Assembly: GCF_015351075.1 (NCBI RefSeq)
Contig: NZ_JADKRS010000005.1
Coordinates: forward strand, 65,577-129,576
Direction: 5' to 3'
DNA: 64,000 nucleotides
Origin: Clavibacter sp. VKM Ac-2873
GTDB lineage: Bacteria > Actinomycetota > Actinomycetes > Actinomycetales > Microbacteriaceae
The first letter of the stretch is position 1. Every line of letters begins with the position of its first letter. The notes below the pieces were generated by a model that saw only the letters and a list, made by a program, of their open reading frames with translations, did no database searches and was not told the origin of the DNA. Position numbers and translations under genes: made by a program. Shown one piece after another: positions 1 through 64,000 of the stretch.

Positions 1-1
1 G

Positions 2-568
2 CTCGCGCGCATCACGCAGGAGATCATCGAGCTCTCCCGGCTCGAGGCGGCCAACGCGCTGGAGAAGGCGGAGCCCGTCGACGTCGACCACGTGATCAGC
101 GTCGCGCTCGACCAGGTGCGCCTCGGCGCGGAGCTCCGCGGCATCGAGCTCGCCCGCGGCAAGCGGTCGCGCTCCACCGTCTACGGCGACGAGGCCCTCC
201 TCGTGGTCGCCGTGCACAACCTGCTGAGCAACGCGGTCAACTACTCGCCCGACGGATCCCGGGTCGGCATCGGCGTCATGGTCGACGACGGGGCCGTCGA
301 GGTCGTGGTCACCGACCAGGGCATCGGCATCCCCGAGGACGAGCAGGGCCGGATCTTCGAGCGCTTCTTCCGCGTCGACCAGGCCCGTGCCCGCGACACC
401 GGCGGCACGGGTCTCGGGCTCAGCATCGTCAAGCACGTCGTGCAGAATCATGGCGGCGACGTGCGCGTCTGGTCCCGGCCGGGCCGCGGCTCCACCTTCA
501 CCATCCGCCTCCCCGAGGCATCGCAGACCCCGGCGCTCGCCGGTACGGACATCGGAGAACCCACGTGA
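2..568 (+). CDS. senX3: Sensor histidine kinase, SenX3-like (5' end outside window)
   Basis: Only the C-terminal part is visible; the reading frame is open from base 2. It holds the end of the dimerisation helix (IELSRLEAA) and the full ATP-binding domain: N box HNLLSNAVNYS, G1 box DQGIGIP, F box FERFFRVD and G2 box GGTGLGLSIV. In this family the kinase autophosphorylates a His (not in view) and passes phosphate to the response regulator, usually controlling phosphate-starvation genes. The stop codon overlaps the next start as GTGA (565-568), so the pair is translationally coupled. The SenX3 assignment rests on that pairing with a RegX3-like regulator and is inference; the histidine kinase call is certain. 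Confidence 0.88.
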   Translation, partial: LARITQEIIELSRLEAANALEKAEPVDVDHVISVALDQVRLGAELRGIELARGKRSRSTVYGDEALLVVAVHNLLSNAVNYSPDGSRVGIGVMVDDGAVEVVVTDQGIGIPEDEQGRIFERFFRVDQARARDTGGTGLGLSIVKHVVQNHGGDVRVWSRPGRGSTFTIRLPEASQTPALAGTDIGEPT

Positions 569-1245
569 CACGCATCATGCTCGTCGAGGACGAGGCGTCG
601 CTCAGCGAGCCGCTCGCCTTCCTGCTCCAGCGCGAGGGATACGAGGTGGACGTCGTCGAGGACGGTCCCGCCGCGGTCGCCGCGTTCGACAAGGACGGCG
701 CCGACCTGATCCTGCTCGACCTCATGCTCCCCGGCCTCCCCGGCACCGAGGTGTGCCGCGAGATCCGCACGCGCTCGGCCGTGCCGATCATCATGCTCAC
801 CGCCAAGGACTCCGAGGTGGACATCGTCGTGGGCCTCGAGCTGGGGGCCGACGACTACGTGACGAAGCCCTACTCGACGCGCGAGCTCCTGGCGCGGATC
901 CGCGCGGTCCTGCGCCGCCGCGTCGAGGTCGACGACGAGCCGCTGAACGTCCTCGAGGTCGGCGCGGTGCGCATGGACGTCGAGCGGCACACGGTCGAGG
1001 TCGACGGCCGCGAGATCGCGATGCCGCTGAAGGAGTTCGAGCTGCTCGAGCTGCTGCTGCGCAACGCCGGGCGCGTGCTCACGCGCGGTCAGCTCATCGA
1101 CCGGGTGTGGGGATCCGACTACTTCGGCGACACCAAGACGCTCGACGTGCACATCAAGCGGATCCGCTCCAAGATCGAGCGGGAGCCGTCCGACCCCGTG
1201 CTCCTCGTCACCGTCCGCGGGCTGGGCTACCGCTTCGAGGCCTAG
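565..1245 (+). CDS. regX3: Response regulator, RegX3-like (OmpR/PhoB family)
   Basis: This is a 226-residue two-domain regulator. The receiver domain (about 1-115) has the acidic pair E8/D9, phospho-acceptor D52 in LILLDLMLP and the conserved Lys in VTKPYS. The C-terminal OmpR-type winged helix (about 130-226) ends in the usual VRGLGYRFE wing. It starts with GTG inside the stop region of the kinase (GTGA overlap). In the family it is phosphorylated by SenX3 and acts on phosphate-response promoters. A strong hairpin follows 25 bp after the stop. Confidence 0.9.
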   Translation: MTRIMLVEDEASLSEPLAFLLQREGYEVDVVEDGPAAVAAFDKDGADLILLDLMLPGLPGTEVCREIRTRSAVPIIMLTAKDSEVDIVVGLELGADDYVTKPYSTRELLARIRAVLRRRVEVDDEPLNVLEVGAVRMDVERHTVEVDGREIAMPLKEFELLELLLRNAGRVLTRGQLIDRVWGSDYFGDTKTLDVHIKRIRSKIEREPSDPVLLVTVRGLGYRFEA

Positions 1246-1270
1246 CCCGACGATCCGCCGGCGACGACGA

Positions 1271-1298
1271 CGGCCCCGCCCTCGGGAGGGCGGGGCCG
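1271..1298. terminator. Hairpin terminator between regX3 and the convergent lipoprotein gene
   Basis: A 12-bp perfect GC-rich stem (1271-1282 with 1287-1298) closes a 4-nt loop. There is no clear U-tract, which is common in high-GC actinobacteria. It lies between converging genes and could serve both. Confidence 0.7.
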
Positions 1299-1332
1299 TG
1301 GTCGTGGCCGGGACGCGGACGCGACCCGCTGG

Positions 1333-1869
1333 CTAGTTCGTGGTGCCCGGAGTGGTGGTGGCCTTCGTGTCCGGGGTGGACCCGGTCTCTCCGGGGACCA
1401 GGTCCGTGTAGGTCCCCTGGTCGCCGTTGAGCACGGGCACGTCCATCTCGACGCCCTCGGCGTCGCCGTACTGGATGTAGACCTTGGTGAGCGAGCCCGG
1501 GGTCGCGTCGACCGAGTCGAAGGTGATGCGCTGGGAGTCCTCGGCACCGAACTTCGTGAGGCCGGGGGCCGCGGTGACGGTGCGCGTCTCGCGATCCGCG
1601 CTGCCCTCGGTGAGCTCGTGCTGGAACGAGACGCGCTGGCTGGCGCCCGAGTCGTTGACGAGCGTGACGACGAGGCTCGCGCCGGCCGATGACCCGTCCT
1701 CGGCGAGGAGGATCGCGTTGCGCACCTGGACGTCGCCGACCGTGGCGTCGAAGCCGTCGCTCGGGAAGTAGGAGATCTGCGTGGCCTGGGGCGTGATGAA
1801 CGTGCACGACGACGTGCCGACCGCGATCAGGGCCGCGAGGACGATGGACGATGCGGTACGCGCTCTCAC
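1333..1869 (-). CDS. Putative secreted lipoprotein
   Basis: A 178-residue protein with an N-terminal signal of the lipoprotein type: basic MRAR, a hydrophobic stretch to about residue 18 and Cys22 in GTSSC (an imperfect lipobox). The mature part is beta-rich with motifs such as [11 protein letters not shown] and the tail ends in a Thr/Pro-rich stretch. This kind of lipoprotein sits near senX3-regX3/carD in several actinobacteria (from memory), but no function can be assigned. The likely location is the outer face of the membrane. Confidence 0.75.
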
Positions 1870-2033
1870 GGGACCCTCCGGTTGTCGCGCGGGCCGGCGC
1901 CGGGGCGTCCGGAGGCGTCCGCGCTGGATCAGCTGACCCGCTCAGCCTACGGGATCGGGTGGCGGGCGGCCGCCCGGGGGCGCGCGGGACCCGGCTGGTA
2001 ACCTGGAGATCACGTCCACAGAACGGGGAACCC

Positions 2034-2516
2034 ATGATCTTCGAGGTCGGCGAGACCGTCGTGTACCCGCATCACGGTGCCGCGACCATCATCGAGGTGA
2101 AGAAGCGCGTCATCCGCGGCGAGGAGAAGCTGTACCTCAAGCTCGACGTCAACCAGGGCGGCTTGCAGATCGAGGTCCCCGCGGAGAACGTCGACATGGT
2201 CGGCGTGCGCGACGTCATCGGGCGCGAGGGCGTGGAGCGCGTGTTCGAGGTGCTGCGCGCCGAGTTCACCGAGGAGCCCACCAACTGGTCGAGGCGCTAC
2301 AAGGCGAACCTCGAGAAGCTCGCGTCGGGCGACGTGCTGAAGGTCGCCGAGGTCGTGCGCGACCTGTGGCGTCGCAACCAGGACCGTGGCCTGTCCGCGG
2401 GCGAGAAGAGCATGCTCCAGAAGGCGCGCGGCATCCTCGTGGGCGAGCTCGCCCTGGCCGAGAAGACGGACGAGGAGCACGCGTCCACGCTGCTCGACGA
2501 GGTCCTCGCCTCCTGA
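2034..2516 (+). CDS. carD: CarD family RNA polymerase-binding transcription factor
   Basis: A 160-residue protein, the usual CarD length. The N-terminal RNAP-interacting domain (about 1-55) begins [15 protein letters not shown], and the helical DNA-binding domain carries the conserved Trp in EPTNWSRRY that wedges the upstream edge of the transcription bubble. CarD stabilises the open complex at rRNA and many other promoters and is essential in mycobacteria. The ATG at 2034 is chosen because it matches the conserved N terminus and has a GGGGAA ribosome site; a -10-like TAACCT lies about 25 nt upstream. It precedes ispDF, the usual actinobacterial order. Confidence 0.95.
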
Positions 2517-2547
2517 CCCGCCCGGCGTCGGCCCGCGCGGCCGCGGG

Positions 2548-2553
2548 TAGCCT
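2548..2553 (+). promoter_or_regulatory. -10 box (TAGCCT) of ispDF, leaderless
   Basis: TAGCCT ends 6 nt before the ATG at 2560, which places the transcription start at or next to the A of the start codon. No Shine-Dalgarno sequence is present. Confidence 0.6.
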
Positions 2554-2559
2554 GACGGC

Positions 2560-3792
2560 ATGAGCCACGACCCCGTCGTCCCGTCCGCCCGCGTGATCGA
2601 CGACGGCGCGACGGACGGGCCCCGGCTCGGCGTCGTCGTCGTGGCCGCGGGCAGCGGCACGCGGCTGGGGGCGGGGATCCCGAAGGCGCTCGTCGAGGTC
2701 GGCGGCGTCACGCTGCTGGCGCGCTCCCTCGGGGCGATCCTCGCCCTCGCGGAGGAGGCGCACGTCGTGGTCGTCGCGCCGGGCACCCACCTGGCCGAGA
2801 CCACCGCCGTCGCGGACGCGGTCGCCGGGGTGGCGCGCGGATCCGTCGCCGTCGTCGTCGGGGGAGCGACCCGGCAGGGGTCCGTGCGGGCGGGCCTCGT
2901 GGCGCTCGCCGTGTCCGTCGACACCGTCCTCGTGCACGACGCCGCCCGCGCGCTCACGCCCACCGCCCTCTTCGCCGCCGTGGCGCGCGCCGTCCGCGCC
3001 GAGGGCGCCGGCGTCGTCCCGGGCCTGCCCGTCACCGACACGGTCAAGCGCGTGGACCCGGAAGGGGAGTGCCTCGGCACCGTCGACCGCAGCGACCTGG
3101 TCGGGGTCCAGACCCCGCAGGGCTTCCCGCGCGCAGCCCTCGACGCCGCGTACGCGCGGGCCGCCGCCGAGCACACCGACGACGCGGCCCTGTTCCAGGC
3201 CTCGGGCGCCCGCGTCCGCGTGATCCCCGGCGACGCGCTCGCGTTCAAGGTCACCACCGCGTGGGACCTCCGGCGCGCCGAGGAGCTCGTCGCGCGGGAC
3301 GCGGGCGTCGGATCCGCCGCCACCCGCCTCCGCTCGGGCATCGGCACCGACGTCCACGCGGTCGACCCGACCCAGCCGCTCTGGCTCGCGGGCCTGCACT
3401 GGCCGGGCGAGGCGGGGCTCGCCGGCCACAGCGACGGCGACGCGGTCAGCCACGCGATGTGCGACGCCCTGCTCTCGGCCGCGGGCCTCGGCGACATCGG
3501 CGGGATCTTCGGCACCGACGACCCGGAGCTCGACGGCGCCCACGGCGAGGTCTTCCTCCGGCGCACCGCGGAGCTCGTGCGCGGCGCCGGCTACCGGATC
3601 GTCAACGTGGCCGTGCAGGTCATGGCCGTCCGGCCCAAGCTGTCGCCGCGGCGGGCCGAGGCCGAGCGGATCCTCTCGGCCGCCGTCGGCGCGCCCGTCT
3701 CGCTCGCCGGCACCACCACGGACGGGCTCGGCTTCACGGGTCGCGGCGACGGCGTCGCGGCGGTCGCGACGGCCCTCGTCGAGCGCCTCTGA
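2560..3792 (+). CDS. ispDF: Bifunctional IspD/IspF isoprenoid (MEP pathway) enzyme
   Basis: A 410-residue fusion. Residues 1 to about 240 are IspD (MEP cytidylyltransferase) with the CTP-binding [11 protein letters not shown] loop and downstream [10 protein letters not shown]. Residues about 255-410 are IspF (MECDP synthase) with metal-binding GTDVHAV and [13 protein letters not shown]. The two enzymes catalyse the third and fifth steps of the methylerythritol phosphate route to IPP and DMAPP in the cytoplasm. In Mycobacterium these are separate adjacent genes; the fused form is known in several bacteria. It is transcribed from its own leaderless promoter after carD and is followed by cysS. 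Confidence 0.96.
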
Positions 3793-3863
3793 CCGCGTCG
3801 TCGCGGCGGTCGTCGCACGCCGTCCCGCCCCGTCATCCGGCGGGGGCGCGGATGCGCGCTGAC

Positions 3864-3869
3864 TAGGAT
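3864..3869 (+). promoter_or_regulatory. -10 box (TAGGAT) of cysS, leaderless
   Basis: TAGGAT is separated by exactly 6 nt from the GTG start at 3876 and there is no ribosome site between them. This decides the GTG start. Confidence 0.6.
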
Positions 3870-3875
3870 CTCTCT

Positions 3876-5330
3876 GTGACCCTGCGCCTCCATGACTCCC
3901 GGACGCAGTCCCTGCGGGACTTCGTGCCGCTCGTCGACGGCAGGGTCGGCATCTACGTCTGCGGCCCCACCGTGCAGTCGGCGCCGCACATCGGCCACCT
4001 CCGGAGCGCGCTGGCCTACGACCAGCTGCGCCGCTGGCTCACCCACCGCGGGCTCGACGTCACCCTCGTCCGCAACGTCACCGACATCGACGACAAGGTC
4101 ATCGACAACGCCCGGCGCGGCCAGGAGGCCGGCGGCACGGAGGAGTGGTGGGCGCTCGCGTACCGCGTCGAGCTCGAGTTCTCCGCCGCCTACGCGGCCC
4201 TCGGGATCCTCCCGCCCAGCTACGAGCCGCGCGCGACGGCGAGCATCGGCGAGATGCAGGAGATCGTGCGGCGCCTCGTCGACCGCGGGCACGCGTACGC
4301 GGCCGACGACGGATCCGGCGACGTCTACTTCGACACCGCCTCCTGGCCCGAGTACGGCGAGCTCACCCGCCAGCGCGCCGGCGACATGGAGGCCGCGACC
4401 GACGCCGATCCGCGCGCCAAGCGCGACGTGCGCGACTTCGCCCTCTGGAAGGGCGCCAAGCACGGCGAGCCCGCGAGCGCGTCCTGGCCGTCGCCGTGGG
4501 GCGCCGGCCGCCCGGGCTGGCACATCGAGTGCTCCGCCATGTCCACGCGCTACCTCGGCGCCGAGTTCGACATCCACGGCGGCGGCCTCGACCTGCGCTT
4601 CCCGCACCACGAGAACGAGCTCGCGCAGTCGCGGGCCGCGGGGGATCCGTTCGCCCGCTACTGGCTGCACAACGGGCTCGTCGCCGTGGCCGGCCAGAAG
4701 ATGAGCAAGTCGCTCGGCAACTCGCTCTTCGCCGCCGACCTGCTCGCCTCCGCACGGCCGGTCGTGGTCCGCTACTTCCTCGGATCCGCGCACTACCGGT
4801 CCACCCTCGAGTTCCACGACGGCGCGCTCGCCGAGGCGGAGGCCGCCCTCGACCGCATCGAGACCTTCCTCGACCGCAGCGCCCGCCGCCTCGCCGGCAC
4901 GCGCTTCCAGGCCGCGGCGGCGGTGCCGGGCAGCGCGCCCGCGACCGTGCCCGACGAGTTCGCCGAGGCCATGGACGACGACCTGAGCGTCCCGCAGGCG
5001 CTCGCCGTCCTCCATGACGCCGTCCGCGCGGGCAACGCCGCCCTCGACGCCGGCGACCTGCAGGAGGCCGCATCGCTGCGCGCGGACGTCTCCGCCATGG
5101 TGGCCGTGCTCGGGATCGACCCGCTGGCCGACGAGTGGCGCACCGCGTCCGACCAGCCCGCGCGCCGTGCGCTGCAGGCCCTGGTCGAGCACCGGATCGC
5201 CGAGCGACAGACCGCGCGGGAGGCCAGGGACTTCGCCCTCGCCGACCGCATCAGACAGGAGCTGGCCGAGGCCGGCATCACGATAGAGGACTCGCCTGGC
5301 GGGTCGCATTGGAGCATCGATGGCGAATAA
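3876..5330 (+). CDS. cysS: Cysteinyl-tRNA synthetase
   Basis: A 484-residue class I synthetase. The zinc and HIGH region reads [19 protein letters not shown], the second zinc site includes WHIECSAMS and PHHENE, and the KMSKS loop is GQKMSKSLG. The C-terminal helical DALR-type domain covers about 350-484. It charges tRNA-Cys in the cytoplasm. The GTG start is fixed by the -10 box 6 nt upstream. The stop overlaps the rlmB start by 11 nt. The carD-ispDF-cysS-rlmB order is conserved in actinobacteria. Confidence 0.97.
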
Positions 5331-6390
5331 GCCCAGCCGCTCAGGCGCGGTACGGAAGACCAAGAAGGGCCCGCTCAAGGGATCAGGAGGGCAGGGCAGG
5401 CAGGCCCTCGAGGGCAAGAAGCCCACGCCCAAGGCCGAGGACCGGCCGTACCACCCCGCCGGCAAGCGCAAGCTCGCGAAGGACCGGTACGAGGCGGCGT
5501 CCGCGGGCGCGAACCGCGGCCGTGACGAGCGCGCCGAGCGCTCGCCCGCACCCCGGTCCGCGGCGCCGCGCGCTCGCGCGACCGACCGCCCCGCCGGGGC
5601 CGACGCCCCGCGCGCCCGGCGTGCGAAGCAGCAGGACGAGTCCGAGGTCGTCACCGGCCGCAACTCGGTGGTCGAGGCGCTCCGCGCCAAGATCCCCGCG
5701 ACCGCCCTCTACATCGCCTCGCGCATCGAGTACGACGACCGCGTCAAGGAGGTCCTGTCGCTCGCCACCGGGCGCGGGATCCCCGTGCTCGAGGTCATGC
5801 GCCCCGAGCTCGACCGCATCGCCGGCCATGACGCGGTGCACCAGGGCCTCGCGCTCAAGGTGCCGCCGTACGAGTACGCGGACGCGCTCGAGCTGCTCGA
5901 CAAGACCATCTCGCGCGGCCAGGTGCCGCTCATGGTCGCCCTCGACGGGATCACGGATCCGCGCAACCTCGGGGCGATCATCCGCTCTGTCGCCGCGTTC
6001 GGCGGCCACGGCGTCATCGTTCCGCAGCGTCGCTCGGTCGGCCTCACCGCCAGCGCCTGGAAGACCTCGGCGGGCGCGGCTGCGCGCACGCCCGTCGCCA
6101 TGGCGTCGAACCTCACCCAGACGCTCAAGGCGCTCAAGCAGCGCGGCGTCTTCGTCGTCGGCCTCGACGGCGGCGGCGACATGTCGCTGCACGAGTTCAC
6201 GCTCGCCGACCGGCCGATCGTGGTCGTCGTCGGATCCGAGGGCAAGGGCCTGTCGCGCCTCGTCACCGAGACGTGCGACACCGTCGTCTCGATCCCGATC
6301 GGCGCATCGACGGAGTCGCTCAACGCCGGCATCGCGGCGAGCGTCACGCTCTACGAGATCGGCAAGCTGCGGGCGGCCGCGCGCAAGTAG
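5320..6390 (+). CDS. rlmB: 23S rRNA (guanosine-2'-O-)-methyltransferase, RlmB/TrmH (SpoU) family
   Basis: A 356-residue protein. The first 105 or so residues are a basic, low-complexity extension rich in Lys, Arg, Pro and Ala. Then come a substrate-binding domain starting at [11 protein letters not shown] and the SpoU knot with motif 1 ([13 protein letters not shown]), motif 2 ([11 protein letters not shown]) and motif 3 ([12 protein letters not shown]). The family methylates G2251 of 23S rRNA using SAM; the exact nucleotide is inferred. The start overlaps the end of cysS by 11 nt. The long basic tail, absent from Escherichia coli RlmB, may bind RNA. A strong terminator follows directly. Confidence 0.92.
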
Positions 6391-6394
6391 GACG

Positions 6395-6446
6395 CCGCAC
6401 GCAGGAGGAGCCGGGGCCCACGGGTCCCGGCTCCTCCTGCGTGCGG
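6395..6446. terminator. Bidirectional terminator between rlmB and DUF4032 gene
   Basis: A 21-bp perfect stem (6395-6415 with 6426-6446) with a 10-nt loop lies between two convergent genes, 4 nt after the rlmB stop. It is among the strongest hairpins in the window. Confidence 0.85.
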
Positions 6447-6463
6447 GCCTCGGCCCGCGCCGT

Positions 6464-7768
6464 TCAGACCTTCGTGCGCCAGTCCTCCGCGGCCTCGGCC
6501 TCGGTGATCGGCACGTCCGACTCGTCCTCGATCACGCCGATGGACTCGGTGGGCGGGTCGATGACCGTCGCCTCGTCGCGCCGGTGCCGCAGGATGTCCT
6601 GCACGTAGGCGGTCACGGCCTCGGCGAGCGGGATGTCGCGGCTCAGCTTCTGCGACATGTACCAGCGGTGCTCGAGCAGCTGGTGGAAGACCTCGGCCGG
6701 CTCGAGCTTGCCGCGGAGGTCCCGTGGGATCGCCCGCACGACGGGCTCGAACACGCGGGCCAGCCACTCGTGCGCGACCATCTCCTCGTCGAGGTCCTGC
6801 TTGTCGGCCGCCGCGGTGTACGAGTCGAGGTCGTTGAGCAGGCGCCTGGCCTGGTTCTCCTGCGCGTCCACGCCCGTGAGGCGCAGCAGCCGGCGCTGGT
6901 GGTGCCCGGCGTCGACGACCTTGGGCTGGATCCGCACCTGCGAGCCCTCGGCGGTCGTGCGGATCGCGAGCTCCTCGATGTCGAAGCCGAGGTCGTTGAG
7001 GCGATCGACGCGCTCGTTGATCCGCCAGCGCTCCGAGGTCGGGAACTCCTCGCGGCCGGTGAGCTCCTTCCAGAGCGTGCGGTACTGCGCCACGATGCGC
7101 GTGCTCGTCTCGAGCGGGTCGAGGCCCTCCTCGATCCGGCCGCCGGCCTCGAGGTCCATGAGCTCGCCGGCGATGTTCACGCGCGCGATCTCGAGGTCGT
7201 TCTCGCGCTGTCCGTTGGAGAGCCCGCCGTTGAAGAGCTTGCCGGTCTCCGCGTCCACCAGGTAGGCGGCGAACGCGCCCGCGTCTCGACGGAACAGCGT
7301 GTTGGAGAGCGAGACGTCTCCCCAGAAGAAGCCGATCATGTGCAGCCGCACGAGCAGGACGGCCAGGGCGTCCACGAGGCGCGTCGCCGTGTCGGGTCGC
7401 AGCTGCTGCGAGAAGAGCGCCCGGTAGGGGAGCGAGAACTTGAGGTGCCGGGTGACGAGCACCGACTTCAGCGGATCGCCGTCCTCGTCGGTGCGGTTCG
7501 TGATCACGGCGACGGGCTCCACGCAGGGGATCTCGAGCCGCTGCAGGGTCCGCAGCATGTCGTACTCGCCGCGGGCCATCTCGTCCGTCGTCTCCTTGAT
7601 GGCGATGACGTAGCCGGAGAGGTTCGCGAAGCGCACGAGGTGGCGGGAGATGCCCTTCGGGAGGGTCGCGATGGCCGAGGACGGCCACTCGTCGAGCGGC
7701 AGCTGCCAGGGCAGGTCGAGGAGCGCGGGATCGACCGTCGCCGAGGTGATGTTCAGGGATCCGGCCAT
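6464..7768 (-). CDS. DUF4032 / lipopolysaccharide-kinase-like protein
   Basis: A 434-residue protein conserved in actinobacteria. The central part resembles an eukaryotic-like or InaA-type kinase fold: IGFFWGDVSLSNTLFR is a catalytic-loop-like motif (Asp and Asn present) and YLVDAETGKL is a metal-binding DFG-like motif. Upstream VIAIKETTDE could supply the ATP Lys and LQRLEIPCVEPVAV is the N-lobe strand. Its substrate is unknown. The start is fixed by a leaderless promoter, -10 TAGGGT (complement 7775-7780) 6 nt before ATG. It lies between rlmB (convergent) and the orphan ABC ATPase. Confidence 0.8.
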   Translation of the reverse strand: MAGSLNITSATVDPALLDLPWQLPLDEWPSSAIATLPKGISRHLVRFANLSGYVIAIKETTDEMARGEYDMLRTLQRLEIPCVEPVAVITNRTDEDGDPLKSVLVTRHLKFSLPYRALFSQQLRPDTATRLVDALAVLLVRLHMIGFFWGDVSLSNTLFRRDAGAFAAYLVDAETGKLFNGGLSNGQRENDLEIARVNIAGELMDLEAGGRIEEGLDPLETSTRIVAQYRTLWKELTGREEFPTSERWRINERVDRLNDLGFDIEELAIRTTAEGSQVRIQPKVVDAGHHQRRLLRLTGVDAQENQARRLLNDLDSYTAAADKQDLDEEMVAHEWLARVFEPVVRAIPRDLRGKLEPAEVFHQLLEHRWYMSQKLSRDIPLAEAVTAYVQDILRHRRDEATVIDPPTESIGVIEDESDVPITEAEAAEDWRTKV

Positions 7769-7798
7769 GCTGCGACCCTACCCGACCCCGGAAACGCG

Positions 7799-7851
7799 GC
7801 TGCCGCGGCCCCCGGTGCTCCCGGCGAGGGGAGCGTGGGGACCGCGGCAGC
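7799..7851. terminator. Hairpin terminator downstream of the ABC ATPase gene
   Basis: A long imperfect stem (7799-7812 with 7837-7851, one unpaired base) encloses a second short GCTCCC/GGGAGC-type stem. It sits just after the ABC ATPase stop (minus strand). Confidence 0.65.
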
Positions 7852-7869
7852 GGTGGTGCGGGAGGTCGA

Positions 7870-8970
<1,101 letters not shown>

Positions 8971-9285
8971 TTCGGTGTTCTCCTTCACGGGCAGGTACGT
9001 GCCCGACGATCCGTGGTGATGGATGTGATGCTCATGGCTCATCGCTGTGGGCGACGACGACCACGTGTTGAGTATTGCACGGGGGTCTGTGGTCGGGAAG
9101 CGCGGCACGACGGGGATCGGCGGTGATTCCTCACCTGGGGACAGGGTGCCTCGGGCCTGTATCGTCTCCTGCGGCGCCGTACCCGCGCCCGCCGCGTCAC
9201 CGCTTTCCCAGACTGGCCGCCTAGAGTCCTGAGGTCGTCCGGGAGCCCGCCCGAACCCGACTCCCCATCCCCTGAGCGAGGATCC

Positions 9286-10203
9286 ATGAGCAGCACGCCG
9301 CCCGCGCACGAACCGCACGGCGGTCACCGACGACGCCGCGAGGCCGCGCGCGAGAAGGCGCGGCTCAACCGGATGAAGCAGCGCCGTCGCGACGTCGTGG
9401 GCCGCTACCTCATCCGCGGCGGCATCGCGGCGGCCCTCGTCGCGGTGGTCGTGGTGGTGGGCCTCGTCGTCGTCCAGGGTGCGCGGCCCGCGGGACCCGG
9501 CCCCCAGAACATGGCGAGCGACGGCATCCTCATCGGCAAGGACCTGGCCGCGACCCCGACGAAGGCCCTCGACCCCCAGCAGGATCCGGTCCCCGCCGCG
9601 TCGGACGCGGCCGGCGTCGCCCGCATCCGCGTCTACGTCGACTACCTCTGCACCGCGTGCAAGGAGTTCCAGGACACCAACGGCGCGCAGATGGAGGGGT
9701 GGCTCCAGTCCGGCGCCGCCACCGTCGAGATCCACCCCGTCGCGATCCTCACCAGCAAGTCGCAGGCGTACTCGCTGCGTGCGGCCAACGCCGCCGCCTG
9801 CGTGGCCGACTCCTCCCCGGACGACTTCTGGGCCTTCAACTCCGCGCTCTTCGCGGACCAGCCTGCTGAGCAGAGCACGGGACTCAGCGACGATCGCATC
9901 GTCGAGCTCGCCGGGCAGGCGGGCGCCGGCTCGCCCGACGTCGCGAAGTGCGTCTCCGACCAGCGGTTCCAGTCGTGGGTGAACGCCGCGACCGATCGCG
10001 TCCTGGACGGGGACATCCCGGACTCGAACGTCGACAAGGTGGTGGGCGCGCCCGTCATCGTGGTCGGCGACCGCCAGTACACGGGACAGCCCGACGACGC
10101 CAAGGCGTTCGCGGCGTTCGTGCTCCAGGCCGCCGGCCAGGACGCGACGACGTCGCCCACCCCGACCCCGTCGCCCTCCGAGACGCCGACGACCGCCCCT
10201 TAG
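9286..10203 (+). CDS. Membrane-anchored DsbA-like thioredoxin protein
   Basis: A 305-residue protein with a basic cytoplasmic N terminus (about 1-42), one transmembrane helix (about 43-64) and an extracellular DsbA/thioredoxin-fold domain. The active site is C122-T-A-C125 in VDYLCTACKEF, and the cis-Pro region is VVGAPVIVVG. The tail is Thr/Pro-rich. The fold forms or isomerises disulfides in secreted proteins, as in the actinobacterial DsbA/MdbA group. The ATG follows a GAGCGAGGATCC region, and a TAGAGT -10-like box lies upstream. Confidence 0.88.
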   Translation: MSSTPPAHEPHGGHRRRREAAREKARLNRMKQRRRDVVGRYLIRGGIAAALVAVVVVVGLVVVQGARPAGPGPQNMASDGILIGKDLAATPTKALDPQQDPVPAASDAAGVARIRVYVDYLCTACKEFQDTNGAQMEGWLQSGAATVEIHPVAILTSKSQAYSLRAANAAACVADSSPDDFWAFNSALFADQPAEQSTGLSDDRIVELAGQAGAGSPDVAKCVSDQRFQSWVNAATDRVLDGDIPDSNVDKVVGAPVIVVGDRQYTGQPDDAKAFAAFVLQAAGQDATTSPTPTPSPSETPTTAP

Positions 10204-10244
10204 CGCGGCTCGTATGATGGATCGACGGCCCGCGAGGTCCGTCG

Positions 10245-10317
10245 GCCGGCCTGGCGCAATTGGTAGCGCACCGCACTTGTAATGCGGCGGTTACGGGTTC
10301 GAGTCCCGTGGCCGGCT
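10245..10317 (+). tRNA. tRNA-Thr (anticodon TGT)
   Basis: A full cloverleaf: 7-bp acceptor 10245-10251 with 10310-10316, discriminator T10317, anticodon stem 10271-10275/10283-10287 with TGT at 10278-10280, and T stem 10293-10297/10305-10309 around TTCGAGT. The CCA is not encoded. A TATGAT -10 box lies at 10213-10218. Confidence 0.95.
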
Positions 10318-10331
10318 CTCGACGCCCGACC

Positions 10332-10946
10332 TCAGTCCAGGACGGTGATCATGCGCTCGCCCTCGACGGTCGAGCGAGGGCCCTTGGCGTCGTCGGCGGC
10401 GACGTCGCCGACGTAGAGCCAGCCGAGGAGATCCTCGCCGTCGTGCAGGCCGTGCATCCGCCGCACCGCGTCGCTGCGCGTCAGGCCGCCCGTGCGCCAG
10501 AACACGCCCCATCCCCGCTCCTCGAGCGTCAGGGTGAGGGCGTGGGCGACACCCGCGGCGACCGCCTCCTGCTCCCAGTCCGGCACCTTCCTGCTCGGCG
10601 TGCGACAGACGACGACGGCGACGAGCAGGCTCGCGCGATGGGTCTTCTTGCGGTGCTTGCCGGAGCCGGGATCTCCCGCGGCCTCGTCCATCGCGGCGCC
10701 GAGGCGGTCGCGTGCTCCTGCGCGGATCTCGATGACCCGCCAGGGACGGAGCGCGCCATGGTCGGCGAGCCGGGACGCGGCCTCCACGAGCGGCACGAGC
10801 TCCTCGTGCGTCGGGGACGCGTCGCCCACGGACGAGCGCGAGCGTCGGCCGCGGAGCGCCTCGAGAACGGGTCCGCCGTGCGCGCCAGTGCCGGGCCCGG
10901 ACGGATCGGCGGCGCCGCCCGCCCGATGCCGCGGCACGTCGGTCAC
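10332..10946 (-). CDS. Nitroreductase family protein
   Basis: A 204-residue FMN-dependent nitroreductase-like protein. The RRSRSS start motif and PWRVIEI, followed by a C-terminal GWLYVGDV strand, fit the family. The substrate is unknown; such proteins reduce nitroaromatics, flavins or quinones with NAD(P)H. The start is the GTG at 10946, whose GTGA overlaps the msrB stop, so both genes are translated from one mRNA. Pairing with msrB suggests a role in oxidative stress (inference). Confidence 0.78.
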   Translation of the reverse strand: MTDVPRHRAGGAADPSGPGTGAHGGPVLEALRGRRSRSSVGDASPTHEELVPLVEAASRLADHGALRPWRVIEIRAGARDRLGAAMDEAAGDPGSGKHRKKTHRASLLVAVVVCRTPSRKVPDWEQEAVAAGVAHALTLTLEERGWGVFWRTGGLTRSDAVRRMHGLHDGEDLLGWLYVGDVAADDAKGPRSTVEGERMITVLD

Positions 10947-11344
10947 TCCGCGGTGCGGAACGACATGGAGACCGAGTTCATGCAGAACCGGTCGCCGGTG
11001 GGCGTCTGCGGCGCGTCGTCGAAGACGTGCCCGAGGTGGGATCCGCAGCGGGCGCAGACGACCTCGACGCGCTTCATGCCGAGGCTCGTGTCGGTGTAGA
11101 GCTTGACGGCGTCGCTCTCCTTCGGCGCGTAGAAGCTCGGCCACCCGCAGTGGGAGTCGAACTTGGTGTCGCTCGTGAAGAGCTCGGCGCCGCAGGCCTT
11201 GCAGCCGTAGACGCCGGTGCGCTCCTCGTCCAGCAGCTCGCCGGTCCAGGGGCGCTCGGTGGCCTGCTGGCGCAGCACCGCGTACTCCTCCGGGGAGAGC
11301 TCCTGACGCCACTCGTCGTCGGTCTTCTCGATCTCGTAGGCCAT
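10943..11344 (-). CDS. msrB: Peptide-methionine (R)-S-oxide reductase MsrB
   Basis: A 133-residue MsrB, the usual length. Zinc ligands are C48, C51, C97 and C100; the catalytic Cys is C121 in DRFCMNSVSM, and C66 in SHCGWPSFY may be the resolving Cys. It repairs methionine-R-sulfoxide in proteins using thioredoxin. An AAAGGA ribosome site precedes the ATG, and a TAGGAT -10 box lies in the leader. It is followed by the coupled nitroreductase. Confidence 0.96.
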   Translation of the reverse strand: MAYEIEKTDDEWRQELSPEEYAVLRQQATERPWTGELLDEERTGVYGCKACGAELFTSDTKFDSHCGWPSFYAPKESDAVKLYTDTSLGMKRVEVVCARCGSHLGHVFDDAPQTPTGDRFCMNSVSMSFRTAE

Positions 11345-11580
11345 GTGCGGGTCCTTTCTCGCTGGTCGATCCTAGGGGCGGCGTCCCAGCGCGCCTCCAT
11401 GGTCAACCGCCGCGGGGCCCCGTCGATTCCTGCATGCGGGGGATGATCCGCCCCGGGGCGCGGGCGGATGCGCGCCCGGGGCGCGCCGCGGGCGGCGGCG
11501 CGCGGACACCCCGGGGACCTGCGCGGGGCGCTCAGCGAGCCGCACCTAGTATGTGGTGGATGTCGGGGAAGGAGCACGCC

Positions 11581-11910
11581 GTGGACCAGCGCGAGACCCG
11601 CTCCGCGACCGCTTCGGCGGCCGGGCCGCATCCCGTCGCCGAGCTCGATCCGCGCGACCGCGAGGTCCTCGACTTCGAACGCGACTGGACGCGTCACGCC
11701 GGGGCGAAGGAGGAGGCGATCCGCCAGACCTTCGGCCTCTCCGCCACCCGCTACTACCAGCTGCTCGGGTCGCTCATCGAGACGCGCCAGGCCCTCGCCT
11801 ACGATCCCCTCCTCGTCGGGCGCCTCCTGCGCCTCCGAGAGACGCGCGCCGCGGCACGAGCGGCCCGCGCCCTGCCCACCGGTCTCCCGCACCGACCGAC
11901 CGCACGCTGA
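11581..11910 (+). CDS. DUF3263 domain protein (small actinobacterial HTH-like protein)
   Basis: A 109-residue protein with the core VLDFERDW..H.GAKEEAIR followed by LSATRYYQLLGSLI, the DUF3263 pattern, which resembles a helix-turn-helix. The GTG at 11581 is chosen because AAGGAG lies 6 nt upstream. In-frame ATGs at 11551 and 11560 also exist, and a TAGTAT -10 box (11547-11552) would place transcription start near 11560. Function is unknown. It precedes a LytR_C gene, an arrangement common in the phylum. Confidence 0.75.
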   Translation: MDQRETRSATASAAGPHPVAELDPRDREVLDFERDWTRHAGAKEEAIRQTFGLSATRYYQLLGSLIETRQALAYDPLLVGRLLRLRETRAAARAARALPTGLPHRPTAR

Positions 11911-11943
11911 CCCCGCGCCCCACCGAGGAGACACGAGACCCGC

Positions 11944-12516
11944 ATGCCCTCCCACGCTCCCGACCGCTTCGACGAGGTCCCCGGCGACCTGAGTCGTGTG
12001 GGCGCGCACCGCGCCCCCCGTCCCCGCCACCACCGCTTCCGCGCGTTCGCCTGGGCGGCGCTCGCGACCGGCCTCCTCGTGGGCCTCGGCGTCGTGGGGC
12101 TCTTCGTCATCGACGACCGGGTCTCGTTCACCGACATCACCCCGAGCGGTGGCGCCTCGGAGGAGGCGGCGCCGACGGATGCGCCCACCGCGGCGCCCAC
12201 CGCCGTCCCCGGCATGATCGTCAGCGTCCTCAACGGCACGAAGACCTCGGGCCTCTCCGCGCGCGCGGCGACCACGCTGCAATCGGGCGGCTGGGCGATC
12301 GCGTCGCGTCTGAACGCCAGCTCCAACGACATCTCCACCACGACCGTCTACTACTACGACGAGGCGGACGAGGGCGCAGCCCGCGGCCTGGTGGCGGCGC
12401 TGGGCGTGGGTGACGTGGAGCAGTCCGACCAGTTCCGGCCGGCAGCGGGCACGCCGGCGGCGCAGGCGGCGAAGCTCACGGCCGTGCTCGGCGCGGACTA
12501 CGTCGCCAAGGGCTGA
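11944..12516 (+). CDS. Membrane protein with extracellular LytR C-terminal domain
   Basis: A 190-residue protein with a basic cytoplasmic N terminus, one TM helix (about 36-58), a Thr/Pro/Ala linker (about 70-90) and a LytR_C domain (about 92-190) beginning VSVLNGTKTSGLSARAA. LytR_C domains are often found with cell-wall polymer ligases of the LCP family, but no LCP catalytic domain is present here. It lies 33 nt after the DUF3263 gene and is probably cotranscribed with it. Confidence 0.8.
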   Translation: MPSHAPDRFDEVPGDLSRVGAHRAPRPRHHRFRAFAWAALATGLLVGLGVVGLFVIDDRVSFTDITPSGGASEEAAPTDAPTAAPTAVPGMIVSVLNGTKTSGLSARAATTLQSGGWAIASRLNASSNDISTTTVYYYDEADEGAARGLVAALGVGDVEQSDQFRPAAGTPAAQAAKLTAVLGADYVAKG

Positions 12517-12738
12517 GCGGTCCCCGCATCGGGCTGCCGGACCCTCTCCGTGGACTAACCCGGCGGGGCATCCACGGCTCTGTCTATCGTGCTGACTGGT
12601 CGCACGCCCGCCGCGTACCAGGTGCTGCGCGCCGTACGTCCCGAGGGCGTGGCGCGGGGTCGATGCAGGGTCCCGCGGCCGACCCGGGGGTGGCGGCACC
12701 GCGCTCCCGACAGCTCGCATTCGCACATGGAGAAGCAC

Positions 12739-12957
12739 ATGGCCAACGGCACCGTGAAGTGGTTCAACGGGGAGAAGGGGTTCGGGTTCATCACCGTGGA
12801 CGCCGTCGAGGGCGGTCCTGCCCAGCAGGACGTCTTCGTCCACTACTCGGCGATCGAGATGTCCGGCTACAAGGTCCTGGAGGAGGGGCAGCGCGTCGCC
12901 TTCGAGATCGGCCAGGGGTCCAAGGGCCTGCAGGCGGAGAACGTCACGCTGGCCTAG
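12739..12957 (+). CDS. Cold shock protein, CspA family
   Basis: A 72-residue single cold shock domain with RNP1 KGFGFI and RNP2 DVFVHY. It binds single-stranded nucleic acid and acts as an RNA chaperone. The ATG at 12739 has GGAGAAG just upstream. The region 12517-12738 is a long untranslated leader that is open in this frame but does not resemble the family, as expected for cold-shock mRNAs. It lies 193 nt before groEL. Confidence 0.95.
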
Positions 12958-13036
12958 GGGCAGCCCAGCACCACCACGACGCCGTCGCCCGTCCGGGCGG
13001 CGGCGTCGTCATGTCCGGACCTGCTCGCGCCTGTGA

Positions 13037-14770
<1,734 letters not shown>

Positions 14771-14777
14771 TCCGACC

Positions 14778-14803
14778 GGGCCGGAGCGGCAGCGCTCCGG
14801 CCC
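14778..14803 (+). terminator. groEL terminator
   Basis: An 11-bp perfect stem (14778-14788 with 14793-14803) with loop GCAG starts 8 nt after the groEL stop. Confidence 0.8.
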
Positions 14804-14815
14804 CCAGCACGATCA

Positions 14816-14863
14816 GCACGACGAAGCGGGCGGCTCCTCACGGGGCCGCCCGCTTCGTCGTGC
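14816..14863. terminator. Second, bidirectional terminator between groEL and the WXG100 gene
   Basis: A 19-bp perfect stem (14816-14834 with 14845-14863) with a 10-nt loop separates groEL from the convergent WXG100 gene. Two hairpins in a row fit a very highly transcribed gene. Confidence 0.8.
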
Positions 14864-14911
14864 ACGGGGCCTCCGGGGCCCCCGGGGCCGCCTCTCGGCC
14901 GCCGCGCCGCG

Positions 14912-15202
14912 CTAGTGGGCGAACATGCGCGCGTTGCCTTCCTCCACCTCCGCGTACTGGCGCGCTGCGGAGCTGAGCGCCTGGTTGATGCTCGCGAGCG
15001 CCTCCTCGACGCGCTGCTGCGTGCCCTTCCACTCGGCGACCACGCCCTGGAACGCCGTGGCCGCGCTGCCGGACCACGACCCCTGCAGGTCGGCGAGCTG
15101 ACCGTGCAGGCCCGCCACCTCCGCTTGGATGCGACCGATGCTGCCCTGGACGGCCGCGGTGGCCGACAGGACGGCCTCGCTGTCCACCTGGTACCTCGTC
15201 AT
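14912..15202 (-). CDS. WXG100 (ESAT-6-like) protein
   Basis: A 96-residue helical-hairpin protein with the central W-x-G turn (GSWSGSAATAFQGVV) and a matching C-terminal helix. Members are substrates or partners of type VII secretion, usually as dimers. No other ESX gene (EccC, EccD, partner WXG100) is visible in this window. It is encoded after the second histidine kinase on the same strand (46 nt gap), so it may share that mRNA. Confidence 0.88.
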   Translation of the reverse strand: MTRYQVDSEAVLSATAAVQGSIGRIQAEVAGLHGQLADLQGSWSGSAATAFQGVVAEWKGTQQRVEEALASINQALSSAARQYAEVEEGNARMFAH

Positions 15203-15248
15203 GCGTCTCCTCCTTCTCGTCGTGGGACGGGCGGAGGCTACGCGTCGT

Positions 15249-17024
15249 TCAGGACGCGGGGTCGGCGGGGACGCTGGCGGTGGGCGCCGTGGGGTTCTCG
15301 GAGCTGGGGAGGAGGGGCAGGATCACACGGAAGGTGGCGCCGCCGCCCTCGGTCTCGACGACGTCGACCCGGCCGCGGTGCGCGGCGACGATGGCGGACA
15401 CGATGGCCAGGCCGAGCCCGCTGCCGCCGGTCTCCCGGGTGCGTGACGTGTCCGCGCGCCAGAAGCGCTGGAAGATCTTCTCCCGGATCTGCGGGGGCAC
15501 GCCGTCCCCATGGTCGCGGACCTCGATGCGGGCCTCCCGTGCGGCCTCGTCGACGACGGTGGCGAGCTCGATCGGGCTGCCGGCGGGCGTGAAGCGGACC
15601 GCGTTGCCGATGAGGTTGGTCACCACCTGCCGGATCTTGTTCTCCTCCGCCTGGACCATGGCGAACCCCTCGGCGGGGATGCGGGCGTCGTCGTCACCGG
15701 GGCGGGCCGGCGCGAGGGCATCCGTGGCCGTCTCGCCGGGGCGACGCGAACGGCGCGAGCGGAACCGGGACAGGGTGGCGCCCGCGAAGGCGATGGGCCC
15801 CGTTGCGTCGTTGCCGGTGGCGGTCCCGGTGCCGCGCGGCGCGTCCGGCGAGAGCTCCTGGGTGGGCTCGAGGCCGTCGGCGTCGAGGACCGGGCCGACG
15901 GGGTTGACGAGCACCGGCGGCAGGGCGGTGACGGTCCGTGTCTGGGAGGAGGCCATGGCGTCGAGGGCGGCGTCGCGCGCGATGGGGTAGAGGTCGACGG
16001 GGGCGAGCTGCAGCGGCTTCGTCTCGTCCAGACGCGCGAGCTCGAGGAGGTCCTCGACGAGCCCGCCCATGCGGATGGCCTCCTTCTCGATGCGCTCCAT
16101 GGCCTGCGAGACCTCCTCGGGCGTCTGCAGCGCGCCCATCCGGTACAGCTCGGCGTAGCCGCGCACCGAGACCAGCGGCGTGCGGAGCTCATGGCTGGCG
16201 TCGCCGACGAAGCGCCGCATCTGGTCGATGGTCTTCGCGCGGTCGGCGAACGCGCGGTCGATCCGGCTGAGCATCATGTTGAGGGAGCGGTTGAGGCGCC
16301 CGACCTCGGTGTTCGGCGTGGCGCCGCCGAGGCGCTGGCTGAAGTCGCCGCCGGCGATGGCGGCCGCGGTGCGCTCGACCTCGCGCAGCGGACCGAACGT
16401 GCTGGTCACGAGCATGCGGGTGACCGCGGCGCCGAGCACGACGACGGCGAGGCCGAAGCTGGCGAAGATCACGATGTACGTGGCGACGAGGTCGTCCACC
16501 TGCTCGAGCGGGCGGGCGACGACGAGCGTCGAGTACTCCATCGCGTCCGGCGAGGCGTTCTGCGAGACCCGGACTATGCCGTGCCACGCCTTCTTGCCGG
16601 AGTTGTCCGAGAAGACGACGATCTCGTTGTTGATCTGGGAGGCCCGAGCCAGGTCGAGCCCGAACACGCGGGGATGCTCGGCGGAGTCGCCCGACCAGTT
16701 GTCGGCGAGGACGTCGCCCTGGGCGTCGAGGAGCACCACGAACCAGGCCGGATCGGCGGTGGCCACGTCGTCCTGGGTGAACGTGTCCGGCATGGTCGCG
16801 TCCGTGTTGAGGACCTTCGGGAGCTGCGTGATCGTCACCCGGAGCTGGGCGTCGAGCTGGCTCACCATCTGCTGCCGCAGCAGGTACATGGTGCCCGCGC
16901 CGGAGACGAGGAGCCCGAGCAGGAGGAGGAGGACCGTGACGCCCGTGATCTTGGTGCGGAGGGAGACGTTGTTCCACTTCGCCGCGACGTAGTCGTGCAC
17001 TGGCCGCACCTCGTGTTCCCTCAT
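15249..17024 (-). CDS. Sensor histidine kinase of second two-component system
   Basis: A 591-residue kinase. TM1 (about 25-50) and TM2 (about 190-212) flank an extracellular sensor. A HAMP segment follows, then the H box ASHELRTPLVSVRGY, N box NLIGNAVRFTP, G1 DHGDGVPP, F box IFQRFWRAD and G2 GGSGLGLAIV. It partners with the regulator encoded just upstream (107 nt gap). Odd feature: about 80 low-complexity residues (Gly, Pro, Thr, Arg-rich) are inserted in the catalytic domain between the first strands and the N box. The signal sensed is unknown. Confidence 0.92.
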   Translation of the reverse strand: MREHEVRPVHDYVAAKWNNVSLRTKITGVTVLLLLLGLLVSGAGTMYLLRQQMVSQLDAQLRVTITQLPKVLNTDATMPDTFTQDDVATADPAWFVVLLDAQGDVLADNWSGDSAEHPRVFGLDLARASQINNEIVVFSDNSGKKAWHGIVRVSQNASPDAMEYSTLVVARPLEQVDDLVATYIVIFASFGLAVVVLGAAVTRMLVTSTFGPLREVERTAAAIAGGDFSQRLGGATPNTEVGRLNRSLNMMLSRIDRAFADRAKTIDQMRRFVGDASHELRTPLVSVRGYAELYRMGALQTPEEVSQAMERIEKEAIRMGGLVEDLLELARLDETKPLQLAPVDLYPIARDAALDAMASSQTRTVTALPPVLVNPVGPVLDADGLEPTQELSPDAPRGTGTATGNDATGPIAFAGATLSRFRSRRSRRPGETATDALAPARPGDDDARIPAEGFAMVQAEENKIRQVVTNLIGNAVRFTPAGSPIELATVVDEAAREARIEVRDHGDGVPPQIREKIFQRFWRADTSRTRETGGSGLGLAIVSAIVAAHRGRVDVVETEGGGATFRVILPLLPSSENPTAPTASVPADPAS

Positions 17025-17065
17025 GGTGACCGTGTCGTCATGAGGATATGCGACGCCGGATGTGC

Positions 17066-17099
17066 GATCGGCCGGGCGCCCGCGGGCACCCGGCCGATC
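17066..17099 (-). terminator. Hairpin between response regulator and kinase genes
   Basis: An 11-bp stem (17066-17076 with 17089-17099) with a self-complementary loop lies between the regulator stop and the kinase start. It may reduce kinase transcription relative to the regulator (inference). Confidence 0.5.
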
Positions 17100-17130
17100 T
17101 GGTGATGCGGGTCGCCCACGCGACCGCCGT

Positions 17131-17823
17131 TCAGGACTTGGCGGCCTTCAGCATGTAACCGAAGCCGCGCTTGGTCTGGATGACCGGCTCCGAGGAGTGC
17201 TGGTCGAGCTTGCGACGCAGGTAGGAGATGTACGACTCCACGATCCCCGCGTCGCCGTTGAAGTCGTACTCCCACACGTGGTCGAGGATCTGGGCCTTCG
17301 ACAGGACGCGGTTGGGGTTGAGCATCAGGTAGCGCAGCAGCTTGAACTCGGTGGGGCTGAGCTCGATGGGCTCCTCGCCCACGAGGACCTCGTGCGTGTC
17401 CTGATCCATCGTGAGCTCGCCGGCGCGGATGATCGCGTCCTCGTCGGCGTGCATCGTGCGGCGGAGGATCGCCTTGATGCGCGCGACGATCTCGTCGAGG
17501 CTGAACGGCTTGGTGACGTAGTCGTCGCCGCCGACGGTGAGGCCCGTGATCTTGTCCTCGGTGTCGTCCTTCGCCGTGAGGAAGAGGATGGGCGCCGTGT
17601 ACCCGGCGGCGCGGAGGCGCTTGGTGACGCCGAAGCCGTTCATGTCCGGCAGCATCACGTCGAGGATGATCAGGTCGGGCTCCTCCTCGAGGACGGCCGA
17701 GATGGCCTGGGCGCCGTTGCCGACGGCGCGGACCGCGAACCCGGCGAACCGGAGGCTCGTGGTCAGCAGGTCACGGATGTTGGGTTCGTCATCGACGATA
17801 AGGATCTTCGGGCCATCGCTCAT
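17131..17823 (-). CDS. Response regulator, OmpR/PhoB family
   Basis: A 230-residue regulator. The receiver has D11/D12, phospho-acceptor D55 in LIILDVMLP and Lys in VTKPFS. The C-terminal winged helix ends TKRGFGYMLK. It resembles the TcrX/TrcR/MtrA-like group, but the target genes cannot be told from sequence. It is followed by its kinase. Confidence 0.92.
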   Translation of the reverse strand: MSDGPKILIVDDEPNIRDLLTTSLRFAGFAVRAVGNGAQAISAVLEEEPDLIILDVMLPDMNGFGVTKRLRAAGYTAPILFLTAKDDTEDKITGLTVGGDDYVTKPFSLDEIVARIKAILRRTMHADEDAIIRAGELTMDQDTHEVLVGEEPIELSPTEFKLLRYLMLNPNRVLSKAQILDHVWEYDFNGDAGIVESYISYLRRKLDQHSSEPVIQTKRGFGYMLKAAKS

Positions 17824-17900
17824 GGGATGAAGTATCTGCGCGCTCGCTGGGAGCTACCTGGACGAGCGGAGGCGGCCGTGGAGAGCGTCGGCCGGGAGGA

Positions 17901-19541
17901 TCAGGCGGCGATGCCGGAGGCGTCGAGGATCGTGTAGCTGTAGCCCTGCTCCGCGAGGAAGCGCTGGCGGTTCTGGGCGAAGTCCTGGTCGACGGTGTCG
18001 CGGGAGACGAGCGTGTAGAAGCTCGCGGAGAGGCCCGACGCCTCGGGGCGGAGCAGGCGGCCGAGGCGCTGGGCCTCCTCCTGGCGGGATCCGAACGAGC
18101 CGGACACCTGGATCGCGACGGTGGCGTCCGGCAGGTCCACCGAGAAGTTGGCGACCTTGCTCACGACCAGGACGCGCTCCGTGCCGTCGCGGAACGCCTG
18201 GTAGAGCCGCTCCCGCTCGGCGACGGGCGTCGCGCCCGTGAGCTTCGGGGCGCCGAGCGCCTCCGCGAGCTCGTCGATCTGGTCCAGGTACTGGCCGATG
18301 ACGAGGATGCTCTCGCCGCGATGCCGCTCGACCAGGGCGCGCGTCACGTCGAGCTTGGCCGGTGCGGTGGCGGCGAGGCGGTAGCGCTCGTCGTCCGCGG
18401 CGGCCGCGTAGACGAGGCGCTCGTCGTCGGGCAGGTCGATCCGCACCTCGAAGCACTCGGCGGGGGAGATGAAGCCCTGGGCCTCGATCTCCTTCCACGG
18501 CGCGTCGAAGCGCTTGGGACCGATGAGGCTGAAGACGTCGCCCTCGCGGCCGTCCTCCCGCACGAGCGTGGCCGTGAGGCCGAGGCGGCGGCGGGCCTGG
18601 AGGTCTGCGGTCAGCTTGAAGACGGGCGCGGGCAGGAGGTGCACCTCGTCGTAGACGACGAGGCCCCAGTCGAGCGCGTCGAGGAGGGCGAGGTGGGCGT
18701 ACTCGCCCTTCCTCTTGGCGGTGAGGATCTGGTACGTGGCGATGGTGACGGGCTTCACCTCGCGGGACTGGCCGGAGTACTCGCCGATCTCGTCCTCGGT
18801 GAGCGTGGTGCGCTTCAGCAGCTCCGAGCGCCACTGGCGCGCCGACACCGTGTTGGTGACGAGGATCAGCGTCGTCGTCTTCGCGCGGGCCATCGCGGCG
18901 GCGCCGACGAGCGTCTTGCCCGCGCCGCAGGGGAGGACGACCACGCCGGATCCGCCGTCGAGGAAGTGGTCGACCGCGTCCGTCTGGTACCCCCGCAAGG
19001 TCCAGCCGTCCTCCACGAGCGCCATGTCGTGGGGCGTCCCGGGCGTGTAGCCCGCGAGGTCCTCGGCGGGCCAGCCGATCTTCACGAGCTCCTGCTTGAG
19101 CTGGCCGCGCGCCCAGGCCTGCACGCGGTAGGTCGTCGCGTCGACGCGCTCGGTGAGCAGCGGCGCGATGCGGCGGGAGCTCGCGACCTCGGAGAGGACC
19201 GCGGACTCGGTGCTCGACACCTGCAGCTCGCCGTCGGCGTCACGCCCGATGACCAGCCGACCGTAGCGGCCCACGGTGTCGGTCACGTCGACCGTGACCG
19301 ACTGCGGCACGGGGAACCGGGAGTATCGCTCGAGGGTGGCGAGCATGTCCTCGGCCGTGTGCCCGGCGGCGCGGGCGTTCCAGAGGCCGAGCCGGGTGAT
19401 CCGGTACGTGTGGATGTGCTCGGGGGCGCGCTCCAGCTCGGCGAAGACCGCGAGGTCGTGGCGCGCGTCCTCCGCGTCCGGGTGGGCCACCTCGAGGAGG
19501 ACGGTGCGGTCGCTCTGGACGATGAGGGGGCCGTCGGGCAT
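17901..19541 (-). CDS. DNA repair helicase XPB (Rad25-like, SF2)
   Basis: A 546-residue SF2 helicase of the XPB type. It has an N-terminal damage-recognition-like domain, Walker A CGAGKTLVG, DEVH box VYDEVHLLP, motif III LGLTATLVRED and C-terminal motifs VSKVANFS and QRLGRLLRP. Mycobacterial XPB unwinds DNA 3' to 5'. The ATG at 19541 is preferred over the GTG at 19565 (which overlaps the upstream stop as GTGA) because homologues begin with M-x-DGPLIVQSD. It follows its usual partner gene. Confidence 0.93.
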   Translation of the reverse strand: MPDGPLIVQSDRTVLLEVAHPDAEDARHDLAVFAELERAPEHIHTYRITRLGLWNARAAGHTAEDMLATLERYSRFPVPQSVTVDVTDTVGRYGRLVIGRDADGELQVSSTESAVLSEVASSRRIAPLLTERVDATTYRVQAWARGQLKQELVKIGWPAEDLAGYTPGTPHDMALVEDGWTLRGYQTDAVDHFLDGGSGVVVLPCGAGKTLVGAAAMARAKTTTLILVTNTVSARQWRSELLKRTTLTEDEIGEYSGQSREVKPVTIATYQILTAKRKGEYAHLALLDALDWGLVVYDEVHLLPAPVFKLTADLQARRRLGLTATLVREDGREGDVFSLIGPKRFDAPWKEIEAQGFISPAECFEVRIDLPDDERLVYAAAADDERYRLAATAPAKLDVTRALVERHRGESILVIGQYLDQIDELAEALGAPKLTGATPVAERERLYQAFRDGTERVLVVSKVANFSVDLPDATVAIQVSGSFGSRQEEAQRLGRLLRPEASGLSASFYTLVSRDTVDQDFAQNRQRFLAEQGYSYTILDASGIAA

Positions 19542-19561
19542 GCCCGCCAGCCTAGGCGCGC

Positions 19562-21448
19562 TCACGCGGTCGCCGGCCCGGGGGAGATCGCCACGATGCT
19601 CGACAGCGGCAGGGTGCGCTCGACGTCGGCGACGCGGTCGCGGGCGCGCAGCCGACCGCCGGCCACGCTGGAGGGCTCGAGCACGTGATCCACCTCGCGC
19701 CCGTCCGGCATGCGCACGCGCACGCGCAGGGCGGCCTTGGCGCGGATCGCCACCTCGAGCTGGCGCGCCGTCCAGGCGGCGCCGTCGTCATGGCCGTCGG
19801 CGGCGCGGACGCGGGCCACCAGGGCGTCCACGGCGTCGGGCTCGGGATCCGCGGCGGACGGGATCGGCGGCGCGGCCCGCGGCGCGAGCGCCACGCGGCG
19901 GCCCTCGGCGTCCTCGCGGACGGGGGCGAGCCGTGCGGCCGCGAGCGCGCGCTCGACGGCCTCGGGCGACGCGGCGGACGTGAGCACCGCGCCCGACGCG
20001 CGCACCAGCCGCAGCGGCGCCAGGTCCCGGTCGACGAGGAGGGTGGCGAGCAGCGATCCGTCCTCGGACACGACCGCCGTCCGGGCGTCCGTGACCGCGT
20101 CGGAGGGCGACGCCGGCCGGATGCGGAGGCGCCCGAACCGGGCGGCGGCCTCGTCGATGAGGTAGTCGAGGGGCTGGGGGACGCCGGTCAGCGAGACGTC
20201 CGTCAAGAAGGTGCGGATGGCGTCCACCGTCGCGCCGGAGGCGAGGGCGCGCGTGATGGATGCGGCGGAGATCCGGTAGGTCGCGGCGAGGCCTCGGCCC
20301 TCCGCGACGGCGATCTCGAGCAGGCGCGACTCGACGCCGGGATCGAGCGGCCCGGGGGAGACGACGGTGAGGTCGTGCTGCAGGTAGACCCGGTCGACCT
20401 CGGCGGGCAGGTGCGGCGCCAGCGCGTCGGCCGCGGCTCCGGATCCCGTCGTGAGGAGGGCGCGGCCCGCGGAGCTCGGGACGTCGCCCGTCGTGATCCC
20501 GAGGAGGCCGGCGTCGCGGGTGAAGGCGGTGATGCGCTCGCCGATCCAGGCGGATCCCCCGGGGAAGCGCCAGAGGACGCTGTCCACGAGCCCCGCTCCC
20601 CACGACGCGTCGGCGCGCTCGGCGAGGATGCCGCGGGTCGCGGGCGCCAGCGCGTCCAGCCAGGCCGCGGCGAGGGCCTCCCAGCGCTCGGCGGTCGGAT
20701 GCGCGGACCACGCGGCCGCCGTCGCGGACGTGGACCAGGTGCGGCCGGACCGCGCCACGAGCGCCGCGCGGGCGGCGAGCGAGAGGTGGGCGGGGACGTC
20801 GTCGACGTCGGCGCCGAGCGCGGCCGCCAGCCGGCGCGCGTCGGGCAGGGACATGCCGCCCCGGCTCAGCTCGCGCGCCGGTTCACGGCCGAGCTCCTCG
20901 ACGAGGGCCGCGACGGCGACCACGGAACGGAAGGCGCTCTCGCCCGCGCGTCGATCGACCTCGTCCGGGTCGACCCGCGGGACGGCGGCAAGCGGCGCGG
21001 GAGGCGCGAGGCGGGCGAGCTCGTCGGCCCCCGGGAGGCCGGCCGCCGGCCAGGCGGCGAGCGCGGCCGCGACCTCCGGATGCGTCGTGATGCCCGCGTC
21101 GTCGACCACGGCCAGGAGCGTGTCCGCAGCGCGGTGGGCGGCGTCCGCCAGATCCGCCGGATCCCGCGGGTCCTCTCCCGAGCGCCGGGCCAGCGCGTCG
21201 CGGATCGCGTCCAGGGCGACGGGCCTCGCTGTCGCCCCTTCCTCGGCGGCGACGGCGAGGACGGCCAGCGCCGTGCGATCGAGCTGCTCCATGGCCCGCG
21301 CGACGGCGTCCGGGGTGAGGAGCGCGTCCGCGAGGTCGAAGAGGTCGGCGATGCGGGCGACGTCGACCCCCCGGTCGCGGACAAGGGCGGCGAGCGATGC
21401 GTCGTCGAGCGCGCGCAGGCGGGCCGCGAGCACGAGGGCGTCGGTCAT
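19562..21448 (-). CDS. Helicase-associated domain protein, XPB partner
   Basis: A 628-residue protein that begins MTDALVLAARLRALDDASL and carries an Ala/Arg-rich helical body. The middle part (VYLQHDLTVVSPGPLDP) matches the helicase-associated (Helicase_C_3) domain seen next to XPB in actinobacteria. No ATPase motifs are present. It probably works with XPB in repair, by analogy with the Bax1 pairing of archaea (inference). The stop overlaps a possible XPB GTG start. Confidence 0.82.
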   Translation of the reverse strand: MTDALVLAARLRALDDASLAALVRDRGVDVARIADLFDLADALLTPDAVARAMEQLDRTALAVLAVAAEEGATARPVALDAIRDALARRSGEDPRDPADLADAAHRAADTLLAVVDDAGITTHPEVAAALAAWPAAGLPGADELARLAPPAPLAAVPRVDPDEVDRRAGESAFRSVVAVAALVEELGREPARELSRGGMSLPDARRLAAALGADVDDVPAHLSLAARAALVARSGRTWSTSATAAAWSAHPTAERWEALAAAWLDALAPATRGILAERADASWGAGLVDSVLWRFPGGSAWIGERITAFTRDAGLLGITTGDVPSSAGRALLTTGSGAAADALAPHLPAEVDRVYLQHDLTVVSPGPLDPGVESRLLEIAVAEGRGLAATYRISAASITRALASGATVDAIRTFLTDVSLTGVPQPLDYLIDEAAARFGRLRIRPASPSDAVTDARTAVVSEDGSLLATLLVDRDLAPLRLVRASGAVLTSAASPEAVERALAAARLAPVREDAEGRRVALAPRAAPPIPSAADPEPDAVDALVARVRAADGHDDGAAWTARQLEVAIRAKAALRVRVRMPDGREVDHVLEPSSVAGGRLRARDRVADVERTLPLSSIVAISPGPATA

Positions 21449-21458
21449 GGTCGTCCCG

Positions 21459-21728
21459 CTAGCGGGACGTGCCGTCCATGCGACGTCGGCGCCGGACGCT
21501 GATGATCAGGATCGCGATGAAGAGGAGCGCGGCGATGGGGATGCCCACGGCCGGCAGCAGCAGGATGACCTGCCACATGGGGGTGCTGTACTGCGACGCG
21601 TCGACGGCGATGAGCGGCGCCAGCAGGATCGCGAGGATGCTCAGCACGGCGATCAGGAGGATGCCGGCGAGCATGTACGCGAGGATGCGCTCGGCCCGTC
21701 CCTCGCTCGGTGCGGTCTCGGATGCCAT
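21459..21728 (-). CDS. Small two-helix membrane protein
   Basis: An 89-residue protein with two hydrophobic helices (about 14-38 and 50-77) and a basic C-terminal tail RRRRRMDG. The ATG is 6 nt from a TAGTCT -10 box (complement 21735-21740), so the mRNA is leaderless. It precedes the XPB-partner gene by 10 nt and probably shares its transcript. Function is unknown. Confidence 0.72.
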   Translation of the reverse strand: MASETAPSEGRAERILAYMLAGILLIAVLSILAILLAPLIAVDASQYSTPMWQVILLLPAVGIPIAALLFIAILIISVRRRRRMDGTSR

Positions 21729-21885
21729 CCGCCCAGACTACGCCGTGGCACGCGCCCGGGCGCGTCTCGGGCGATCCGGAGCGGGCGGTCGCCGCCGGCC
21801 GGCACGGGCCGCGGCGGGGCTCGGCGAATAGACTGGACCGCCAATCAGCACATCGAGCCCCTCCGGGGCGAGGGAAGAGGAACGC

Positions 21886-22261
21886 ATGCCCACCGGCAAG
21901 GTGAAGTTCTACGACGAGGACAAGGGGTTCGGGTTCATCAGCTCGGACGACGGCCAGGAGGTCTTCCTGCACGCCTCGGCCCTGCCCTCGGGCGTCGCCG
22001 GCGTGAAGGCCGGCACCCGGCTCGAGTTCGGCATCGCGGACGGCAAGCGCGGCGCGCAGGCCCTCTCCGCGCGGATCCTCGACGCCCCGCCCTCGCTCGC
22101 CCGCATGTCCCGCAAGCCCGCCGACGACATGGCCGTGATCGTCGAGGACCTCGTGAAGGTCCTCGACGGGATCGGCACCGGCCTCAAGCGAGGCCGCTAC
22201 CCCGACGACGCGCACGGCCGCAAGATCGCGGCGCTGCTGCGCCGGGTCGCGGAGGAGCTCG

Positions 22262-22269
<8 letters not shown>
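21886..22269 (+). CDS. Cold-shock-domain protein with C-terminal helical extension
   Basis: A 127-residue protein. Residues 1-66 are a cold shock domain with KGFGFI and VFLHAS; residues 70-127 are an actinobacterial extension of helical type. A TAGACT -10 box and a 50-nt leader with GGGAAGAGG precede the ATG. The stop overlaps the DUF3027 start by 8 nt; the pairing is common in actinobacteria. It probably binds RNA or single-stranded DNA. Confidence 0.88.
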
Positions 22270-22909
<640 letters not shown>

Positions 22910-22920
22910 CGCGCGTCCCG

Positions 22921-22966
22921 CATGACGACGGCGGCGGCCCTCGAGGGGACCGCCGCCGTCGTCATG
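22921..22966. terminator. Bidirectional terminator between DUF3027 gene and serC
   Basis: A 17-bp perfect stem (22921-22937 with 22950-22966) encloses a self-complementary loop. It lies between convergent genes. Confidence 0.83.
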
Positions 22967-22978
22967 CGCGGGGCGGGA

Positions 22979-24997
<2,019 letters not shown>

Positions 24998-25076
24998 TCA
25001 CCGGGGGTTCTGTCCCGCATCCGTCGCGAGGATGACGTCTGCCGTTATGGATTCGTTAGAAATATGGTCCCTCAGG

Positions 25077-25105
25077 ATGACAAACGGGTGCGCGTCCCTT
25101 ACTCT
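25077..25105 (+). promoter_or_regulatory. Promoter of the NlpC/P60 gene
   Basis: ATGACA (25077-25082), a 17-nt spacer and TACTCT (25100-25105) form a near-consensus promoter. Transcription would start near 25112, which excludes the in-frame ATG at 25064 as a start and gives a leader of about 105 nt. Confidence 0.6.
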
Positions 25106-25111
25106 CGAACA

Positions 25112-25216
25112 GGCCCGACCGACCACCACAGAGGTTCCGGGCCCGATGCAGGGCGTCTCGACACCCGTCCCCTGCATGAGTACCCCTCGACGACCTTGGA
25201 GGGACGGGGCGCCAGC
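25112..25216 (+). promoter_or_regulatory. Structured 5' leader of the NlpC/P60 gene
   Basis: This leader contains an 8-bp hairpin (25146-25153 with 25170-25177). I looked for the conserved GGGGUGAA-type elements of the cyclic-di-AMP riboswitch that often precedes such genes and did not find them. The remaining region 24905-25076 holds no gene I can support. Confidence 0.4.
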
Positions 25217-26164
25217 ATGTCCGGCGTCGAGACGCAGGAGGTTGACAACTTGGCCCATGGTGACATCAGCGGTTCCGTCGGGAACCCGTCCGACCCGACC
25301 CGACCGCCCGCACCCGGGATGGATCGCCTGCCCACTCGCCGCGAGCTCCGCGCCGCCGAGACCGCGAAGGCCGTCCGCCCCCGGCGCGACTCCGCGACCC
25401 GCACGCTCCAGGCTCCCGCGCCCCGCCTGTCCCCGGCACCCGTGCCCACGGGACGTTCGCGCCGCACGAAGGCCGCCAACGCGGTCGTCATGACCTTCGT
25501 CACCGGCCTCGTGGGCGTCATGGCCATCCCGGCCTACGCCGCCGGATCCTCGCTCGAGCACACCGCGTCGGCGCCCGGTGCGTCGCTACAGGACTACACG
25601 GCCGCCAACGCGCAGGTCGTCACCGCAGACAACGCGTCGTCGGCTCCGGTCGAGGAGGAGGGCTTCACCGCCACCTCCGTCGCCGACCTCAACGCGCAGA
25701 AGGCCGCCTCCGCGCGCGCCGCCCTCGCGGAGCAGCGGCGCACGCAGCTCGCGTCCTCGGTCACGAGCTACACGGGCGCGTCCGCATCGCAGCTCTCCCA
25801 GAACCCGATCTACCCGGGCACCTCGGCCACCGGCGTCGCCGCCGTCGCCCGCCAGTACCTCAACGTGCCCTACGTCTTCGGCGGCAACACCCCCGCGGGC
25901 TTCGACTGCTCGGGCCTCGTCCAGTACGTGTTCGCCCAGTTCGGCCTCAACCTGGCGCACTCGGTGCGGGCACAGGGCGCGGCCGGCGTCACGGTACCCG
26001 CCTCCGAGGCGCGTGCCGGCGACATCGTCGTCTGGAACGACTTCAGCCACGACGGCATCTACACCGGCAACGGCATCATGATCGACGCGCCGAAGCCCGG
26101 CGACCACGTCAAGGAGCGCCCCGTCTGGAGCTCCAACGTGCACTACGTCCGCCTCCTGGGCTGA
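25217..26164 (+). CDS. Secreted NlpC/P60 peptidoglycan hydrolase (C40 peptidase)
   Basis: A 315-residue protein. A long basic N terminus with LPTRRELRAAE precedes a signal/TM segment ending near IPAYAAG. A linker region with coiled Ala-rich sequence follows, then the NlpC/P60 domain (last 110 or so residues) with catalytic Cys in GFDCSGLVQYVF and His in FSHDGIYTG. It cleaves stem peptides in the wall. The ATG at 25217 lacks a good ribosome site; the in-frame TTG at 25250 has AGGAGG 8 nt upstream and is a serious alternative (304 residues). Confidence 0.88.
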   Translation: MSGVETQEVDNLAHGDISGSVGNPSDPTRPPAPGMDRLPTRRELRAAETAKAVRPRRDSATRTLQAPAPRLSPAPVPTGRSRRTKAANAVVMTFVTGLVGVMAIPAYAAGSSLEHTASAPGASLQDYTAANAQVVTADNASSAPVEEEGFTATSVADLNAQKAASARAALAEQRRTQLASSVTSYTGASASQLSQNPIYPGTSATGVAAVARQYLNVPYVFGGNTPAGFDCSGLVQYVFAQFGLNLAHSVRAQGAAGVTVPASEARAGDIVVWNDFSHDGIYTGNGIMIDAPKPGDHVKERPVWSSNVHYVRLLG

Positions 26165-26186
26165 CACCGTCACGAGAACGACCCCG

Positions 26187-26230
26187 GGAGGCCGGCGGCA
26201 CGCATCCTGTGGGATGCGCCGCCGGCCTCC
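26187..26230 (+). terminator. NlpC/P60 gene terminator
   Basis: A 19-bp GC-rich stem in two blocks (12 and 7 bp) with a 2-nt bulge begins 23 nt after the stop. Confidence 0.75.
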
Positions 26231-26240
26231 TGCGTTCCCC

Positions 26241-26269
26241 GGGACAAACGGGGATCGAGGGGTTACCCT
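26241..26269 (+). promoter_or_regulatory. Promoter of the His-rich ORF/HNH transcript
   Basis: GGGACA (26241-26246), a 17-nt spacer and TACCCT (26264-26269). Start of transcription would be near 26276. Confidence 0.5.
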
Positions 26270-26307
26270 GTCCGGTGAGACGTCCCTCGACCCGCTCGGG
26301 AGCCCCG

Positions 26308-26421
26308 ATGACCACCGCACCTGACATCCGCACCATGGATGCGCACGTGCGCCACGGCCATCGGCACCATCCCCGGATGGGCAGCCACCTGTTCCACCCG
26401 AGCGGTCACCCGCTCTCCTAG
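26308..26421 (+). CDS. 37-residue His-rich mini-protein or leader peptide
   Basis: An ATG with GGGAG 5 nt upstream opens a 37-codon frame rich in His (8 of 37) and Arg: the middle reads HVRHGHRHHPRMGSHLFH. A promoter lies 40 nt upstream and a hairpin begins at the base after the stop, with the HNH gene beyond it. It could be a small metal-binding protein or a His-codon leader peptide for attenuation. I know no family for it. Confidence 0.45.
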   Translation: MTTAPDIRTMDAHVRHGHRHHPRMGSHLFHPSGHPLS

Positions 26422-26451
26422 AAGGCATCGCCGAGCACTCGGCGGTGCCTT
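26422..26451 (+). terminator. Hairpin after the His-rich ORF (terminator or attenuator)
   Basis: A 13-bp stem with one G-T pair (26422-26434 with 26439-26451) and a 4-nt loop lies directly after the mini-ORF stop and 70 nt before the HNH start. No U-tract follows. Confidence 0.55.
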
Positions 26452-26523
26452 CGCGTGTTCCCGGGGGCGGGACGCCTCATTCGGATTCCTGGAAGCCGTC
26501 CAGGCCGGTCTGAGAGGGATGTC

Positions 26524-27021
26524 GTGCGCACACTGGTACTCAACGCGGGCTTCGAGCCGCTCGCCGTCGTGTCGTTCAAGCGGGCCCTGGTGCTCGTGCT
26601 GAGCGGCAAGGCCACCATGCTCGCCCAGGACGAGGAGCACCCGATCCTCGGCAGCGGCGGCGCCTGGGGCCGCCCGTCCGTGATCCTGCTCACGCGGTAC
26701 GTGCGGCTCCCGCACGCGCGCCGCGTGCCCGTCTCGCGGCGCGGCGTGCTGCGGCGCGACGGGGGCCGGTGCGCGTACTGCGCCCGGAACGCGACCACCA
26801 TCGACCACGTCCTCCCGCGCTCGCGCGGCGGCAAGGACACGTGGGAGAACCTCGTGGCCTGCTGCCTGTCGTGCAACAACCGCAAGAGCGACCGCACGCC
26901 CGAGGAGATGGGCTGGACGCTCCGGACGTCGCCGCGGGCACCGCAGGGGAGCGGCTGGGTGGTCAGCGGGATGGAGCGGCCCGCCCCCGGGTGGGACGAG
27001 TTCCTGGCGCCCGCGGCCTGA
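26524..27021 (+). CDS. HNH endonuclease family protein
   Basis: A 165-residue protein. The N-terminal beta part starts VRTLVLNAGFEPLAVV; the HNH domain has CAYC, the catalytic IDHVLPRSRGG, then WENLVACCLSCNNRK with the second Cys pair. This single-copy HNH family is widespread in actinobacteria as a housekeeping-like gene; its DNA target is unknown. It starts with GTG, preceded by GAGAGGG. Confidence 0.88.
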   Translation: MRTLVLNAGFEPLAVVSFKRALVLVLSGKATMLAQDEEHPILGSGGAWGRPSVILLTRYVRLPHARRVPVSRRGVLRRDGGRCAYCARNATTIDHVLPRSRGGKDTWENLVACCLSCNNRKSDRTPEEMGWTLRTSPRAPQGSGWVVSGMERPAPGWDEFLAPAA

Positions 27022-27053
27022 TCCGCGCCCCGTCGCCTCCGTAGGCTGAGGGG

Positions 27054-29126
27054 ATGACCGCCGACGCTCGCACCTCCTCGACACCTGACGATCCCTTCCT
27101 CTGGCTGGAGGAGATCCACGGCGACCGCGCCCTCGAATGGGTGCGCGCGGAGAACGAGCGGACGCTCGGCCGATCGCCGGAGCGCGACCGCGCGGAGCTC
27201 ACGGGCGAGCTGCTCGCGGTGCTGGAGTCCGACGAGCGGATCCCGTACGTCTCGCGGCACGGGGAGCACCTCTACAACCTCTGGCGCGACGCGGACCACG
27301 TGCAGGGCCTCTGGCGGCGGACGACGCTCGACGAGTACGAGGCGCCGGCGCCCGAGTGGGAGGTGCTGCTCGACCTGGACGCGCTGGGCGCCGCCGAGGG
27401 GATCCCGTGGCAGTTCTCGCGGGCGCAGCTGCTGTCGCCCGCGCGCGACCGGGCGCTCGTGTCGCTCTCGCCCGACGGCGGCGACGCGGTCGCGGTCCGC
27501 GAGCTCGACCTCGGCACCGGGCTGTTCGTCGAGGACGGATTCGAGGTGCCGGTCGCGAAGACGATGGTGTCGTGGATCGACCGGGACACGGTCTTCGTCG
27601 GCACCGACTTCGGGCCGGGCAGCCTCACCGAGAGCTCGTACGCCCGGACCGCGCGCCGCTGGGGCCGCGGGCAGGCGCTCGCGGACGCGCCGGAGGTGCA
27701 CGCGGTCGCGGCCACCGACATGCTCGTCCACGTGACGCACGACCCCACGCCGGGATTCGAGCGCGACGTGGTGCGGGAGGTGCCCGACTTCTTCACGTCC
27801 AGGACGCTCCTGCTGACGGACGCGGGGACCGTCCCGATCGACGTGCCCGAGGACGTGGACGTCGACCTGCACCGCGAGTGGCTCGTGCTGCGGCCGCGCA
27901 CCGACACGGAGATCGGCGGCGTCGTGCACGCCGCGGGCTCGCTGCTGGCGGCGCGCCTCGACGACTTCCTCGCCGGATCCCGCGAGCTCGCCGTGCTGTT
28001 CGCGCCGACCTCGTCGCGGAGCCTCGAGGACTGGGCCTGGACCGCGGGGCACCTCGTGCTGACGCTGCTCGAGGACGTCGCGAGCCGGATCCGCGTCCTC
28101 ACGCCGCCGACGGCGGTCGGCTCCGGCGGCTGGCGGGAGGAGGACGTGCGCGTGGGGACGCCGCTCGCATCCGTCTCCGTCGTCGCGACGGACCGGGAGA
28201 CCGACGAGTACTGGCTCGCCGTGACCGGGTTCCTCACCCCGCCGACGCTGCTGCGCGGCGTGGTGGGCGAGGGCGCGCCCCGGCCGGTCAAGGAGCAGCC
28301 CGCGTCCTTCGACGCCACGGGCCTCGAGGTGCAGCAGCACTTCGCCGTGTCGGACGACGGGACGCGCGTGCCCTACTTCCAGGTGGGGCCGCGTGGCCTG
28401 CCGCTCGACGGATCCGCGCCGACGCTCCTCTCCGGCTACGGCGGCTTCGAGAACAGCCGCCTGCCGTCGTACAGCGGCGTCGTGGGGCGCGGCTGGCTCG
28501 CGCGCGGCGGGGTCTACGTGCTCGCCAACATCCGCGGCGGCGGCGAGTACGGGCCGGCGTGGCACCGCGCCGCGCTGCGGGAGCGCCGGCATCGCGCGTA
28601 CGAGGACTTCGCCGCCGTCGCGCGCGATCTCGTGGAGCGCGGCGTGACCGTCCCGGCGCGCCTCGGCTGCGAGGGCCGGAGCAACGGCGGCCTGCTGGTC
28701 GGCAACATGCTCACGACCTACCCGGAGCTGTTCGGCGCCGTGATCTGCGGGGTGCCGCTCCTGGACATGCGGCGGTACACGCGCCTGTCGGCGGGAGCCT
28801 CGTGGATCGCCGAGTACGGGGACCCGGACGTGCCGTCCGACTGGGACTTCATCCGGACCTTCTCGCCGTACCACAACGTGCGCGCCGGGATCGCATACCC
28901 GGCGACGCTGGTCTACGCGGCCACGAGCGACGACCGCGTCGGCCCGGTGCAGGCGCGGAAGATGGTCGCGCTGCTGCACGAGACCGGCGTCGAGGATGCC
29001 TGGTACTTCGAGAACACCGCGGGCGGGCACGGCGGATCGGCGGACAATCCCGCGACGGCGAGGCTGCAGTCGCTCATCCACGCGTTCCTCTGGGAGCGGC
29101 TCGGGGGCGCAGCGGCGCGCGTGTGA
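27054..29126 (+). CDS. Prolyl oligopeptidase family serine peptidase (S9A)
   Basis: A 690-residue protein. An N-terminal beta-propeller (about 75-400) gates a C-terminal alpha/beta hydrolase. The nucleophile Ser lies in EGRSNGGLLVGN, Asp in YAATSDDRVGP and His in GGHGGSADN. ANIRGGGEYGPAWH is the usual signature before the Ser. It cleaves short proline-containing peptides, probably in the cytoplasm since no signal peptide is seen. The promoter is leaderless: TAGGCT (27042-27047), 6 nt, ATG. Confidence 0.93.
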   Translation: MTADARTSSTPDDPFLWLEEIHGDRALEWVRAENERTLGRSPERDRAELTGELLAVLESDERIPYVSRHGEHLYNLWRDADHVQGLWRRTTLDEYEAPAPEWEVLLDLDALGAAEGIPWQFSRAQLLSPARDRALVSLSPDGGDAVAVRELDLGTGLFVEDGFEVPVAKTMVSWIDRDTVFVGTDFGPGSLTESSYARTARRWGRGQALADAPEVHAVAATDMLVHVTHDPTPGFERDVVREVPDFFTSRTLLLTDAGTVPIDVPEDVDVDLHREWLVLRPRTDTEIGGVVHAAGSLLAARLDDFLAGSRELAVLFAPTSSRSLEDWAWTAGHLVLTLLEDVASRIRVLTPPTAVGSGGWREEDVRVGTPLASVSVVATDRETDEYWLAVTGFLTPPTLLRGVVGEGAPRPVKEQPASFDATGLEVQQHFAVSDDGTRVPYFQVGPRGLPLDGSAPTLLSGYGGFENSRLPSYSGVVGRGWLARGGVYVLANIRGGGEYGPAWHRAALRERRHRAYEDFAAVARDLVERGVTVPARLGCEGRSNGGLLVGNMLTTYPELFGAVICGVPLLDMRRYTRLSAGASWIAEYGDPDVPSDWDFIRTFSPYHNVRAGIAYPATLVYAATSDDRVGPVQARKMVALLHETGVEDAWYFENTAGGHGGSADNPATARLQSLIHAFLWERLGGAAARV

Positions 29127-29168
29127 GCCGCCGCGCGGCGGCCTGATGCCGGGCGGTCGCCCAGGCGG

Positions 29169-29936
29169 TCAGGCGTCGCGGCGGACCGTGGCTCGGGGTC
29201 GCAGGCCGGACACGAGGCCGGTCAGCATCGCCGTCGGCTCCAGGCCCACCTCGCGCTCGAGGCGCGTGCGGTAGACCTCGAAGGCGCGCAGGGCGTCCGA
29301 CTGGTTGCCGGCCGCGACGTGCACCGCGATCAGGCAGCGCTGCGCGGTCTCGCGGAGGGGATCGACGTCGATGGCGCGTCGGGCGGCCGAGGCCGCCTCG
29401 TGCAGGCGCGAACGGGTCAGGAGCGCCTGGGACTGGGCCTCCAGCGCGTTGACGCGCAGGTGCCGCCACTCCTCCGCCGCGGGCTCCAGCCAGGCGTCGA
29501 ACCAGTCGGGCAGGAGGTCCGCGCTGAAGAGGGCCACCGCGGCGGGCGAGATGTCCGCGTCGTCCGGCTCCTCCTCTCGTGGTTCGAGCAGGCGTGCCGC
29601 CGTCGCCCGGGCCGTCCGGAGGTCGACGGCGACCGCGTCGTTCAGCGTCAGCCCGCCGGGTGCGGAGCCGACGATCTCGCGGCCGCCGTCGCCGAGACGC
29701 GCGATGGCGGATCGGAGGCTCGATGCGGCACGGCCGTCCACGGCGTCGGGCCACAGCTGGCTGGCGAGCGTGCCGCGGTCGGCGGGGCGGGCCCGGATCG
29801 CGAGTGCGGCGATGAGCCGCCTGGTGCCGTCGGAGAGGGCGGCTCCGGTCGGATCCGGGCCGATCGACGCGGAGGCGGGACCCGCGCCGAGACCCTGGAC
29901 GCGGAATCCGCCGAGCACGTCGACGCGGATCACCAC
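29169..29936 (-). CDS. SARP-like transcriptional activator (BTAD domain)
   Basis: A 255-residue protein with an N-terminal OmpR-like winged helix (about 1-95, including LIAALAIRARP and LWPD...SSLRSAIARL) and a C-terminal bacterial transcriptional activator (TPR-like) domain (about 100-245) ending FEVYRTRLEREVGLEP. SARP proteins activate secondary metabolism or stress genes. No biosynthetic cluster is adjacent. It is encoded on the same strand downstream of the LPXTG gene, which it could regulate (speculative). Confidence 0.83.
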   Translation of the reverse strand: MVIRVDVLGGFRVQGLGAGPASASIGPDPTGAALSDGTRRLIAALAIRARPADRGTLASQLWPDAVDGRAASSLRSAIARLGDGGREIVGSAPGGLTLNDAVAVDLRTARATAARLLEPREEEPDDADISPAAVALFSADLLPDWFDAWLEPAAEEWRHLRVNALEAQSQALLTRSRLHEAASAARRAIDVDPLRETAQRCLIAVHVAAGNQSDALRAFEVYRTRLEREVGLEPTAMLTGLVSGLRPRATVRRDA

Positions 29937-30098
29937 GGCGCCTCGCCGGGGAGAGGGCGGCGGGCGAGCGCAGGCGAATCGCGCGTCGAGCGGAGGGATC
30001 CGCCGTGGACTCGCTCATGCATCCGGCACCTCCATCGCGGCCACCGTATCCGCTCGGGGGCGAAAGCCCACCATGGACGTGCTTTTGGGGCTACGCAC

Positions 30099-30136
30099 GA
30101 CGCATCGCCCGACGACGTGTCGTCGGGCGATGCGTC
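30099..30136 (-). terminator. Terminator of the LPXTG gene
   Basis: An 18-nt inverted repeat (30099-30116 with 30119-30136) separated by 2 nt, 19 nt past the LPXTG stop. Confidence 0.78.
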
Positions 30137-30154
30137 AGGGGATCCGCGGTGCGG

Positions 30155-31480
30155 CTACCGCTGGGCGGACCGGCGTCGCGCGTTCCAGCCCAGGCCGAGC
30201 GCACCCAGGACGAGCGCGGCCAGGCCCCAGCCGATCGTGGGCGTGGGGTCGTAGCCCGTCACCGGCAGCGATCCGCCCGGCGTCGTGCCGCCGGGGACGA
30301 TCGGGGTGGCGGTCGTGCTCGTGGGGGTGGGCGTCCCCACGGTCGGGGTGGGGGTCCCGACGGTCGGGGTGGGCGTGGGGGCCGTGGCGGTGGGCGTCGG
30401 AGCCGTGGGCGTGGGCGTGGGAGCCGTCGCGGTGGGCGTCGGGACGGTGGGCGTCGGGGTCGGCGCGGTGGCCGTCGGCGTCGGGGCCGTCGGAGTGGGC
30501 GTCGGGGCCGTCGGCGTGGGGGTCGGCGCGGTGGGCGTCGGCGTGGGAGCCGTGGGCGTCGGGGTCGGCGCGGTGGGCGTCGGGGTCGGAGCCGTGGGCG
30601 TGGGGGTCGGCGCGGTGGGCGTCGGCGTGGGGGCCGTCGGGGTGGGCGTCGGGGCGGTGGGCGTGGGAGTGGGCGCGGGCGTGGTGGGCTGCACCGTCGG
30701 GGTCGCGGTGGGCGTCGCCGTCGGGGTCGGGGTCGGCGTCACGACCGCCGTGACGAAGTTGCTGATGTTCGTGCTGCAGGTGACGGTCGCGCCGCCGCCG
30801 TTGCCGGAGCCGTTGCACTGGTTCACCTGGACGAGGAGCGCGGAGGTGGAGGTGGAGGTCGGCACGGTGCAGGTGACGCGGCCCGCGGCGCCGCCGCCGT
30901 TGCCGGAGCCGTTGCACTGGGTGACGTCGGCGCCCGTGGTGCTGGAGACCGGATTGCAGGCCGTTCCGCCCGCCGCGCCGTCCGTGGCGGATCCGACGCA
31001 CTGGTTCACCGTCGCGGGCGTCGTGGTGCTGTCGCCGACGATGTTGTTGGTGATGTCCACGTTGCAGATGACATTGCTGCCGCCGCCGTTGGCGACGCCG
31101 TTGCACTGCTGGACCGCGGTGATGATGATGCCGTCGCGCTGCGACACCGTGGTGGTGCAGAGGGGCGCCGCTCCCGCGGCACCGGCGCACACGCGGGTGG
31201 TGACCGTCGAGGATCCGGTCTGCGTCGCGACGTTCAATTCGTTGACGACCGTCACGTCGCATTCGACCTGGTCGCCACCGCCGTTCGGGGTGTCGTTGCA
31301 CTGCGCCGTGGTCGTCGGGGAGACGGCAGCGGACGCGGACTGGATCTGGCCGCTCACGCCGACCACGGCGACCAGCGCGATGAGCGCGGCGCCCGCCGAC
31401 GCGAGGAAGCGCCCGCGGAGGGGACGACGCGGACGGCGGGCGGGAATTGCGGTCCCGGATGATGCGAGGTGATTCGGCAC
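30155..31480 (-). CDS. LPXTG-anchored surface protein with Pro/Thr repeat stalk
   Basis: A 441-residue protein. Signal peptide (about 1-50, ending SAS-A), then four copies of a Cys-rich unit of the form QCNGxxNGGG...V.C.V.I.N (about 57-250), then a long TPTPTAP repeat stalk (about 260-385), then LPVTG at about 405-409, a hydrophobic helix and RRR tail: a classic sortase substrate. The GTG at 31480 is chosen for AAGGAG 4 nt upstream. The paired Cys in each head unit may form disulfides. Likely role is in wall surface contact; no ligand is known. No sortase gene lies in the window. Confidence 0.87.
   Translation of the reverse strand: MPNHLASSGTAIPARRPRRPLRGRFLASAGAALIALVAVVGVSGQIQSASAAVSPTTTAQCNDTPNGGGDQVECDVTVVNELNVATQTGSSTVTTRVCAGAAGAAPLCTTTVSQRDGIIITAVQQCNGVANGGGSNVICNVDITNNIVGDSTTTPATVNQCVGSATDGAAGGTACNPVSSTTGADVTQCNGSGNGGGAAGRVTCTVPTSTSTSALLVQVNQCNGSGNGGGATVTCSTNISNFVTAVVTPTPTPTATPTATPTVQPTTPAPTPTPTAPTPTPTAPTPTPTAPTPTPTAPTPTPTAPTPTPTAPTPTPTAPTPTPTAPTPTPTAPTPTATAPTPTPTVPTPTATAPTPTPTAPTPTATAPTPTPTVGTPTPTVGTPTPTSTTATPIVPGGTTPGGSLPVTGYDPTPTIGWGLAALVLGALGLGWNARRRSAQR
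30330..30720. repeat. GC-rich tandem repeat encoding the Pro/Thr stalk
   Basis: Degenerate 21-nt units, built from GTGGGCGTCGGGGTCGGCGC-type sequence on the plus strand, encode TPTPTAP heptads on the minus strand. Copy number is likely to vary between strains. Confidence 0.9.
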
Positions 31481-31630
31481 GGTGCTCCTTCTTCCCGGCG
31501 AGCGTGCTCGCGACCCCGCGACGTGCCCGCGACGCCCGCGTGACGGGCCCGTGACACCCGGCGCGCCGCGCATGCCGGCCCCCGGCATTCCGGGGGCTGC
31601 GTAATTCATTACGGGGAGCCCCCGGGACGA

Positions 31631-31668
31631 CGAAGAGGGCCGATCCGCTGGCGGATCGGCCCTCTTCG
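31631..31668 (-). terminator. lsr2 terminator
   Basis: An 18-nt inverted repeat (31631-31648 with 31651-31668), about 33 nt past the lsr2 stop. Confidence 0.83.
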
Positions 31669-31701
31669 CAAGTGCTGCGCGCGATGCGCGCGTCGTGTCG
31701 C

Positions 31702-32052
31702 CTACTTGTTGGCGCGGTACTCCTCGAGCAGGTCGGCGGAGATGCGGCCGCGCTCGGAGACCTTGTGGCCGTGCTCGCGGAGCCACTCGCGGGCGGCGCC
31801 GAGGTCTTCCTTGGGGGCGCTGGAGGACGAGCGGCGCGAGCCGGCCGAACGGCCGGTGGAGGCGCGGCCGACGCGGCGCGCGCGGTCGACGTACGTGTCG
31901 AGCGCCTCACGGAGCTTCGCGGCGTTGGCGTCGCTCAGATCGATCTCGTAATTCACGCCGTCGAGCGCGAACGGGACGGTCTCGCCCTTTCCCTCTTCGA
32001 TGACGACGCCGTCGATGTCGTCGACGAGCGTGGTGACAACCTTGCGAGCCAC
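31702..32052 (-). CDS. lsr2: Lsr2 nucleoid-associated protein
   Basis: A 116-residue Lsr2. The N-terminal dimerisation domain begins ARKVVTTLVDDIDG, an Arg/Ser linker sits at about 62-80, and the C-terminal DNA-binding domain has REWLREHGHKVSERGRI with an RGR AT-hook-like motif. It is the actinobacterial H-NS analogue that silences AT-rich, foreign DNA. The GTG at 32052 is chosen for AGAGGA 6 nt upstream and the conserved start. It may silence the lower-GC insert near 40.4 kb (inference). Confidence 0.95.
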   Translation of the reverse strand: MARKVVTTLVDDIDGVVIEEGKGETVPFALDGVNYEIDLSDANAAKLREALDTYVDRARRVGRASTGRSAGSRRSSSSAPKEDLGAAREWLREHGHKVSERGRISADLLEEYRANK

Positions 32053-32360
32053 GTCTGTTCCTCTCATTGCAGATGGTGCATCAGATGATGCGGCGAGAAC
32101 CACGATACCCGTTGTCCGCGGGAAATCCGACATCGTTCGTGAATCGGCGACGGAATTGACCGACAATCCACGGGAAGACGGTCCCCGATACGTCGCCGCG
32201 TCGTCGCCGCGCGCATTCCGACGCATCCGCGCGCGATCCCCGGCGCGGTTTCCCGCGCATCGCGGCGGCGTGTCGCCGGCATATCCCGGGGGAATGCCGT
32301 TCGATCTCCCCGCCTAGGGAATTGCAGGGGCGCCCCGCGAATGGGCGCGCGGGGACGCGG
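32053..32360. other. Non-coding region upstream of lsr2
   Basis: About 310 nt without a gene I can support. It is less GC-rich than its surroundings and holds a TATCGT -10-like box for lsr2 (minus strand). Autoregulation by Lsr2 binding is plausible but not shown by sequence. Confidence 0.4.
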
Positions 32361-32393
32361 GAGGGCCCGCGGAGACGTGCTCCGCGGGCCCTC
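32361..32393 (-). terminator. Terminator of the YrdC-like gene
   Basis: A 14-bp perfect stem (32361-32374 with 32380-32393) with loop ACGTG, about 22 nt past the stop. Confidence 0.8.
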
Positions 32394-32414
32394 GAGGTGC
32401 TGATCCGGACGGGA

Positions 32415-33197
32415 TCAGTAGTACTCGCCGTGACGGTAGTCCCACGACGGGAACGACCGCGCGAGCGCCGACATGATGACGTCCACCGCGAGTCCGCGAC
32501 GGATGAGCGTCGGGTTCGGGGTGACCGAGCGCTCGCCGTGCTGCTCCGGGATGAGCGCGCCGGATGCGTCGACCATGGAGACCATGACGCCCTGCTCGTG
32601 GCGGCTCGTCTCGTCGAGGCCCGGCTGGATGGAGGCGACGTAGTCGTCGGCGGCCACGATGACGTCGGCCTGCTGCTCGATGCGCTCGCCGATGCCCTCG
32701 ACGCGTCCGCGGTTGCCCTTGCCGGACGGGTTCGCGGAGCTCGCGAACGCCAGGCGGCCGCTCTTCCACAGGTGCTCGGCGAGCTGTTCGGCGGGGCGGC
32801 CGAAGCGGATCACGAAGCAGCTGGTGCCGCGGCGGTCCATGGCGAGCTGCTGCGCCGTCTCGTCGGGGAGGAGGTGCTTCGCGTCCTCGCGCCACGGGAG
32901 GATGCAGCCGAGGAGCACGTCGGCGTCCCAGTGCTCCTGGTAGAAGGCGAGGATCTCGTCGTTGAGCACGGCGAGCTGCGTCAGCTGCTCGATGCTCGTG
33001 CAGAGCACCACGCCCGGCTTGTCGCGGTTGCGCTGCTTCGCGTCGAACTTGCGCTCGAGGCCGGTGCCGTCGGTCGTCATGAGGATGTAGCCGACCTTGG
33101 TGGCGGCGACGACGAGGCCTCCTGGCGCCTCGAGGGCCCGGGCCGCGCGCTCGTCGAGCGTGCCGTCCCAGGGGATCGTGCGGGTGGTGTCGGTCAT
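32415..33197 (-). CDS. YrdC/Sua5-domain protein in catabolic locus
   Basis: A 260-residue protein with the Sua5/YrdC fold: an early TKVGYILMTTDG strand, K-x-R-like residues in KFDAKQRNRDKPGVVL, and the SSANPSGKG motif that shapes the nucleotide pocket. True Sua5 makes threonylcarbamoyl-AMP for tRNA. This copy sits next to hydantoin-type genes and its N-terminal loop differs from the tRNA enzyme, so it may handle another carbamoyl compound (inference). The ATG at 33197 has GAGAGG upstream. It lies 192 nt after the PucR gene. Confidence 0.78.
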   Translation of the reverse strand: MTDTTRTIPWDGTLDERAARALEAPGGLVVAATKVGYILMTTDGTGLERKFDAKQRNRDKPGVVLCTSIEQLTQLAVLNDEILAFYQEHWDADVLLGCILPWREDAKHLLPDETAQQLAMDRRGTSCFVIRFGRPAEQLAEHLWKSGRLAFASSANPSGKGNRGRVEGIGERIEQQADVIVAADDYVASIQPGLDETSRHEQGVMVSMVDASGALIPEQHGERSVTPNPTLIRRGLAVDVIMSALARSFPSWDYRHGEYY

Positions 33198-33389
33198 GGG
33201 CGGGTGCCTCTCGTGCGTGTGGGGTGGATCCGCCGGCCGGCGCACCTGCGTCGGGGCGGGGCGCGCCTGGCCGCGCGTGCGGCGGAAGAGCGGTGATGTC
33301 GACGGTAGGCGCGCGGGATCGGCGAAGCGGGCGAGCGTCCACAGGATAGCGCGGACGCCGCCTCGGACGGGGGCTCCCGGCGGCCCGGC

Positions 33390-34952
33390 CTACGCTCCCG
33401 CCGCCAGCACCGTGCGGCAGGCGAGGTGCAGGGCGAGGCGCGTCTCGGCGTCCTGCAGGTCGACCTGGAGGATGCGCTGGACGCGCTGGATCCGCTCGGC
33501 CACGGTGTTGCGGTGCACCGCGAGGATCGACGCGGTCTCCGCGACCGACGATTCGGCGTCGAGGTAGGTGGCGAGCGTGGCGAGCAGGTCGCCCGTGGTC
33601 TGGCGGCGCAGCGGGGCCAGCAGCTCGAGGGCGGCGGGCTGGAAGGTGTCGGTCTGGGTCCAGGCGAGGAGGAGCTGGGCGAGGCCGAGCCGGTCGACGT
33701 GCAGGAAGCGGCCCGACTGCGGGCGGGACGCGGCCAGGCGGGCGGCGTCGGCGGCCTCGGCCAGCGACCGGGCGATGCCCGCAGGGCCGTGGTGCACGCG
33801 GCCGACGCCGACGTCGCTCGGCAGGTCGTCGTCCCAGCGCTGGTGGGCGCGGCGGACCGCGCGCGCGGCGTCGTTCGCGGCGGGGACGTCGGGCTCGAGC
33901 GCGAACGAGATCCACGCGGCCCAGCCGTCGCCCTGCTCGACCACGCCGACGTCGAGGCCCTCCGCCGCGAGCGCCTCGATGAGCTCGTAGCGGCGGCCGA
34001 CGTGGTCGGCGTCCTGGCGCGCGACGACGCGGATCCCCATGTGCCAGCCCTCGACGCGCCACCCTAGCTCGAGCGCGCGCCGCAGGAGCCCGGCGCCGGG
34101 GGAGTCGCCGGCCTCGAGGAGCTCGCCGAGGAGGGCGATGCGCCAGCGCGCCTCGCGCTCGTCGATCACGCGGCGGAGCGAGAGGCGCTGCCCGAGCGCG
34201 AGGGCGACGACGGGGAGCGCGGCGGTGACGGCGTCGACCTCGGCGGCGACGGATCCGGGCACCTCGACCGCGATCCAGCTCGGCGCCATGAGGCCCGAGT
34301 CGACGGGCGCCGTGACGAGCGTGCCGCCCTCGCCGACGGGGCGGGCGTCGACGTGCCCGGGGAGGCCGGCGGCGATGGCGGCGTGCGCGGCGGGAGAGGG
34401 CGCTGAGCGCTCGGGCGCGAGCGCGCGGCCGGAGGAGTCGACGAGGAGGGCGGTGCGCCCGAGGGTCGCGGCGGCCGCGCGCAGGGCGTCCGCGGGATCC
34501 GGGCCCGCGTCCGCCACCGCCGCCACGGCGTCGAGCGCGGCGCGGCCGGCGGCGGCCCGCGCGTCGCCGAGGCGGTCGTGCAGGGCGATGGAGGTCGCCC
34601 ACGCGTCGTCGCAGGCCAGCACGACGATGCCGAGGCGGTCCGCGAGGAGCGTCGTCGCGGGATCCACCACGACGGACGCGTCGAGCACGACGGCCGCGAC
34701 GCCCCGGTCGGCGAGGCGGCGCAGTCGCGCGTCGAAGCGCCAGGTGGTCCGCTCGGCGCGGTCGAGGACGACGAGGACGTCGGCCCCGCCGGCCCGGCCC
34801 GCTCCGTCGCCGGCCGTCGCGTCGTCCGCCGGCGCGTCCATGCGCACGCCGCGCACGCCGGAGACGGCGGGATCCGCGGTGCCCGCCACCCGGCGCACGT
34901 CCGCGAGCGACGCGTGGTCGAGCAGCGCGGAGAGGGGGACGGGCCGGATCAC
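33390..34952 (-). CDS. PucR family transcriptional regulator
   Basis: A 520-residue protein with an N-terminal purine-catabolism-type domain (about 1-130), a middle GGDEF-like/CdaR region and a C-terminal PucR HTH (last 60 residues: YLDAESSVAETASILAVHRNTVAERIQRV). Family members control purine, hydantoin or amino-acid use. It starts with GTG in a GTGA overlap with the upstream DUF917 gene and is the last gene of that operon, so it probably regulates it. Confidence 0.9.
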   Translation of the reverse strand: MIRPVPLSALLDHASLADVRRVAGTADPAVSGVRGVRMDAPADDATAGDGAGRAGGADVLVVLDRAERTTWRFDARLRRLADRGVAAVVLDASVVVDPATTLLADRLGIVVLACDDAWATSIALHDRLGDARAAAGRAALDAVAAVADAGPDPADALRAAAATLGRTALLVDSSGRALAPERSAPSPAAHAAIAAGLPGHVDARPVGEGGTLVTAPVDSGLMAPSWIAVEVPGSVAAEVDAVTAALPVVALALGQRLSLRRVIDEREARWRIALLGELLEAGDSPGAGLLRRALELGWRVEGWHMGIRVVARQDADHVGRRYELIEALAAEGLDVGVVEQGDGWAAWISFALEPDVPAANDAARAVRRAHQRWDDDLPSDVGVGRVHHGPAGIARSLAEAADAARLAASRPQSGRFLHVDRLGLAQLLLAWTQTDTFQPAALELLAPLRRQTTGDLLATLATYLDAESSVAETASILAVHRNTVAERIQRVQRILQVDLQDAETRLALHLACRTVLAAGA

Positions 34953-36043
34953 GCGGGAGCACCGACGGCGTCGGATCCGACGTCGACCCGGCCGAACCCG
35001 AACGCCGCGGGCGAGACGGCGGCCAGGCGCTCGGGCGTCGCGGTCCACCACGCGGGCGCGTCGAGGGACACGACCACGACGCGCGTGCCCGGGCGCGCGT
35101 CGTCGACGAGGAGCACGCGGGCCCCGGCCACGGACGTGCCGGGGACGGCGATCACCGCGATGAGGTCGGGCGATGCCGCGACCGGTCGGCCGTCCGCGAG
35201 CGCGATCACGAACTCGTTCTCGGCCTCGAGCCGGATCACCGCGCCCGTCGACTCGTCGACCACGCTCACCGTCGTCACGTCGAAGCGGCCGGGGCGGGGC
35301 GACGTGACCACGTCCGCGATGCGGCCGTGCCCGAGGAGCGCGCCGCCGAGGGCGGCCGCGAGGCCGGCCGGGGTGCCCGCGCCGGCGGCGTCGCGGAGGG
35401 CGCGGCCGAGCCGGATGGCGCGCTCGGCGGTGCCGGGGATGGCGGTGGCGCGGAGGTCGGCGGCCCGCTGCGGCGGCAGGGCGAGCGCCGCCCAGCCGGA
35501 GGAGTGCGCGATCACGAGCCGGAGCAGTGCCTCGACCTCGGCGGGCGTCATGCCGTCGAGCAGCATCGTGCGACCGCCCGGCTCGGTGATGGCGCACGGC
35601 GAGATGTCGCGGCCGGAGACGACGAGGCTCGACTGGTCGATGCGGGGGAGCGCGCGCCCCGTGAGGTCGGCGTCGAGGAGGGGGAGGCCGAGCGTCGAGG
35701 CGGCCGAGAGGGGCGCGAGCCCGTTGACGCCCGCCATCTCGAGCGCCATGAGGGCAGCGGGAGGCGTGCCCGTCCAGCGGGTGAGCGCCTCGACGGCCTC
35801 GGCCAGCTCCGTGCCGGACGGGAGCTTCTCGCGCAGCACCGACGTGGATCCGATGTAGCCCACCGGCACCACGAGGTCGTCCGCGTCGAGGTCGTCGAGC
35901 GCGAGTCCGCGCACCGGCGCGTCCCGCAGCTGGCGGGCGGTGGCGGCCGCGAGGATCCGCGGGTCGCCGCCCCCGCCCGAGCCGAGCAGGAGGAGCCCGG
36001 AGACGAGGTCGGGGAGGTCGTCGACTCCCAGGTCCCGGCTCAC
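34949..36043 (-). CDS. DUF917 protein 2 (S-methyl-thiohydantoin desulfurase-like)
   Basis: A 364-residue DUF917 protein. It has the N-terminal glycine loop LLLGSGGGGDPRIL and ALEMAGVNGL. It is a diverged paralogue of the next gene upstream. Pfam has linked this family with S-methyl-thiohydantoin desulfurase activity (recalled, not checked). The GTG at 36043 fits a leaderless internal promoter (TACCGT then 7 nt); GTG at 36052 is the alternative. The stop is coupled to the PucR gene. Confidence 0.82.
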   Translation of the reverse strand: MSRDLGVDDLPDLVSGLLLLGSGGGGDPRILAAATARQLRDAPVRGLALDDLDADDLVVPVGYIGSTSVLREKLPSGTELAEAVEALTRWTGTPPAALMALEMAGVNGLAPLSAASTLGLPLLDADLTGRALPRIDQSSLVVSGRDISPCAITEPGGRTMLLDGMTPAEVEALLRLVIAHSSGWAALALPPQRAADLRATAIPGTAERAIRLGRALRDAAGAGTPAGLAAALGGALLGHGRIADVVTSPRPGRFDVTTVSVVDESTGAVIRLEAENEFVIALADGRPVAASPDLIAVIAVPGTSVAGARVLLVDDARPGTRVVVVSLDAPAWWTATPERLAAVSPAAFGFGRVDVGSDAVGAPA

Positions 36044-36066
36044 GGGCGTCACGGTAGCACCCGGCC

Positions 36067-37194
36067 CTATGCGCCCGGCGGCTCGGAGAAGTCGTCCACG
36101 GGCGAGCGGACGGGGTCGATGTCGTAGCCGAAGTAGCGGGGCCCGGCGAGCGCGATGCCGCCCGGGCTGTGCCACCGCTCGTCGGCCGGCGCGGAGACCA
36201 CGCGCACGCGCTGCCCGAAGCGGAGCGTCTCCGTCGTGATCGGCTCGCCCGTCTCGCTGTCGAGCACCATGATCAGGTCGGGCGTGGAGGCGACCGGGAC
36301 GCCGTCGATCGACGCGAGCAGCATCTCGTTCTGGAACCCGAGCACGATCACGCGGTCGGCGTCCGCGCCCGTGCCCTGGATCCTGGCCTCGCCCCGTGCG
36401 AAGCCCGCGACGGTGCGCCGCGCGACGTCCACGACCTTGCCGCCCAGCAGGACCGCGCCGCCGAGACGCGCGGCGACCGCCTCGACCGGGTCGACGAGGG
36501 CCTCGCGCGCCTCCTCCACGAGCGTGCCGAGCTCGTGGCAGAGCGACAGGGTGTGCGGCACGAAGGACGCCTTCACCTGGGCGCCGGTCATCGCGTAGTT
36601 CGACATGATCATCGAGCTGCCCATCTGCACCGCGACCGGCCGCGTGAGGCGTTCGGCCCACGCGTTGTCGATGGTGTCGACGACGCCCGTGTTGCCCTTC
36701 TCGTCGGCGAACGACATGGGGGTGGCGCGGATGCCGTCGATGGTCGGGATCACCATCTGGATCTCGGGGAACGCGCGCCCCATCCCGTCGCCGTCCACGA
36801 TGGGCAGGCCCATGCGCGCGGCCGCGACCATCGGGATGGTGGAGTTCGCGCCGCCCACCTCGATGCACGCCACGTGCGTGGGCGTGACGCCCAGGTAGCG
36901 GGCGAGCGAGAGGATCGCCCCCTGCAGCTGCTCGACCGTCGGCAGCTTCTCGACCATCACGGTGGGCGCGCCCATCATCGCGACGGGGATCACCACGGCG
37001 TCGTCCGGGAGCTCGAACGGGTCGGCGAGCGGGATGGGCCCGAGCTCCTTGATCGCCTCGCCCGCGAGCAGCCGGCCGATGTACGGGTCGCCGCCGCCGC
37101 CTGTGCCGAGGATGGCCGCGCCGCGCGCGATGGCGGGCAGGTGCTCCAGCCGGATCTCGGTGAGGCGGGTGCGGGGCACGGTCGTGTCAGACAT
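36067..37194 (-). CDS. DUF917 protein 1 (S-methyl-thiohydantoin desulfurase-like)
   Basis: A 375-residue DUF917 protein with glycine loop AAILGTGGGGDPYIG, the central ACIEVGGANSTIP and GYDIDPVRS near the C terminus. DUF917 genes are typical companions of hydantoinase/oxoprolinase genes. The ATG overlaps the hydantoinase end by 8 nt. Two DUF917 paralogues in tandem suggest a two-subunit complex (inference). Confidence 0.86.
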   Translation of the reverse strand: MSDTTVPRTRLTEIRLEHLPAIARGAAILGTGGGGDPYIGRLLAGEAIKELGPIPLADPFELPDDAVVIPVAMMGAPTVMVEKLPTVEQLQGAILSLARYLGVTPTHVACIEVGGANSTIPMVAAARMGLPIVDGDGMGRAFPEIQMVIPTIDGIRATPMSFADEKGNTGVVDTIDNAWAERLTRPVAVQMGSSMIMSNYAMTGAQVKASFVPHTLSLCHELGTLVEEAREALVDPVEAVAARLGGAVLLGGKVVDVARRTVAGFARGEARIQGTGADADRVIVLGFQNEMLLASIDGVPVASTPDLIMVLDSETGEPITTETLRFGQRVRVVSAPADERWHSPGGIALAGPRYFGYDIDPVRSPVDDFSEPPGA

Positions 37195-38746
37195 TCGCGG
37201 CCTTCCTGATGTCGAGGTCGCCGACGGCCTTGGCGCGGATGCGGATCGCGTTGCCGGGCAGGTACGGGATGGGGAGCTCGTCGAAGTCGACGATCTCCAC
37301 GGTCGAGGGGGAGGCGCCGGCGGCGACCGCCCGCTCGACGGCCTCCTGCCTGGCGTCGTCGAGGGCCTGCTGGCGGGATCCCTCGCTCACGCTGTAGACG
37401 CGGTCGAGCTCGCCGGAGACCTGTGCGATGGCCGCTCCCACGGCGTTCGCGACGGCGAAGTTGTCGGGGCGGTGCACCCGGCCGAGGCCCTCGAGCTCGT
37501 CGGGCAGCAGGATGGATCCGCCGCCCACGGCCACGACGGGCAGCGGGGCGGACGACGTGCGCATGCGCTCCACGACGTCGGCGACGCGCATCGCGATGGT
37601 GTCGAGCACGCGGCGGACGAGCTGCGGCGACAGGTGCGCCACGCACGCCGGATCGCCGACGTCGACCATGCCGGCCGCGACCGCGATGTCCGTGGTCGTC
37701 AGGGTGTCGCCGCCGAAGACGAGCGCGCGGCGCCCGAGCTCGTAGCCGACCGAGTCGGGCCCGACGACGTCGCCGTCGCCGCGCACGAGGGATCCGCCGC
37801 CGATGCCGATGGAGAGCACGTCCGGCATGCGGAAGTTGGTGCGGACGCCGGCCACGCTGATCTCCGCGGTCGCCTCCCGCGGGAACCCGCCCGCGAGCAC
37901 GCCCACGTCGCTCGTGGTGCCGCCGATGTCGACGACCGCGCACGTGCCGAGGCCGGACAGCAGCGCCGCGCCGCGCATCGAGTTGGTGGGGCCCGACGCG
38001 AAGGTCGCCACCGGGTAGCGGCGCGCGAAGTCCACGCCCATGAGCGTGCCGTCGTTCTGCGACAGGTAGAGGGGAGCGGTGATCCCGTGCCCGCGCACCG
38101 CCCGCTCCAGCCCGCCGACGATCTGGTCGGCGAGCTCCCGCAGCGACGCGTTGATGATGGTGGCGTTCTCGCGCTCGAGCAGGCCGATGCGGCCGATCTC
38201 GTGCGAGAGCGAGATGGCGACGTCCGGTCCGAGCTCGGCGGCGAGCACCGCGGCGGCCTCCACCTCGAACTCGCTGTTCACGGGCGCGAAGACGCTGGAG
38301 ATCGCGACGGAGCGGAGGCCGCGCCGGGCGATGTCGGCCGCGTGGCGCTTCAGCTCGTCGTGGTCGAGCGGCGAGATGACCCGCCCGTCGAACTCGTGGC
38401 CGCCGTGGGCGAGGTACCCCGTGCCGCGCACGGCGGCCACGAGCTCCTCCGGCCAGTCGACGAAGGGCGGCAGCGACGCGGTGGCGGGCAGCGCGAGCCG
38501 CACGGCCGCCGTCGGCGCGAGCCGCCTGGCCTCGACGAGCGCGTTGATGAAGTGGGTCGTGCCGATCATGACGCCGTCGATGCCAGCCGGGTCGAACGGG
38601 TGCTGCCGGTCGAGCTCGGCGAGCGCGCCGACGATGCCGCTCGTCACGTCCTGGGTGGTCGAGGACTTGATGCCGACGACCACGCGGTCGCCGTCCATGA
38701 GCACGGCGTCCGTGTTGGTGCCGCCGACGTCGATGCCGATCCTCAT
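37187..38746 (-). CDS. Hydantoinase/oxoprolinase family protein (HyuA-type)
   Basis: A 519-residue protein. The N-terminal ATPase-like fold starts with MRIGIDVGGTNTDAVLMDG, and the phosphate-binding VVDIGGTTSDVGVL is present in the second half. Family members open hydantoin or 5-oxoproline rings with ATP. No separate HyuB subunit is seen. The ATG overlaps the permease stop as ATGA. It is followed by the two DUF917 genes. Confidence 0.9.
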   Translation of the reverse strand: MRIGIDVGGTNTDAVLMDGDRVVVGIKSSTTQDVTSGIVGALAELDRQHPFDPAGIDGVMIGTTHFINALVEARRLAPTAAVRLALPATASLPPFVDWPEELVAAVRGTGYLAHGGHEFDGRVISPLDHDELKRHAADIARRGLRSVAISSVFAPVNSEFEVEAAAVLAAELGPDVAISLSHEIGRIGLLERENATIINASLRELADQIVGGLERAVRGHGITAPLYLSQNDGTLMGVDFARRYPVATFASGPTNSMRGAALLSGLGTCAVVDIGGTTSDVGVLAGGFPREATAEISVAGVRTNFRMPDVLSIGIGGGSLVRGDGDVVGPDSVGYELGRRALVFGGDTLTTTDIAVAAGMVDVGDPACVAHLSPQLVRRVLDTIAMRVADVVERMRTSSAPLPVVAVGGGSILLPDELEGLGRVHRPDNFAVANAVGAAIAQVSGELDRVYSVSEGSRQQALDDARQEAVERAVAAGASPSTVEIVDFDELPIPYLPGNAIRIRAKAVGDLDIRKAANV

Positions 38747-40116
38747 CGGGTCGCCACCTTCCCTGCCGTGGCCGAGGCCGCGTCCGGCGCCGCGACGCCG
38801 GGGGCGGCCTGGTCGGCCGTCTCGGTGCGCACCTCGCCGACGCCGCGGATCAGCCCCGCCTTGCCGAGCACCGCGTAGAGCACGAACGCCGTGATGACGG
38901 CGTTGAGGCTGCCGAGGCCGAAGGTCGCGTAGTAGCCGACGAGCGCGGAGACCACCCAGATCACGAGGCTCACGGGCACCCAGCGCGGGGCGCTCGCCGG
39001 GAGCGTGCCGGCCTCCCGCGAGGCGTCGAGCGCCGGCCGCCAGCTCTTGACGACGAAGTACTCGGCGATCATGATCCCGACGATCGGCGGGAACGCGACC
39101 CCGAGCAGGGTGAGGAACGCGGTGAACTGCCCGAGGATCCCGGCGGCCGCGAGCACCGACCCGATCACGCCGACGACGACCGTGACGAGCGCCCGGTTCA
39201 CCCGCCGCCCGAACACCGTGTCGATGAAGTTCACGACGCCGAGGCCCGACGAGTAGAGGTTCCAGTCGTTGATCTTGATGGTGCCCAGCAGGATCACCAG
39301 CACGCCGACCCAGCCGACCGACGACAGGATGATGGCCGACACGTCGGCCGTGCGCACCGCGTGGGCGAGCAGCACGCCGGACAGCCCCGTGAGGTACTCG
39401 CCGACCGTGATGCTCACGACCGTCTGCTTCACGACATCGGCGGCCGACCGGTTGTAGCGCGTCTGGTCGGGCGAGATGAGCGCGCCGACGATGAAGCCGC
39501 CGGCCACGATCGAGGCGCCCGCGATGATCGACATCGGCGGGCCGGGCGCCGGCTGCGTCAGGAGCTCCGAGATGTCGTGCTTCTGCAGCTCGATCACCAC
39601 GGCCCAGCCCACCAGCAGCAGGAAGAGCGGCACGGCGACGTTGGCGACCCACTGCATGCCGTGGAAGCCGAGCATCACGACCGCCGTGATGATGAGGCCG
39701 AACGCGAGCGACCAGGCCCACACCGGGAGCCACGGCATGATCGAGTGGAGGCCCGACGCGGAGACGCCCGACTGGATCCCGAACCAGCCGATGAGGCTGA
39801 CGCCGATGGCCAGGCCGATGAGCGCCGAGCCGTTGTGCCCGAAGCCCGTCCAGCGCGACAGGATCGAGGTGTTCAGGCCCTCGCGCTGCCCGATGAGTCC
39901 CGTGAAGACGCAGACGACCTCGAGGATCACGGCGCCGATGGTGATGGCCCAGAAGGCATCCCAGAAGCTCATGCTGAAGCCGAGCGTGGCGGCGACGACG
40001 AAGGCGCTCAGCGCCGAGAGCTGGCCGACGCGCTGGGTCGCGATCTGGAACCAGTGGTAGCGCGCCTCCTGCGGGACCCGCGCGAGCGCGTAGTCGTCGG
40101 GTGCGGTGGATGCCAT
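38743..40116 (-). CDS. NCS1 family permease (cytosine/purine/hydantoin type)
   Basis: A 457-residue membrane protein with about 12 TM helices. It has an NCS1-like start (ARYHWFQIATQRVGQL) and the PPIVGIMIAEYFVV region near TM10. It probably brings the ring substrate of this locus into the cell by cation symport. First gene of the operon; the ATG at 40116 has GAGGAG upstream. The ends overlap the hydantoinase start (ATGA). Confidence 0.9.
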   Translation of the reverse strand: MASTAPDDYALARVPQEARYHWFQIATQRVGQLSALSAFVVAATLGFSMSFWDAFWAITIGAVILEVVCVFTGLIGQREGLNTSILSRWTGFGHNGSALIGLAIGVSLIGWFGIQSGVSASGLHSIMPWLPVWAWSLAFGLIITAVVMLGFHGMQWVANVAVPLFLLLVGWAVVIELQKHDISELLTQPAPGPPMSIIAGASIVAGGFIVGALISPDQTRYNRSAADVVKQTVVSITVGEYLTGLSGVLLAHAVRTADVSAIILSSVGWVGVLVILLGTIKINDWNLYSSGLGVVNFIDTVFGRRVNRALVTVVVGVIGSVLAAAGILGQFTAFLTLLGVAFPPIVGIMIAEYFVVKSWRPALDASREAGTLPASAPRWVPVSLVIWVVSALVGYYATFGLGSLNAVITAFVLYAVLGKAGLIRGVGEVRTETADQAAPGVAAPDAASATAGKVATR

Positions 40117-40388
40117 GGGGAGTCTCCTCGGGTGTGGCGACGGGTTGACACAGGGTAGGGATCCGCCGCGGGAGGGCACCATGTGCAGAGTGTCGTGTCG
40201 GGGGCGTGAAGCGGGGCGGAGTGCCCGGGGGGGCTTCCGCCGCCGCCGCTAGGCCGGATGGCCGAGCTGTCGAAGATGTCCGATCGAGCGCGAGGCTGCG
40301 TTGTGGACAGGCCGCCACAGCGACCGCGTGTTGCGTCAGCCTCGTCTCGACGAGGCGACGAAGCCTCGCACGTAGAAGGTAGCCACCC
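40117..40388. other. Divergent intergenic region
   Basis: About 270 nt between the permease start (minus) and the orphan gene (plus). It should carry the operon promoter and the PucR operator, but I can name no clear box. GC content starts to fall from about 40260. Confidence 0.4.
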
Positions 40389-41066
40389 ATGAGGTTTGAA
40401 GCTCGACTCGCGCGCAACTTCCGCACCGGAGCCGTCGCCGCCGCGATCGCTGGAGCGGTCACCATCGCTCTGGCCGTCACGACTGTTGTTCCGTCTGGGC
40501 CGCCAACTCCTGTTCATCATGCGATGTCGAAGTCCGGTGCCGCAGGTACGAACGCGCTTCTCGCCTCTGAGTCCTCCAGTACACAGGGTTCCTCCGTCGA
40601 CCAACTCGATCAGTTGCTGTCGCTACTCGAGTCACTTCCTGCGGACCTCAAGGACGCCGATCCAGCTTCGACTCCCGGCTACGAGCGCCGACTTGCTGAC
40701 GCGATCAACGCCAGGGTCAGCAACGCGTCTGTGCCGGCTCAAACTGCTTCGGAAGCGCTCGTAGTGAGCACGGTGTCCTTTCGCAAGTCGAGCCAGAGCC
40801 CGGTAGGAGGAGTGCCGCAGGTCCGTCTCGCCGCCAACTGGTTCGCGTGCGCGACTGACATCGTCGGCTTGATTGTCCAATACGGCATTCCGGTCGGCAG
40901 GGTCATCGGCTGGATCAAGGAAGCTCGCTCCATCTTCGGTTCGCTGTCGGGGATCGTTCGTGCGATCGCCAGAGGCGACTTCGCAGTGGCCGTCGGCGAT
41001 GACGCTGCTGAGGTGATCGAAGCGTTGCTTGGAGTCGACGGAGTTATCGCAGACTGCTTCGGATGA
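40389..41066 (+). CDS. Secreted orphan protein of lower GC content
   Basis: A 225-residue protein with a long signal peptide (Arg-rich start, hydrophobic 15-34). A Ser-rich region and a helical stretch follow (about 60-95), then a hydrophobic Gly/Ile-rich C-terminal part (IVQYGIPVGRVIGWIKEARSIFGSLSGIV). Two Cys, in FACATD and at the end (DCFG), could form a disulfide. Codons with A/T at third place are clearly more frequent than in neighbours, a sign of transfer. No family is recognised. Confidence 0.7.
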   Translation: MRFEARLARNFRTGAVAAAIAGAVTIALAVTTVVPSGPPTPVHHAMSKSGAAGTNALLASESSSTQGSSVDQLDQLLSLLESLPADLKDADPASTPGYERRLADAINARVSNASVPAQTASEALVVSTVSFRKSSQSPVGGVPQVRLAANWFACATDIVGLIVQYGIPVGRVIGWIKEARSIFGSLSGIVRAIARGDFAVAVGDDAAEVIEALLGVDGVIADCFG

Positions 41067-41091
41067 ACCGATCTAGAAGGAGGGCGCTCTC

Positions 41092-41694
41092 ATGACAGGT
41101 GATCGACCACGCAACCCCGACTCGTGGGAGCCGCCTGGCCTGTGGGCACCCCTGTCAGGACATCTCGTCCTCGGGCTGGTCAAGGCGCCGGTCGTGCTCG
41201 TGCTCTTGTGGCTCGCGACCCTCCTGCCCGCCGTCCCCTCGCGGGGAGTCGGTGACCTGGTGGCGCTCGTCGCCGTGGCCATCAGCGTCGGCGCGTTGAT
41301 CGAGGTCCTGGTCGAGGATCCCTTCGCCCGGCGGCGGAAGCTCTCGTCGCCGGGCGGCTGGGACTTCGCGCTCGTGCCCCCGCTCGTCGCGCTGGTCGGC
41401 GTGGTGGCCCTCGGCTGGCTCATGAGCGGCTCGTTCGCGATGGGCACGGCGGTGGGAGCTGCCTGGGGGCTGGCATCCGCGGTCGGGATCGCCATCGGCC
41501 GCCCGTGGGAGCCCGGCATGACGCAGGACGAATTCTACGGGAAGTACGCCGAGCTGAAGGACATGACCCGCGAGACCTTCGCGCCTGACGTGGAGGAGAT
41601 CCGTCGTCGTGCCGGGGAACGGACCATGCGGAGGTATCGCGCCGCCATCGAGCGGAAGCGGCGGGAGGCGGGTGGGGACGGGGACCCGCGCTGA
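41092..41694 (+). CDS. Small membrane protein
   Basis: A 200-residue protein with about four TM helices (about 25-45, 50-70, 95-112, 118-138) and a charged C-terminal cytoplasmic helix (about 145-200). AAGGAGG lies 9 nt before the ATG, and 25 nt separate it from the orphan secreted gene. GC content is back to normal. Function is unknown; an immunity or accessory role for the upstream secreted protein is possible but speculative. Confidence 0.65.
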   Translation: MTGDRPRNPDSWEPPGLWAPLSGHLVLGLVKAPVVLVLLWLATLLPAVPSRGVGDLVALVAVAISVGALIEVLVEDPFARRRKLSSPGGWDFALVPPLVALVGVVALGWLMSGSFAMGTAVGAAWGLASAVGIAIGRPWEPGMTQDEFYGKYAELKDMTRETFAPDVEEIRRRAGERTMRRYRAAIERKRREAGGDGDPR

Positions 41695-41718
41695 TGCGTC
41701 GCCTCGGCGCGGAACCGC

Positions 41719-42864
41719 TCAGAGGCCGCGCGGACCCCACGCCTCCGCGAGCAGCTCGTAGGAGCGCACCCGCGCCGCGTGGTCGTGCGTCGTCGTCGTG
41801 ATCAGCAGCTCGTCGGCCCCCGTCACACGCTGGAGCGTCTCCAGCTTCCGCGTGACCGTCGCGGGATCCCCGACGATGCGCGTGTCGAGGCGGTCCTGCA
41901 CCTGCGCGAGCTCCGCGGCGTCGGGCGGTGCGGCGGCCTCGTCGTCGGGGGCGGGGTCGGGGATCGCGCCGCGACCCGAGCGGATCGAGAGCACCCAGCA
42001 CGCGAACCCGGAGGCGAGGCGCCGGGCCTCCGCGTCGGTGTCGGCCACGAGCACGTCGGCCGAGACGATCACCCGCGGGGCAGCGAGGACGCCCGGCACG
42101 AAGTGCTCCCGGTAGGCCGCGACCGCGTCGAGGACGCCCCACGGGGTCGAGTGGTAGTTGGCGCCGAAGGGGAGGCCGCGGGATCCGGCGACGCGGGCGC
42201 TCTCGCCGGCGGACGACCCGTGGATCCACACCTCGACGGCGGACCCGTCCGACGGGGGAGCCGCGATCGGCCCGAACTCCGGATCCGCGTACGTCCCGTC
42301 GAGGAAGGCCAGCAGGTCGTCGACCGTCTCGCCGAATGGCGCGACCTCGGAGTCGCCGCGACGGAGGAGCCGGGCCTGCAGCTGGGCGCGGGACCGGTCC
42401 TTGAACATCACGGCGCGCGCGGGCACGACGAGGCCGTCGACGACACGGGCCTGCGCGTCGGCATCGGCTCCCGCCCCCGCCGGCCGCTTCGGCGGCATCG
42501 GGCTGCGGCCCAGCCCCAGGTCGAACCGCGGCCCGTAGAGCCCCGTGACGGTGCCGAACGCCTCGGCGACCTGCAGCGCGCTGTGGTTCCCGATGAGGGT
42601 CGCCGCCGAGCCGACCCGGATGGAGCGGGTCGCCGCGGCGACGGCGGCCAGCATCGCGTGCGGGCTGGATCCCGCGAGACCCGGGTTCATGTGGTGCTCG
42701 GCGAGCCAGTACCGCGCGTAGCCGGCCGCTTCCGCGCGCACGGAGAGGTCGAGGCTGTCGCGGAGGGCCTCGGCGGACGACGATCCGGCGGACACGGGGA
42801 CCAGGTCGAGGACGGAGAGCGGGGCGCGGGTGCGGGAGTCGATCCGGTCGCTCGCAGGGGTCAT
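41719..42864 (-). CDS. LLM class flavin-dependent oxidoreductase
   Basis: A 381-residue luciferase-like protein. APLSVLDLVPVSAG at the start, RYWLAEHHMNPGLAGSSPHA and YGPRFDLGLGRSP are typical of the MsnO8-like LLM group. It uses FMNH2 or F420H2 and O2; the substrate is unknown. The ATG has GAGGAG upstream. The 197 nt downstream of its start (42865-43061) hold no gene. Confidence 0.88.
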   Translation of the reverse strand: MTPASDRIDSRTRAPLSVLDLVPVSAGSSSAEALRDSLDLSVRAEAAGYARYWLAEHHMNPGLAGSSPHAMLAAVAAATRSIRVGSAATLIGNHSALQVAEAFGTVTGLYGPRFDLGLGRSPMPPKRPAGAGADADAQARVVDGLVVPARAVMFKDRSRAQLQARLLRRGDSEVAPFGETVDDLLAFLDGTYADPEFGPIAAPPSDGSAVEVWIHGSSAGESARVAGSRGLPFGANYHSTPWGVLDAVAAYREHFVPGVLAAPRVIVSADVLVADTDAEARRLASGFACWVLSIRSGRGAIPDPAPDDEAAAPPDAAELAQVQDRLDTRIVGDPATVTRKLETLQRVTGADELLITTTTHDHAARVRSYELLAEAWGPRGL

Positions 42865-43061
42865 GGGCGGGGCTCCTCGGATCGGGGGTGCGGGCTTGCC
42901 GGGCGACGCGCGCCGAGCCGATGGCTGCTGCCCGGAGCGGCTGCGCCGTCGGATCAGCCGGGGAGACGCATGCTGGCCGCGAGCGTGGGGAAGGCCCCAG
43001 TGTGCGCTGAGGGGGATCCCGACCGGTCAGGTTGTCCACCGCGCCGGAGCGCTCGCTCGGC

Positions 43062-44840
43062 TCAGGGGGACGACGGGATGAAGCGGCGCAGGTGGTCGCG
43101 CAGAGCCGGGTCCACTACGTGGACGAAGGTGCCGCGGATCCCGCGCGTCATGAGAACGGCGTAGACGTTGCTGATGAGGAGCCGGAGGTCGGCGTCCGTG
43201 TAGGTGATCCCGAGCGTCGGGTTGTTCTCCTGGCCCTTCGCGTCGAAGTACGACGCGCGATCCATGGCGAGGCGGCCGCTCCCGGTGTCGTAGCGGAGGT
43301 CCGGGCCGATGATCACGCCCGCGTAGTTGAGGTCGTATCCCTGGACCGTGTGGATGGACCCGACCTCGTCGAGCGCCGTGCGCGAGCCGATCCAGTCCTT
43401 CGTCGTGCTGTTCCAGCGCGCGCGGTAGTCGCCGATCACGATGTCGAACGCGGCCGGGTCCTTCTTCGAGACCCACTTCCACGCGTATCCCGCGACCATG
43501 CGGGCGAGGCCGTGCTCGGCATCACGCTCGCGGATGACCTGATGCATCGCCGCGACGTCGTCGAACATGCGGAACTCGTAGTCGCCGAGGGAAGCGGATG
43601 GGAGCCGCCGCTCCGATCCCGCGCTCGAGGTGGCGCCGAGGATGCGACGGATGTGGCCGACGTAGTCGGAGCCCGCGGCGACCCGCATCTGGGACATGAG
43701 CGGGAAGAGGCGATCGTCACGACGGGCGTCGTCGAGGAGCGCGCCGACCGTGGCCGCCGGGAGGTCGGCGGGTCGGACGGTCTGCGCGGGATCGAGCATC
43801 AGGATCTGGTGGTCGCTCTGGGCGCGGATCCAGTCGAGCTGCGTCTTCCTCGTGTCATCGGAGCCGAACAGCCGTGCGGTGATCTCCGAGAACTTCGTGT
43901 TCAGCGGGCCAGATGCCTGGTTCGCGCGCTGGTTCAGCCGATGCGCCTCGTCCACCACGAGCAGGCCGAAGCGCTCGCGGCTCTCGCCCACCTGGAACGG
44001 CGTGAGCACCGCGATGTCCTGCAGGCCCGGAGTGCTCGCGAACACCTTCGCGACCGATCTCCGGAGCGACTGCTGGGGGACGACGAACGCCGTGCGCAGC
44101 CCCTCGAGGAGACCGCGGTTCTCGCCCAGGAAGTAGTCGGTGAGGAGCGAGTCGCTGTCGATCACGTCGTCCGGTTCGAGGCGACGGACATCCGCGATCA
44201 GCTTGAGCAGGTAGATCGCGAGGATGGTCTTGCCCGTGCCGGGCTCGCCCTGGATCACCGTGGTGCTCGTCGTGCCGGCGCGAAGGTCCTCGACCAGCGC
44301 CTCGAGCACGCCCTCGACCGCCACCTCCTGATCGCGCGTCAGCGCCTTGAACGGCGAGAGCTTGAAGAGGTCGTCGTTCTCGATCTCGGTGATCGAGCGC
44401 CGGAAGAGCCCCTCGGCACGCAGCTGGTCGAAGACCGCCTCGAACTGGGCCGTATAGGCGACGCGGTCGTAGTACTCGGCGTTCGTGATGCCGATGTTGC
44501 GGTTCAGCACCGTGTAGCGGCCGTCGCCCGAGAACAGCTCGATGAGGCGCGACTCGAGGTCGAGGCACGCCGACTTGTTGAACGTGTCGCTGACGATCAC
44601 GCGTGCGGTGCGGAGGTGCCCCCGTCTCGGGGAGGCGATGTGCTGGCGCAGCCGACCCGCGGCATTCAGCGATTCGCCGACGTACACGTCATCCCGGCGG
44701 GGTCCCCGGGCGGGGCGCGTGGAGGGCGGCCCGTCGAGCACGTAGACGACCGGCCAGTTCGCGTGGCGAGGATCCTCGTCCGCCCACCCCGTGACGACAT
44801 CGCGGTCGAGGGACGTCGGGTGGATCTCAGAGCGCGTCAT
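43062..44840 (-). CDS. GIY-YIG nuclease/DUF2075 helicase fusion
   Basis: A 592-residue fusion. Residues 30-110 hold a GIY-YIG-like domain (VVYVLDG ... DVYVGES, Arg in AAGRLRQHI and catalytic-like Glu in DLESRLIELF). From about 180 onward lies a DUF2075 P-loop helicase with Walker A GEPGTGKTIL, Walker B LLVVDEAHRL and C-terminal HTVQGYDLNYAGV. Fusions of this type occur in defence islands. It overlaps the pyrophosphohydrolase by 14 nt. Confidence 0.85.
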   Translation of the reverse strand: MTRSEIHPTSLDRDVVTGWADEDPRHANWPVVYVLDGPPSTRPARGPRRDDVYVGESLNAAGRLRQHIASPRRGHLRTARVIVSDTFNKSACLDLESRLIELFSGDGRYTVLNRNIGITNAEYYDRVAYTAQFEAVFDQLRAEGLFRRSITEIENDDLFKLSPFKALTRDQEVAVEGVLEALVEDLRAGTTSTTVIQGEPGTGKTILAIYLLKLIADVRRLEPDDVIDSDSLLTDYFLGENRGLLEGLRTAFVVPQQSLRRSVAKVFASTPGLQDIAVLTPFQVGESRERFGLLVVDEAHRLNQRANQASGPLNTKFSEITARLFGSDDTRKTQLDWIRAQSDHQILMLDPAQTVRPADLPAATVGALLDDARRDDRLFPLMSQMRVAAGSDYVGHIRRILGATSSAGSERRLPSASLGDYEFRMFDDVAAMHQVIRERDAEHGLARMVAGYAWKWVSKKDPAAFDIVIGDYRARWNSTTKDWIGSRTALDEVGSIHTVQGYDLNYAGVIIGPDLRYDTGSGRLAMDRASYFDAKGQENNPTLGITYTDADLRLLISNVYAVLMTRGIRGTFVHVVDPALRDHLRRFIPSSP

Positions 44841-45147
44841 ACCGTGTGCTGCGTCCGCGAGCCTTGTCGACCGGGTACTTGGCGCGCGTGACAGCGAGCT
44901 TGTCGAGCACGATCCGATCGGGATCCACGCCCAGGCGCTCGGCGAGGAGGAGGCAGTACGTGAGCACGTCGGCGAGCTCCGCCTGCACCTGCTCGGGATC
45001 CCCTTCGGCGTCCCACTGGTAGCACTCGAGCAGCTCGCCGGCCTCGATCGCGATGCTCTTGGCGAGATTCTCCGGCGTGTGGAACTGCGCCCATTCCCGC
45101 TCGGCGACGAAGGCCGCGAGCTCCTCGCGCACGTCTCGGCTGGGCAT
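44827..45147 (-). CDS. MazG-like nucleotide pyrophosphohydrolase
   Basis: A 106-residue all-helical NTP pyrophosphohydrolase with EAGELLECYQW and ELADVLTYCLLLAERLG, the E-x2-E ... E-x2-D metal site. It may hydrolyse dNTPs or alarmones. A leaderless promoter (TACCGT, 6 nt, ATG) fixes the start. It overlaps the GIY-YIG/DUF2075 gene, so the two form one unit. Confidence 0.87.
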   Translation of the reverse strand: MPSRDVREELAAFVAEREWAQFHTPENLAKSIAIEAGELLECYQWDAEGDPEQVQAELADVLTYCLLLAERLGVDPDRIVLDKLAVTRAKYPVDKARGRSTRYDAL

Positions 45148-45278
45148 GCGGTCACGGTAGCAGCCGTCGCGCGCGCCGTCCGAGGGGAGCACGGCCATCC
45201 CGAAATGGGGGCACCCGCTGTTCCATGAACGCGCATCGACATCCGTATCGTCGGCATCACCGAGACGAGGGAGTCCCC

Positions 45279-46391
45279 ATGGAATTCGCCGAACGACTGG
45301 CCGCCCTGGCCCTGAAGGTGCGCAACCAGCGCGAGGCCATCCAGACGGAGGAGGCGACGAAGAACGCGTTCATCATGCCGTTCATCTCCACGATCCTCGG
45401 ATACGACGTCTTCAACCCGCTCGAGGTGGTCCCCGAGTTCACGGCGGACCTCGGCCTCAAGAAGGGCGAGAAGATCGACTACGCGATCATGCGCGACGGC
45501 GAGGTGCAGATCCTCATCGAGTGCAAGAAGTCGACGGAGCCGCTCAAGATCGAGCACGCGTCGCAGCTCTTCCGCTACTTCGCCGTGACGAACGCGCGCA
45601 TCGCGGTGCTCACCAACGGCGAGGTGTACCACTTCTACACGGACCTCGACGCGCCGAACCGCATGGACGAGAAGCCGTTCCTCGTGCTCGACCTGGCCGA
45701 CATCGACGAGACCCTGCTGCCCGAGCTGATGAAGCTCACCAAGGACGTCTTCGACCTCGACTCGATCATCAGCGCCGCGGGCGAGCTCAAGTACGTCGGT
45801 GCTCTGAAGCGCGCCATCGCCGCCGAGTTCCGCGAGCCGACCCCGGAGTGGGTGAAGCTCCTCACCCGCCGCGTGTACGAGGGGTCGTTCACGGAGAAGG
45901 TCCGCGACCAGTTCACTACCCTCGTCGGCAAGGCGTCGAAGCAGTACCTCAACGAGCAGGTGAACGACCGGCTGAAGACGGCGCTCGGGGCTCCCGCGTT
46001 CCCCTCGGCGCCGACCGCGGCCTCGGCCGACGTGATCACCAGCGAGGAGGCCGTCGAGGCGGACCTCGACCGCGACACCGAGATCGAGACGACGCTCGAG
46101 GAGCTCGAGGGCTACCAGATCGTCAAGGCGATCGCCTGCAGCGAGGTGAAGCCGCAGCGCGTGGTGCACCGCGACGCGAAGTCGTACCTGGCGATCCTCC
46201 TCGACGACAACAACCGCAAGCCCATCGCGCGCCTGCACTTCAACGGCAAGAAGCAGAAGTACCTGGGGCTCTTCGACGCGCACAAGGTCGAGACGCGCCA
46301 CCCGATCGGGTCGCTCGACGAGATCTACGCGCACGCGGATACGATCCGCGAGGCCATCCGCATCCACGCGGGGGAGCCGGTCGGCACGTAG
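45279..46391 (+). CDS. HSDR_N PD-(D/E)xK restriction endonuclease-like protein
   Basis: A 370-residue protein with a type I restriction HsdR N-terminal-like nuclease domain (about 1-150). Catalytic Asp is in GEKIDYAIM, and the E-x-K in ILIECKKS; the following SQLFRYFAVTNARIAVLTNG is typical. A C-terminal OB-like or DNA-binding part follows (about 275-370). No helicase or methylase is fused. It diverges from the pyrophosphohydrolase/helicase pair, which suggests a defence locus. ATG at 45279 with GAGGGAG upstream. Confidence 0.87.
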   Translation: MEFAERLAALALKVRNQREAIQTEEATKNAFIMPFISTILGYDVFNPLEVVPEFTADLGLKKGEKIDYAIMRDGEVQILIECKKSTEPLKIEHASQLFRYFAVTNARIAVLTNGEVYHFYTDLDAPNRMDEKPFLVLDLADIDETLLPELMKLTKDVFDLDSIISAAGELKYVGALKRAIAAEFREPTPEWVKLLTRRVYEGSFTEKVRDQFTTLVGKASKQYLNEQVNDRLKTALGAPAFPSAPTAASADVITSEEAVEADLDRDTEIETTLEELEGYQIVKAIACSEVKPQRVVHRDAKSYLAILLDDNNRKPIARLHFNGKKQKYLGLFDAHKVETRHPIGSLDEIYAHADTIREAIRIHAGEPVGT

Positions 46392-46524
46392 TCCGAGGCG
46401 CCGACCGGGGCGGATGGTCTGTGCCTCACCTCATCTAGTCGGGGAGACGAGGGCGGCCTTCCGGATCCGCGGATCCGAGCTCGCTCCGATCAGCGCTGGC
46501 TCCGGGCTCGGCCATCGTGCCCGG

Positions 46525-47001
46525 TCACCGGCCGCGTCCTCCGGGCGCATCACGGCGACCGGCGCCCCTCCCGAGCCGTGCCGCGGCCGGCGTCGCACGT
46601 CGGACGATCGCCGCCGGCAGTCCGGTGGGATGTGTCCGCGGAGCTGGAGATGCGCCTGCGCTCGCCGTCGTAGGTTCACCGTCCTCCGCTGGCCCTCCTG
46701 GGCGTCCCTCGCGCTCGCCCGCCGACGCCACGGGAACCGATCGTGTTCCGGCCACGGGGAGATCCTGCGGATGAGGCAGGTCGCCTCGGAGAGCCGGGGC
46801 ATCGCTCCGGGTGGAATCGCGCGCGGCTTCGATCCGCTCCTCCTGCTCCTCGCGTCTCTCGACCGGTGTCACGGCTGCTGCCTCGACGCTGTCCAGCAGC
46901 GCGTTCGGATCCGGACCGTCGGCCTGAGGGGGGATGCCCGCGGCGCCGATGAAGGCGACTCCTCCGACCAGGACGCCGCCCAGGATCCGGTGCCCTTTCA
47001 C
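46525..47001 (-). CDS. Single-TM partner protein A of the PqqD-like/VirD4 locus
   Basis: A 158-residue protein. The N-terminal TM segment (about 5-23, ILGGVLVGGVAFIGAAG) is followed by PNALLDSVEAAAVTPVERREEQEERI and a Pro/Arg-rich tail. The first 80 residues are clearly paralogous to partner B at 49024-49755. The tail is basic and Arg-rich rather than acidic, so this copy may have suffered a frame change after about residue 88. Its ATG overlaps the stop of PqqD-like paralogue 1 as ATGA. Confidence 0.68.
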   Translation of the reverse strand: MKGHRILGGVLVGGVAFIGAAGIPPQADGPDPNALLDSVEAAAVTPVERREEQEERIEAARDSTRSDAPALRGDLPHPQDLPVAGTRSVPVASAGEREGRPGGPAEDGEPTTASAGASPAPRTHPTGLPAAIVRRATPAAARLGRGAGRRDAPGGRGR

Positions 47002-47576
47002 GGCCCCTCGGTCGCCTCGAATGTCACGGCCACGCGACCCTGGAGGGCGGAGATGAGGCGGTAGGCCTCGTCCATCAGGAAGCGCTCGAACGACTGCCCG
47101 GTGCGCGCAACGCCCTCCTCGATCGCGGTGCGGTCGGCGTCGTCCGCGAGGGCATCGTCGCGCGTCGCCTCGGCGATCTCTCCGAGCGTGCGTCGGCCGT
47201 CGGCCTTGGTGAGGAACCGGGCGCCGTACTCGGTCAGCTCGAACGGCTCGTCGGATCCCGAGCTGAAGCGGTATCCGTCGTCGAGCACCTCATCGAGGAT
47301 GATGTCCACGCGCGGCACGGGTATGACGTCCAGGGCCGATAGAGGTGCGTCGTCGCCGATGAGGGCGACGATGCCGAGCTTCGCGTACCCGACGAGGAGA
47401 CGGCGCTCCTGCTCGTCGAGATCCTGGTCGGCCAGGGTCGGGTCGATCGACCGCAGCAGCTGGGCCGTCTCCGGCGCGAGCGTGTGGTTCCTGGTCTTCG
47501 ACGTGAGGGGATCCAGCAGCGCGAGGTTCGGCTTGCCCTCGAACTCGCCCAAGTACCCGAGTGGGACGACGTGCAC
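46998..47576 (-). CDS. Tandem PqqD/RRE-like protein, paralogue 1
   Basis: A 192-residue protein. The N-terminal half (DPLTSKTRNHTLAPETAQLL ... LGIVALIG) and the C-terminal half (PFELTEYGARFL, ADGRRTLGEIAEAT) each look like a PqqD-type winged helix, the fold of RiPP recognition elements. The end is conserved among paralogues (DEAYRLISALQGRVAVTFEA). GTG start with GGAAGGAG upstream. Coupled by ATGA to partner A. The family is not one I know by name; the PqqD link is inference from the pattern. Confidence 0.72.
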   Translation of the reverse strand: MHVVPLGYLGEFEGKPNLALLDPLTSKTRNHTLAPETAQLLRSIDPTLADQDLDEQERRLLVGYAKLGIVALIGDDAPLSALDVIPVPRVDIILDEVLDDGYRFSSGSDEPFELTEYGARFLTKADGRRTLGEIAEATRDDALADDADRTAIEEGVARTGQSFERFLMDEAYRLISALQGRVAVTFEATEGP

Positions 47577-47692
47577 GGGTGCTCCTTCCTGTCGTGGGAC
47601 TGCTTCGATGCGTCGCGCACGCTCAGGCGGGCACCCGTCTGGCGATGGTAGCGACGGCGCGGTGCGGCTCGCCGGAGCTGTGCCCCGCGGTC

Positions 47693-49024
47693 CTACCGCG
47701 ACGTAGGCGACGGCGGCGACGACGACGACGACGGCGGCGCGAACCGGAACCGCACCGGCGGGCCGTCCGGCAGCGCCGCCACACAGGTCCCGACTCCCAG
47801 GCTCGAGAGGTCCCAGTCCTCGACCATCGCTCCCGTGATGACCTCCTCGCGGAGTCCCGACCCACGCACGGCGGCGTCGAAGCGCGTCAGCTTGCGGTTC
47901 GCGCCGAAGCGGTCGCCGACGAAGCGCCGCGAATCCCCGTCGTAGAGGCGGAACGCGAACACGGATCCGAACGCCGACAGCACCGACGCGGCCATCTCCG
48001 GCCCGTACATCTCCTGCACCTGCTTCACGTTCTGCGTGCCGACGATGAACCGCAACCCCAGCGAGCGGCCGAAGTTCACGCCGTCCGAGAGGTGCGTCAG
48101 CTCGGGGAGCAGCGCGAACTCGTCGAGCACGAAGAAGACGCGCCCGGCCGCGCGGCGGCGGGACATGGCCTCCTTCATCGCGACGTCGAGCATGGTCGTG
48201 AACACCGGGGCGAGGGTGCTGCCCGAGGCGATGTCGTACTCGAGGAACAGCGCCCGCGCCCCCTTCGCGCGGAGGAACGCGCGGATGGAGAAGTCGCCCG
48301 GCCGCCCGAACGACGACCGGAACGACTCCTGGATCACCTGCTGCATGAACGCCATCGTCGCCATGGTCGAGTTCGACCCCTCCTTGGCGATGTAGTGGCG
48401 CGCGCCGCGGAGGTCGGCGTTGCCCGGTCGGTCGAGCAGCGCGTGCATCTCGCCGATGCCCATGCCGCCGACGATCATGCGGATGTCGCGGTTCGACCGC
48501 TCCTCGGATTCCCGGTACATCGCCGTGACGAGGGCCGTGAACACGTCGCGCGCCGCGTTGGCGAAGTACGCGTTGTCGCCGGCGTCGGCGATGAGGCGGG
48601 AGGACAGGCCGCTGCACATCTCGAAGATCTCGTCCTCGGGCAGGCGGCCCGGCGGCAGCGCGCGGAACTCCTCGAACAGGTTCCACGACACCTGGCCCGC
48701 GAACTCGTCGGCGAGCGTCGCCGCGATGACCGCATCGCCCGGCCGGTGGAACGTCTCGTGGTAGTCGCCCTTGGTGTCGAACACGACCATCACGTCGTCC
48801 GCGGTCATGCTCGCGCGCACGGAGGCGACGAGCGCGGAGATGCCCACGGTCTTCCCCGTGCCGATGCCGCCGAGGTAGAGCACGTGCCGGCCGAGCATCG
48901 CGTCGTCGAACCCGATGCTCGTCCCGGCGACGCCGTGGACCCCGAACTCGGCCGGCCGCGGACCGATGTGCCCCGTGCAGTCCCGCAGCGCGGTGCCGCT
49001 GACGACCTCCTCCGAGTAGGGCAT
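47693..49024 (-). CDS. Soluble VirD4/TraG-like ATPase (TraM-recognition-domain type)
   Basis: A 443-residue P-loop ATPase of the HerA/FtsK/VirD4 group. Walker A is GGIGTGKTVG; VVFDTKGDYHE is the family motif; Walker B is FFVLDEFALLPEL and the sensor region is FIVGTQNVKQVQEMYG. No TM helix is seen, unlike VirD4 of type IV secretion. The tail is Ser/Pro-rich. ATG 49024 is placed 5 nt after GGAG and shares a base with the partner B stop (TGATG). There is no relaxase or other T4SS gene, so its role is not standard conjugation. Confidence 0.83.
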   Translation of the reverse strand: MPYSEEVVSGTALRDCTGHIGPRPAEFGVHGVAGTSIGFDDAMLGRHVLYLGGIGTGKTVGISALVASVRASMTADDVMVVFDTKGDYHETFHRPGDAVIAATLADEFAGQVSWNLFEEFRALPPGRLPEDEIFEMCSGLSSRLIADAGDNAYFANAARDVFTALVTAMYRESEERSNRDIRMIVGGMGIGEMHALLDRPGNADLRGARHYIAKEGSNSTMATMAFMQQVIQESFRSSFGRPGDFSIRAFLRAKGARALFLEYDIASGSTLAPVFTTMLDVAMKEAMSRRRAAGRVFFVLDEFALLPELTHLSDGVNFGRSLGLRFIVGTQNVKQVQEMYGPEMAASVLSAFGSVFAFRLYDGDSRRFVGDRFGANRKLTRFDAAVRGSGLREEVITGAMVEDWDLSSLGVGTCVAALPDGPPVRFRFAPPSSSSSPPSPTSR

Positions 49025-49755
49025 CACCACTCCGGTTCGGGGTCGTCGGTGTCGGGGTCCGGACCGGCGTCCTCGGAGCCCTCCGACGGCGTCGATGGCT
49101 CAGGCGCCGCAGCATCCACCTGCTGCTCTCCGCCCGCCTCGGTCGCTGCCTCTTCCACGACTTCACGGTCGCCCGACGAGTCGACATCCGCGGGAGCGCT
49201 GTCCGGTCTGACGGGCGGATCGCTCGCGGTCGCATCCGTCGCCGTCTCCTCCACGCCGCCCTGGGGCGCGTCGGCTCTCCGGGGAAGCGCGGAAGCTGCA
49301 TCCTCGGGTTCGGGTTCGGGTTCGGGTTCGGGTTCGGGTTCGGGTTCGGGTTCGGGCTCCGGCTCCGGCTCCGGCTCCGGCTCGGGTTCGGGCTCCGTTT
49401 CTGCTCCGGTCGCCGGATCCGCGGATCCACCGACCGGCGCTGGCCCGCCCTCGCCGGCGCCCGGTTCAGATTCGACGGGATCGACGGCGACCGACGTAGT
49501 GCCCGTCGATTCGATGGCGTCGGGCTCCGGGAGGTCGTCCCGGAGAGATGGAGTCTCGTCGTCAGACGAGATGCTCGCCTCGTCGAGGCGCGCTTCCAGC
49601 TCCTCTCTCCTCTCGGTGGGCGTCACGGCGACCGCCTCGATGCCGTCGAGGAGTGCCTCGGGGTCGGAGTCCGCGAGGTGCGGCGCCCCGCCCAGCGACG
49701 CGATGACGACGGTTCCTCCCAGGAGGCCCCCGCCGATGAACGTCCTGCCTCTCAT
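49024..49755 (-). CDS. Single-TM acidic partner protein B with Glu-Pro repeats
   Basis: A 243-residue protein: TM segment at about 6-24 (FIGGGLLGGTVVIASLGG), a conserved block (PEALLDGIEAVAVTPTERRE), then a disordered acidic tail with an uninterrupted run of about 16 Glu-Pro dipeptides (about 120-150), ending PEPEW. It is translationally coupled to PqqD-like paralogue 2 (ATGA) and to the ATPase (TGATG). It is likely a membrane-tethered or secreted substrate or adaptor (inference). Confidence 0.72.
   Translation of the reverse strand: MRGRTFIGGGLLGGTVVIASLGGAPHLADSDPEALLDGIEAVAVTPTERREELEARLDEASISSDDETPSLRDDLPEPDAIESTGTTSVAVDPVESEPGAGEGGPAPVGGSADPATGAETEPEPEPEPEPEPEPEPEPEPEPEPEPEPEPEDAASALPRRADAPQGGVEETATDATASDPPVRPDSAPADVDSSGDREVVEEAATEAGGEQQVDAAAPEPSTPSEGSEDAGPDPDTDDPEPEW
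49304..49393. repeat. GGTTCG/GGCTCC hexamer tandem repeat
   Basis: About 14 hexamers (mostly GGGTTC/GGTTCG frames, then GGCTCC) encode the Glu-Pro run on the minus strand. It is a likely site of length variation. Confidence 0.92.
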
Positions 49756-50330
49756 GTCCCGGCGGTCGCCTCGAACGTGATCGCTTCCCGCCCGCGCAGG
49801 GCGGCGACGAAGCGGAAGGCCTCGTCCTCGATGTACTCGTCGAACGTCTGCTGCAGTTCCACCTCGCCGACGCGGATCGCGGCGCGGTCCTCCTCGTTCG
49901 CGAGCGCGTCCTCCTTCACTGCGAGGGCGATCTCCCCGAGGGTGCGTTCGCCGTCGACCCGGAGCAGGAACCTTCCCCCGTACTCGGTGAGCTCGAAGGG
50001 CTCGTCCACCTCCGACGTGAAGCGGTAGCCGTCGTCGAGGATGGCGTCGAGGACCACGTCGTACCGAGGAGCCGGGATGATCGACAGCTCGGACAGGGGC
50101 GCTCCGTCCTCGATGATCGCGACCATGCGGAGTGCGATGCAGATCTCGAGGAGGCGATGCTCTTCCGGGGTGAACACGCGGCCGGTCTCGGTGGGGTCGA
50201 GGGAGAGGAGGAGCTCGAGCGCCTGCGGGGTGAGGTCGTAGCTCGCGGCCTTGCGCGTGAGGGGATCCTGGACGGCCATGTTGTGGCGGCCATCGAATTC
50301 GGCGATGTGGCCGAGCTGCACGACGCGCAT
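49752..50330 (-). CDS. Tandem PqqD/RRE-like protein, paralogue 2
   Basis: A 192-residue paralogue, the same length as paralogue 1. N half: VQDPLTRKAASYDLTPQALE and MVAIIEDGAPL; C half: PFELTEYGGRFLLRVDGER followed by TLGEIALAV; end DEAFRFVAALRGREAITFEA. The ATG at 50330 is used (AGAGG 9 nt upstream); an ATG at 50339 also exists. Coupled by ATGA to partner B. Confidence 0.72.
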   Translation of the reverse strand: MRVVQLGHIAEFDGRHNMAVQDPLTRKAASYDLTPQALELLLSLDPTETGRVFTPEEHRLLEICIALRMVAIIEDGAPLSELSIIPAPRYDVVLDAILDDGYRFTSEVDEPFELTEYGGRFLLRVDGERTLGEIALAVKEDALANEEDRAAIRVGEVELQQTFDEYIEDEAFRFVAALRGREAITFEATAGT

Positions 50331-50376
50331 GTCGTTCATCCTCTCGAGGGTGCTGTGAGTGAGGTGCGATGCGTGT

Positions 50377-51027
50377 TCACTCGCCGGACTCGCCCGTTGG
50401 GGGGAGTCTGCCTGGCTCCGCCTGACGCGCGATCGGCTCATCCACGGCCAGGGGGATCGCGTGCGGTTCGAACGAGACCGCATCGTTCCCGCGGAGCGCT
50501 CGGATGAACCGGTACGCCTCGGCTTCGAGGAACTCGCCGAAGGACGCGCCCGATTCCCGCTCGATCTCCTCGATGGCGGGCTGCTCCTCCGCGCGCGCGA
50601 GAGCCTCCTGCTGGACGGCCGCGACGATCTCCGCGAGACTCCGTTTGCTGTCGGCCATCCCGAGGAAGCGGGTGCTGTGCTCGCTCAGCTCGAATGTTCG
50701 GCCGAGCGTCGACGTCAGCTCATAGCCGCCATCGGTCATCCCGATGAAGCGGATGTCGGCGCGCGGGACCGGGATGAACGTCAGCTCGTCGACGGAGTCG
50801 CGGTCGCTGGTGAGGGCCACGATTCCGAGACGAGCGAAGCCGCGGAGGTACCGCCATTCCTCCGGCGTGAAGTCGTGGACAGTGTCCGCGGGGTCGAGCT
50901 CGTGCAGCAACGCGTACATGGACGGGTCGAGCCGATACGCCTTCCTCTCTTCCGTACGGGGATCCTGAATGGTGACATTGGGCTCACCGTCCACCTCGCT
51001 CAGATATCCGAGCCCTAAGACGTGCAT
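50377..51027 (-). CDS. Tandem PqqD/RRE-like protein, paralogue 3
   Basis: A 216-residue paralogue with a 25-residue C-terminal extension ending PPTGESGE. N half: IQDPRTEERKAYRLDPSMY; C half: TFELSEHSTRFLGMADSKR then SLAEIVAAV; end AEAYRFIRALRGNDAVSFEP. ATG with GAGGG upstream. No coupled partner gene follows; 46 nt separate it from paralogue 2. Confidence 0.72.
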   Translation of the reverse strand: MHVLGLGYLSEVDGEPNVTIQDPRTEERKAYRLDPSMYALLHELDPADTVHDFTPEEWRYLRGFARLGIVALTSDRDSVDELTFIPVPRADIRFIGMTDGGYELTSTLGRTFELSEHSTRFLGMADSKRSLAEIVAAVQQEALARAEEQPAIEEIERESGASFGEFLEAEAYRFIRALRGNDAVSFEPHAIPLAVDEPIARQAEPGRLPPTGESGE

Positions 51028-51653
51028 GCCGCCCTCTTCTCCGTCGTCGTGATGGCTGTCGCTGGTGGAGCGCTGGCGTGGGACTCGCCGATGACCGACG
51101 CCGTGGGCGCCGGCTCGAAGGTGACCGTCGGGTTCCCGCGGAGGGCGTCCATCCCGGAGGAGATCGTCGAACGGGACGCCGCGTCGCTCGTCCTCCTCGA
51201 TCTCCCGGCGCTCGTCGTCATCCGCGAGCGCGCGATCCTTGACGCTCTGCACGATCTCGCCGAGGGTGCGCCGGCCGTCGGCCTCGCGCAGGAACCTCGC
51301 GCCGTACTCGCTCAGCTCGAACGGACCCCCGGCTCCGAGGTGAGGCGGTACCCGTCCTCGAGCGCCTGGTCGAAGAGGATGTCGTCGCGGGTGACGGGGA
51401 GGAAGTCGAATCGGGCGAACGGCGCGTCGTCGGGGACGAGCGCGATGACGCCGATCCCGGCCATGTCGCGGAGGATCCGGCGTTCATCCGCCGTGAAGGG
51501 CTGGTCGGCGGCGACCGGGTCGACGCGTCGGATCAGATCCAGCAGCCGCGGGGTGAGGGCGTAGCTCCGGGCCTCGTTCGTCACGGGATCCTGGATGGTG
51601 ATGTCCGGCGTCGGCCCGGAGTCCCGGAGCTGGCCCAGCTGCACGACGTGCAT
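51015..51653 (-). pseudogene. Frameshifted paralogue 4 of the tandem PqqD/RRE-like family
   Basis: The first 105 residues (MHVVQLGQL ... EDGYRLTSEPG) match the family in one frame, then stop soon after. The next part (PFELSEYGARFLREADGRR) is in another frame, indicating a single-base loss in a GGGG run near 51332. The last part (ALRGNPTVTFEPA) is in a third frame, and the expected DEAYRF segment is missing, indicating a short deletion near 51155. The ATG at 51653 is intact. Two lesions argue against sequencing error. Confidence 0.78.
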
Positions 51654-51695
51654 GTGTCTCCCTGTCTGCGGCGTGATCCGCGATCGTGCGGCGGC

Positions 51696-52472
51696 TCAGT
51701 CCCACGTACCCGCGAGCTTGCCGCGTGCCTGGGCGTCGAGGATCAGGGCGCCGGCCTCGAACGAGATGCGCTCGAGGTCGTCGGGGCGGATGTAGAGGCC
51801 CGCGTTCGACGCGCTGACGATGCCGAGCTCGCGCGCCAGTACCCAGAGCGCGGCGCCGAGCACCGCGATCGGCCCCAGCGCGACGAAGAGGACGAGCACG
51901 AAGAGGATCTTCGCCACGTCGTGCCGGGTGGTGATCTCCTGCCGCTGGCTGCCGGTGATCACGCTGAGGACCGCCGCCCTGCTGCGGAGCACGAAGAACC
52001 CGATCACCCCGAGGACGAGGGCGAAGAAGGTGCCCACGCCGAACAGCCACGCGAGGCCGTCGAGGCTGGAGGAGTCGGCGCCCACGAGCACCAGCCAGGC
52101 GATGAGGCTGACGAGGAGGTTGATCGCGGTGCCGGCGAGCGCCGCCACGCCGAGCGCGTCGTAGCCGGTGTCGCGGCTCACCTCGATGCCGTCGACCTTG
52201 TCGATCTTGTACTCGCGCGAGTAGGTGGACGAGGACGAGACCGTCTTGGCCTCGGCCGAGTAGATGACGCGGGAGTCGGTGACGAAGAGGTAGCTCACCA
52301 GGCGGCCGAGCGGGCGGGTGCGGCGCGCCACGGGGTAGGTGGCGAGCACGGTCTCGTCGGGGAGGAGGCGGAAGGGGTAGGCGGTCGCGGCCGCGACGGG
52401 CTCGGCCCCTCCGCCGCCGTCCTCGACGATCGGCTTCGTCGCGGCGGCGTCATCCATCTGCGGTTCGAACAT
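51696..52472 (-). CDS. Membrane protein with PH-like domain
   Basis: A 258-residue protein. After an acidic N terminus comes a bacterial PH-like strand set (FRLLPDETVLATYPVAR and SYLFVTDSRVIYSAE), then two TM helices (about 110-135 and 145-170) and a further hydrophobic segment (about 190-220), ending LAGTWD. It starts 4 nt after the stop of the lipoprotein gene and lies 42 nt before paralogue 4. Function is unknown. Confidence 0.75.
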   Translation of the reverse strand: MFEPQMDDAAATKPIVEDGGGGAEPVAAATAYPFRLLPDETVLATYPVARRTRPLGRLVSYLFVTDSRVIYSAEAKTVSSSSTYSREYKIDKVDGIEVSRDTGYDALGVAALAGTAINLLVSLIAWLVLVGADSSSLDGLAWLFGVGTFFALVLGVIGFFVLRSRAAVLSVITGSQRQEITTRHDVAKILFVLVLFVALGPIAVLGAALWVLARELGIVSASNAGLYIRPDDLERISFEAGALILDAQARGKLAGTWD

Positions 52473-52476
52473 GCGG

Positions 52477-54474
52477 TCAGGCTCCCCAGGGGTCGGTGCG
52501 GTCGGTGGTGCGTGCGGTGGTCGTGGTCGTGTTCGTGGATGCGGCGGGTCGGTCGCCGAGCAGGGTCGGTCGCGTGCCCGCGGCGGCGGGCGGCGGCTCG
52601 ACGGCCAGGGCGCCGTGGTGGGGCGTCCGGATGGCGCCCTCGGGCGGTGGATCCACGTCGAGCGCACCCGTGCGTCCGCCGGATTTCGCAGGCGGGGCCG
52701 GCGACGCGAGCAGCGAGCCGCGCTCCGCCGCGCGGGCGTCGAGGGGCGGATCGCCCGCGAGCCGCTCGTCGAGCCGGGTCCGGCGTCGCGCGGCCAGCAA
52801 AGTGTCCAGACGCGTCCGCGCCGTGCCGACGCGCACCGCCACCGCCTGTCGGCGCCGGATGAGGAGCACGAGCCCGACGGCGAGCGCGAGTGCCAGGACG
52901 CTCGCGGCCACGACGCCCGCCGGGGTCATGCTGCTCGTCCGGACGACGGTGATCCGGGCGCCGTCGCCGGCCGAGCCGCCCTGCGCCCCGTCGACCCACG
53001 AGCCGAGCGGGAGGTCCAGCGTCACGTCGGTGCCGTCGAGGACGCGGTGCCCGGACGCGAGGGCGTCGAAGCCGGGGTCGATCGCGTACTCCGAGCGCCG
53101 GACGAGGAAACCGTCGTCCACGATCCGCATCCCGACGGAGGCTCCCGGGGCCCACCTCGCGTACCGGTCCGCGAAGTCCTCGACGCTCGCGCCCGCGATG
53201 GTCACGGTGTAGGTCGTGCTGTCCGGTCCCGCGTCGGAGGCGATCGTGCCGACGTCCGGATCCGGCCGGTAGCGCTGCAGGAAGCCGTCCCCGACGGCGT
53301 CGGCGCTGGACCTCGGGACGACGATGGTGGTCGTGCCGGTCACGTCCCCGCCGGAGCCGATGGAGAGGTGCGACGCGAGCGACGTGATGGGCGGGCTGAG
53401 CACGAAGCTCACCGGGCTGGCGGTGGCCGACCCCACATCCATCGACTCCGGGGCGTAGCCAGCGCCTGCGGTGACGTGATCGGGCACCCCGCCGTGGCCG
53501 ATGGCGTCGGGGGCGCACACCGCCGCGCACGACGCCGTGTCGGTGAGCTGCATGACCTCCTTCGACGGGTCGTCCGGGCTCGGAGAGATGTCGACCGCGA
53601 AGCTCGTGGCGCCTCCGCCGAGCGCGGTGGTCGTGTCCGACTGGATCGCCGCCGCGTCGCCGGAGAAGGCCATCGTCCACGTGCCCGGCTCGGGCGCGGC
53701 GACCTCGCCTCCTGTCGGGGTGGCGTCTCGGAGGAACGCCTCGATGCGCTGCTCGTCCGCCGGATCGCGGCCGGCGTCGAGGCGGTATGTGATCGTCCGT
53801 GTGATGGCGCCCTGGTCGGATGCGTCGGTCGCCATCGAGACGCCGTCGAACCCGTGGTTCTCCTCGTGCGAGTAGGAGAGCGGATCGCCGACGTCCGTGT
53901 GCCGCTCTCCCGCGAACACGACGGCCGCGCTGCCCTCCCCGCGCAGGGATCCGACGCCCTGGCTGCCGTCCACGACGCCGTCCGCGATCAGGCCGGAGAA
54001 CATCCAGCCCAGCAGGTCGCTGCTCGTGAACGACTCCTGGAGGTCGATGCCCCGCACGAGCGCGGAGTCGGTGACCGCGAACCGGGGCGCGGAGGAGCCC
54101 GTGCGCGTCGAGAGCAGCGTGCCGACCTTGCCCGCGTAGTCCTCGGGGGAGGAGAACGGGAGGGTGAAGGTCGCGGTGATGCCGCCCGAGTCCGTGCCGG
54201 TGATGCCCGAGTACGCCAGCGGGGACGGGAGGTGCCGGCGGACGGACGCGTCGATGGCGGCCGAGCCGCCCGACGCCTTCGCGAGGTCCTGCTGGCTCAG
54301 CGTGACGGTCATCTGCCGGGAGCCGGACCCGCCGGCGTCCACCGTCATCGTGGTGTCGATCACCGCCCCGCAGGCGCTGAGGGCGAAGGCGATGACGATG
54401 CCCAGCGCGGCTGCGGCGAGGCGGCGGCGCCCGCGCGAGACCGGCGCGTCCCCGGTCGGTCGGCGCCTCGTCAC
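52477..54474 (-). CDS. LppM-like lipoprotein with C-terminal TM and cytoplasmic tail
   Basis: A 665-residue protein. A lipobox (ALSACG) follows the signal peptide, and the next part (TMTVDAGGSGSRQMTVTLS) matches LppM-type lipoproteins. A large extracellular beta-rich region, one TM helix (about 475-500, VVAASVLALALAVGLVLLI) and a basic, Pro-rich cytoplasmic tail follow. The GTG at 54474 is supported by the GTGA overlap with a 10-codon uORF; GTGs at 54483 and 54537 are also in frame. First gene of the long minus-strand operon. Confidence 0.78.
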   Translation of the reverse strand: MTRRRPTGDAPVSRGRRRLAAAALGIVIAFALSACGAVIDTTMTVDAGGSGSRQMTVTLSQQDLAKASGGSAAIDASVRRHLPSPLAYSGITGTDSGGITATFTLPFSSPEDYAGKVGTLLSTRTGSSAPRFAVTDSALVRGIDLQESFTSSDLLGWMFSGLIADGVVDGSQGVGSLRGEGSAAVVFAGERHTDVGDPLSYSHEENHGFDGVSMATDASDQGAITRTITYRLDAGRDPADEQRIEAFLRDATPTGGEVAAPEPGTWTMAFSGDAAAIQSDTTTALGGGATSFAVDISPSPDDPSKEVMQLTDTASCAAVCAPDAIGHGGVPDHVTAGAGYAPESMDVGSATASPVSFVLSPPITSLASHLSIGSGGDVTGTTTIVVPRSSADAVGDGFLQRYRPDPDVGTIASDAGPDSTTYTVTIAGASVEDFADRYARWAPGASVGMRIVDDGFLVRRSEYAIDPGFDALASGHRVLDGTDVTLDLPLGSWVDGAQGGSAGDGARITVVRTSSMTPAGVVAASVLALALAVGLVLLIRRRQAVAVRVGTARTRLDTLLAARRRTRLDERLAGDPPLDARAAERGSLLASPAPPAKSGGRTGALDVDPPPEGAIRTPHHGALAVEPPPAAAGTRPTLLGDRPAASTNTTTTTARTTDRTDPWGA

Positions 54475-54503
54475 AGCGTGCACGGGACTGCTGACCTGAT
54501 CAT
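54471..54503 (-). CDS. 10-codon leaderless uORF before the lipoprotein gene
   Basis: ATG at 54503 opens MIRSAVPCTL and stops in a GTGA overlap with the GTG of the lipoprotein gene, in a different frame. A TACTTT -10 box (complement 54510-54515) ends 6 nt before the ATG, as in other leaderless genes here. This suggests that ribosomes load on the uORF and re-initiate. Confidence 0.5.
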   Translation of the reverse strand: MIRSAVPCTL

Positions 54504-54509
54504 GCGCTG

Positions 54510-54515
54510 AAAGTA
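54510..54515 (-). promoter_or_regulatory. -10 box (TACTTT) of the 54.5-46.5 kb operon
   Basis: Minus-strand TACTTT with 6 nt to the ATG of the uORF. No other strong promoter was seen between here and the ATPase gene. Confidence 0.5.
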
Positions 54516-54627
54516 GCGGCCGCCGACGCCTGGCCACCGGGGTTCTCCACGGCGGGACCGGTGCCCGGCTCGATGTCGGACGCCATCGGCGTCCACGCGG
54601 GCGTGGGGATCGGGCGCTAGGGACCCG

Positions 54628-54960
54628 TCACGGGGCCAGCGCCTCCGCGATGCGTGGGAACTCCACCGCGATCACGCGCCACAGCACCTCCATGTCGGTG
54701 CCGTCGTAGTCGTGAGCGACGAAGTTCCGCACCGCGCGGATCCCGCTCCAGTCGATGTCGGGGCGGGAGTCGCGGAAGGCCGTCGGGAGACGGTCGGCCG
54801 CGGTCGAGAGATCTACGACGAGCGAGCGGGCGATGCGGCGCTGCTCGTCGTCATCGGGGTCGACGAAGCGTGCGTGTCCGCGCACCGTCACCCGTCGGGC
54901 GGATGCCGCGAATCGCGCGATGTCCGCGAGGAGCGCCGGCACTCGTTCGTCGCCGATCAT
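54628..54960 (-). CDS. hepT: HepT-like HEPN toxin (DUF86)
   Basis: A 110-residue helical HEPN protein with the RNFVAHDYDG catalytic motif (R-N-x3-H). In known pairs HepT is an RNase kept inactive by poly-adenylylation at its Tyr near the motif by MntA. The Tyr of AHDYDG is present. Its ATG shares a base with the mntA stop (TGATG). Confidence 0.88.
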   Translation of the reverse strand: MIGDERVPALLADIARFAASARRVTVRGHARFVDPDDDEQRRIARSLVVDLSTAADRLPTAFRDSRPDIDWSGIRAVRNFVAHDYDGTDMEVLWRVIAVEFPRIAEALAP

Positions 54961-55421
54961 CAGAGGGCCACGGCCTCGGCTCGGATGCGGTCCATCGTCG
55001 GTCCTGTGCCCCGGTCGGAGACCACGTCCACGGCGATCCCCAGCAGCTCGGCGATCTCGGCCATGAAGCCCGCGAGATCGAAGAGCGACGCGTCCGGCGC
55101 CGGATGCACGAGGAGGTCCACATCGGATCCCGGGGTGGCGTCCCCGCGCGCGACGGACCCGAACACGCGGACGTCGCTGACGCGTCGGCGCGCGGCGGCC
55201 TCGAGGATCGGCGTGCGTGAAGCGCGGAGCCTCTCCATCGACGGGATCCGGAGGGCCGCGCCCAGGCGACTCAGCGTGTCGGCCGACGGCTGTCGGCGCC
55301 CGCTCTCGTACGCTGCGATGTTCGGCTGTGGCACGCCCGTGATCGCGGCGAGCTCGCGCTGCGAGAGCGCGGCCTCGTGGCGGAGTCGCCGCAGCTCCTC
55401 GCCTATGGACGGATCGCTCAT
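54960..55421 (-). CDS. mntA: MntA antitoxin nucleotidyltransferase fused to XRE HTH
   Basis: A 153-residue fusion. Residues 5-60 are an XRE-type helix-turn-helix (LSQRELAAITGVPQPNIAAYE). Residues 70-153 are a minimal nucleotidyltransferase with GSVARGDATPGSDVDLLV. The antitoxin modifies HepT; the HTH probably gives autoregulation, a job often done by a separate protein. Leaderless promoter: TATCAT, 7 nt, ATG. Confidence 0.88.
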   Translation of the reverse strand: MSDPSIGEELRRLRHEAALSQRELAAITGVPQPNIAAYESGRRQPSADTLSRLGAALRIPSMERLRASRTPILEAAARRRVSDVRVFGSVARGDATPGSDVDLLVHPAPDASLFDLAGFMAEIAELLGIAVDVVSDRGTGPTMDRIRAEAVAL

Positions 55422-55461
55422 GGCCGTGATGATAGCGGGCCGATATCGCGAATCGCGAGGG

Positions 55462-55533
55462 TGCCCCTGGAGGGACTCGAACCCCCAACCCTTTCCTTAG
55501 GACGGAACTGCTCTTCCATTGAGCTACAGAGGC
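55462..55533 (-). tRNA. tRNA-Arg (anticodon CCT)
   Basis: The minus-strand cloverleaf has a 7-bp acceptor (55527-55533 with 55463-55469), discriminator A, an anticodon stem with loop GTCCTAA giving CCT, and a TTCGAGT T loop. CCA is not encoded. It marks the edge between accessory and core DNA here. Confidence 0.93.
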
Positions 55534-55697
55534 TGACCGGCCCATGGTAGCGGAGGGGAGCCCGGCCGGCCGAGGCTCGCGGGGTCTCGCGAGCGGCCGG
55601 GCGACGGGCCGGGCGGCGCCCGCGAACCAGTAGCCGACATGGCTCCCGGATCGTCCCCGCGCCGCCCCGCCTGCCGGTTTCCCCACCCGCCGCGTCG

Positions 55698-55703
55698 TAC
55701 TGT
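55698..55703 (+). promoter_or_regulatory. -10 box (TACTGT) of the pseudo-helicase gene, leaderless
   Basis: TACTGT ends 6 nt before the GTG at 55710 and decides that start over the in-frame GTG at 55791. Confidence 0.5.
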
Positions 55704-55709
55704 TGCCGG

Positions 55710-58700
55710 GTGTGGCGTGCCAATGAACGATCCGACGACGACGACGACCTGCTCTCCGGGTTCGCCGCCGAGCCTCTTGAGGACCCCCACGTGAATGCTT
55801 CCCACAACAGCACCAGCCCCCACGACCTCCGCGTCGGCGACGTGCAGCTCGGGAGCGGCAACGTGGCCGAGCCCCGCTGGCGCGAGTGGCGCGAGCAGCT
55901 GGCAGGCATCGGCGGCACCTCTCCTCTCCTGCACTTCGTGGACGCGCCCGGCTCGCGCATCGAGCTGAGCACCACGCACCCGGGCGGCCTCGCGCAGTTC
56001 ATCACGGGCAAGACGACGCTGCTGTCGTCCCTCATCCGCGACGACCTCGCGCTCCGCAGCGCCCGCAAGGCCGCCAACCGCATCACGCAGAAGGGCATCG
56101 AGCTGGTCTCGGCCCGGGGGATCGAGTCGATCCACCTGGCCATCGGCCTCGCCGAGTGGCGCTTCGCCGACGAGCAGTTCCGCGCGCCGGTGCTCCTGCG
56201 CCCGCTCGCGATCCGCCGCCACGGCAGCGACTACGAGGTGCGCCTCAAGGGCCAGCCGTTCCTCAACCCGGCGCTCGCCCGCGCGCTCGAGGAGCAGTTC
56301 CAGATCACGCTCGACGCCGAGTCGTTCGTCGCGCTCGCCGTGCAGAACGGCGCCTTCAAGCCGCAGCCCGTGATCGACCGCCTCCGCGGACTCACCTCGC
56401 ACCTGCCCGCGTTCGCCGTGCAGCCGCGCCTCGTCGTCTCGTCCTTCGCGGAGGTGGGCCGCGCGCTCGCCGAGGATGCCGAGCACCTCGAGCACCTCGT
56501 CATCGACGCGATCGCCGGCAACCCCACCGCCAAGTGGGGCGTGGGCGAGTCCTACGCGCCCGTCGACCCGATCCCGCAGGACCAGCGCCCGCCCGTCACC
56601 GACACGCTGCTGCTCGACGCGGATCCCGAGCAGGAGTACGTCATCGCGCAGATCAACGCGGGCAACTCGCTCGTGGTGACGACGCTCCCCGGCACCGGCG
56701 GCACGCAGACCATCGTCAACTCCATCGGCTGCCTGGTCGCGCAGAACAAGCGCGTGCTCGTCGTGAGCCCCCGCGCCTCCTCGCTCAAGGGCATCGGCCA
56801 GCGCCTCGCCGACGTCGGCCTTCCGGGCCTCGCGGTGGCGCCGAAGTCGCTCAAGCGCGACGTGGTGCAGTCCATCGTCCGCAACGAGAAGGCCGCACCC
56901 GCGCAGACCGCCGAGGTCGACGACGCGCTCGTGCGCCTCCGCCACGTGCTGCTCGACTACCGCTTCGCGCTCGGACGCCCCGACAAGGACCTCGGCGTCT
57001 CCGTGCTCGACGCGCTCGGCGAGCTGTCCCGCCTGGCCCTCCTGCCGGATCCGCCGGCCACGACCGCGCGCCTCACCCGCGACGCCGTCACGGCCATCGC
57101 GCACGACCGCGCGAGCGCCGCCGCCTCCCTCGTCAAGGCCGCGAGCCTCGGCGAGTTCCGCTACGGCCCGGGCGACTCGCCCTGGTACGGCGCCACCTTC
57201 TCGACGAGCGCCGCCGCGACGCACGCGCACGACCTCGCGAAGTCGCTCTCCGCCGACGGCCTGCCGCGCCTCCTCGAGCGCGCCGACGAGCTCATCGGCC
57301 AGACGCGCATGCGCGCCTACACGTCCATCGACGAGCTCGGCGTCTACCTGCGCCTCCTCCTCGACGTGCGCGAGACGCTCGACAAGTTCCAGCCCGTCGT
57401 GTTCGACCGGTCGCTCAGCGAGATCATCGCGGCCACCGGATCCCGCCGCGACGCTCCCGAGATGACGAGCATCACGCGCCGTCGCCTCCGCAAGCTCGCG
57501 CGCGAGTACGTCCGCCCCGGCGTGCACATCTCCGACATGCACGCGAGCCTCACGGCCATCCAGAAGCAGCGGATCCTGTGGCAGCGCTACGTCGCGGTGG
57601 GCTCCACCCCCGAGGTCCCGCGCGGCATCTCCGACGTGCACGTGCGCTACCAGGAGGTCGCCGCCGACCTCAAGGTGCTCGACGCGCCGCTGAGCATGCT
57701 CACGCGTCCCACCCCGCTCGGCCAGCTGCCCATCGGCGAGCTGCGCGAGAAGGTCGCGCAGCTCGCCGAGGACAGCGAGGTGCTCCAGAACCTGCAGGAG
57801 CGCACCTCGCTCCTCGCCGAGCTCCGTCGCCTCGACCTCGATCCGCTGCTCCGCGACCTCTCGGACCGGCACGTGCCGCAGGAGGCCGTCGCCGCCGAGC
57901 TCGAGCTCGCCTGGTGGCAGTCCGTCCTCGAGCAGATGCTCGCGGGCGACAAGGCGCTCCTCAACGCGAACACGAGCGTGCTCGACCGCCTCGAGTCCGA
58001 CTTCCGTCTCGTCGACGAGGCGCACGCCACCGCCAGCGCGGGCCTGCTCGCGTGGCAGCTCGCGGAGACGTGGAAGATCGGCGTCGTCGACTGGCCCGAG
58101 GAGGCGCACCACCTGCGCCAGCTGCTCGGCGGATCCGCCCCCGTCGACGCCGCGGCCCTCCACCACTCCGCGCCCCACCTCTCCCGCACCATCGCGCCGG
58201 TCTGGCTCGCGTCGCCCTACGAGGTGCCCGCGATCACCGACGAGATGCCGTTCGACGCCGTGTTCCTCGTCGACGCCGGCGCCATGACGCTCGCGGAGGC
58301 CCTCGGCGGCATCCGTCGCGGCAAGCAGACCGTCGTGTTCGGGGATCCCGTCACGCAGACGCCGTCGCCGTTCACCATCGCGGTGGTCCCGCAGCCCGAG
58401 CGCTCCACGCCGCAGCTCGCGGACGACGACTCGACGCTCGAGGAGCGCCACGCCGATTCCGCGCTCGCGCGCCTCGGCGAGCTGCTGCCCACCCTCTCCC
58501 TCACGCGCAGCTACCGCGCGGGCGGCGAGGACCTGGCCGAGCTCGTCAACCGCCGCTTCTACGGCGGCCGGATCCAGTCCCTCCCGTGGGCCGGCACGTT
58601 CCTCGGCCACGGCAGCCTGTCGCTCGACTTCGTCGCCGACGGCCACGGCATGCCCGACGAGGACACGGGCGCCGTCGAGAGCGTCGACGCCGAGGTGATC

Positions 58701-59516
58701 CGCGTCGTGGAGCTCGTGCTCGACCACGCGAGCCACCGCCCGCGCGAGTCGCTCATGGTCATCACCGCGAGCGCCCGTCACGCCGTGCGCGTGCAGCAGG
58801 CCGTGCTCCACGCGGCCGCCAAGCGCAGCGACGTCACCGAGTTCTTCATCGGCGACCGCGCGGAGCCGTTCATGGTCGCGACGCTCGAGCAGTGCGTCGC
58901 GCAGAGCCGCGACCGCGTGATCTTCTCCGTCGGCTACGGCCGCACCCCGCACGGACGCGTGCTGTCGAACTTCGGCGCCCTCGCGGCGCCCGGCGGGGAG
59001 CGCCTGCTCGCCGTCGCCATGACGCGCGCCCGCCGCTCGATGGTGGTCGTCTCCTGCTTCCAGCCCTCGGACATCGACCAGGACCGGATGAAGCACGGCA
59101 TCGTCGCGCTCGCCCAGATCCTCTCCGAGGCGGAGGCGCGCTTCCGCGAGGACCCGATCCCGGACGACGGCGACGCCATGCTCGTCGACCTCGCCCGCCG
59201 CCTCGAGGGCCTCGGCCTCGCGCCCGCCCTCGGGCACCGCGACAAGCTCGGCCTCGTGGCCTCCTACGGCGGCCGGGCGATCGCGATCGAGACGGATCCC
59301 GTCGTCAACCAGACGAGCCTCCGCGAGTCGCTGCGCCTCCGGCCCGAGATGCTCAAGCGCCTCGGCTGGCACTACCTGCGCGTGCACTCCTTCGAGCTGT
59401 TCGCGGATCCGGACGCCGTCGCCCGCCGCATCGCCACCGCCCTCGGCGCGATCTCGGATGCGCATCCGGTGACCGCTCCCGTGCAGGTCCAGGCCGGCGC
59501 GCACCGGGCGGACTGA
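55710..59516 (+). CDS. Large SF1-like (UPF1/DUF4011-type) AAA ATPase with degenerate catalytic motifs
   Basis: A 1268-residue protein with an N-terminal domain (about 50-310), a RecA-like domain split by a long helical insertion (about 430-800), a second RecA-like domain (LTRSYRAGGEDLAELV, LLAVAMTRARRSMVVV) and a C-terminal restriction-like fold (about 1170-1250). Walker A reads LPGTGGTQTIV with no Lys, and Walker B reads FLVDAGAMT with Ala for Glu. The C-terminal AIAIETD lacks the nuclease Lys. So it probably binds nucleic acid without ATP-driven unwinding. GTG 55791 with GAGG upstream is an alternative start. Confidence 0.82.
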   Translation: MWRANERSDDDDDLLSGFAAEPLEDPHVNASHNSTSPHDLRVGDVQLGSGNVAEPRWREWREQLAGIGGTSPLLHFVDAPGSRIELSTTHPGGLAQFITGKTTLLSSLIRDDLALRSARKAANRITQKGIELVSARGIESIHLAIGLAEWRFADEQFRAPVLLRPLAIRRHGSDYEVRLKGQPFLNPALARALEEQFQITLDAESFVALAVQNGAFKPQPVIDRLRGLTSHLPAFAVQPRLVVSSFAEVGRALAEDAEHLEHLVIDAIAGNPTAKWGVGESYAPVDPIPQDQRPPVTDTLLLDADPEQEYVIAQINAGNSLVVTTLPGTGGTQTIVNSIGCLVAQNKRVLVVSPRASSLKGIGQRLADVGLPGLAVAPKSLKRDVVQSIVRNEKAAPAQTAEVDDALVRLRHVLLDYRFALGRPDKDLGVSVLDALGELSRLALLPDPPATTARLTRDAVTAIAHDRASAAASLVKAASLGEFRYGPGDSPWYGATFSTSAAATHAHDLAKSLSADGLPRLLERADELIGQTRMRAYTSIDELGVYLRLLLDVRETLDKFQPVVFDRSLSEIIAATGSRRDAPEMTSITRRRLRKLAREYVRPGVHISDMHASLTAIQKQRILWQRYVAVGSTPEVPRGISDVHVRYQEVAADLKVLDAPLSMLTRPTPLGQLPIGELREKVAQLAEDSEVLQNLQERTSLLAELRRLDLDPLLRDLSDRHVPQEAVAAELELAWWQSVLEQMLAGDKALLNANTSVLDRLESDFRLVDEAHATASAGLLAWQLAETWKIGVVDWPEEAHHLRQLLGGSAPVDAAALHHSAPHLSRTIAPVWLASPYEVPAITDEMPFDAVFLVDAGAMTLAEALGGIRRGKQTVVFGDPVTQTPSPFTIAVVPQPERSTPQLADDDSTLEERHADSALARLGELLPTLSLTRSYRAGGEDLAELVNRRFYGGRIQSLPWAGTFLGHGSLSLDFVADGHGMPDEDTGAVESVDAEVIRVVELVLDHASHRPRESLMVITASARHAVRVQQAVLHAAAKRSDVTEFFIGDRAEPFMVATLEQCVAQSRDRVIFSVGYGRTPHGRVLSNFGALAAPGGERLLAVAMTRARRSMVVVSCFQPSDIDQDRMKHGIVALAQILSEAEARFREDPIPDDGDAMLVDLARRLEGLGLAPALGHRDKLGLVASYGGRAIAIETDPVVNQTSLRESLRLRPEMLKRLGWHYLRVHSFELFADPDAVARRIATALGAISDAHPVTAPVQVQAGAHRAD

Positions 59517-59761
59517 TGCCCGACCGCGACGCGTCCGGAGCCGACTCGCCGGACGCCGCGGGGGAGCGCCGCCCCGTCCGCCGCTCGCGTCGCGCGTCGA
59601 CGCAGCCCGTGCCCGGATCCGACCCCACGCCGCAGGCCGCTGCGCGCGCTCCCGCGGTGCGCGCCGCCGAGGACGCCCCGCAGGGCTGGGGTGACGCGCC
59701 CGCCGCCTCCGACGCCAACGACGACCGCCTCCGGCTCGACCGCCCGCCCCACTGGGGTTGA
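59516..59761 (+). CDS. Small Pro/Ala-rich protein coupled to the pseudo-helicase
   Basis: An 81-residue protein with a charged, disordered sequence and short Trp motifs QGWGDAP and PPHWG at its end. The ATG shares a base with the preceding stop (TGATG). A C terminus reading NDDRLRLDRPPHWG recurs in related actinobacteria from memory. It probably binds the upstream protein. Confidence 0.7.
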   Translation: MPDRDASGADSPDAAGERRPVRRSRRASTQPVPGSDPTPQAAARAPAVRAAEDAPQGWGDAPAASDANDDRLRLDRPPHWG

Positions 59762-59801
59762 GCGGCGACGCCGGAGGCGGTCGGGTGGTGCGGGCGGAGC
59801 G

Positions 59802-60284
59802 CTAGGCGGGCTTCCCGGGCTCGGCCACGTGCTGGCCGGTGGACGACGGGATCGTGTGCGCGCCCTCGGGCGACGGCCGCCCGGCGAGCAGGTCGCGGAT
59901 CTCGATGAGCAGCTCGGTCTCGGTCGGCGGCACGTCCTTCGGCGTCGCCTCCTCCTCCGCCTTCTGCTTCGCGAACGCCACCTTCTTGAGGTGGTTCACC
60001 GGCAGCACGAGCGCGAAGTAGACGACCGCGGCGACGATGAGGAAGTTGATCAGCGCCGCCAGCACGGCGCCGAACAGCAGCGTCGCGGGCTTGCCGGTCG
60101 CGGTGGGGATGTCCACCTTGAACGCCTCGCTCAGCGTCGAGGCGTTGAACAGCGCGCCGACCAGCGGGTTGAACACGGACGTGACGATCGCCGTCACGAT
60201 CGCGGTGAACGCGGCGCCGATGACGACGGCGACCGCGAGGTCGATGACGTTGCCGCGGAGGATGAACTCCTTGAAGCCCTTCAC
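59802..60284 (-). CDS. mscL: Large-conductance mechanosensitive channel MscL
   Basis: A 160-residue MscL. MKGFKEFILRGNVIDLAVAV is the usual start and TM1; TM2 is at about 70-95 (LINFLIVAAVVYFALVLPV), and a longer than usual charged tail follows. It opens under membrane tension to release solutes on osmotic downshock. GTG start with AGGAG upstream. Confidence 0.96.
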   Translation of the reverse strand: MKGFKEFILRGNVIDLAVAVVIGAAFTAIVTAIVTSVFNPLVGALFNASTLSEAFKVDIPTATGKPATLLFGAVLAALINFLIVAAVVYFALVLPVNHLKKVAFAKQKAEEEATPKDVPPTETELLIEIRDLLAGRPSPEGAHTIPSSTGQHVAEPGKPA

Positions 60285-60312
60285 GGGTGCTCCTGACGTG
60301 CGGGCCGTCCGA

Positions 60313-60729
60313 TCAGGTGGACGGCGAGGACGGACCGGAGCCCGAGGACGCGGGACCGGAGGGGGTGCTGGGGGTCACGGTACCGGAGCCCTGGCCGGTC
60401 GTCCCGGATCCGGACGAGCCGGATGAGTCCGAGGATCCGGAGGACGAGGACGAAGACGAGGACGAGTCGGACGAGGACGAGGACGACGCATCGCTCGACT
60501 TCGCCGACGACGCCGACCCGGACGACGACCGCGACCGCTTGGCCGCGTCCTCGGTGCGCGAGTCGTTGCGGTAGAAGCCGCTGCCGGTGAAGCTCACGCC
60601 GACCGCGGCGAACAGCTTGCGGAGCTTGCCGCCGCACACGGGGCACTCGGTGAGGGAGTCGTCGGTGAACGCCTGGACGATGTCGAAGGCGTTGCCGCAC
60701 ACCGTGCAGCGGTAGGAGTACGTGGGCAT
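60313..60729 (-). CDS. FmdB-type zinc ribbon protein with Ser-rich tail
   Basis: A 138-residue protein. The zinc ribbon (about 1-45) starts MPTYSYRCTVCGNAFD and has a second CPVC pair. From about 60 on the sequence is Ser/Gly-rich with a very low-complexity Ser tract. The FmdB family is of unknown role. It follows the cyclo-ligase gene by 6 nt. Confidence 0.88.
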   Translation of the reverse strand: MPTYSYRCTVCGNAFDIVQAFTDDSLTECPVCGGKLRKLFAAVGVSFTGSGFYRNDSRTEDAAKRSRSSSGSASSAKSSDASSSSSSDSSSSSSSSSGSSDSSGSSGSGTTGQGSGTVTPSTPSGPASSGSGPSSPST

Positions 60730-60735
60730 GTGTCC

Positions 60736-61311
60736 CTAGAAGGAGTGGATGAGGGTCGGGGTCACGATGCCGTCGACCGGCATGTCGTGCTTCTCCCGCG
60801 GGAGCTCGTCGACGAACTCGGCGTCGAACACCACAGCGTAGACCGGGGGGCAGGCCTCCATGGATCCGAGGGTCTTGTCGAAGTACCCGCGGCCCCAGCC
60901 CATGCGCATGCCGCCCTGGTCGACCGCGGCAGCGGGCACGACGATGAGGTCGACGTCGTTGATCGCGATCGGCCCGAGCAGCTCGCCCACCGGCTCCGGC
61001 AGGCCGAACAGGCCCTCGGTCTCGGCGCCGTCGCTCACGACCCAGTCGAGCAGGCCGTCGTTGCGCGACACCGGCAGGAGCACCCGCTTGTCGTTCGCGT
61101 GCAGCCACTGGAGGAACGGCCGCGTCGTGGGCTCGTCGACCGTGGAGAGGTAGCAGGCCACCCGGTCCGCGTCGTGGTTCGCCACGAGCTCCGTCAACCG
61201 GCTGGTCAGCCCGTGCGCCGCCTCGTCGCGCTCCGTCGCGGTCATCTGGCGACGACGCTCCCGCAGCTGGGCGCGCAGGGCCCTCTTCTCGTTCCCGACA
61301 TCGCTCGGCAT
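60736..61311 (-). CDS. 5-formyltetrahydrofolate cyclo-ligase
   Basis: A 191-residue protein. Motifs: VACYLSTVDEPTTRPFLQW and IVVPAAAVDQGGMRMGWGRGYFDKTL (substrate and ATP binding; quoted in part). It converts 5-formyl-THF to 5,10-methenyl-THF using ATP. The leaderless promoter (TAGACT, 6 nt, ATG) lies only 40 bp from the galU start. Confidence 0.95.
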   Translation of the reverse strand: MPSDVGNEKRALRAQLRERRRQMTATERDEAAHGLTSRLTELVANHDADRVACYLSTVDEPTTRPFLQWLHANDKRVLLPVSRNDGLLDWVVSDGAETEGLFGLPEPVGELLGPIAINDVDLIVVPAAAVDQGGMRMGWGRGYFDKTLGSMEACPPVYAVVFDAEFVDELPREKHDMPVDGIVTPTLIHSF

Positions 61312-61351
61312 GGGTCGAGTCTAGGTAAGTTCGCCCGGTACGCTCGATCGC
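61312..61351. promoter_or_regulatory. Compact divergent leaderless promoters of cyclo-ligase gene and galU
   Basis: Within 40 bp lie TAGACT (minus strand, 61318-61323, 6 nt to ATG) and TACGCT (plus strand, 61339-61344, 7 nt to ATG). The two polymerase sites must overlap, so the genes may compete for expression. Confidence 0.6.
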
Positions 61352-62248
61352 ATGGTCACCCACATCACGAAGGCCGTCATCCCCGCCGCGGGACTCGGAA
61401 CGCGCTTCCTTCCCGCGACGAAGGCGATGCCGAAGGAGATGCTGCCGGTCGTCGACCGCCCGGCCATCCAGTACGTGGTGGAGGAGGCCGTGGGCGCGGG
61501 ACTGCACGACGTCCTCATGATCACGGGCCGCAACAAGACCGCCCTCGAGAACCACTTCGACCGCAACGCCGAGCTCGAGGCCACCCTCCAGCTCAAGGGC
61601 GACGACGCGAAGCTCCGCAAGGTCAACGAGTCCACCGACCTCGCCGACATGCACTACGTCCGCCAGGGCGACCCCAAGGGCCTCGGCCACGCCGTGCTCC
61701 GCGCCGAGATGCACGTGGGCCGCGAGCCCTTCGCCGTGCTCCTCGGCGACGACATCATCGACAAGCGCGACGTGCTCCTCTCCCGCATGATCGAGGTCCA
61801 GCTCCAGCGCGGCTGCTCCGTCGTCGCGCTGCTCGAGGTGGATCCCTCGCAGACGCACCTCTACGGCGTCGCCACGGTCGAGGAGACGGACGACGACGAC
61901 GTGGTGCGCATCACCGGCATGGTCGAGAAGCCCGCCGCCGGCACCGCGCCCTCCAACCTGGCGATCATCGGCCGCTACGTGCTGCGCCCCGAGGTCTTCG
62001 ACGTGCTGCACAAGACGGAGCCCGGCAAGGGCGGCGAGATCCAGCTCACCGACGCGCTCGAGAAGATGGCCGCCGCGCCCGAGTGGACGGGCGGCGTCTA
62101 CGGCGTCGTCTTCCGCGGCCGTCGCTACGACACGGGCGACCGGCTCGACTACCTGAAGGCCATCGTCCAGCTCGGCGTCGACCACGAGGACCTCGGCGAG
62201 GGGCTGCGCGCGTGGCTGCCCGAGTTCGTCAAGACGCTCGAGCGCTGA
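61352..62248 (+). CDS. galU: UTP-glucose-1-phosphate uridylyltransferase GalU
   Basis: A 298-residue nucleotidyltransferase. It has IPAAGLGTRFLPATKAMPKE and the metal-binding LLGDDIID, and YDTGDRLDYLKA near the end. It makes UDP-glucose for trehalose, wall and exopolysaccharide synthesis. Leaderless start at ATG 61352. Same gene order as Mycobacterium (cyclo-ligase, galU, rimJ), but without moeA/glp between. Confidence 0.96.
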   Translation: MVTHITKAVIPAAGLGTRFLPATKAMPKEMLPVVDRPAIQYVVEEAVGAGLHDVLMITGRNKTALENHFDRNAELEATLQLKGDDAKLRKVNESTDLADMHYVRQGDPKGLGHAVLRAEMHVGREPFAVLLGDDIIDKRDVLLSRMIEVQLQRGCSVVALLEVDPSQTHLYGVATVEETDDDDVVRITGMVEKPAAGTAPSNLAIIGRYVLRPEVFDVLHKTEPGKGGEIQLTDALEKMAAAPEWTGGVYGVVFRGRRYDTGDRLDYLKAIVQLGVDHEDLGEGLRAWLPEFVKTLER

Positions 62249-62292
62249 TCGCCGGCGCGCCGGCCGGGCGCACCGGCGCGCGCGCTGAGGCC

Positions 62293-62298
62293 TAGGCT
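62293..62298 (+). promoter_or_regulatory. -10 box (TAGGCT) of rimJ, leaderless
   Basis: TAGGCT ends 7 nt before GTG 62306 but only 1 nt before ATG 62300. The GTG is therefore the more likely start. Confidence 0.5.
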
Positions 62299-62305
62299 CA
62301 TGGAC

Positions 62306-62968
62306 GTGCCGCAGACCGTTCCGACCATGCGGGACGGGCGCATCTCCGTCCGGCCCATCCGGCTCCGCGACTCGCGGGCCCTCGAGCGCTCCCTGCTCGA
62401 CAACCGCTCCTGGCTCCGCAAGTGGGAGGCCACGAGCCCCTACGCTCCCATGGCGTTCGACACCCGCGCGAGCATCCGGTCGCTGCAGGCCAACGCGCGC
62501 GCCGGGCTCGGCGTGCCGCTCGTCATCGACTACGACGACGAGTTCGCCGGCCAGCTCAACGTGTCGTCCATCGCCTACGGGTCGCTGTCGAGCGCGACCA
62601 TCGGCTACTGGGTGGGCCAGGAGTTCGCCGGCCGCAACGTGACCCCGACGGCCGTCGCGCTCGCGACCGACTACTGCTTCACGACGCTGGGTCTGCACCG
62701 GATGGAGATCTGCATCCGCCCGGAGAACGCGCCCAGCCTCCGCGTGGTGCAGAAGCTCGGCTTCCGCTACGAGGGCCTGCGTCGCCGCTACATCCACATC
62801 AACGGCGACTGGCGCGACCACTTCTGCTTCGGCCTCGTCGTGGAGGAGCTGTCCACCAGCGTGCTCGCGCGCTGGAAGGAGGGCGGCGTGGATCCCGAGT
62901 GGTCGCGCGTCCCCGACGCGGACCTCCAGGCCGCCGCGGTGCCGCTGGCCGTGCAGCGCCGGATCTGA
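62306..62968 (+). CDS. rimJ: GNAT acetyltransferase, RimJ/RimL type
   Basis: A 220-residue GNAT protein. ISVRPIRLRDSRALERSL opens the domain; IGYWVGQEFAGRNVTPTAVAL is the CoA-binding loop and VVQKLGFRYEG ends the fold. It may acetylate ribosomal protein N termini; the exact target is inferred. GTG 62306 is preferred by the -10 spacing (ATG 62300 would add two residues). Confidence 0.88.
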   Translation: MPQTVPTMRDGRISVRPIRLRDSRALERSLLDNRSWLRKWEATSPYAPMAFDTRASIRSLQANARAGLGVPLVIDYDDEFAGQLNVSSIAYGSLSSATIGYWVGQEFAGRNVTPTAVALATDYCFTTLGLHRMEICIRPENAPSLRVVQKLGFRYEGLRRRYIHINGDWRDHFCFGLVVEELSTSVLARWKEGGVDPEWSRVPDADLQAAAVPLAVQRRI

Positions 62969-63065
62969 CGCCCGGGAGTCCGCCCAGCTGCGGATGCGCC
63001 GGTCCGGGCGTGGACACGCGGCGCGCTTCCCGCACGGCGCCCGCGCGACCTCCTAGCCTCGGGAC

Positions 63066-64000
63066 ATGCAATCCGGCGGCATCATCATCGCGCTCTCCGC
63101 GGTGCTCTGGCTCGCCTACCTGCTGCCCACGTGGCTGCACCGGCGCCAGTACATGGCGACCGAGCGCAACGCCGTGCGCCTGCAGCAGACCCTGCGGATC
63201 CTGGCCGAGACGGCCGAGGTCCCCGACGCGGTGCGCGCCGAGACCAGTGCCCGCAGCGTCGTCGAGCAGCAGCGCGCCCTCCGCCGGGCCGCAGAAGAAG
63301 CCGAAGCCGCCGCGCGTGCGCGAGACGCCGCCGCCCAGCGCGCCCTACCGAAAGTGGCCCCCGTGTCCGCAACGTCGCCCTCCGCCGCCACGCGCCTCCG
63401 CCGCAGCCGGCTCGCCGCCACCGCCGTGCTCGCGCTCGCCCTCGTCGGCGTGATCGCCGGGATCGGCCAGGTCTCCGCTGCCGGCGCCTGGACGCTGCTC
63501 GTGATCTCGTCCGTCGCCGCCATGGGGTCCCTCGCGGTACTGCAGCGCATGTCGCAGGTCGCCGCCGCCCGCCGCCTCCAGGCGCCGGAGGCCCGGCCGA
63601 TGCCGCGCACCGGCTTCACCGACTTCCACGAGGCGACCGCGCAGCAGGCCGAGCCCGTCGCGGAGCGCGAGGAGGGGGAGTCCTGGACCCCCGTGCCCGT
63701 GCCGAAGCCGCTGTACCTGTCCCGCTCGCAGGCGCCCGGTCCGCGTCCTGGCGCCGGCAGCGCGCCCCGCACGCCGCTGTCGCCCGTCGAGGAGATGCGC
63801 CGCGCCGCCGCCGCGTCCGAGGAGACGCTGCGTCGCGCGCACCTCGAGCCCGAGGTCGCGCGCCTGTCCGCCGAGGAGGAGGCGGCGCCTGCCGCATCCG
63901 CCGCCCCGGCCGCGCCCGCCGCGCTCACCGCTCCCGTCAGCCGCTTCTCCCGGATGGGCATCGTCGACGACGCGGAGCCCGGCATGGGCGACCTCGACGA
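63066..64000 (+). CDS. GlpR-like membrane protein (3' end outside window)
   Basis: The frame is open to the window end (at least 311 residues). An N-terminal TM (about 4-22), a charged coiled-coil-like stretch (about 25-100), two TM helices (about 118-138 and 142-160) and a long disordered charged tail follow. Its position after galU and rimJ matches the mycobacterial membrane gene linked to the gephyrin-like cell-division receptor GlpR (inference by synteny). Leaderless: TAGCCT, 6 nt, ATG. Confidence 0.7.
   Translation, partial: MQSGGIIIALSAVLWLAYLLPTWLHRRQYMATERNAVRLQQTLRILAETAEVPDAVRAETSARSVVEQQRALRRAAEEAEAAARARDAAAQRALPKVAPVSATSPSAATRLRRSRLAATAVLALALVGVIAGIGQVSAAGAWTLLVISSVAAMGSLAVLQRMSQVAAARRLQAPEARPMPRTGFTDFHEATAQQAEPVAEREEGESWTPVPVPKPLYLSRSQAPGPRPGAGSAPRTPLSPVEEMRRAAAASEETLRRAHLEPEVARLSAEEEAAPAASAAPAAPAALTAPVSRFSRMGIVDDAEPGMGDLD

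Follow-up and report, generated by a model that had tools for sequence, protein, structure and literature searches.

What task unites a soluble ATPase of the conjugative coupling class, a family of small proteins with tandem winged helices, and the short, low-complexity proteins encoded beside them? The question is raised by a gene set in Clavibacter sp. VKM Ac-2873, lying in a stretch of 64,000 nucleotides (the window), for which a first-pass annotation had described an operon of lipoprotein, PH-like membrane protein, four paralogues, two partner proteins and ATPase, and had speculated that the ATPase exports or assembles the partners once the paralogues have recognized them. Every gene was found, on the minus strand and in the order claimed (Table 1). 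Both paralogue-partner pairs in the window have the proposed ATGA layout, with a 4-base overlap, a third pair overlapping by four bases is present at the related locus L006, and the ATG of the ATPase overlaps the stop of partner B as TGATG. The set behaves as an accessory cassette: it is present in 5 of the 18 genomes of the genus, and the same site is empty in all six cassette-less genomes fetched. Its flanks carry restriction-like, nucleotidyltransferase and helicase-like genes, among which an HSDR_N-type gene was rejected as a cassette member because it occurs in 17 of the 18 genus genomes (two of them partial). A promoter scan returned none, and terminator-like matches numbered three against 1.1 expected.

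Table 1. The cassette and its genes, in window coordinates.
Feature	Position	Strand	Basis or remark
Whole accessory cassette	about 46392-54578		~8.2 kb; comparison with empty sites; approximate
Lipoprotein	52477-c.54537	minus	transmembrane; lipobox LSAC; start codon uncertain
PH-like membrane protein	51696-52472	minus	3 hydrophobic segments
Paralogue 4, broken tandem winged-helix copy	c.51021-51653	minus	putative deletion fusion and frame break
Paralogue 3, tandem RRE/PqqD-like	50377-51027	minus	alignment; sub-cut-off PF05402
Paralogue 2, tandem RRE/PqqD-like	49752-50330	minus	alignment; sub-cut-off TIGR03859
Partner B	49024-49755	minus	N-terminal hydrophobic segment; DPxxLLDxxEA..ERR block; Glu-Pro repeat; C-terminal PEW
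TrwB/TraD-type motor ATPase without TM segment	47693-49024	minus	PF10412
Paralogue 1, tandem RRE/PqqD-like	46998-47576	minus	alignment and predicted structure
Partner A	46525-47001	minus	N-terminal block as in partner B, tail different

The best families of the ATPase are those of conjugative coupling proteins (TraD_Ftype and PF10412, the latter at E 1.2e-42 and 146.7 bits against a cut-off of 20.5), TrwB is its top solved relative (E 1.2e-20), and the Walker A and B motifs GGIGTGKT and LDEF are invariant in the four aligned ATPase rows, with identities of 69-97% to the three other loci aligned. By these profile matches and motifs the protein is a RecA-like motor core of the TrwB/TraD class. 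An N-terminal transmembrane segment is usual, though not universal, in type IV coupling proteins; here no 19-residue stretch has a hydropathy of at least 1.6, the maximum being 1.34. The VirD4-type motifs and the missing membrane segment were thus both read correctly at first pass. The accompanying claim that the locus has no neighbours of a type IV secretion system (T4SS) holds for the cassette, where no relaxase or channel gene was recognised. Across the window's genome, PF03135, the sole VirB4-type model used, has no match; as a control it matched 1 of 14 genomes. A phage origin was rejected, as the ATPase has no match at E 1e-5 among 50,697 phage records; of 54 stretches of viral contigs that fit a pattern none was confirmed, and PHROGs gave short Walker-region matches only, the better of them (3.4e-5) to a family with no assigned function and the other (9.5e-4) to a terminase.

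The paralogues form a true family. Paralogues 1, 2 and 3 are mutually 43-53% identical, and when the genome is searched with paralogue 2, the matches beyond the query are two complete copies (E 5.9e-61 and 5.0e-42) and two fragments (E 2.5e-21 and 5.7e-10), a repetition that alignment places far beyond chance. Cassette genomes carry four to six copies, broken ones counted, and four related genomes hold one or two more than the window. The motifs singled out in the first-pass annotation, D22-P23-x-T25 and F112-E113-L114-x-E116, are invariant across 23 aligned rows. Paralogue 4, described there as broken, does contain a frame break, and it further has the look of two adjacent paralogues fused by a deletion: its first ~510 bp match one copy at 93%, its tail matches only a second copy, and intact counterparts exist in related genomes.

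The AF2 model of paralogue 1 (pLDDT 92.6) predicts the tandem arrangement that had been proposed, with two winged helices of PqqD/RRE-like fold in each protein of ~192 residues. The predicted C-terminal half has strands 92-98, 101-106 and 112-114 and helices 116-124, 131-144 and 146-159, plus one extra helix, and the N-terminal half is partial only, with four strands and two helices of at least 4 residues. TbiB1, in a structure that includes its leader peptide, matches residues 84-189 at Z 7.1-7.2, PqqD matches residues 42-186 at Z 6.8, and domains of TbtB, TruD, MccB and McbB match residues 1-77 at Z 4.3-6.2, all of these scores lying within the range reachable by unrelated folds. Among the 31 matches listed with Z of at least 4.3, 14 can be attributed to RiPP pathways and 17 cannot (PKMT 4, Rv2067c 1, GdmN 6, NovN 1, NO66 5); the five best, four PKMT entries and one methyltransferase, belong to the second group. 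Foldseek returned no match to the model at E 0.001 or better, the best match among viral folds had E 0.062, and a PDB sequence search found no relatives of the paralogues. Sequence profiles fall short as well: paralogue 3 scores 17.8 bits against PF05402 (E 0.0044; cut-off 23.4) and paralogue 2 lies under the cut-off of TIGR03859 (E 0.019), the best scores being 19.9 bits against 23.4 and 14.9 against 46, respectively. The PqqD/RRE identity stands at the level of predicted fold, since RiPP recognition and PqqD domains are among the winged helices matched by each half, but not as membership of a profile family.

In the partners a conserved head precedes a divergent tail, the pattern expected of a recognition segment followed by cargo. 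Each has one weak N-terminal hydrophobic segment (hydropathy 1.99 in A and 1.63 in B), and identical residues number 28 of 55 over the first 55 alignment columns, then 15 of 36 over the following 40 and 18 of 67 beyond that. Read to their stops, partners run to 113-243 residues with low-complexity tails. The lipoprotein consists of an extracellular region, a C-terminal transmembrane segment (residue 512 of the reading used) and a cytosolic tail. Its model (pLDDT 77, pTM 0.53) places LppM (2nc8) at the top of the structural matches listed (Z 8.3, rmsd 3.6, 142 residues), and Foldseek gives LppM, in its sixth row, a probability of 1.00 but an E of 5.5e-3; Pfam and PDB sequence searches gave no match, and homologues 36-85% identical are found at the related loci L006-L008. 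The remaining membrane protein, which we take to be PH-like from the first-pass annotation and from its motifs, draws no support for a PH domain from Pfam or NCBIfam and has no sequence relative in the PDB; it is related to a protein of a Paenibacillus plasmid (223 aligned columns, 24% identical; E 4e-7 in a single comparison).

Beyond Clavibacter, the ATPase and PH-like genes, both homologous as far as Paenibacillus, are clustered in Cryobacterium and on plasmids of Curtobacterium and Paenibacillus, less than 3 kb apart in the four genera seen. Low-complexity repeat proteins, acidic or P/Q-rich, adjoin the ATPase in Cryobacterium and Curtobacterium and lie less than 2 kb away in Paenibacillus; any kinship with the Clavibacter partners is putative, and a C-terminal tryptophan occurs in the low-complexity proteins of both Clavibacter (PEW) and Cryobacterium (MDW). 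Small proteins of 184-210 residues are present at the Curtobacterium and Paenibacillus loci. By eye alone, they resemble two winged helices. Profile comparisons detect no homology between them and the Clavibacter paralogues, Pfam and NCBIfam assign them no PqqD domain, and a PDB sequence search with one of them gave nothing. The paralogue profile, which matches Clavibacter, matched none of four Curtobacterium, Paenibacillus and Cryobacterium genomes or records, and the Cryobacterium locus comprises lipoprotein, PH-like protein, P/Q-rich protein and ATPase with no recognisable paralogue. Because homology of the small proteins goes undetected and none is recognised in Cryobacterium, an RRE-like adaptor is supported for Clavibacter only.

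The cassette is a rare and patchily distributed gene set. A widespread actinobacterial system was considered and rejected, the window's genome being the sole match at family, class and order level: in overlapping genome draws, paralogue 2 was found in 1 of 249 genomes and the ATPase in 1 of 394 (E 1e-40) and 1 of 396 (E 1e-50). Within the genera of the Cryobacterium and Curtobacterium loci, 1 of 57 and 1 of 66 genomes matched, respectively, and a scan of 84,980 species genomes for close relatives of the ATPase gave three loci. The Paenibacillus relatives came from a plasmid collection rather than from genome sampling.

We assign a probability of roughly 0.4 to a membrane-docked machine resembling a coupling complex, in which RRE-like adaptors hand the partner proteins to the motor. 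The cassette motor would thereby sort, export or assemble its own dedicated proteins at the membrane. An ATPase hexamer would dock on two membrane components, the PH-like protein and the lipoprotein's cytosolic tail. Each tandem RRE-like protein would serve as an adaptor gripping a short sequence in the partner of the adjacent gene, probably the shared block DPxxLLDxxEAxAVTxxERR, and would deliver that partner to the motor to be threaded or inserted into the envelope. The workings of such a machine would resemble those of a type IV coupling complex, with motor, small adaptors and Glu-rich substrates, without the rest of the T4SS channel; as a published precedent, acidic Glu-rich sequences are reported to be bound by DotM in the Legionella coupling complex (PMC5802825). 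What suggests this reading is the combination of a TM-less ATPase, a PH-like protein, a transmembrane lipoprotein with LppM as its top structural match, predicted RRE-like paralogues, overlapping paralogue and partner genes, a putative partner recognition block and the recurrent pairing of ATPase and PH-like genes across genera. Against it count the low structural Z-scores and sub-threshold PqqD profiles, the instability and weaker constraint of the partners, the restriction of the RRE-like adaptor to Clavibacter, and the nearest families of the ATPase, which move DNA. More tentatively still, the cassette may be a free-standing Gram-positive protein-translocation or assembly machine, as a whole unlike the secretion systems described so far, in which tandem RRE-type proteins pick clients for a soluble coupling-class motor.

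DNA handling or defence is the main rival, in which the motor would act on DNA, moving or excluding it during plasmid maintenance, transfer or defence, with the winged-helix proteins as DNA-binding adaptors. It is suggested by the conjugative families of the ATPase, by matches of the ATPase to the PADLOC-DB defence models mad8 (E 3.9e-15) and HerA, and by genomic context: more distant relatives on haloarchaeal plasmids adjoin a gene labelled 'relaxase' in the two records opened, four related records are large plasmids (two from Curtobacterium, two from Paenibacillus), an SSB gene adjoins the ATPase in pS16 and, by eye, in pCPAA3, and the Clavibacter site has the restriction- and helicase-like flanks described above. 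Yet those flanking genes occur without the cassette, the cassette has no recognised relaxase, its genome lacks a PF03135 match, and all four plasmids are typed non-mobilizable. Of the five cassette proteins scanned against PADLOC-DB the ATPase alone matches defence models, with no family for paralogues 1 and 2, the PH-like protein or the lipoprotein, and as a set these five match no anti-phage system described there. The lipoprotein and the acidic tails would also go unexplained, and we regard this rival as rather unlikely.

Decay within Clavibacter bears on a second, distinctly improbable rival, that the winged-helix proteins regulate by binding DNA, or act as decoys, and that the cassette is a selfish element in decay. 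Structural homology with RREs is reported for the helix-turn-helix domains of DNA-binding regulators (PMC7470986), and 4 of the 5 cassette genomes have broken or lost genes, one through an IS insertion. Partner B is missing from two of the five and carries an inserted IS481-type transposase in another, and partner A is truncated or frame-broken in two, whereas the ATPase, PH-like, lipoprotein and paralogue 2 and 3 genes are open in all five; by these counts, the partners are less stable than the motor. Against decay of the whole, the ATPase has a dN/dS of 0.09, close to the 0.10 of a core neighbour gene and indicative of purifying selection, with values of 0.23-0.39 for intact paralogues and 0.22 for the PH-like gene; constraint appears weaker in the lipoprotein (0.53) and in the two partners (0.37 from three pairs, 0.41 from one). 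As a test of vertical descent within the genus, ATPase dS correlates only moderately with neighbour dS (r 0.54, 10 non-independent pairs). No paralogue occurs without the ATPase in the 18 genus genomes, since both occupy the same five, but paralogues do occur without intact partners, because partner A or B is lost or broken in some cassette genomes. A new RiPP-like pathway, in which the paralogues would present partners for enzymatic modification and the motor would export what results, fits the predicted RRE-like folds and the layout of recognition protein plus substrate. Scans of the cassette and of flanking genes, however, recognised neither a modifying enzyme nor a peptidase or ABC transporter, and the partners are long, with low-complexity tails; this rival is the least probable of the three.

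If the docked-motor reading is correct, coupling-type ATPases would work without a T4SS channel, and peptide recognition by RREs would serve transport rather than chemical modification. With about five kinds of part, the cassette is compact enough for reconstitution in vitro or in a laboratory host, and close relatives that have or lack it at the same chromosomal site offer a natural comparison for finding its phenotype.

The make-up of the cassette matches no described system that was found, in agreement with the first-pass annotation, among the titles and abstracts listed by searches of the open literature. It resembles the type IV coupling proteins TrwB, TraD and VirD4 in its ATPase core with Walker motifs, but the cassette ATPase has no membrane segment, no relaxase or channel genes were recognised in the cassette, and its genome has no PF03135 match. 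The Dot/Icm coupling complex (PMC5802825, PMC7280309) is an analogy only, with no homology claimed for adaptor or channel parts: it joins a VirD4-class motor to small adaptors and Glu-rich substrates, as the cassette would, whereas the cassette hosts are Gram-positive. The lipoprotein shares a lipoprotein anchor with LppM of Mycobacterium tuberculosis, and one extracellular domain may share its fold, yet it is larger and sits in an operon with a motor. With RRE and PqqD domains the paralogues share the predicted winged-helix fold, through matches to TbiB1, PqqD, TbtB, TruD, MccB and McbB; unlike them, they score below profile thresholds, comprise two domains in tandem, are free-standing in 4-6 copies per genome, and adjoin a motor with no recognised modifying enzyme; a fold known from peptide modification would, if the reading is true, gain a second role in selecting proteins for a translocation motor.

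The cassette is a real gene set, conserved in part across two phyla and rare. The gene order that the first-pass annotation had proposed for this minus-strand operon, within a 3.3 Mb Clavibacter-type genome, was recovered in full (lipoprotein, PH-like protein, broken paralogue, paralogue 3, paralogue 2, partner B, ATPase, paralogue 1, partner A), as was the 4-base overlap in the paralogue-partner pairs, and the stop codon of partner B contains the ATPase start. The broken paralogue has a frame break and looks, from its sequence, like the remnant of two adjacent copies after a deletion; other genomes hold intact copies. DNA comparison with four cassette-less genomes places the cassette ends near 46392 and 54578 (three agree, the fourth with a longer gap), and inspection by eye showed neither a target duplication nor an attachment site there.

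Among 18 genomes of the genus, the ATPase occurs in five and the paralogues in the identical five, a co-occurrence with a chance of 1 in 8568 under independence of genomes, which related species do not have. Six of the 13 cassette-less genomes were compared at this site, and in all six the stretch between the flanking genes is free of cassette genes. The HSDR_N-type gene adjoins the nucleotidyltransferase gene in four of them; in two the latter is also lost and the helicase-like gene, present in all six, comes next. Two of the five cassette genomes, both Clavibacter-type, hold an additional paralogue-partner pair past the HSDR_N-type gene. Other genera rarely carry it: the ATPase was found in 1/57 genomes in the genus of the Cryobacterium locus and 1/66 in that of the Curtobacterium locus, and wider samples returned only the window's own genome (order, 1/396; class, 1/394; family, 1/249, with paralogue 2).

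Features of the cassette, its neighbours and related sets (L006 and L023, Clavibacter-type cassette genomes; L007, Cryobacterium sp. Y50)
Feature	Location	Match or content
Presumed MazG-like gene and GIY-YIG/DUF2075-like ATPase gene, past the HSDR_N-type gene	window 43062-45198	ATPase gene: PADLOC PDC-S14, E 4.9e-9
Nucleotidyltransferase with HTH	window 54960-55421	PADLOC PDC-S09, E 5.5e-25
tRNA-Arg	window 55460-55533	next to helicase-like and nucleotidyltransferase genes
Large helicase-like protein	window 55710-59516	PDC-S37, E 1.3e-95
Additional paralogue-partner pair	L006 12452-13368
Additional paralogue-partner pair	L023 5135-5982
IS481-type transposase inside partner B	L023 10311-11270	PF13011, E 1e-16
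Cryobacterium sp. Y50 set	L007 4827-10299	lipoprotein, PH-like, P/Q-rich protein, ATPase
Curtobacterium plasmids pCPAA3, pS16		lipoprotein, PH-like, 207-210 aa small protein, acidic repeat protein, ATPase
Paenibacillus plasmids pY5S7-1, pART37		PH-like protein with zinc ribbon, ATPase, two overlapping genes, acidic repeat protein (in pART37 from the annotated gene alone)

The ATPase scored above the cut-offs of PF10412 (TrwB, E 1.2e-42), PF02534 and PF12696 in a profile search, and its top solved relative by sequence is TrwB, which upholds the claimed VirD4-class relationship. As also claimed, it lacks a transmembrane segment, and a hydropathy scan found none in its Cryobacterium and Paenibacillus relatives. 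Among named relatives, the ATPase of Clavibacter sp. VKM Ac-2872 is the closest (96-97% identity), and the window's protein shares 69-97% identity with those of the Clavibacter, Cryobacterium and Curtobacterium loci. The main alternative to a motor acting on the partner proteins is a role in DNA handling or defence: DNA is what ATPases of this family move, and a PADLOC scan brought up mad8, a defence protein, as a relative. The adjoining nucleotidyltransferase and helicase-like genes are candidate defence-like genes that cassette-less genomes have as well (four and six of the six compared, respectively).

Paenibacillus and Clavibacter share the ATPase (36.6% identity) and the PH-like protein (24% over 223 columns, E 4e-7), and because these two homologous genes stay together in two phyla, they likely form a functional unit. 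Profile comparisons detected no sequence relationship between the small proteins of Curtobacterium or Paenibacillus (198 and 184 aa in pY5S7-1) and the Clavibacter paralogues, so their equivalence across genera is a proposal only. The Cryobacterium set is flanked by two flagellin genes on one side and by genes we take to be fliD-like and fliS-like on the other, a neighbourhood that may reflect chance insertion or a flagellum-related role. Separately, on each of two haloarchaeal plasmids the gene for a TrwB-type ATPase (30-31% identity) lies beside a small gene annotated as a relaxase, a compact, mobilisation-like pair.

The claim that each paralogue comprises two PqqD-like winged helices stands as a predicted fold, because structural matches, profile trend and strand-helix order support it, and not as proof of peptide binding. 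Paralogue 1 was modelled confidently (pLDDT 92.6, pTM 0.89); Foldseek gave no match at E <=0.001, the best rows being a methyltransferase (8.6e-3), then GdmN. A second structural alignment, whose Z values may by the tool's own caution reflect a common arrangement, matched the C half to PKMT winged helices (best Z 8.4), TbiB1 solved with leader peptide (7.2) and PqqD (6.8), and the N half to domains of TbtB, a heterocyclase that is presumably LynD, TruD, MccB and McbB (Z 4.3-6.2). At Z >=4.3 there are 31 rows (the following row has 3.4), of which 14 are RiPP-pathway proteins, TigE included; the other 17 are PKMT (4), Rv2067c (1), GdmN (6), NovN (1) and NO66 (5). Three paralogues matched PF05402, at E 9e-4, 0.0044 and 0.048, whereas three others gave no match, and TIGR03859 gave 0.019 and 0.16; all these scores lie below cut-off but agree in direction with the structural matches. 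The C half of the model fits the RRE strand-helix order as given in PMC12710340, the N half partly. Phe-Glu-Leu (112-114), which forms strand 3 in the C half, is identical in 23/23 rows of an alignment of intact copies from five genomes, and RREs are described as holding their leader peptide with helix 3 on one side and strand 3 on the other (PMC7470986). A RiPP pathway would draw on the same matches, but no modifying enzyme was recognised in the cassette or in those flanking genes that were scanned.

Partners A, B and A', the last present in two other genomes, have a common head, a hydrophobic segment followed by DPxxLLDxxEAxAVTxxERRxE, and differing tails. Identities over the first 55 columns, the next 40 and the remainder are 28/55, 15/36 and 18/67 for A and B, 35/55, 16/36 and 13/22 for A and A', and 28/55, 7/36 and 7/22 for B and A'. 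Partner B is Glu-Pro rich with a C-terminal PEW, and the Cryobacterium P/Q-rich protein in the equivalent position ends in MDW; the Curtobacterium and Paenibacillus counterparts have no terminal W, the former ending W-rich. The partners are the least stable cassette parts: across the five cassette genomes, B is open in two, interrupted by a transposase in one and missing in two, and A is open in three, truncated in one and frame-broken in one. The ATPase is the most conserved part (mean dN/dS 0.09 over 10 pairs, versus 0.10 for an adjacent core gene), with values of 0.22 for the PH-like protein and 0.53 for the lipoprotein. A dead element would not fit this selection on the motor.

Three hydrophobic segments were seen in the PH-like protein; its name, which found no profile support in Pfam or NCBIfam, goes back to the first-pass annotation and to presumed motifs. 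Besides its lipobox, the lipoprotein shows a second stretch of hydrophobic residues around position 512, followed by a tail. Its middling model (pLDDT 77, pTM 0.53, built on four sequences) best matches M. tuberculosis LppM, with Z 8.3 across 142 residues (sixth row in Foldseek, probability 1.00, E 5.5e-3), followed in the structural alignment by oligosaccharyltransferase subunits (Z 6-7, very large rmsd). LppM is a reported binder of phosphatidylmyoinositol mannoside (PMC6151718), but the likeness is one of predicted fold and this lipid binding does not transfer as such.

The open literature searched held no described system of such make-up, in keeping with the earlier claim, nor did the family libraries for the proteins scanned; the individual folds are of known kinds, and it is their combination that was not found described. 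From the parts seen or predicted (the motor, the PH-like protein and the lipoprotein in the membrane, the small RRE-like proteins, and the partners sharing a head), we propose with modest confidence that an RRE-like adaptor would bind the partner head, the motor would dock at the membrane and the partner would be acted on by the motor. Membership of a T4SS is not claimed, because a search with one model found no PF03135 gene in the genome. The nearest working comparison is, by analogy, the type IV coupling complex, whose subunit DotM is described as binding Glu-rich effector sequences (PMC5802825).
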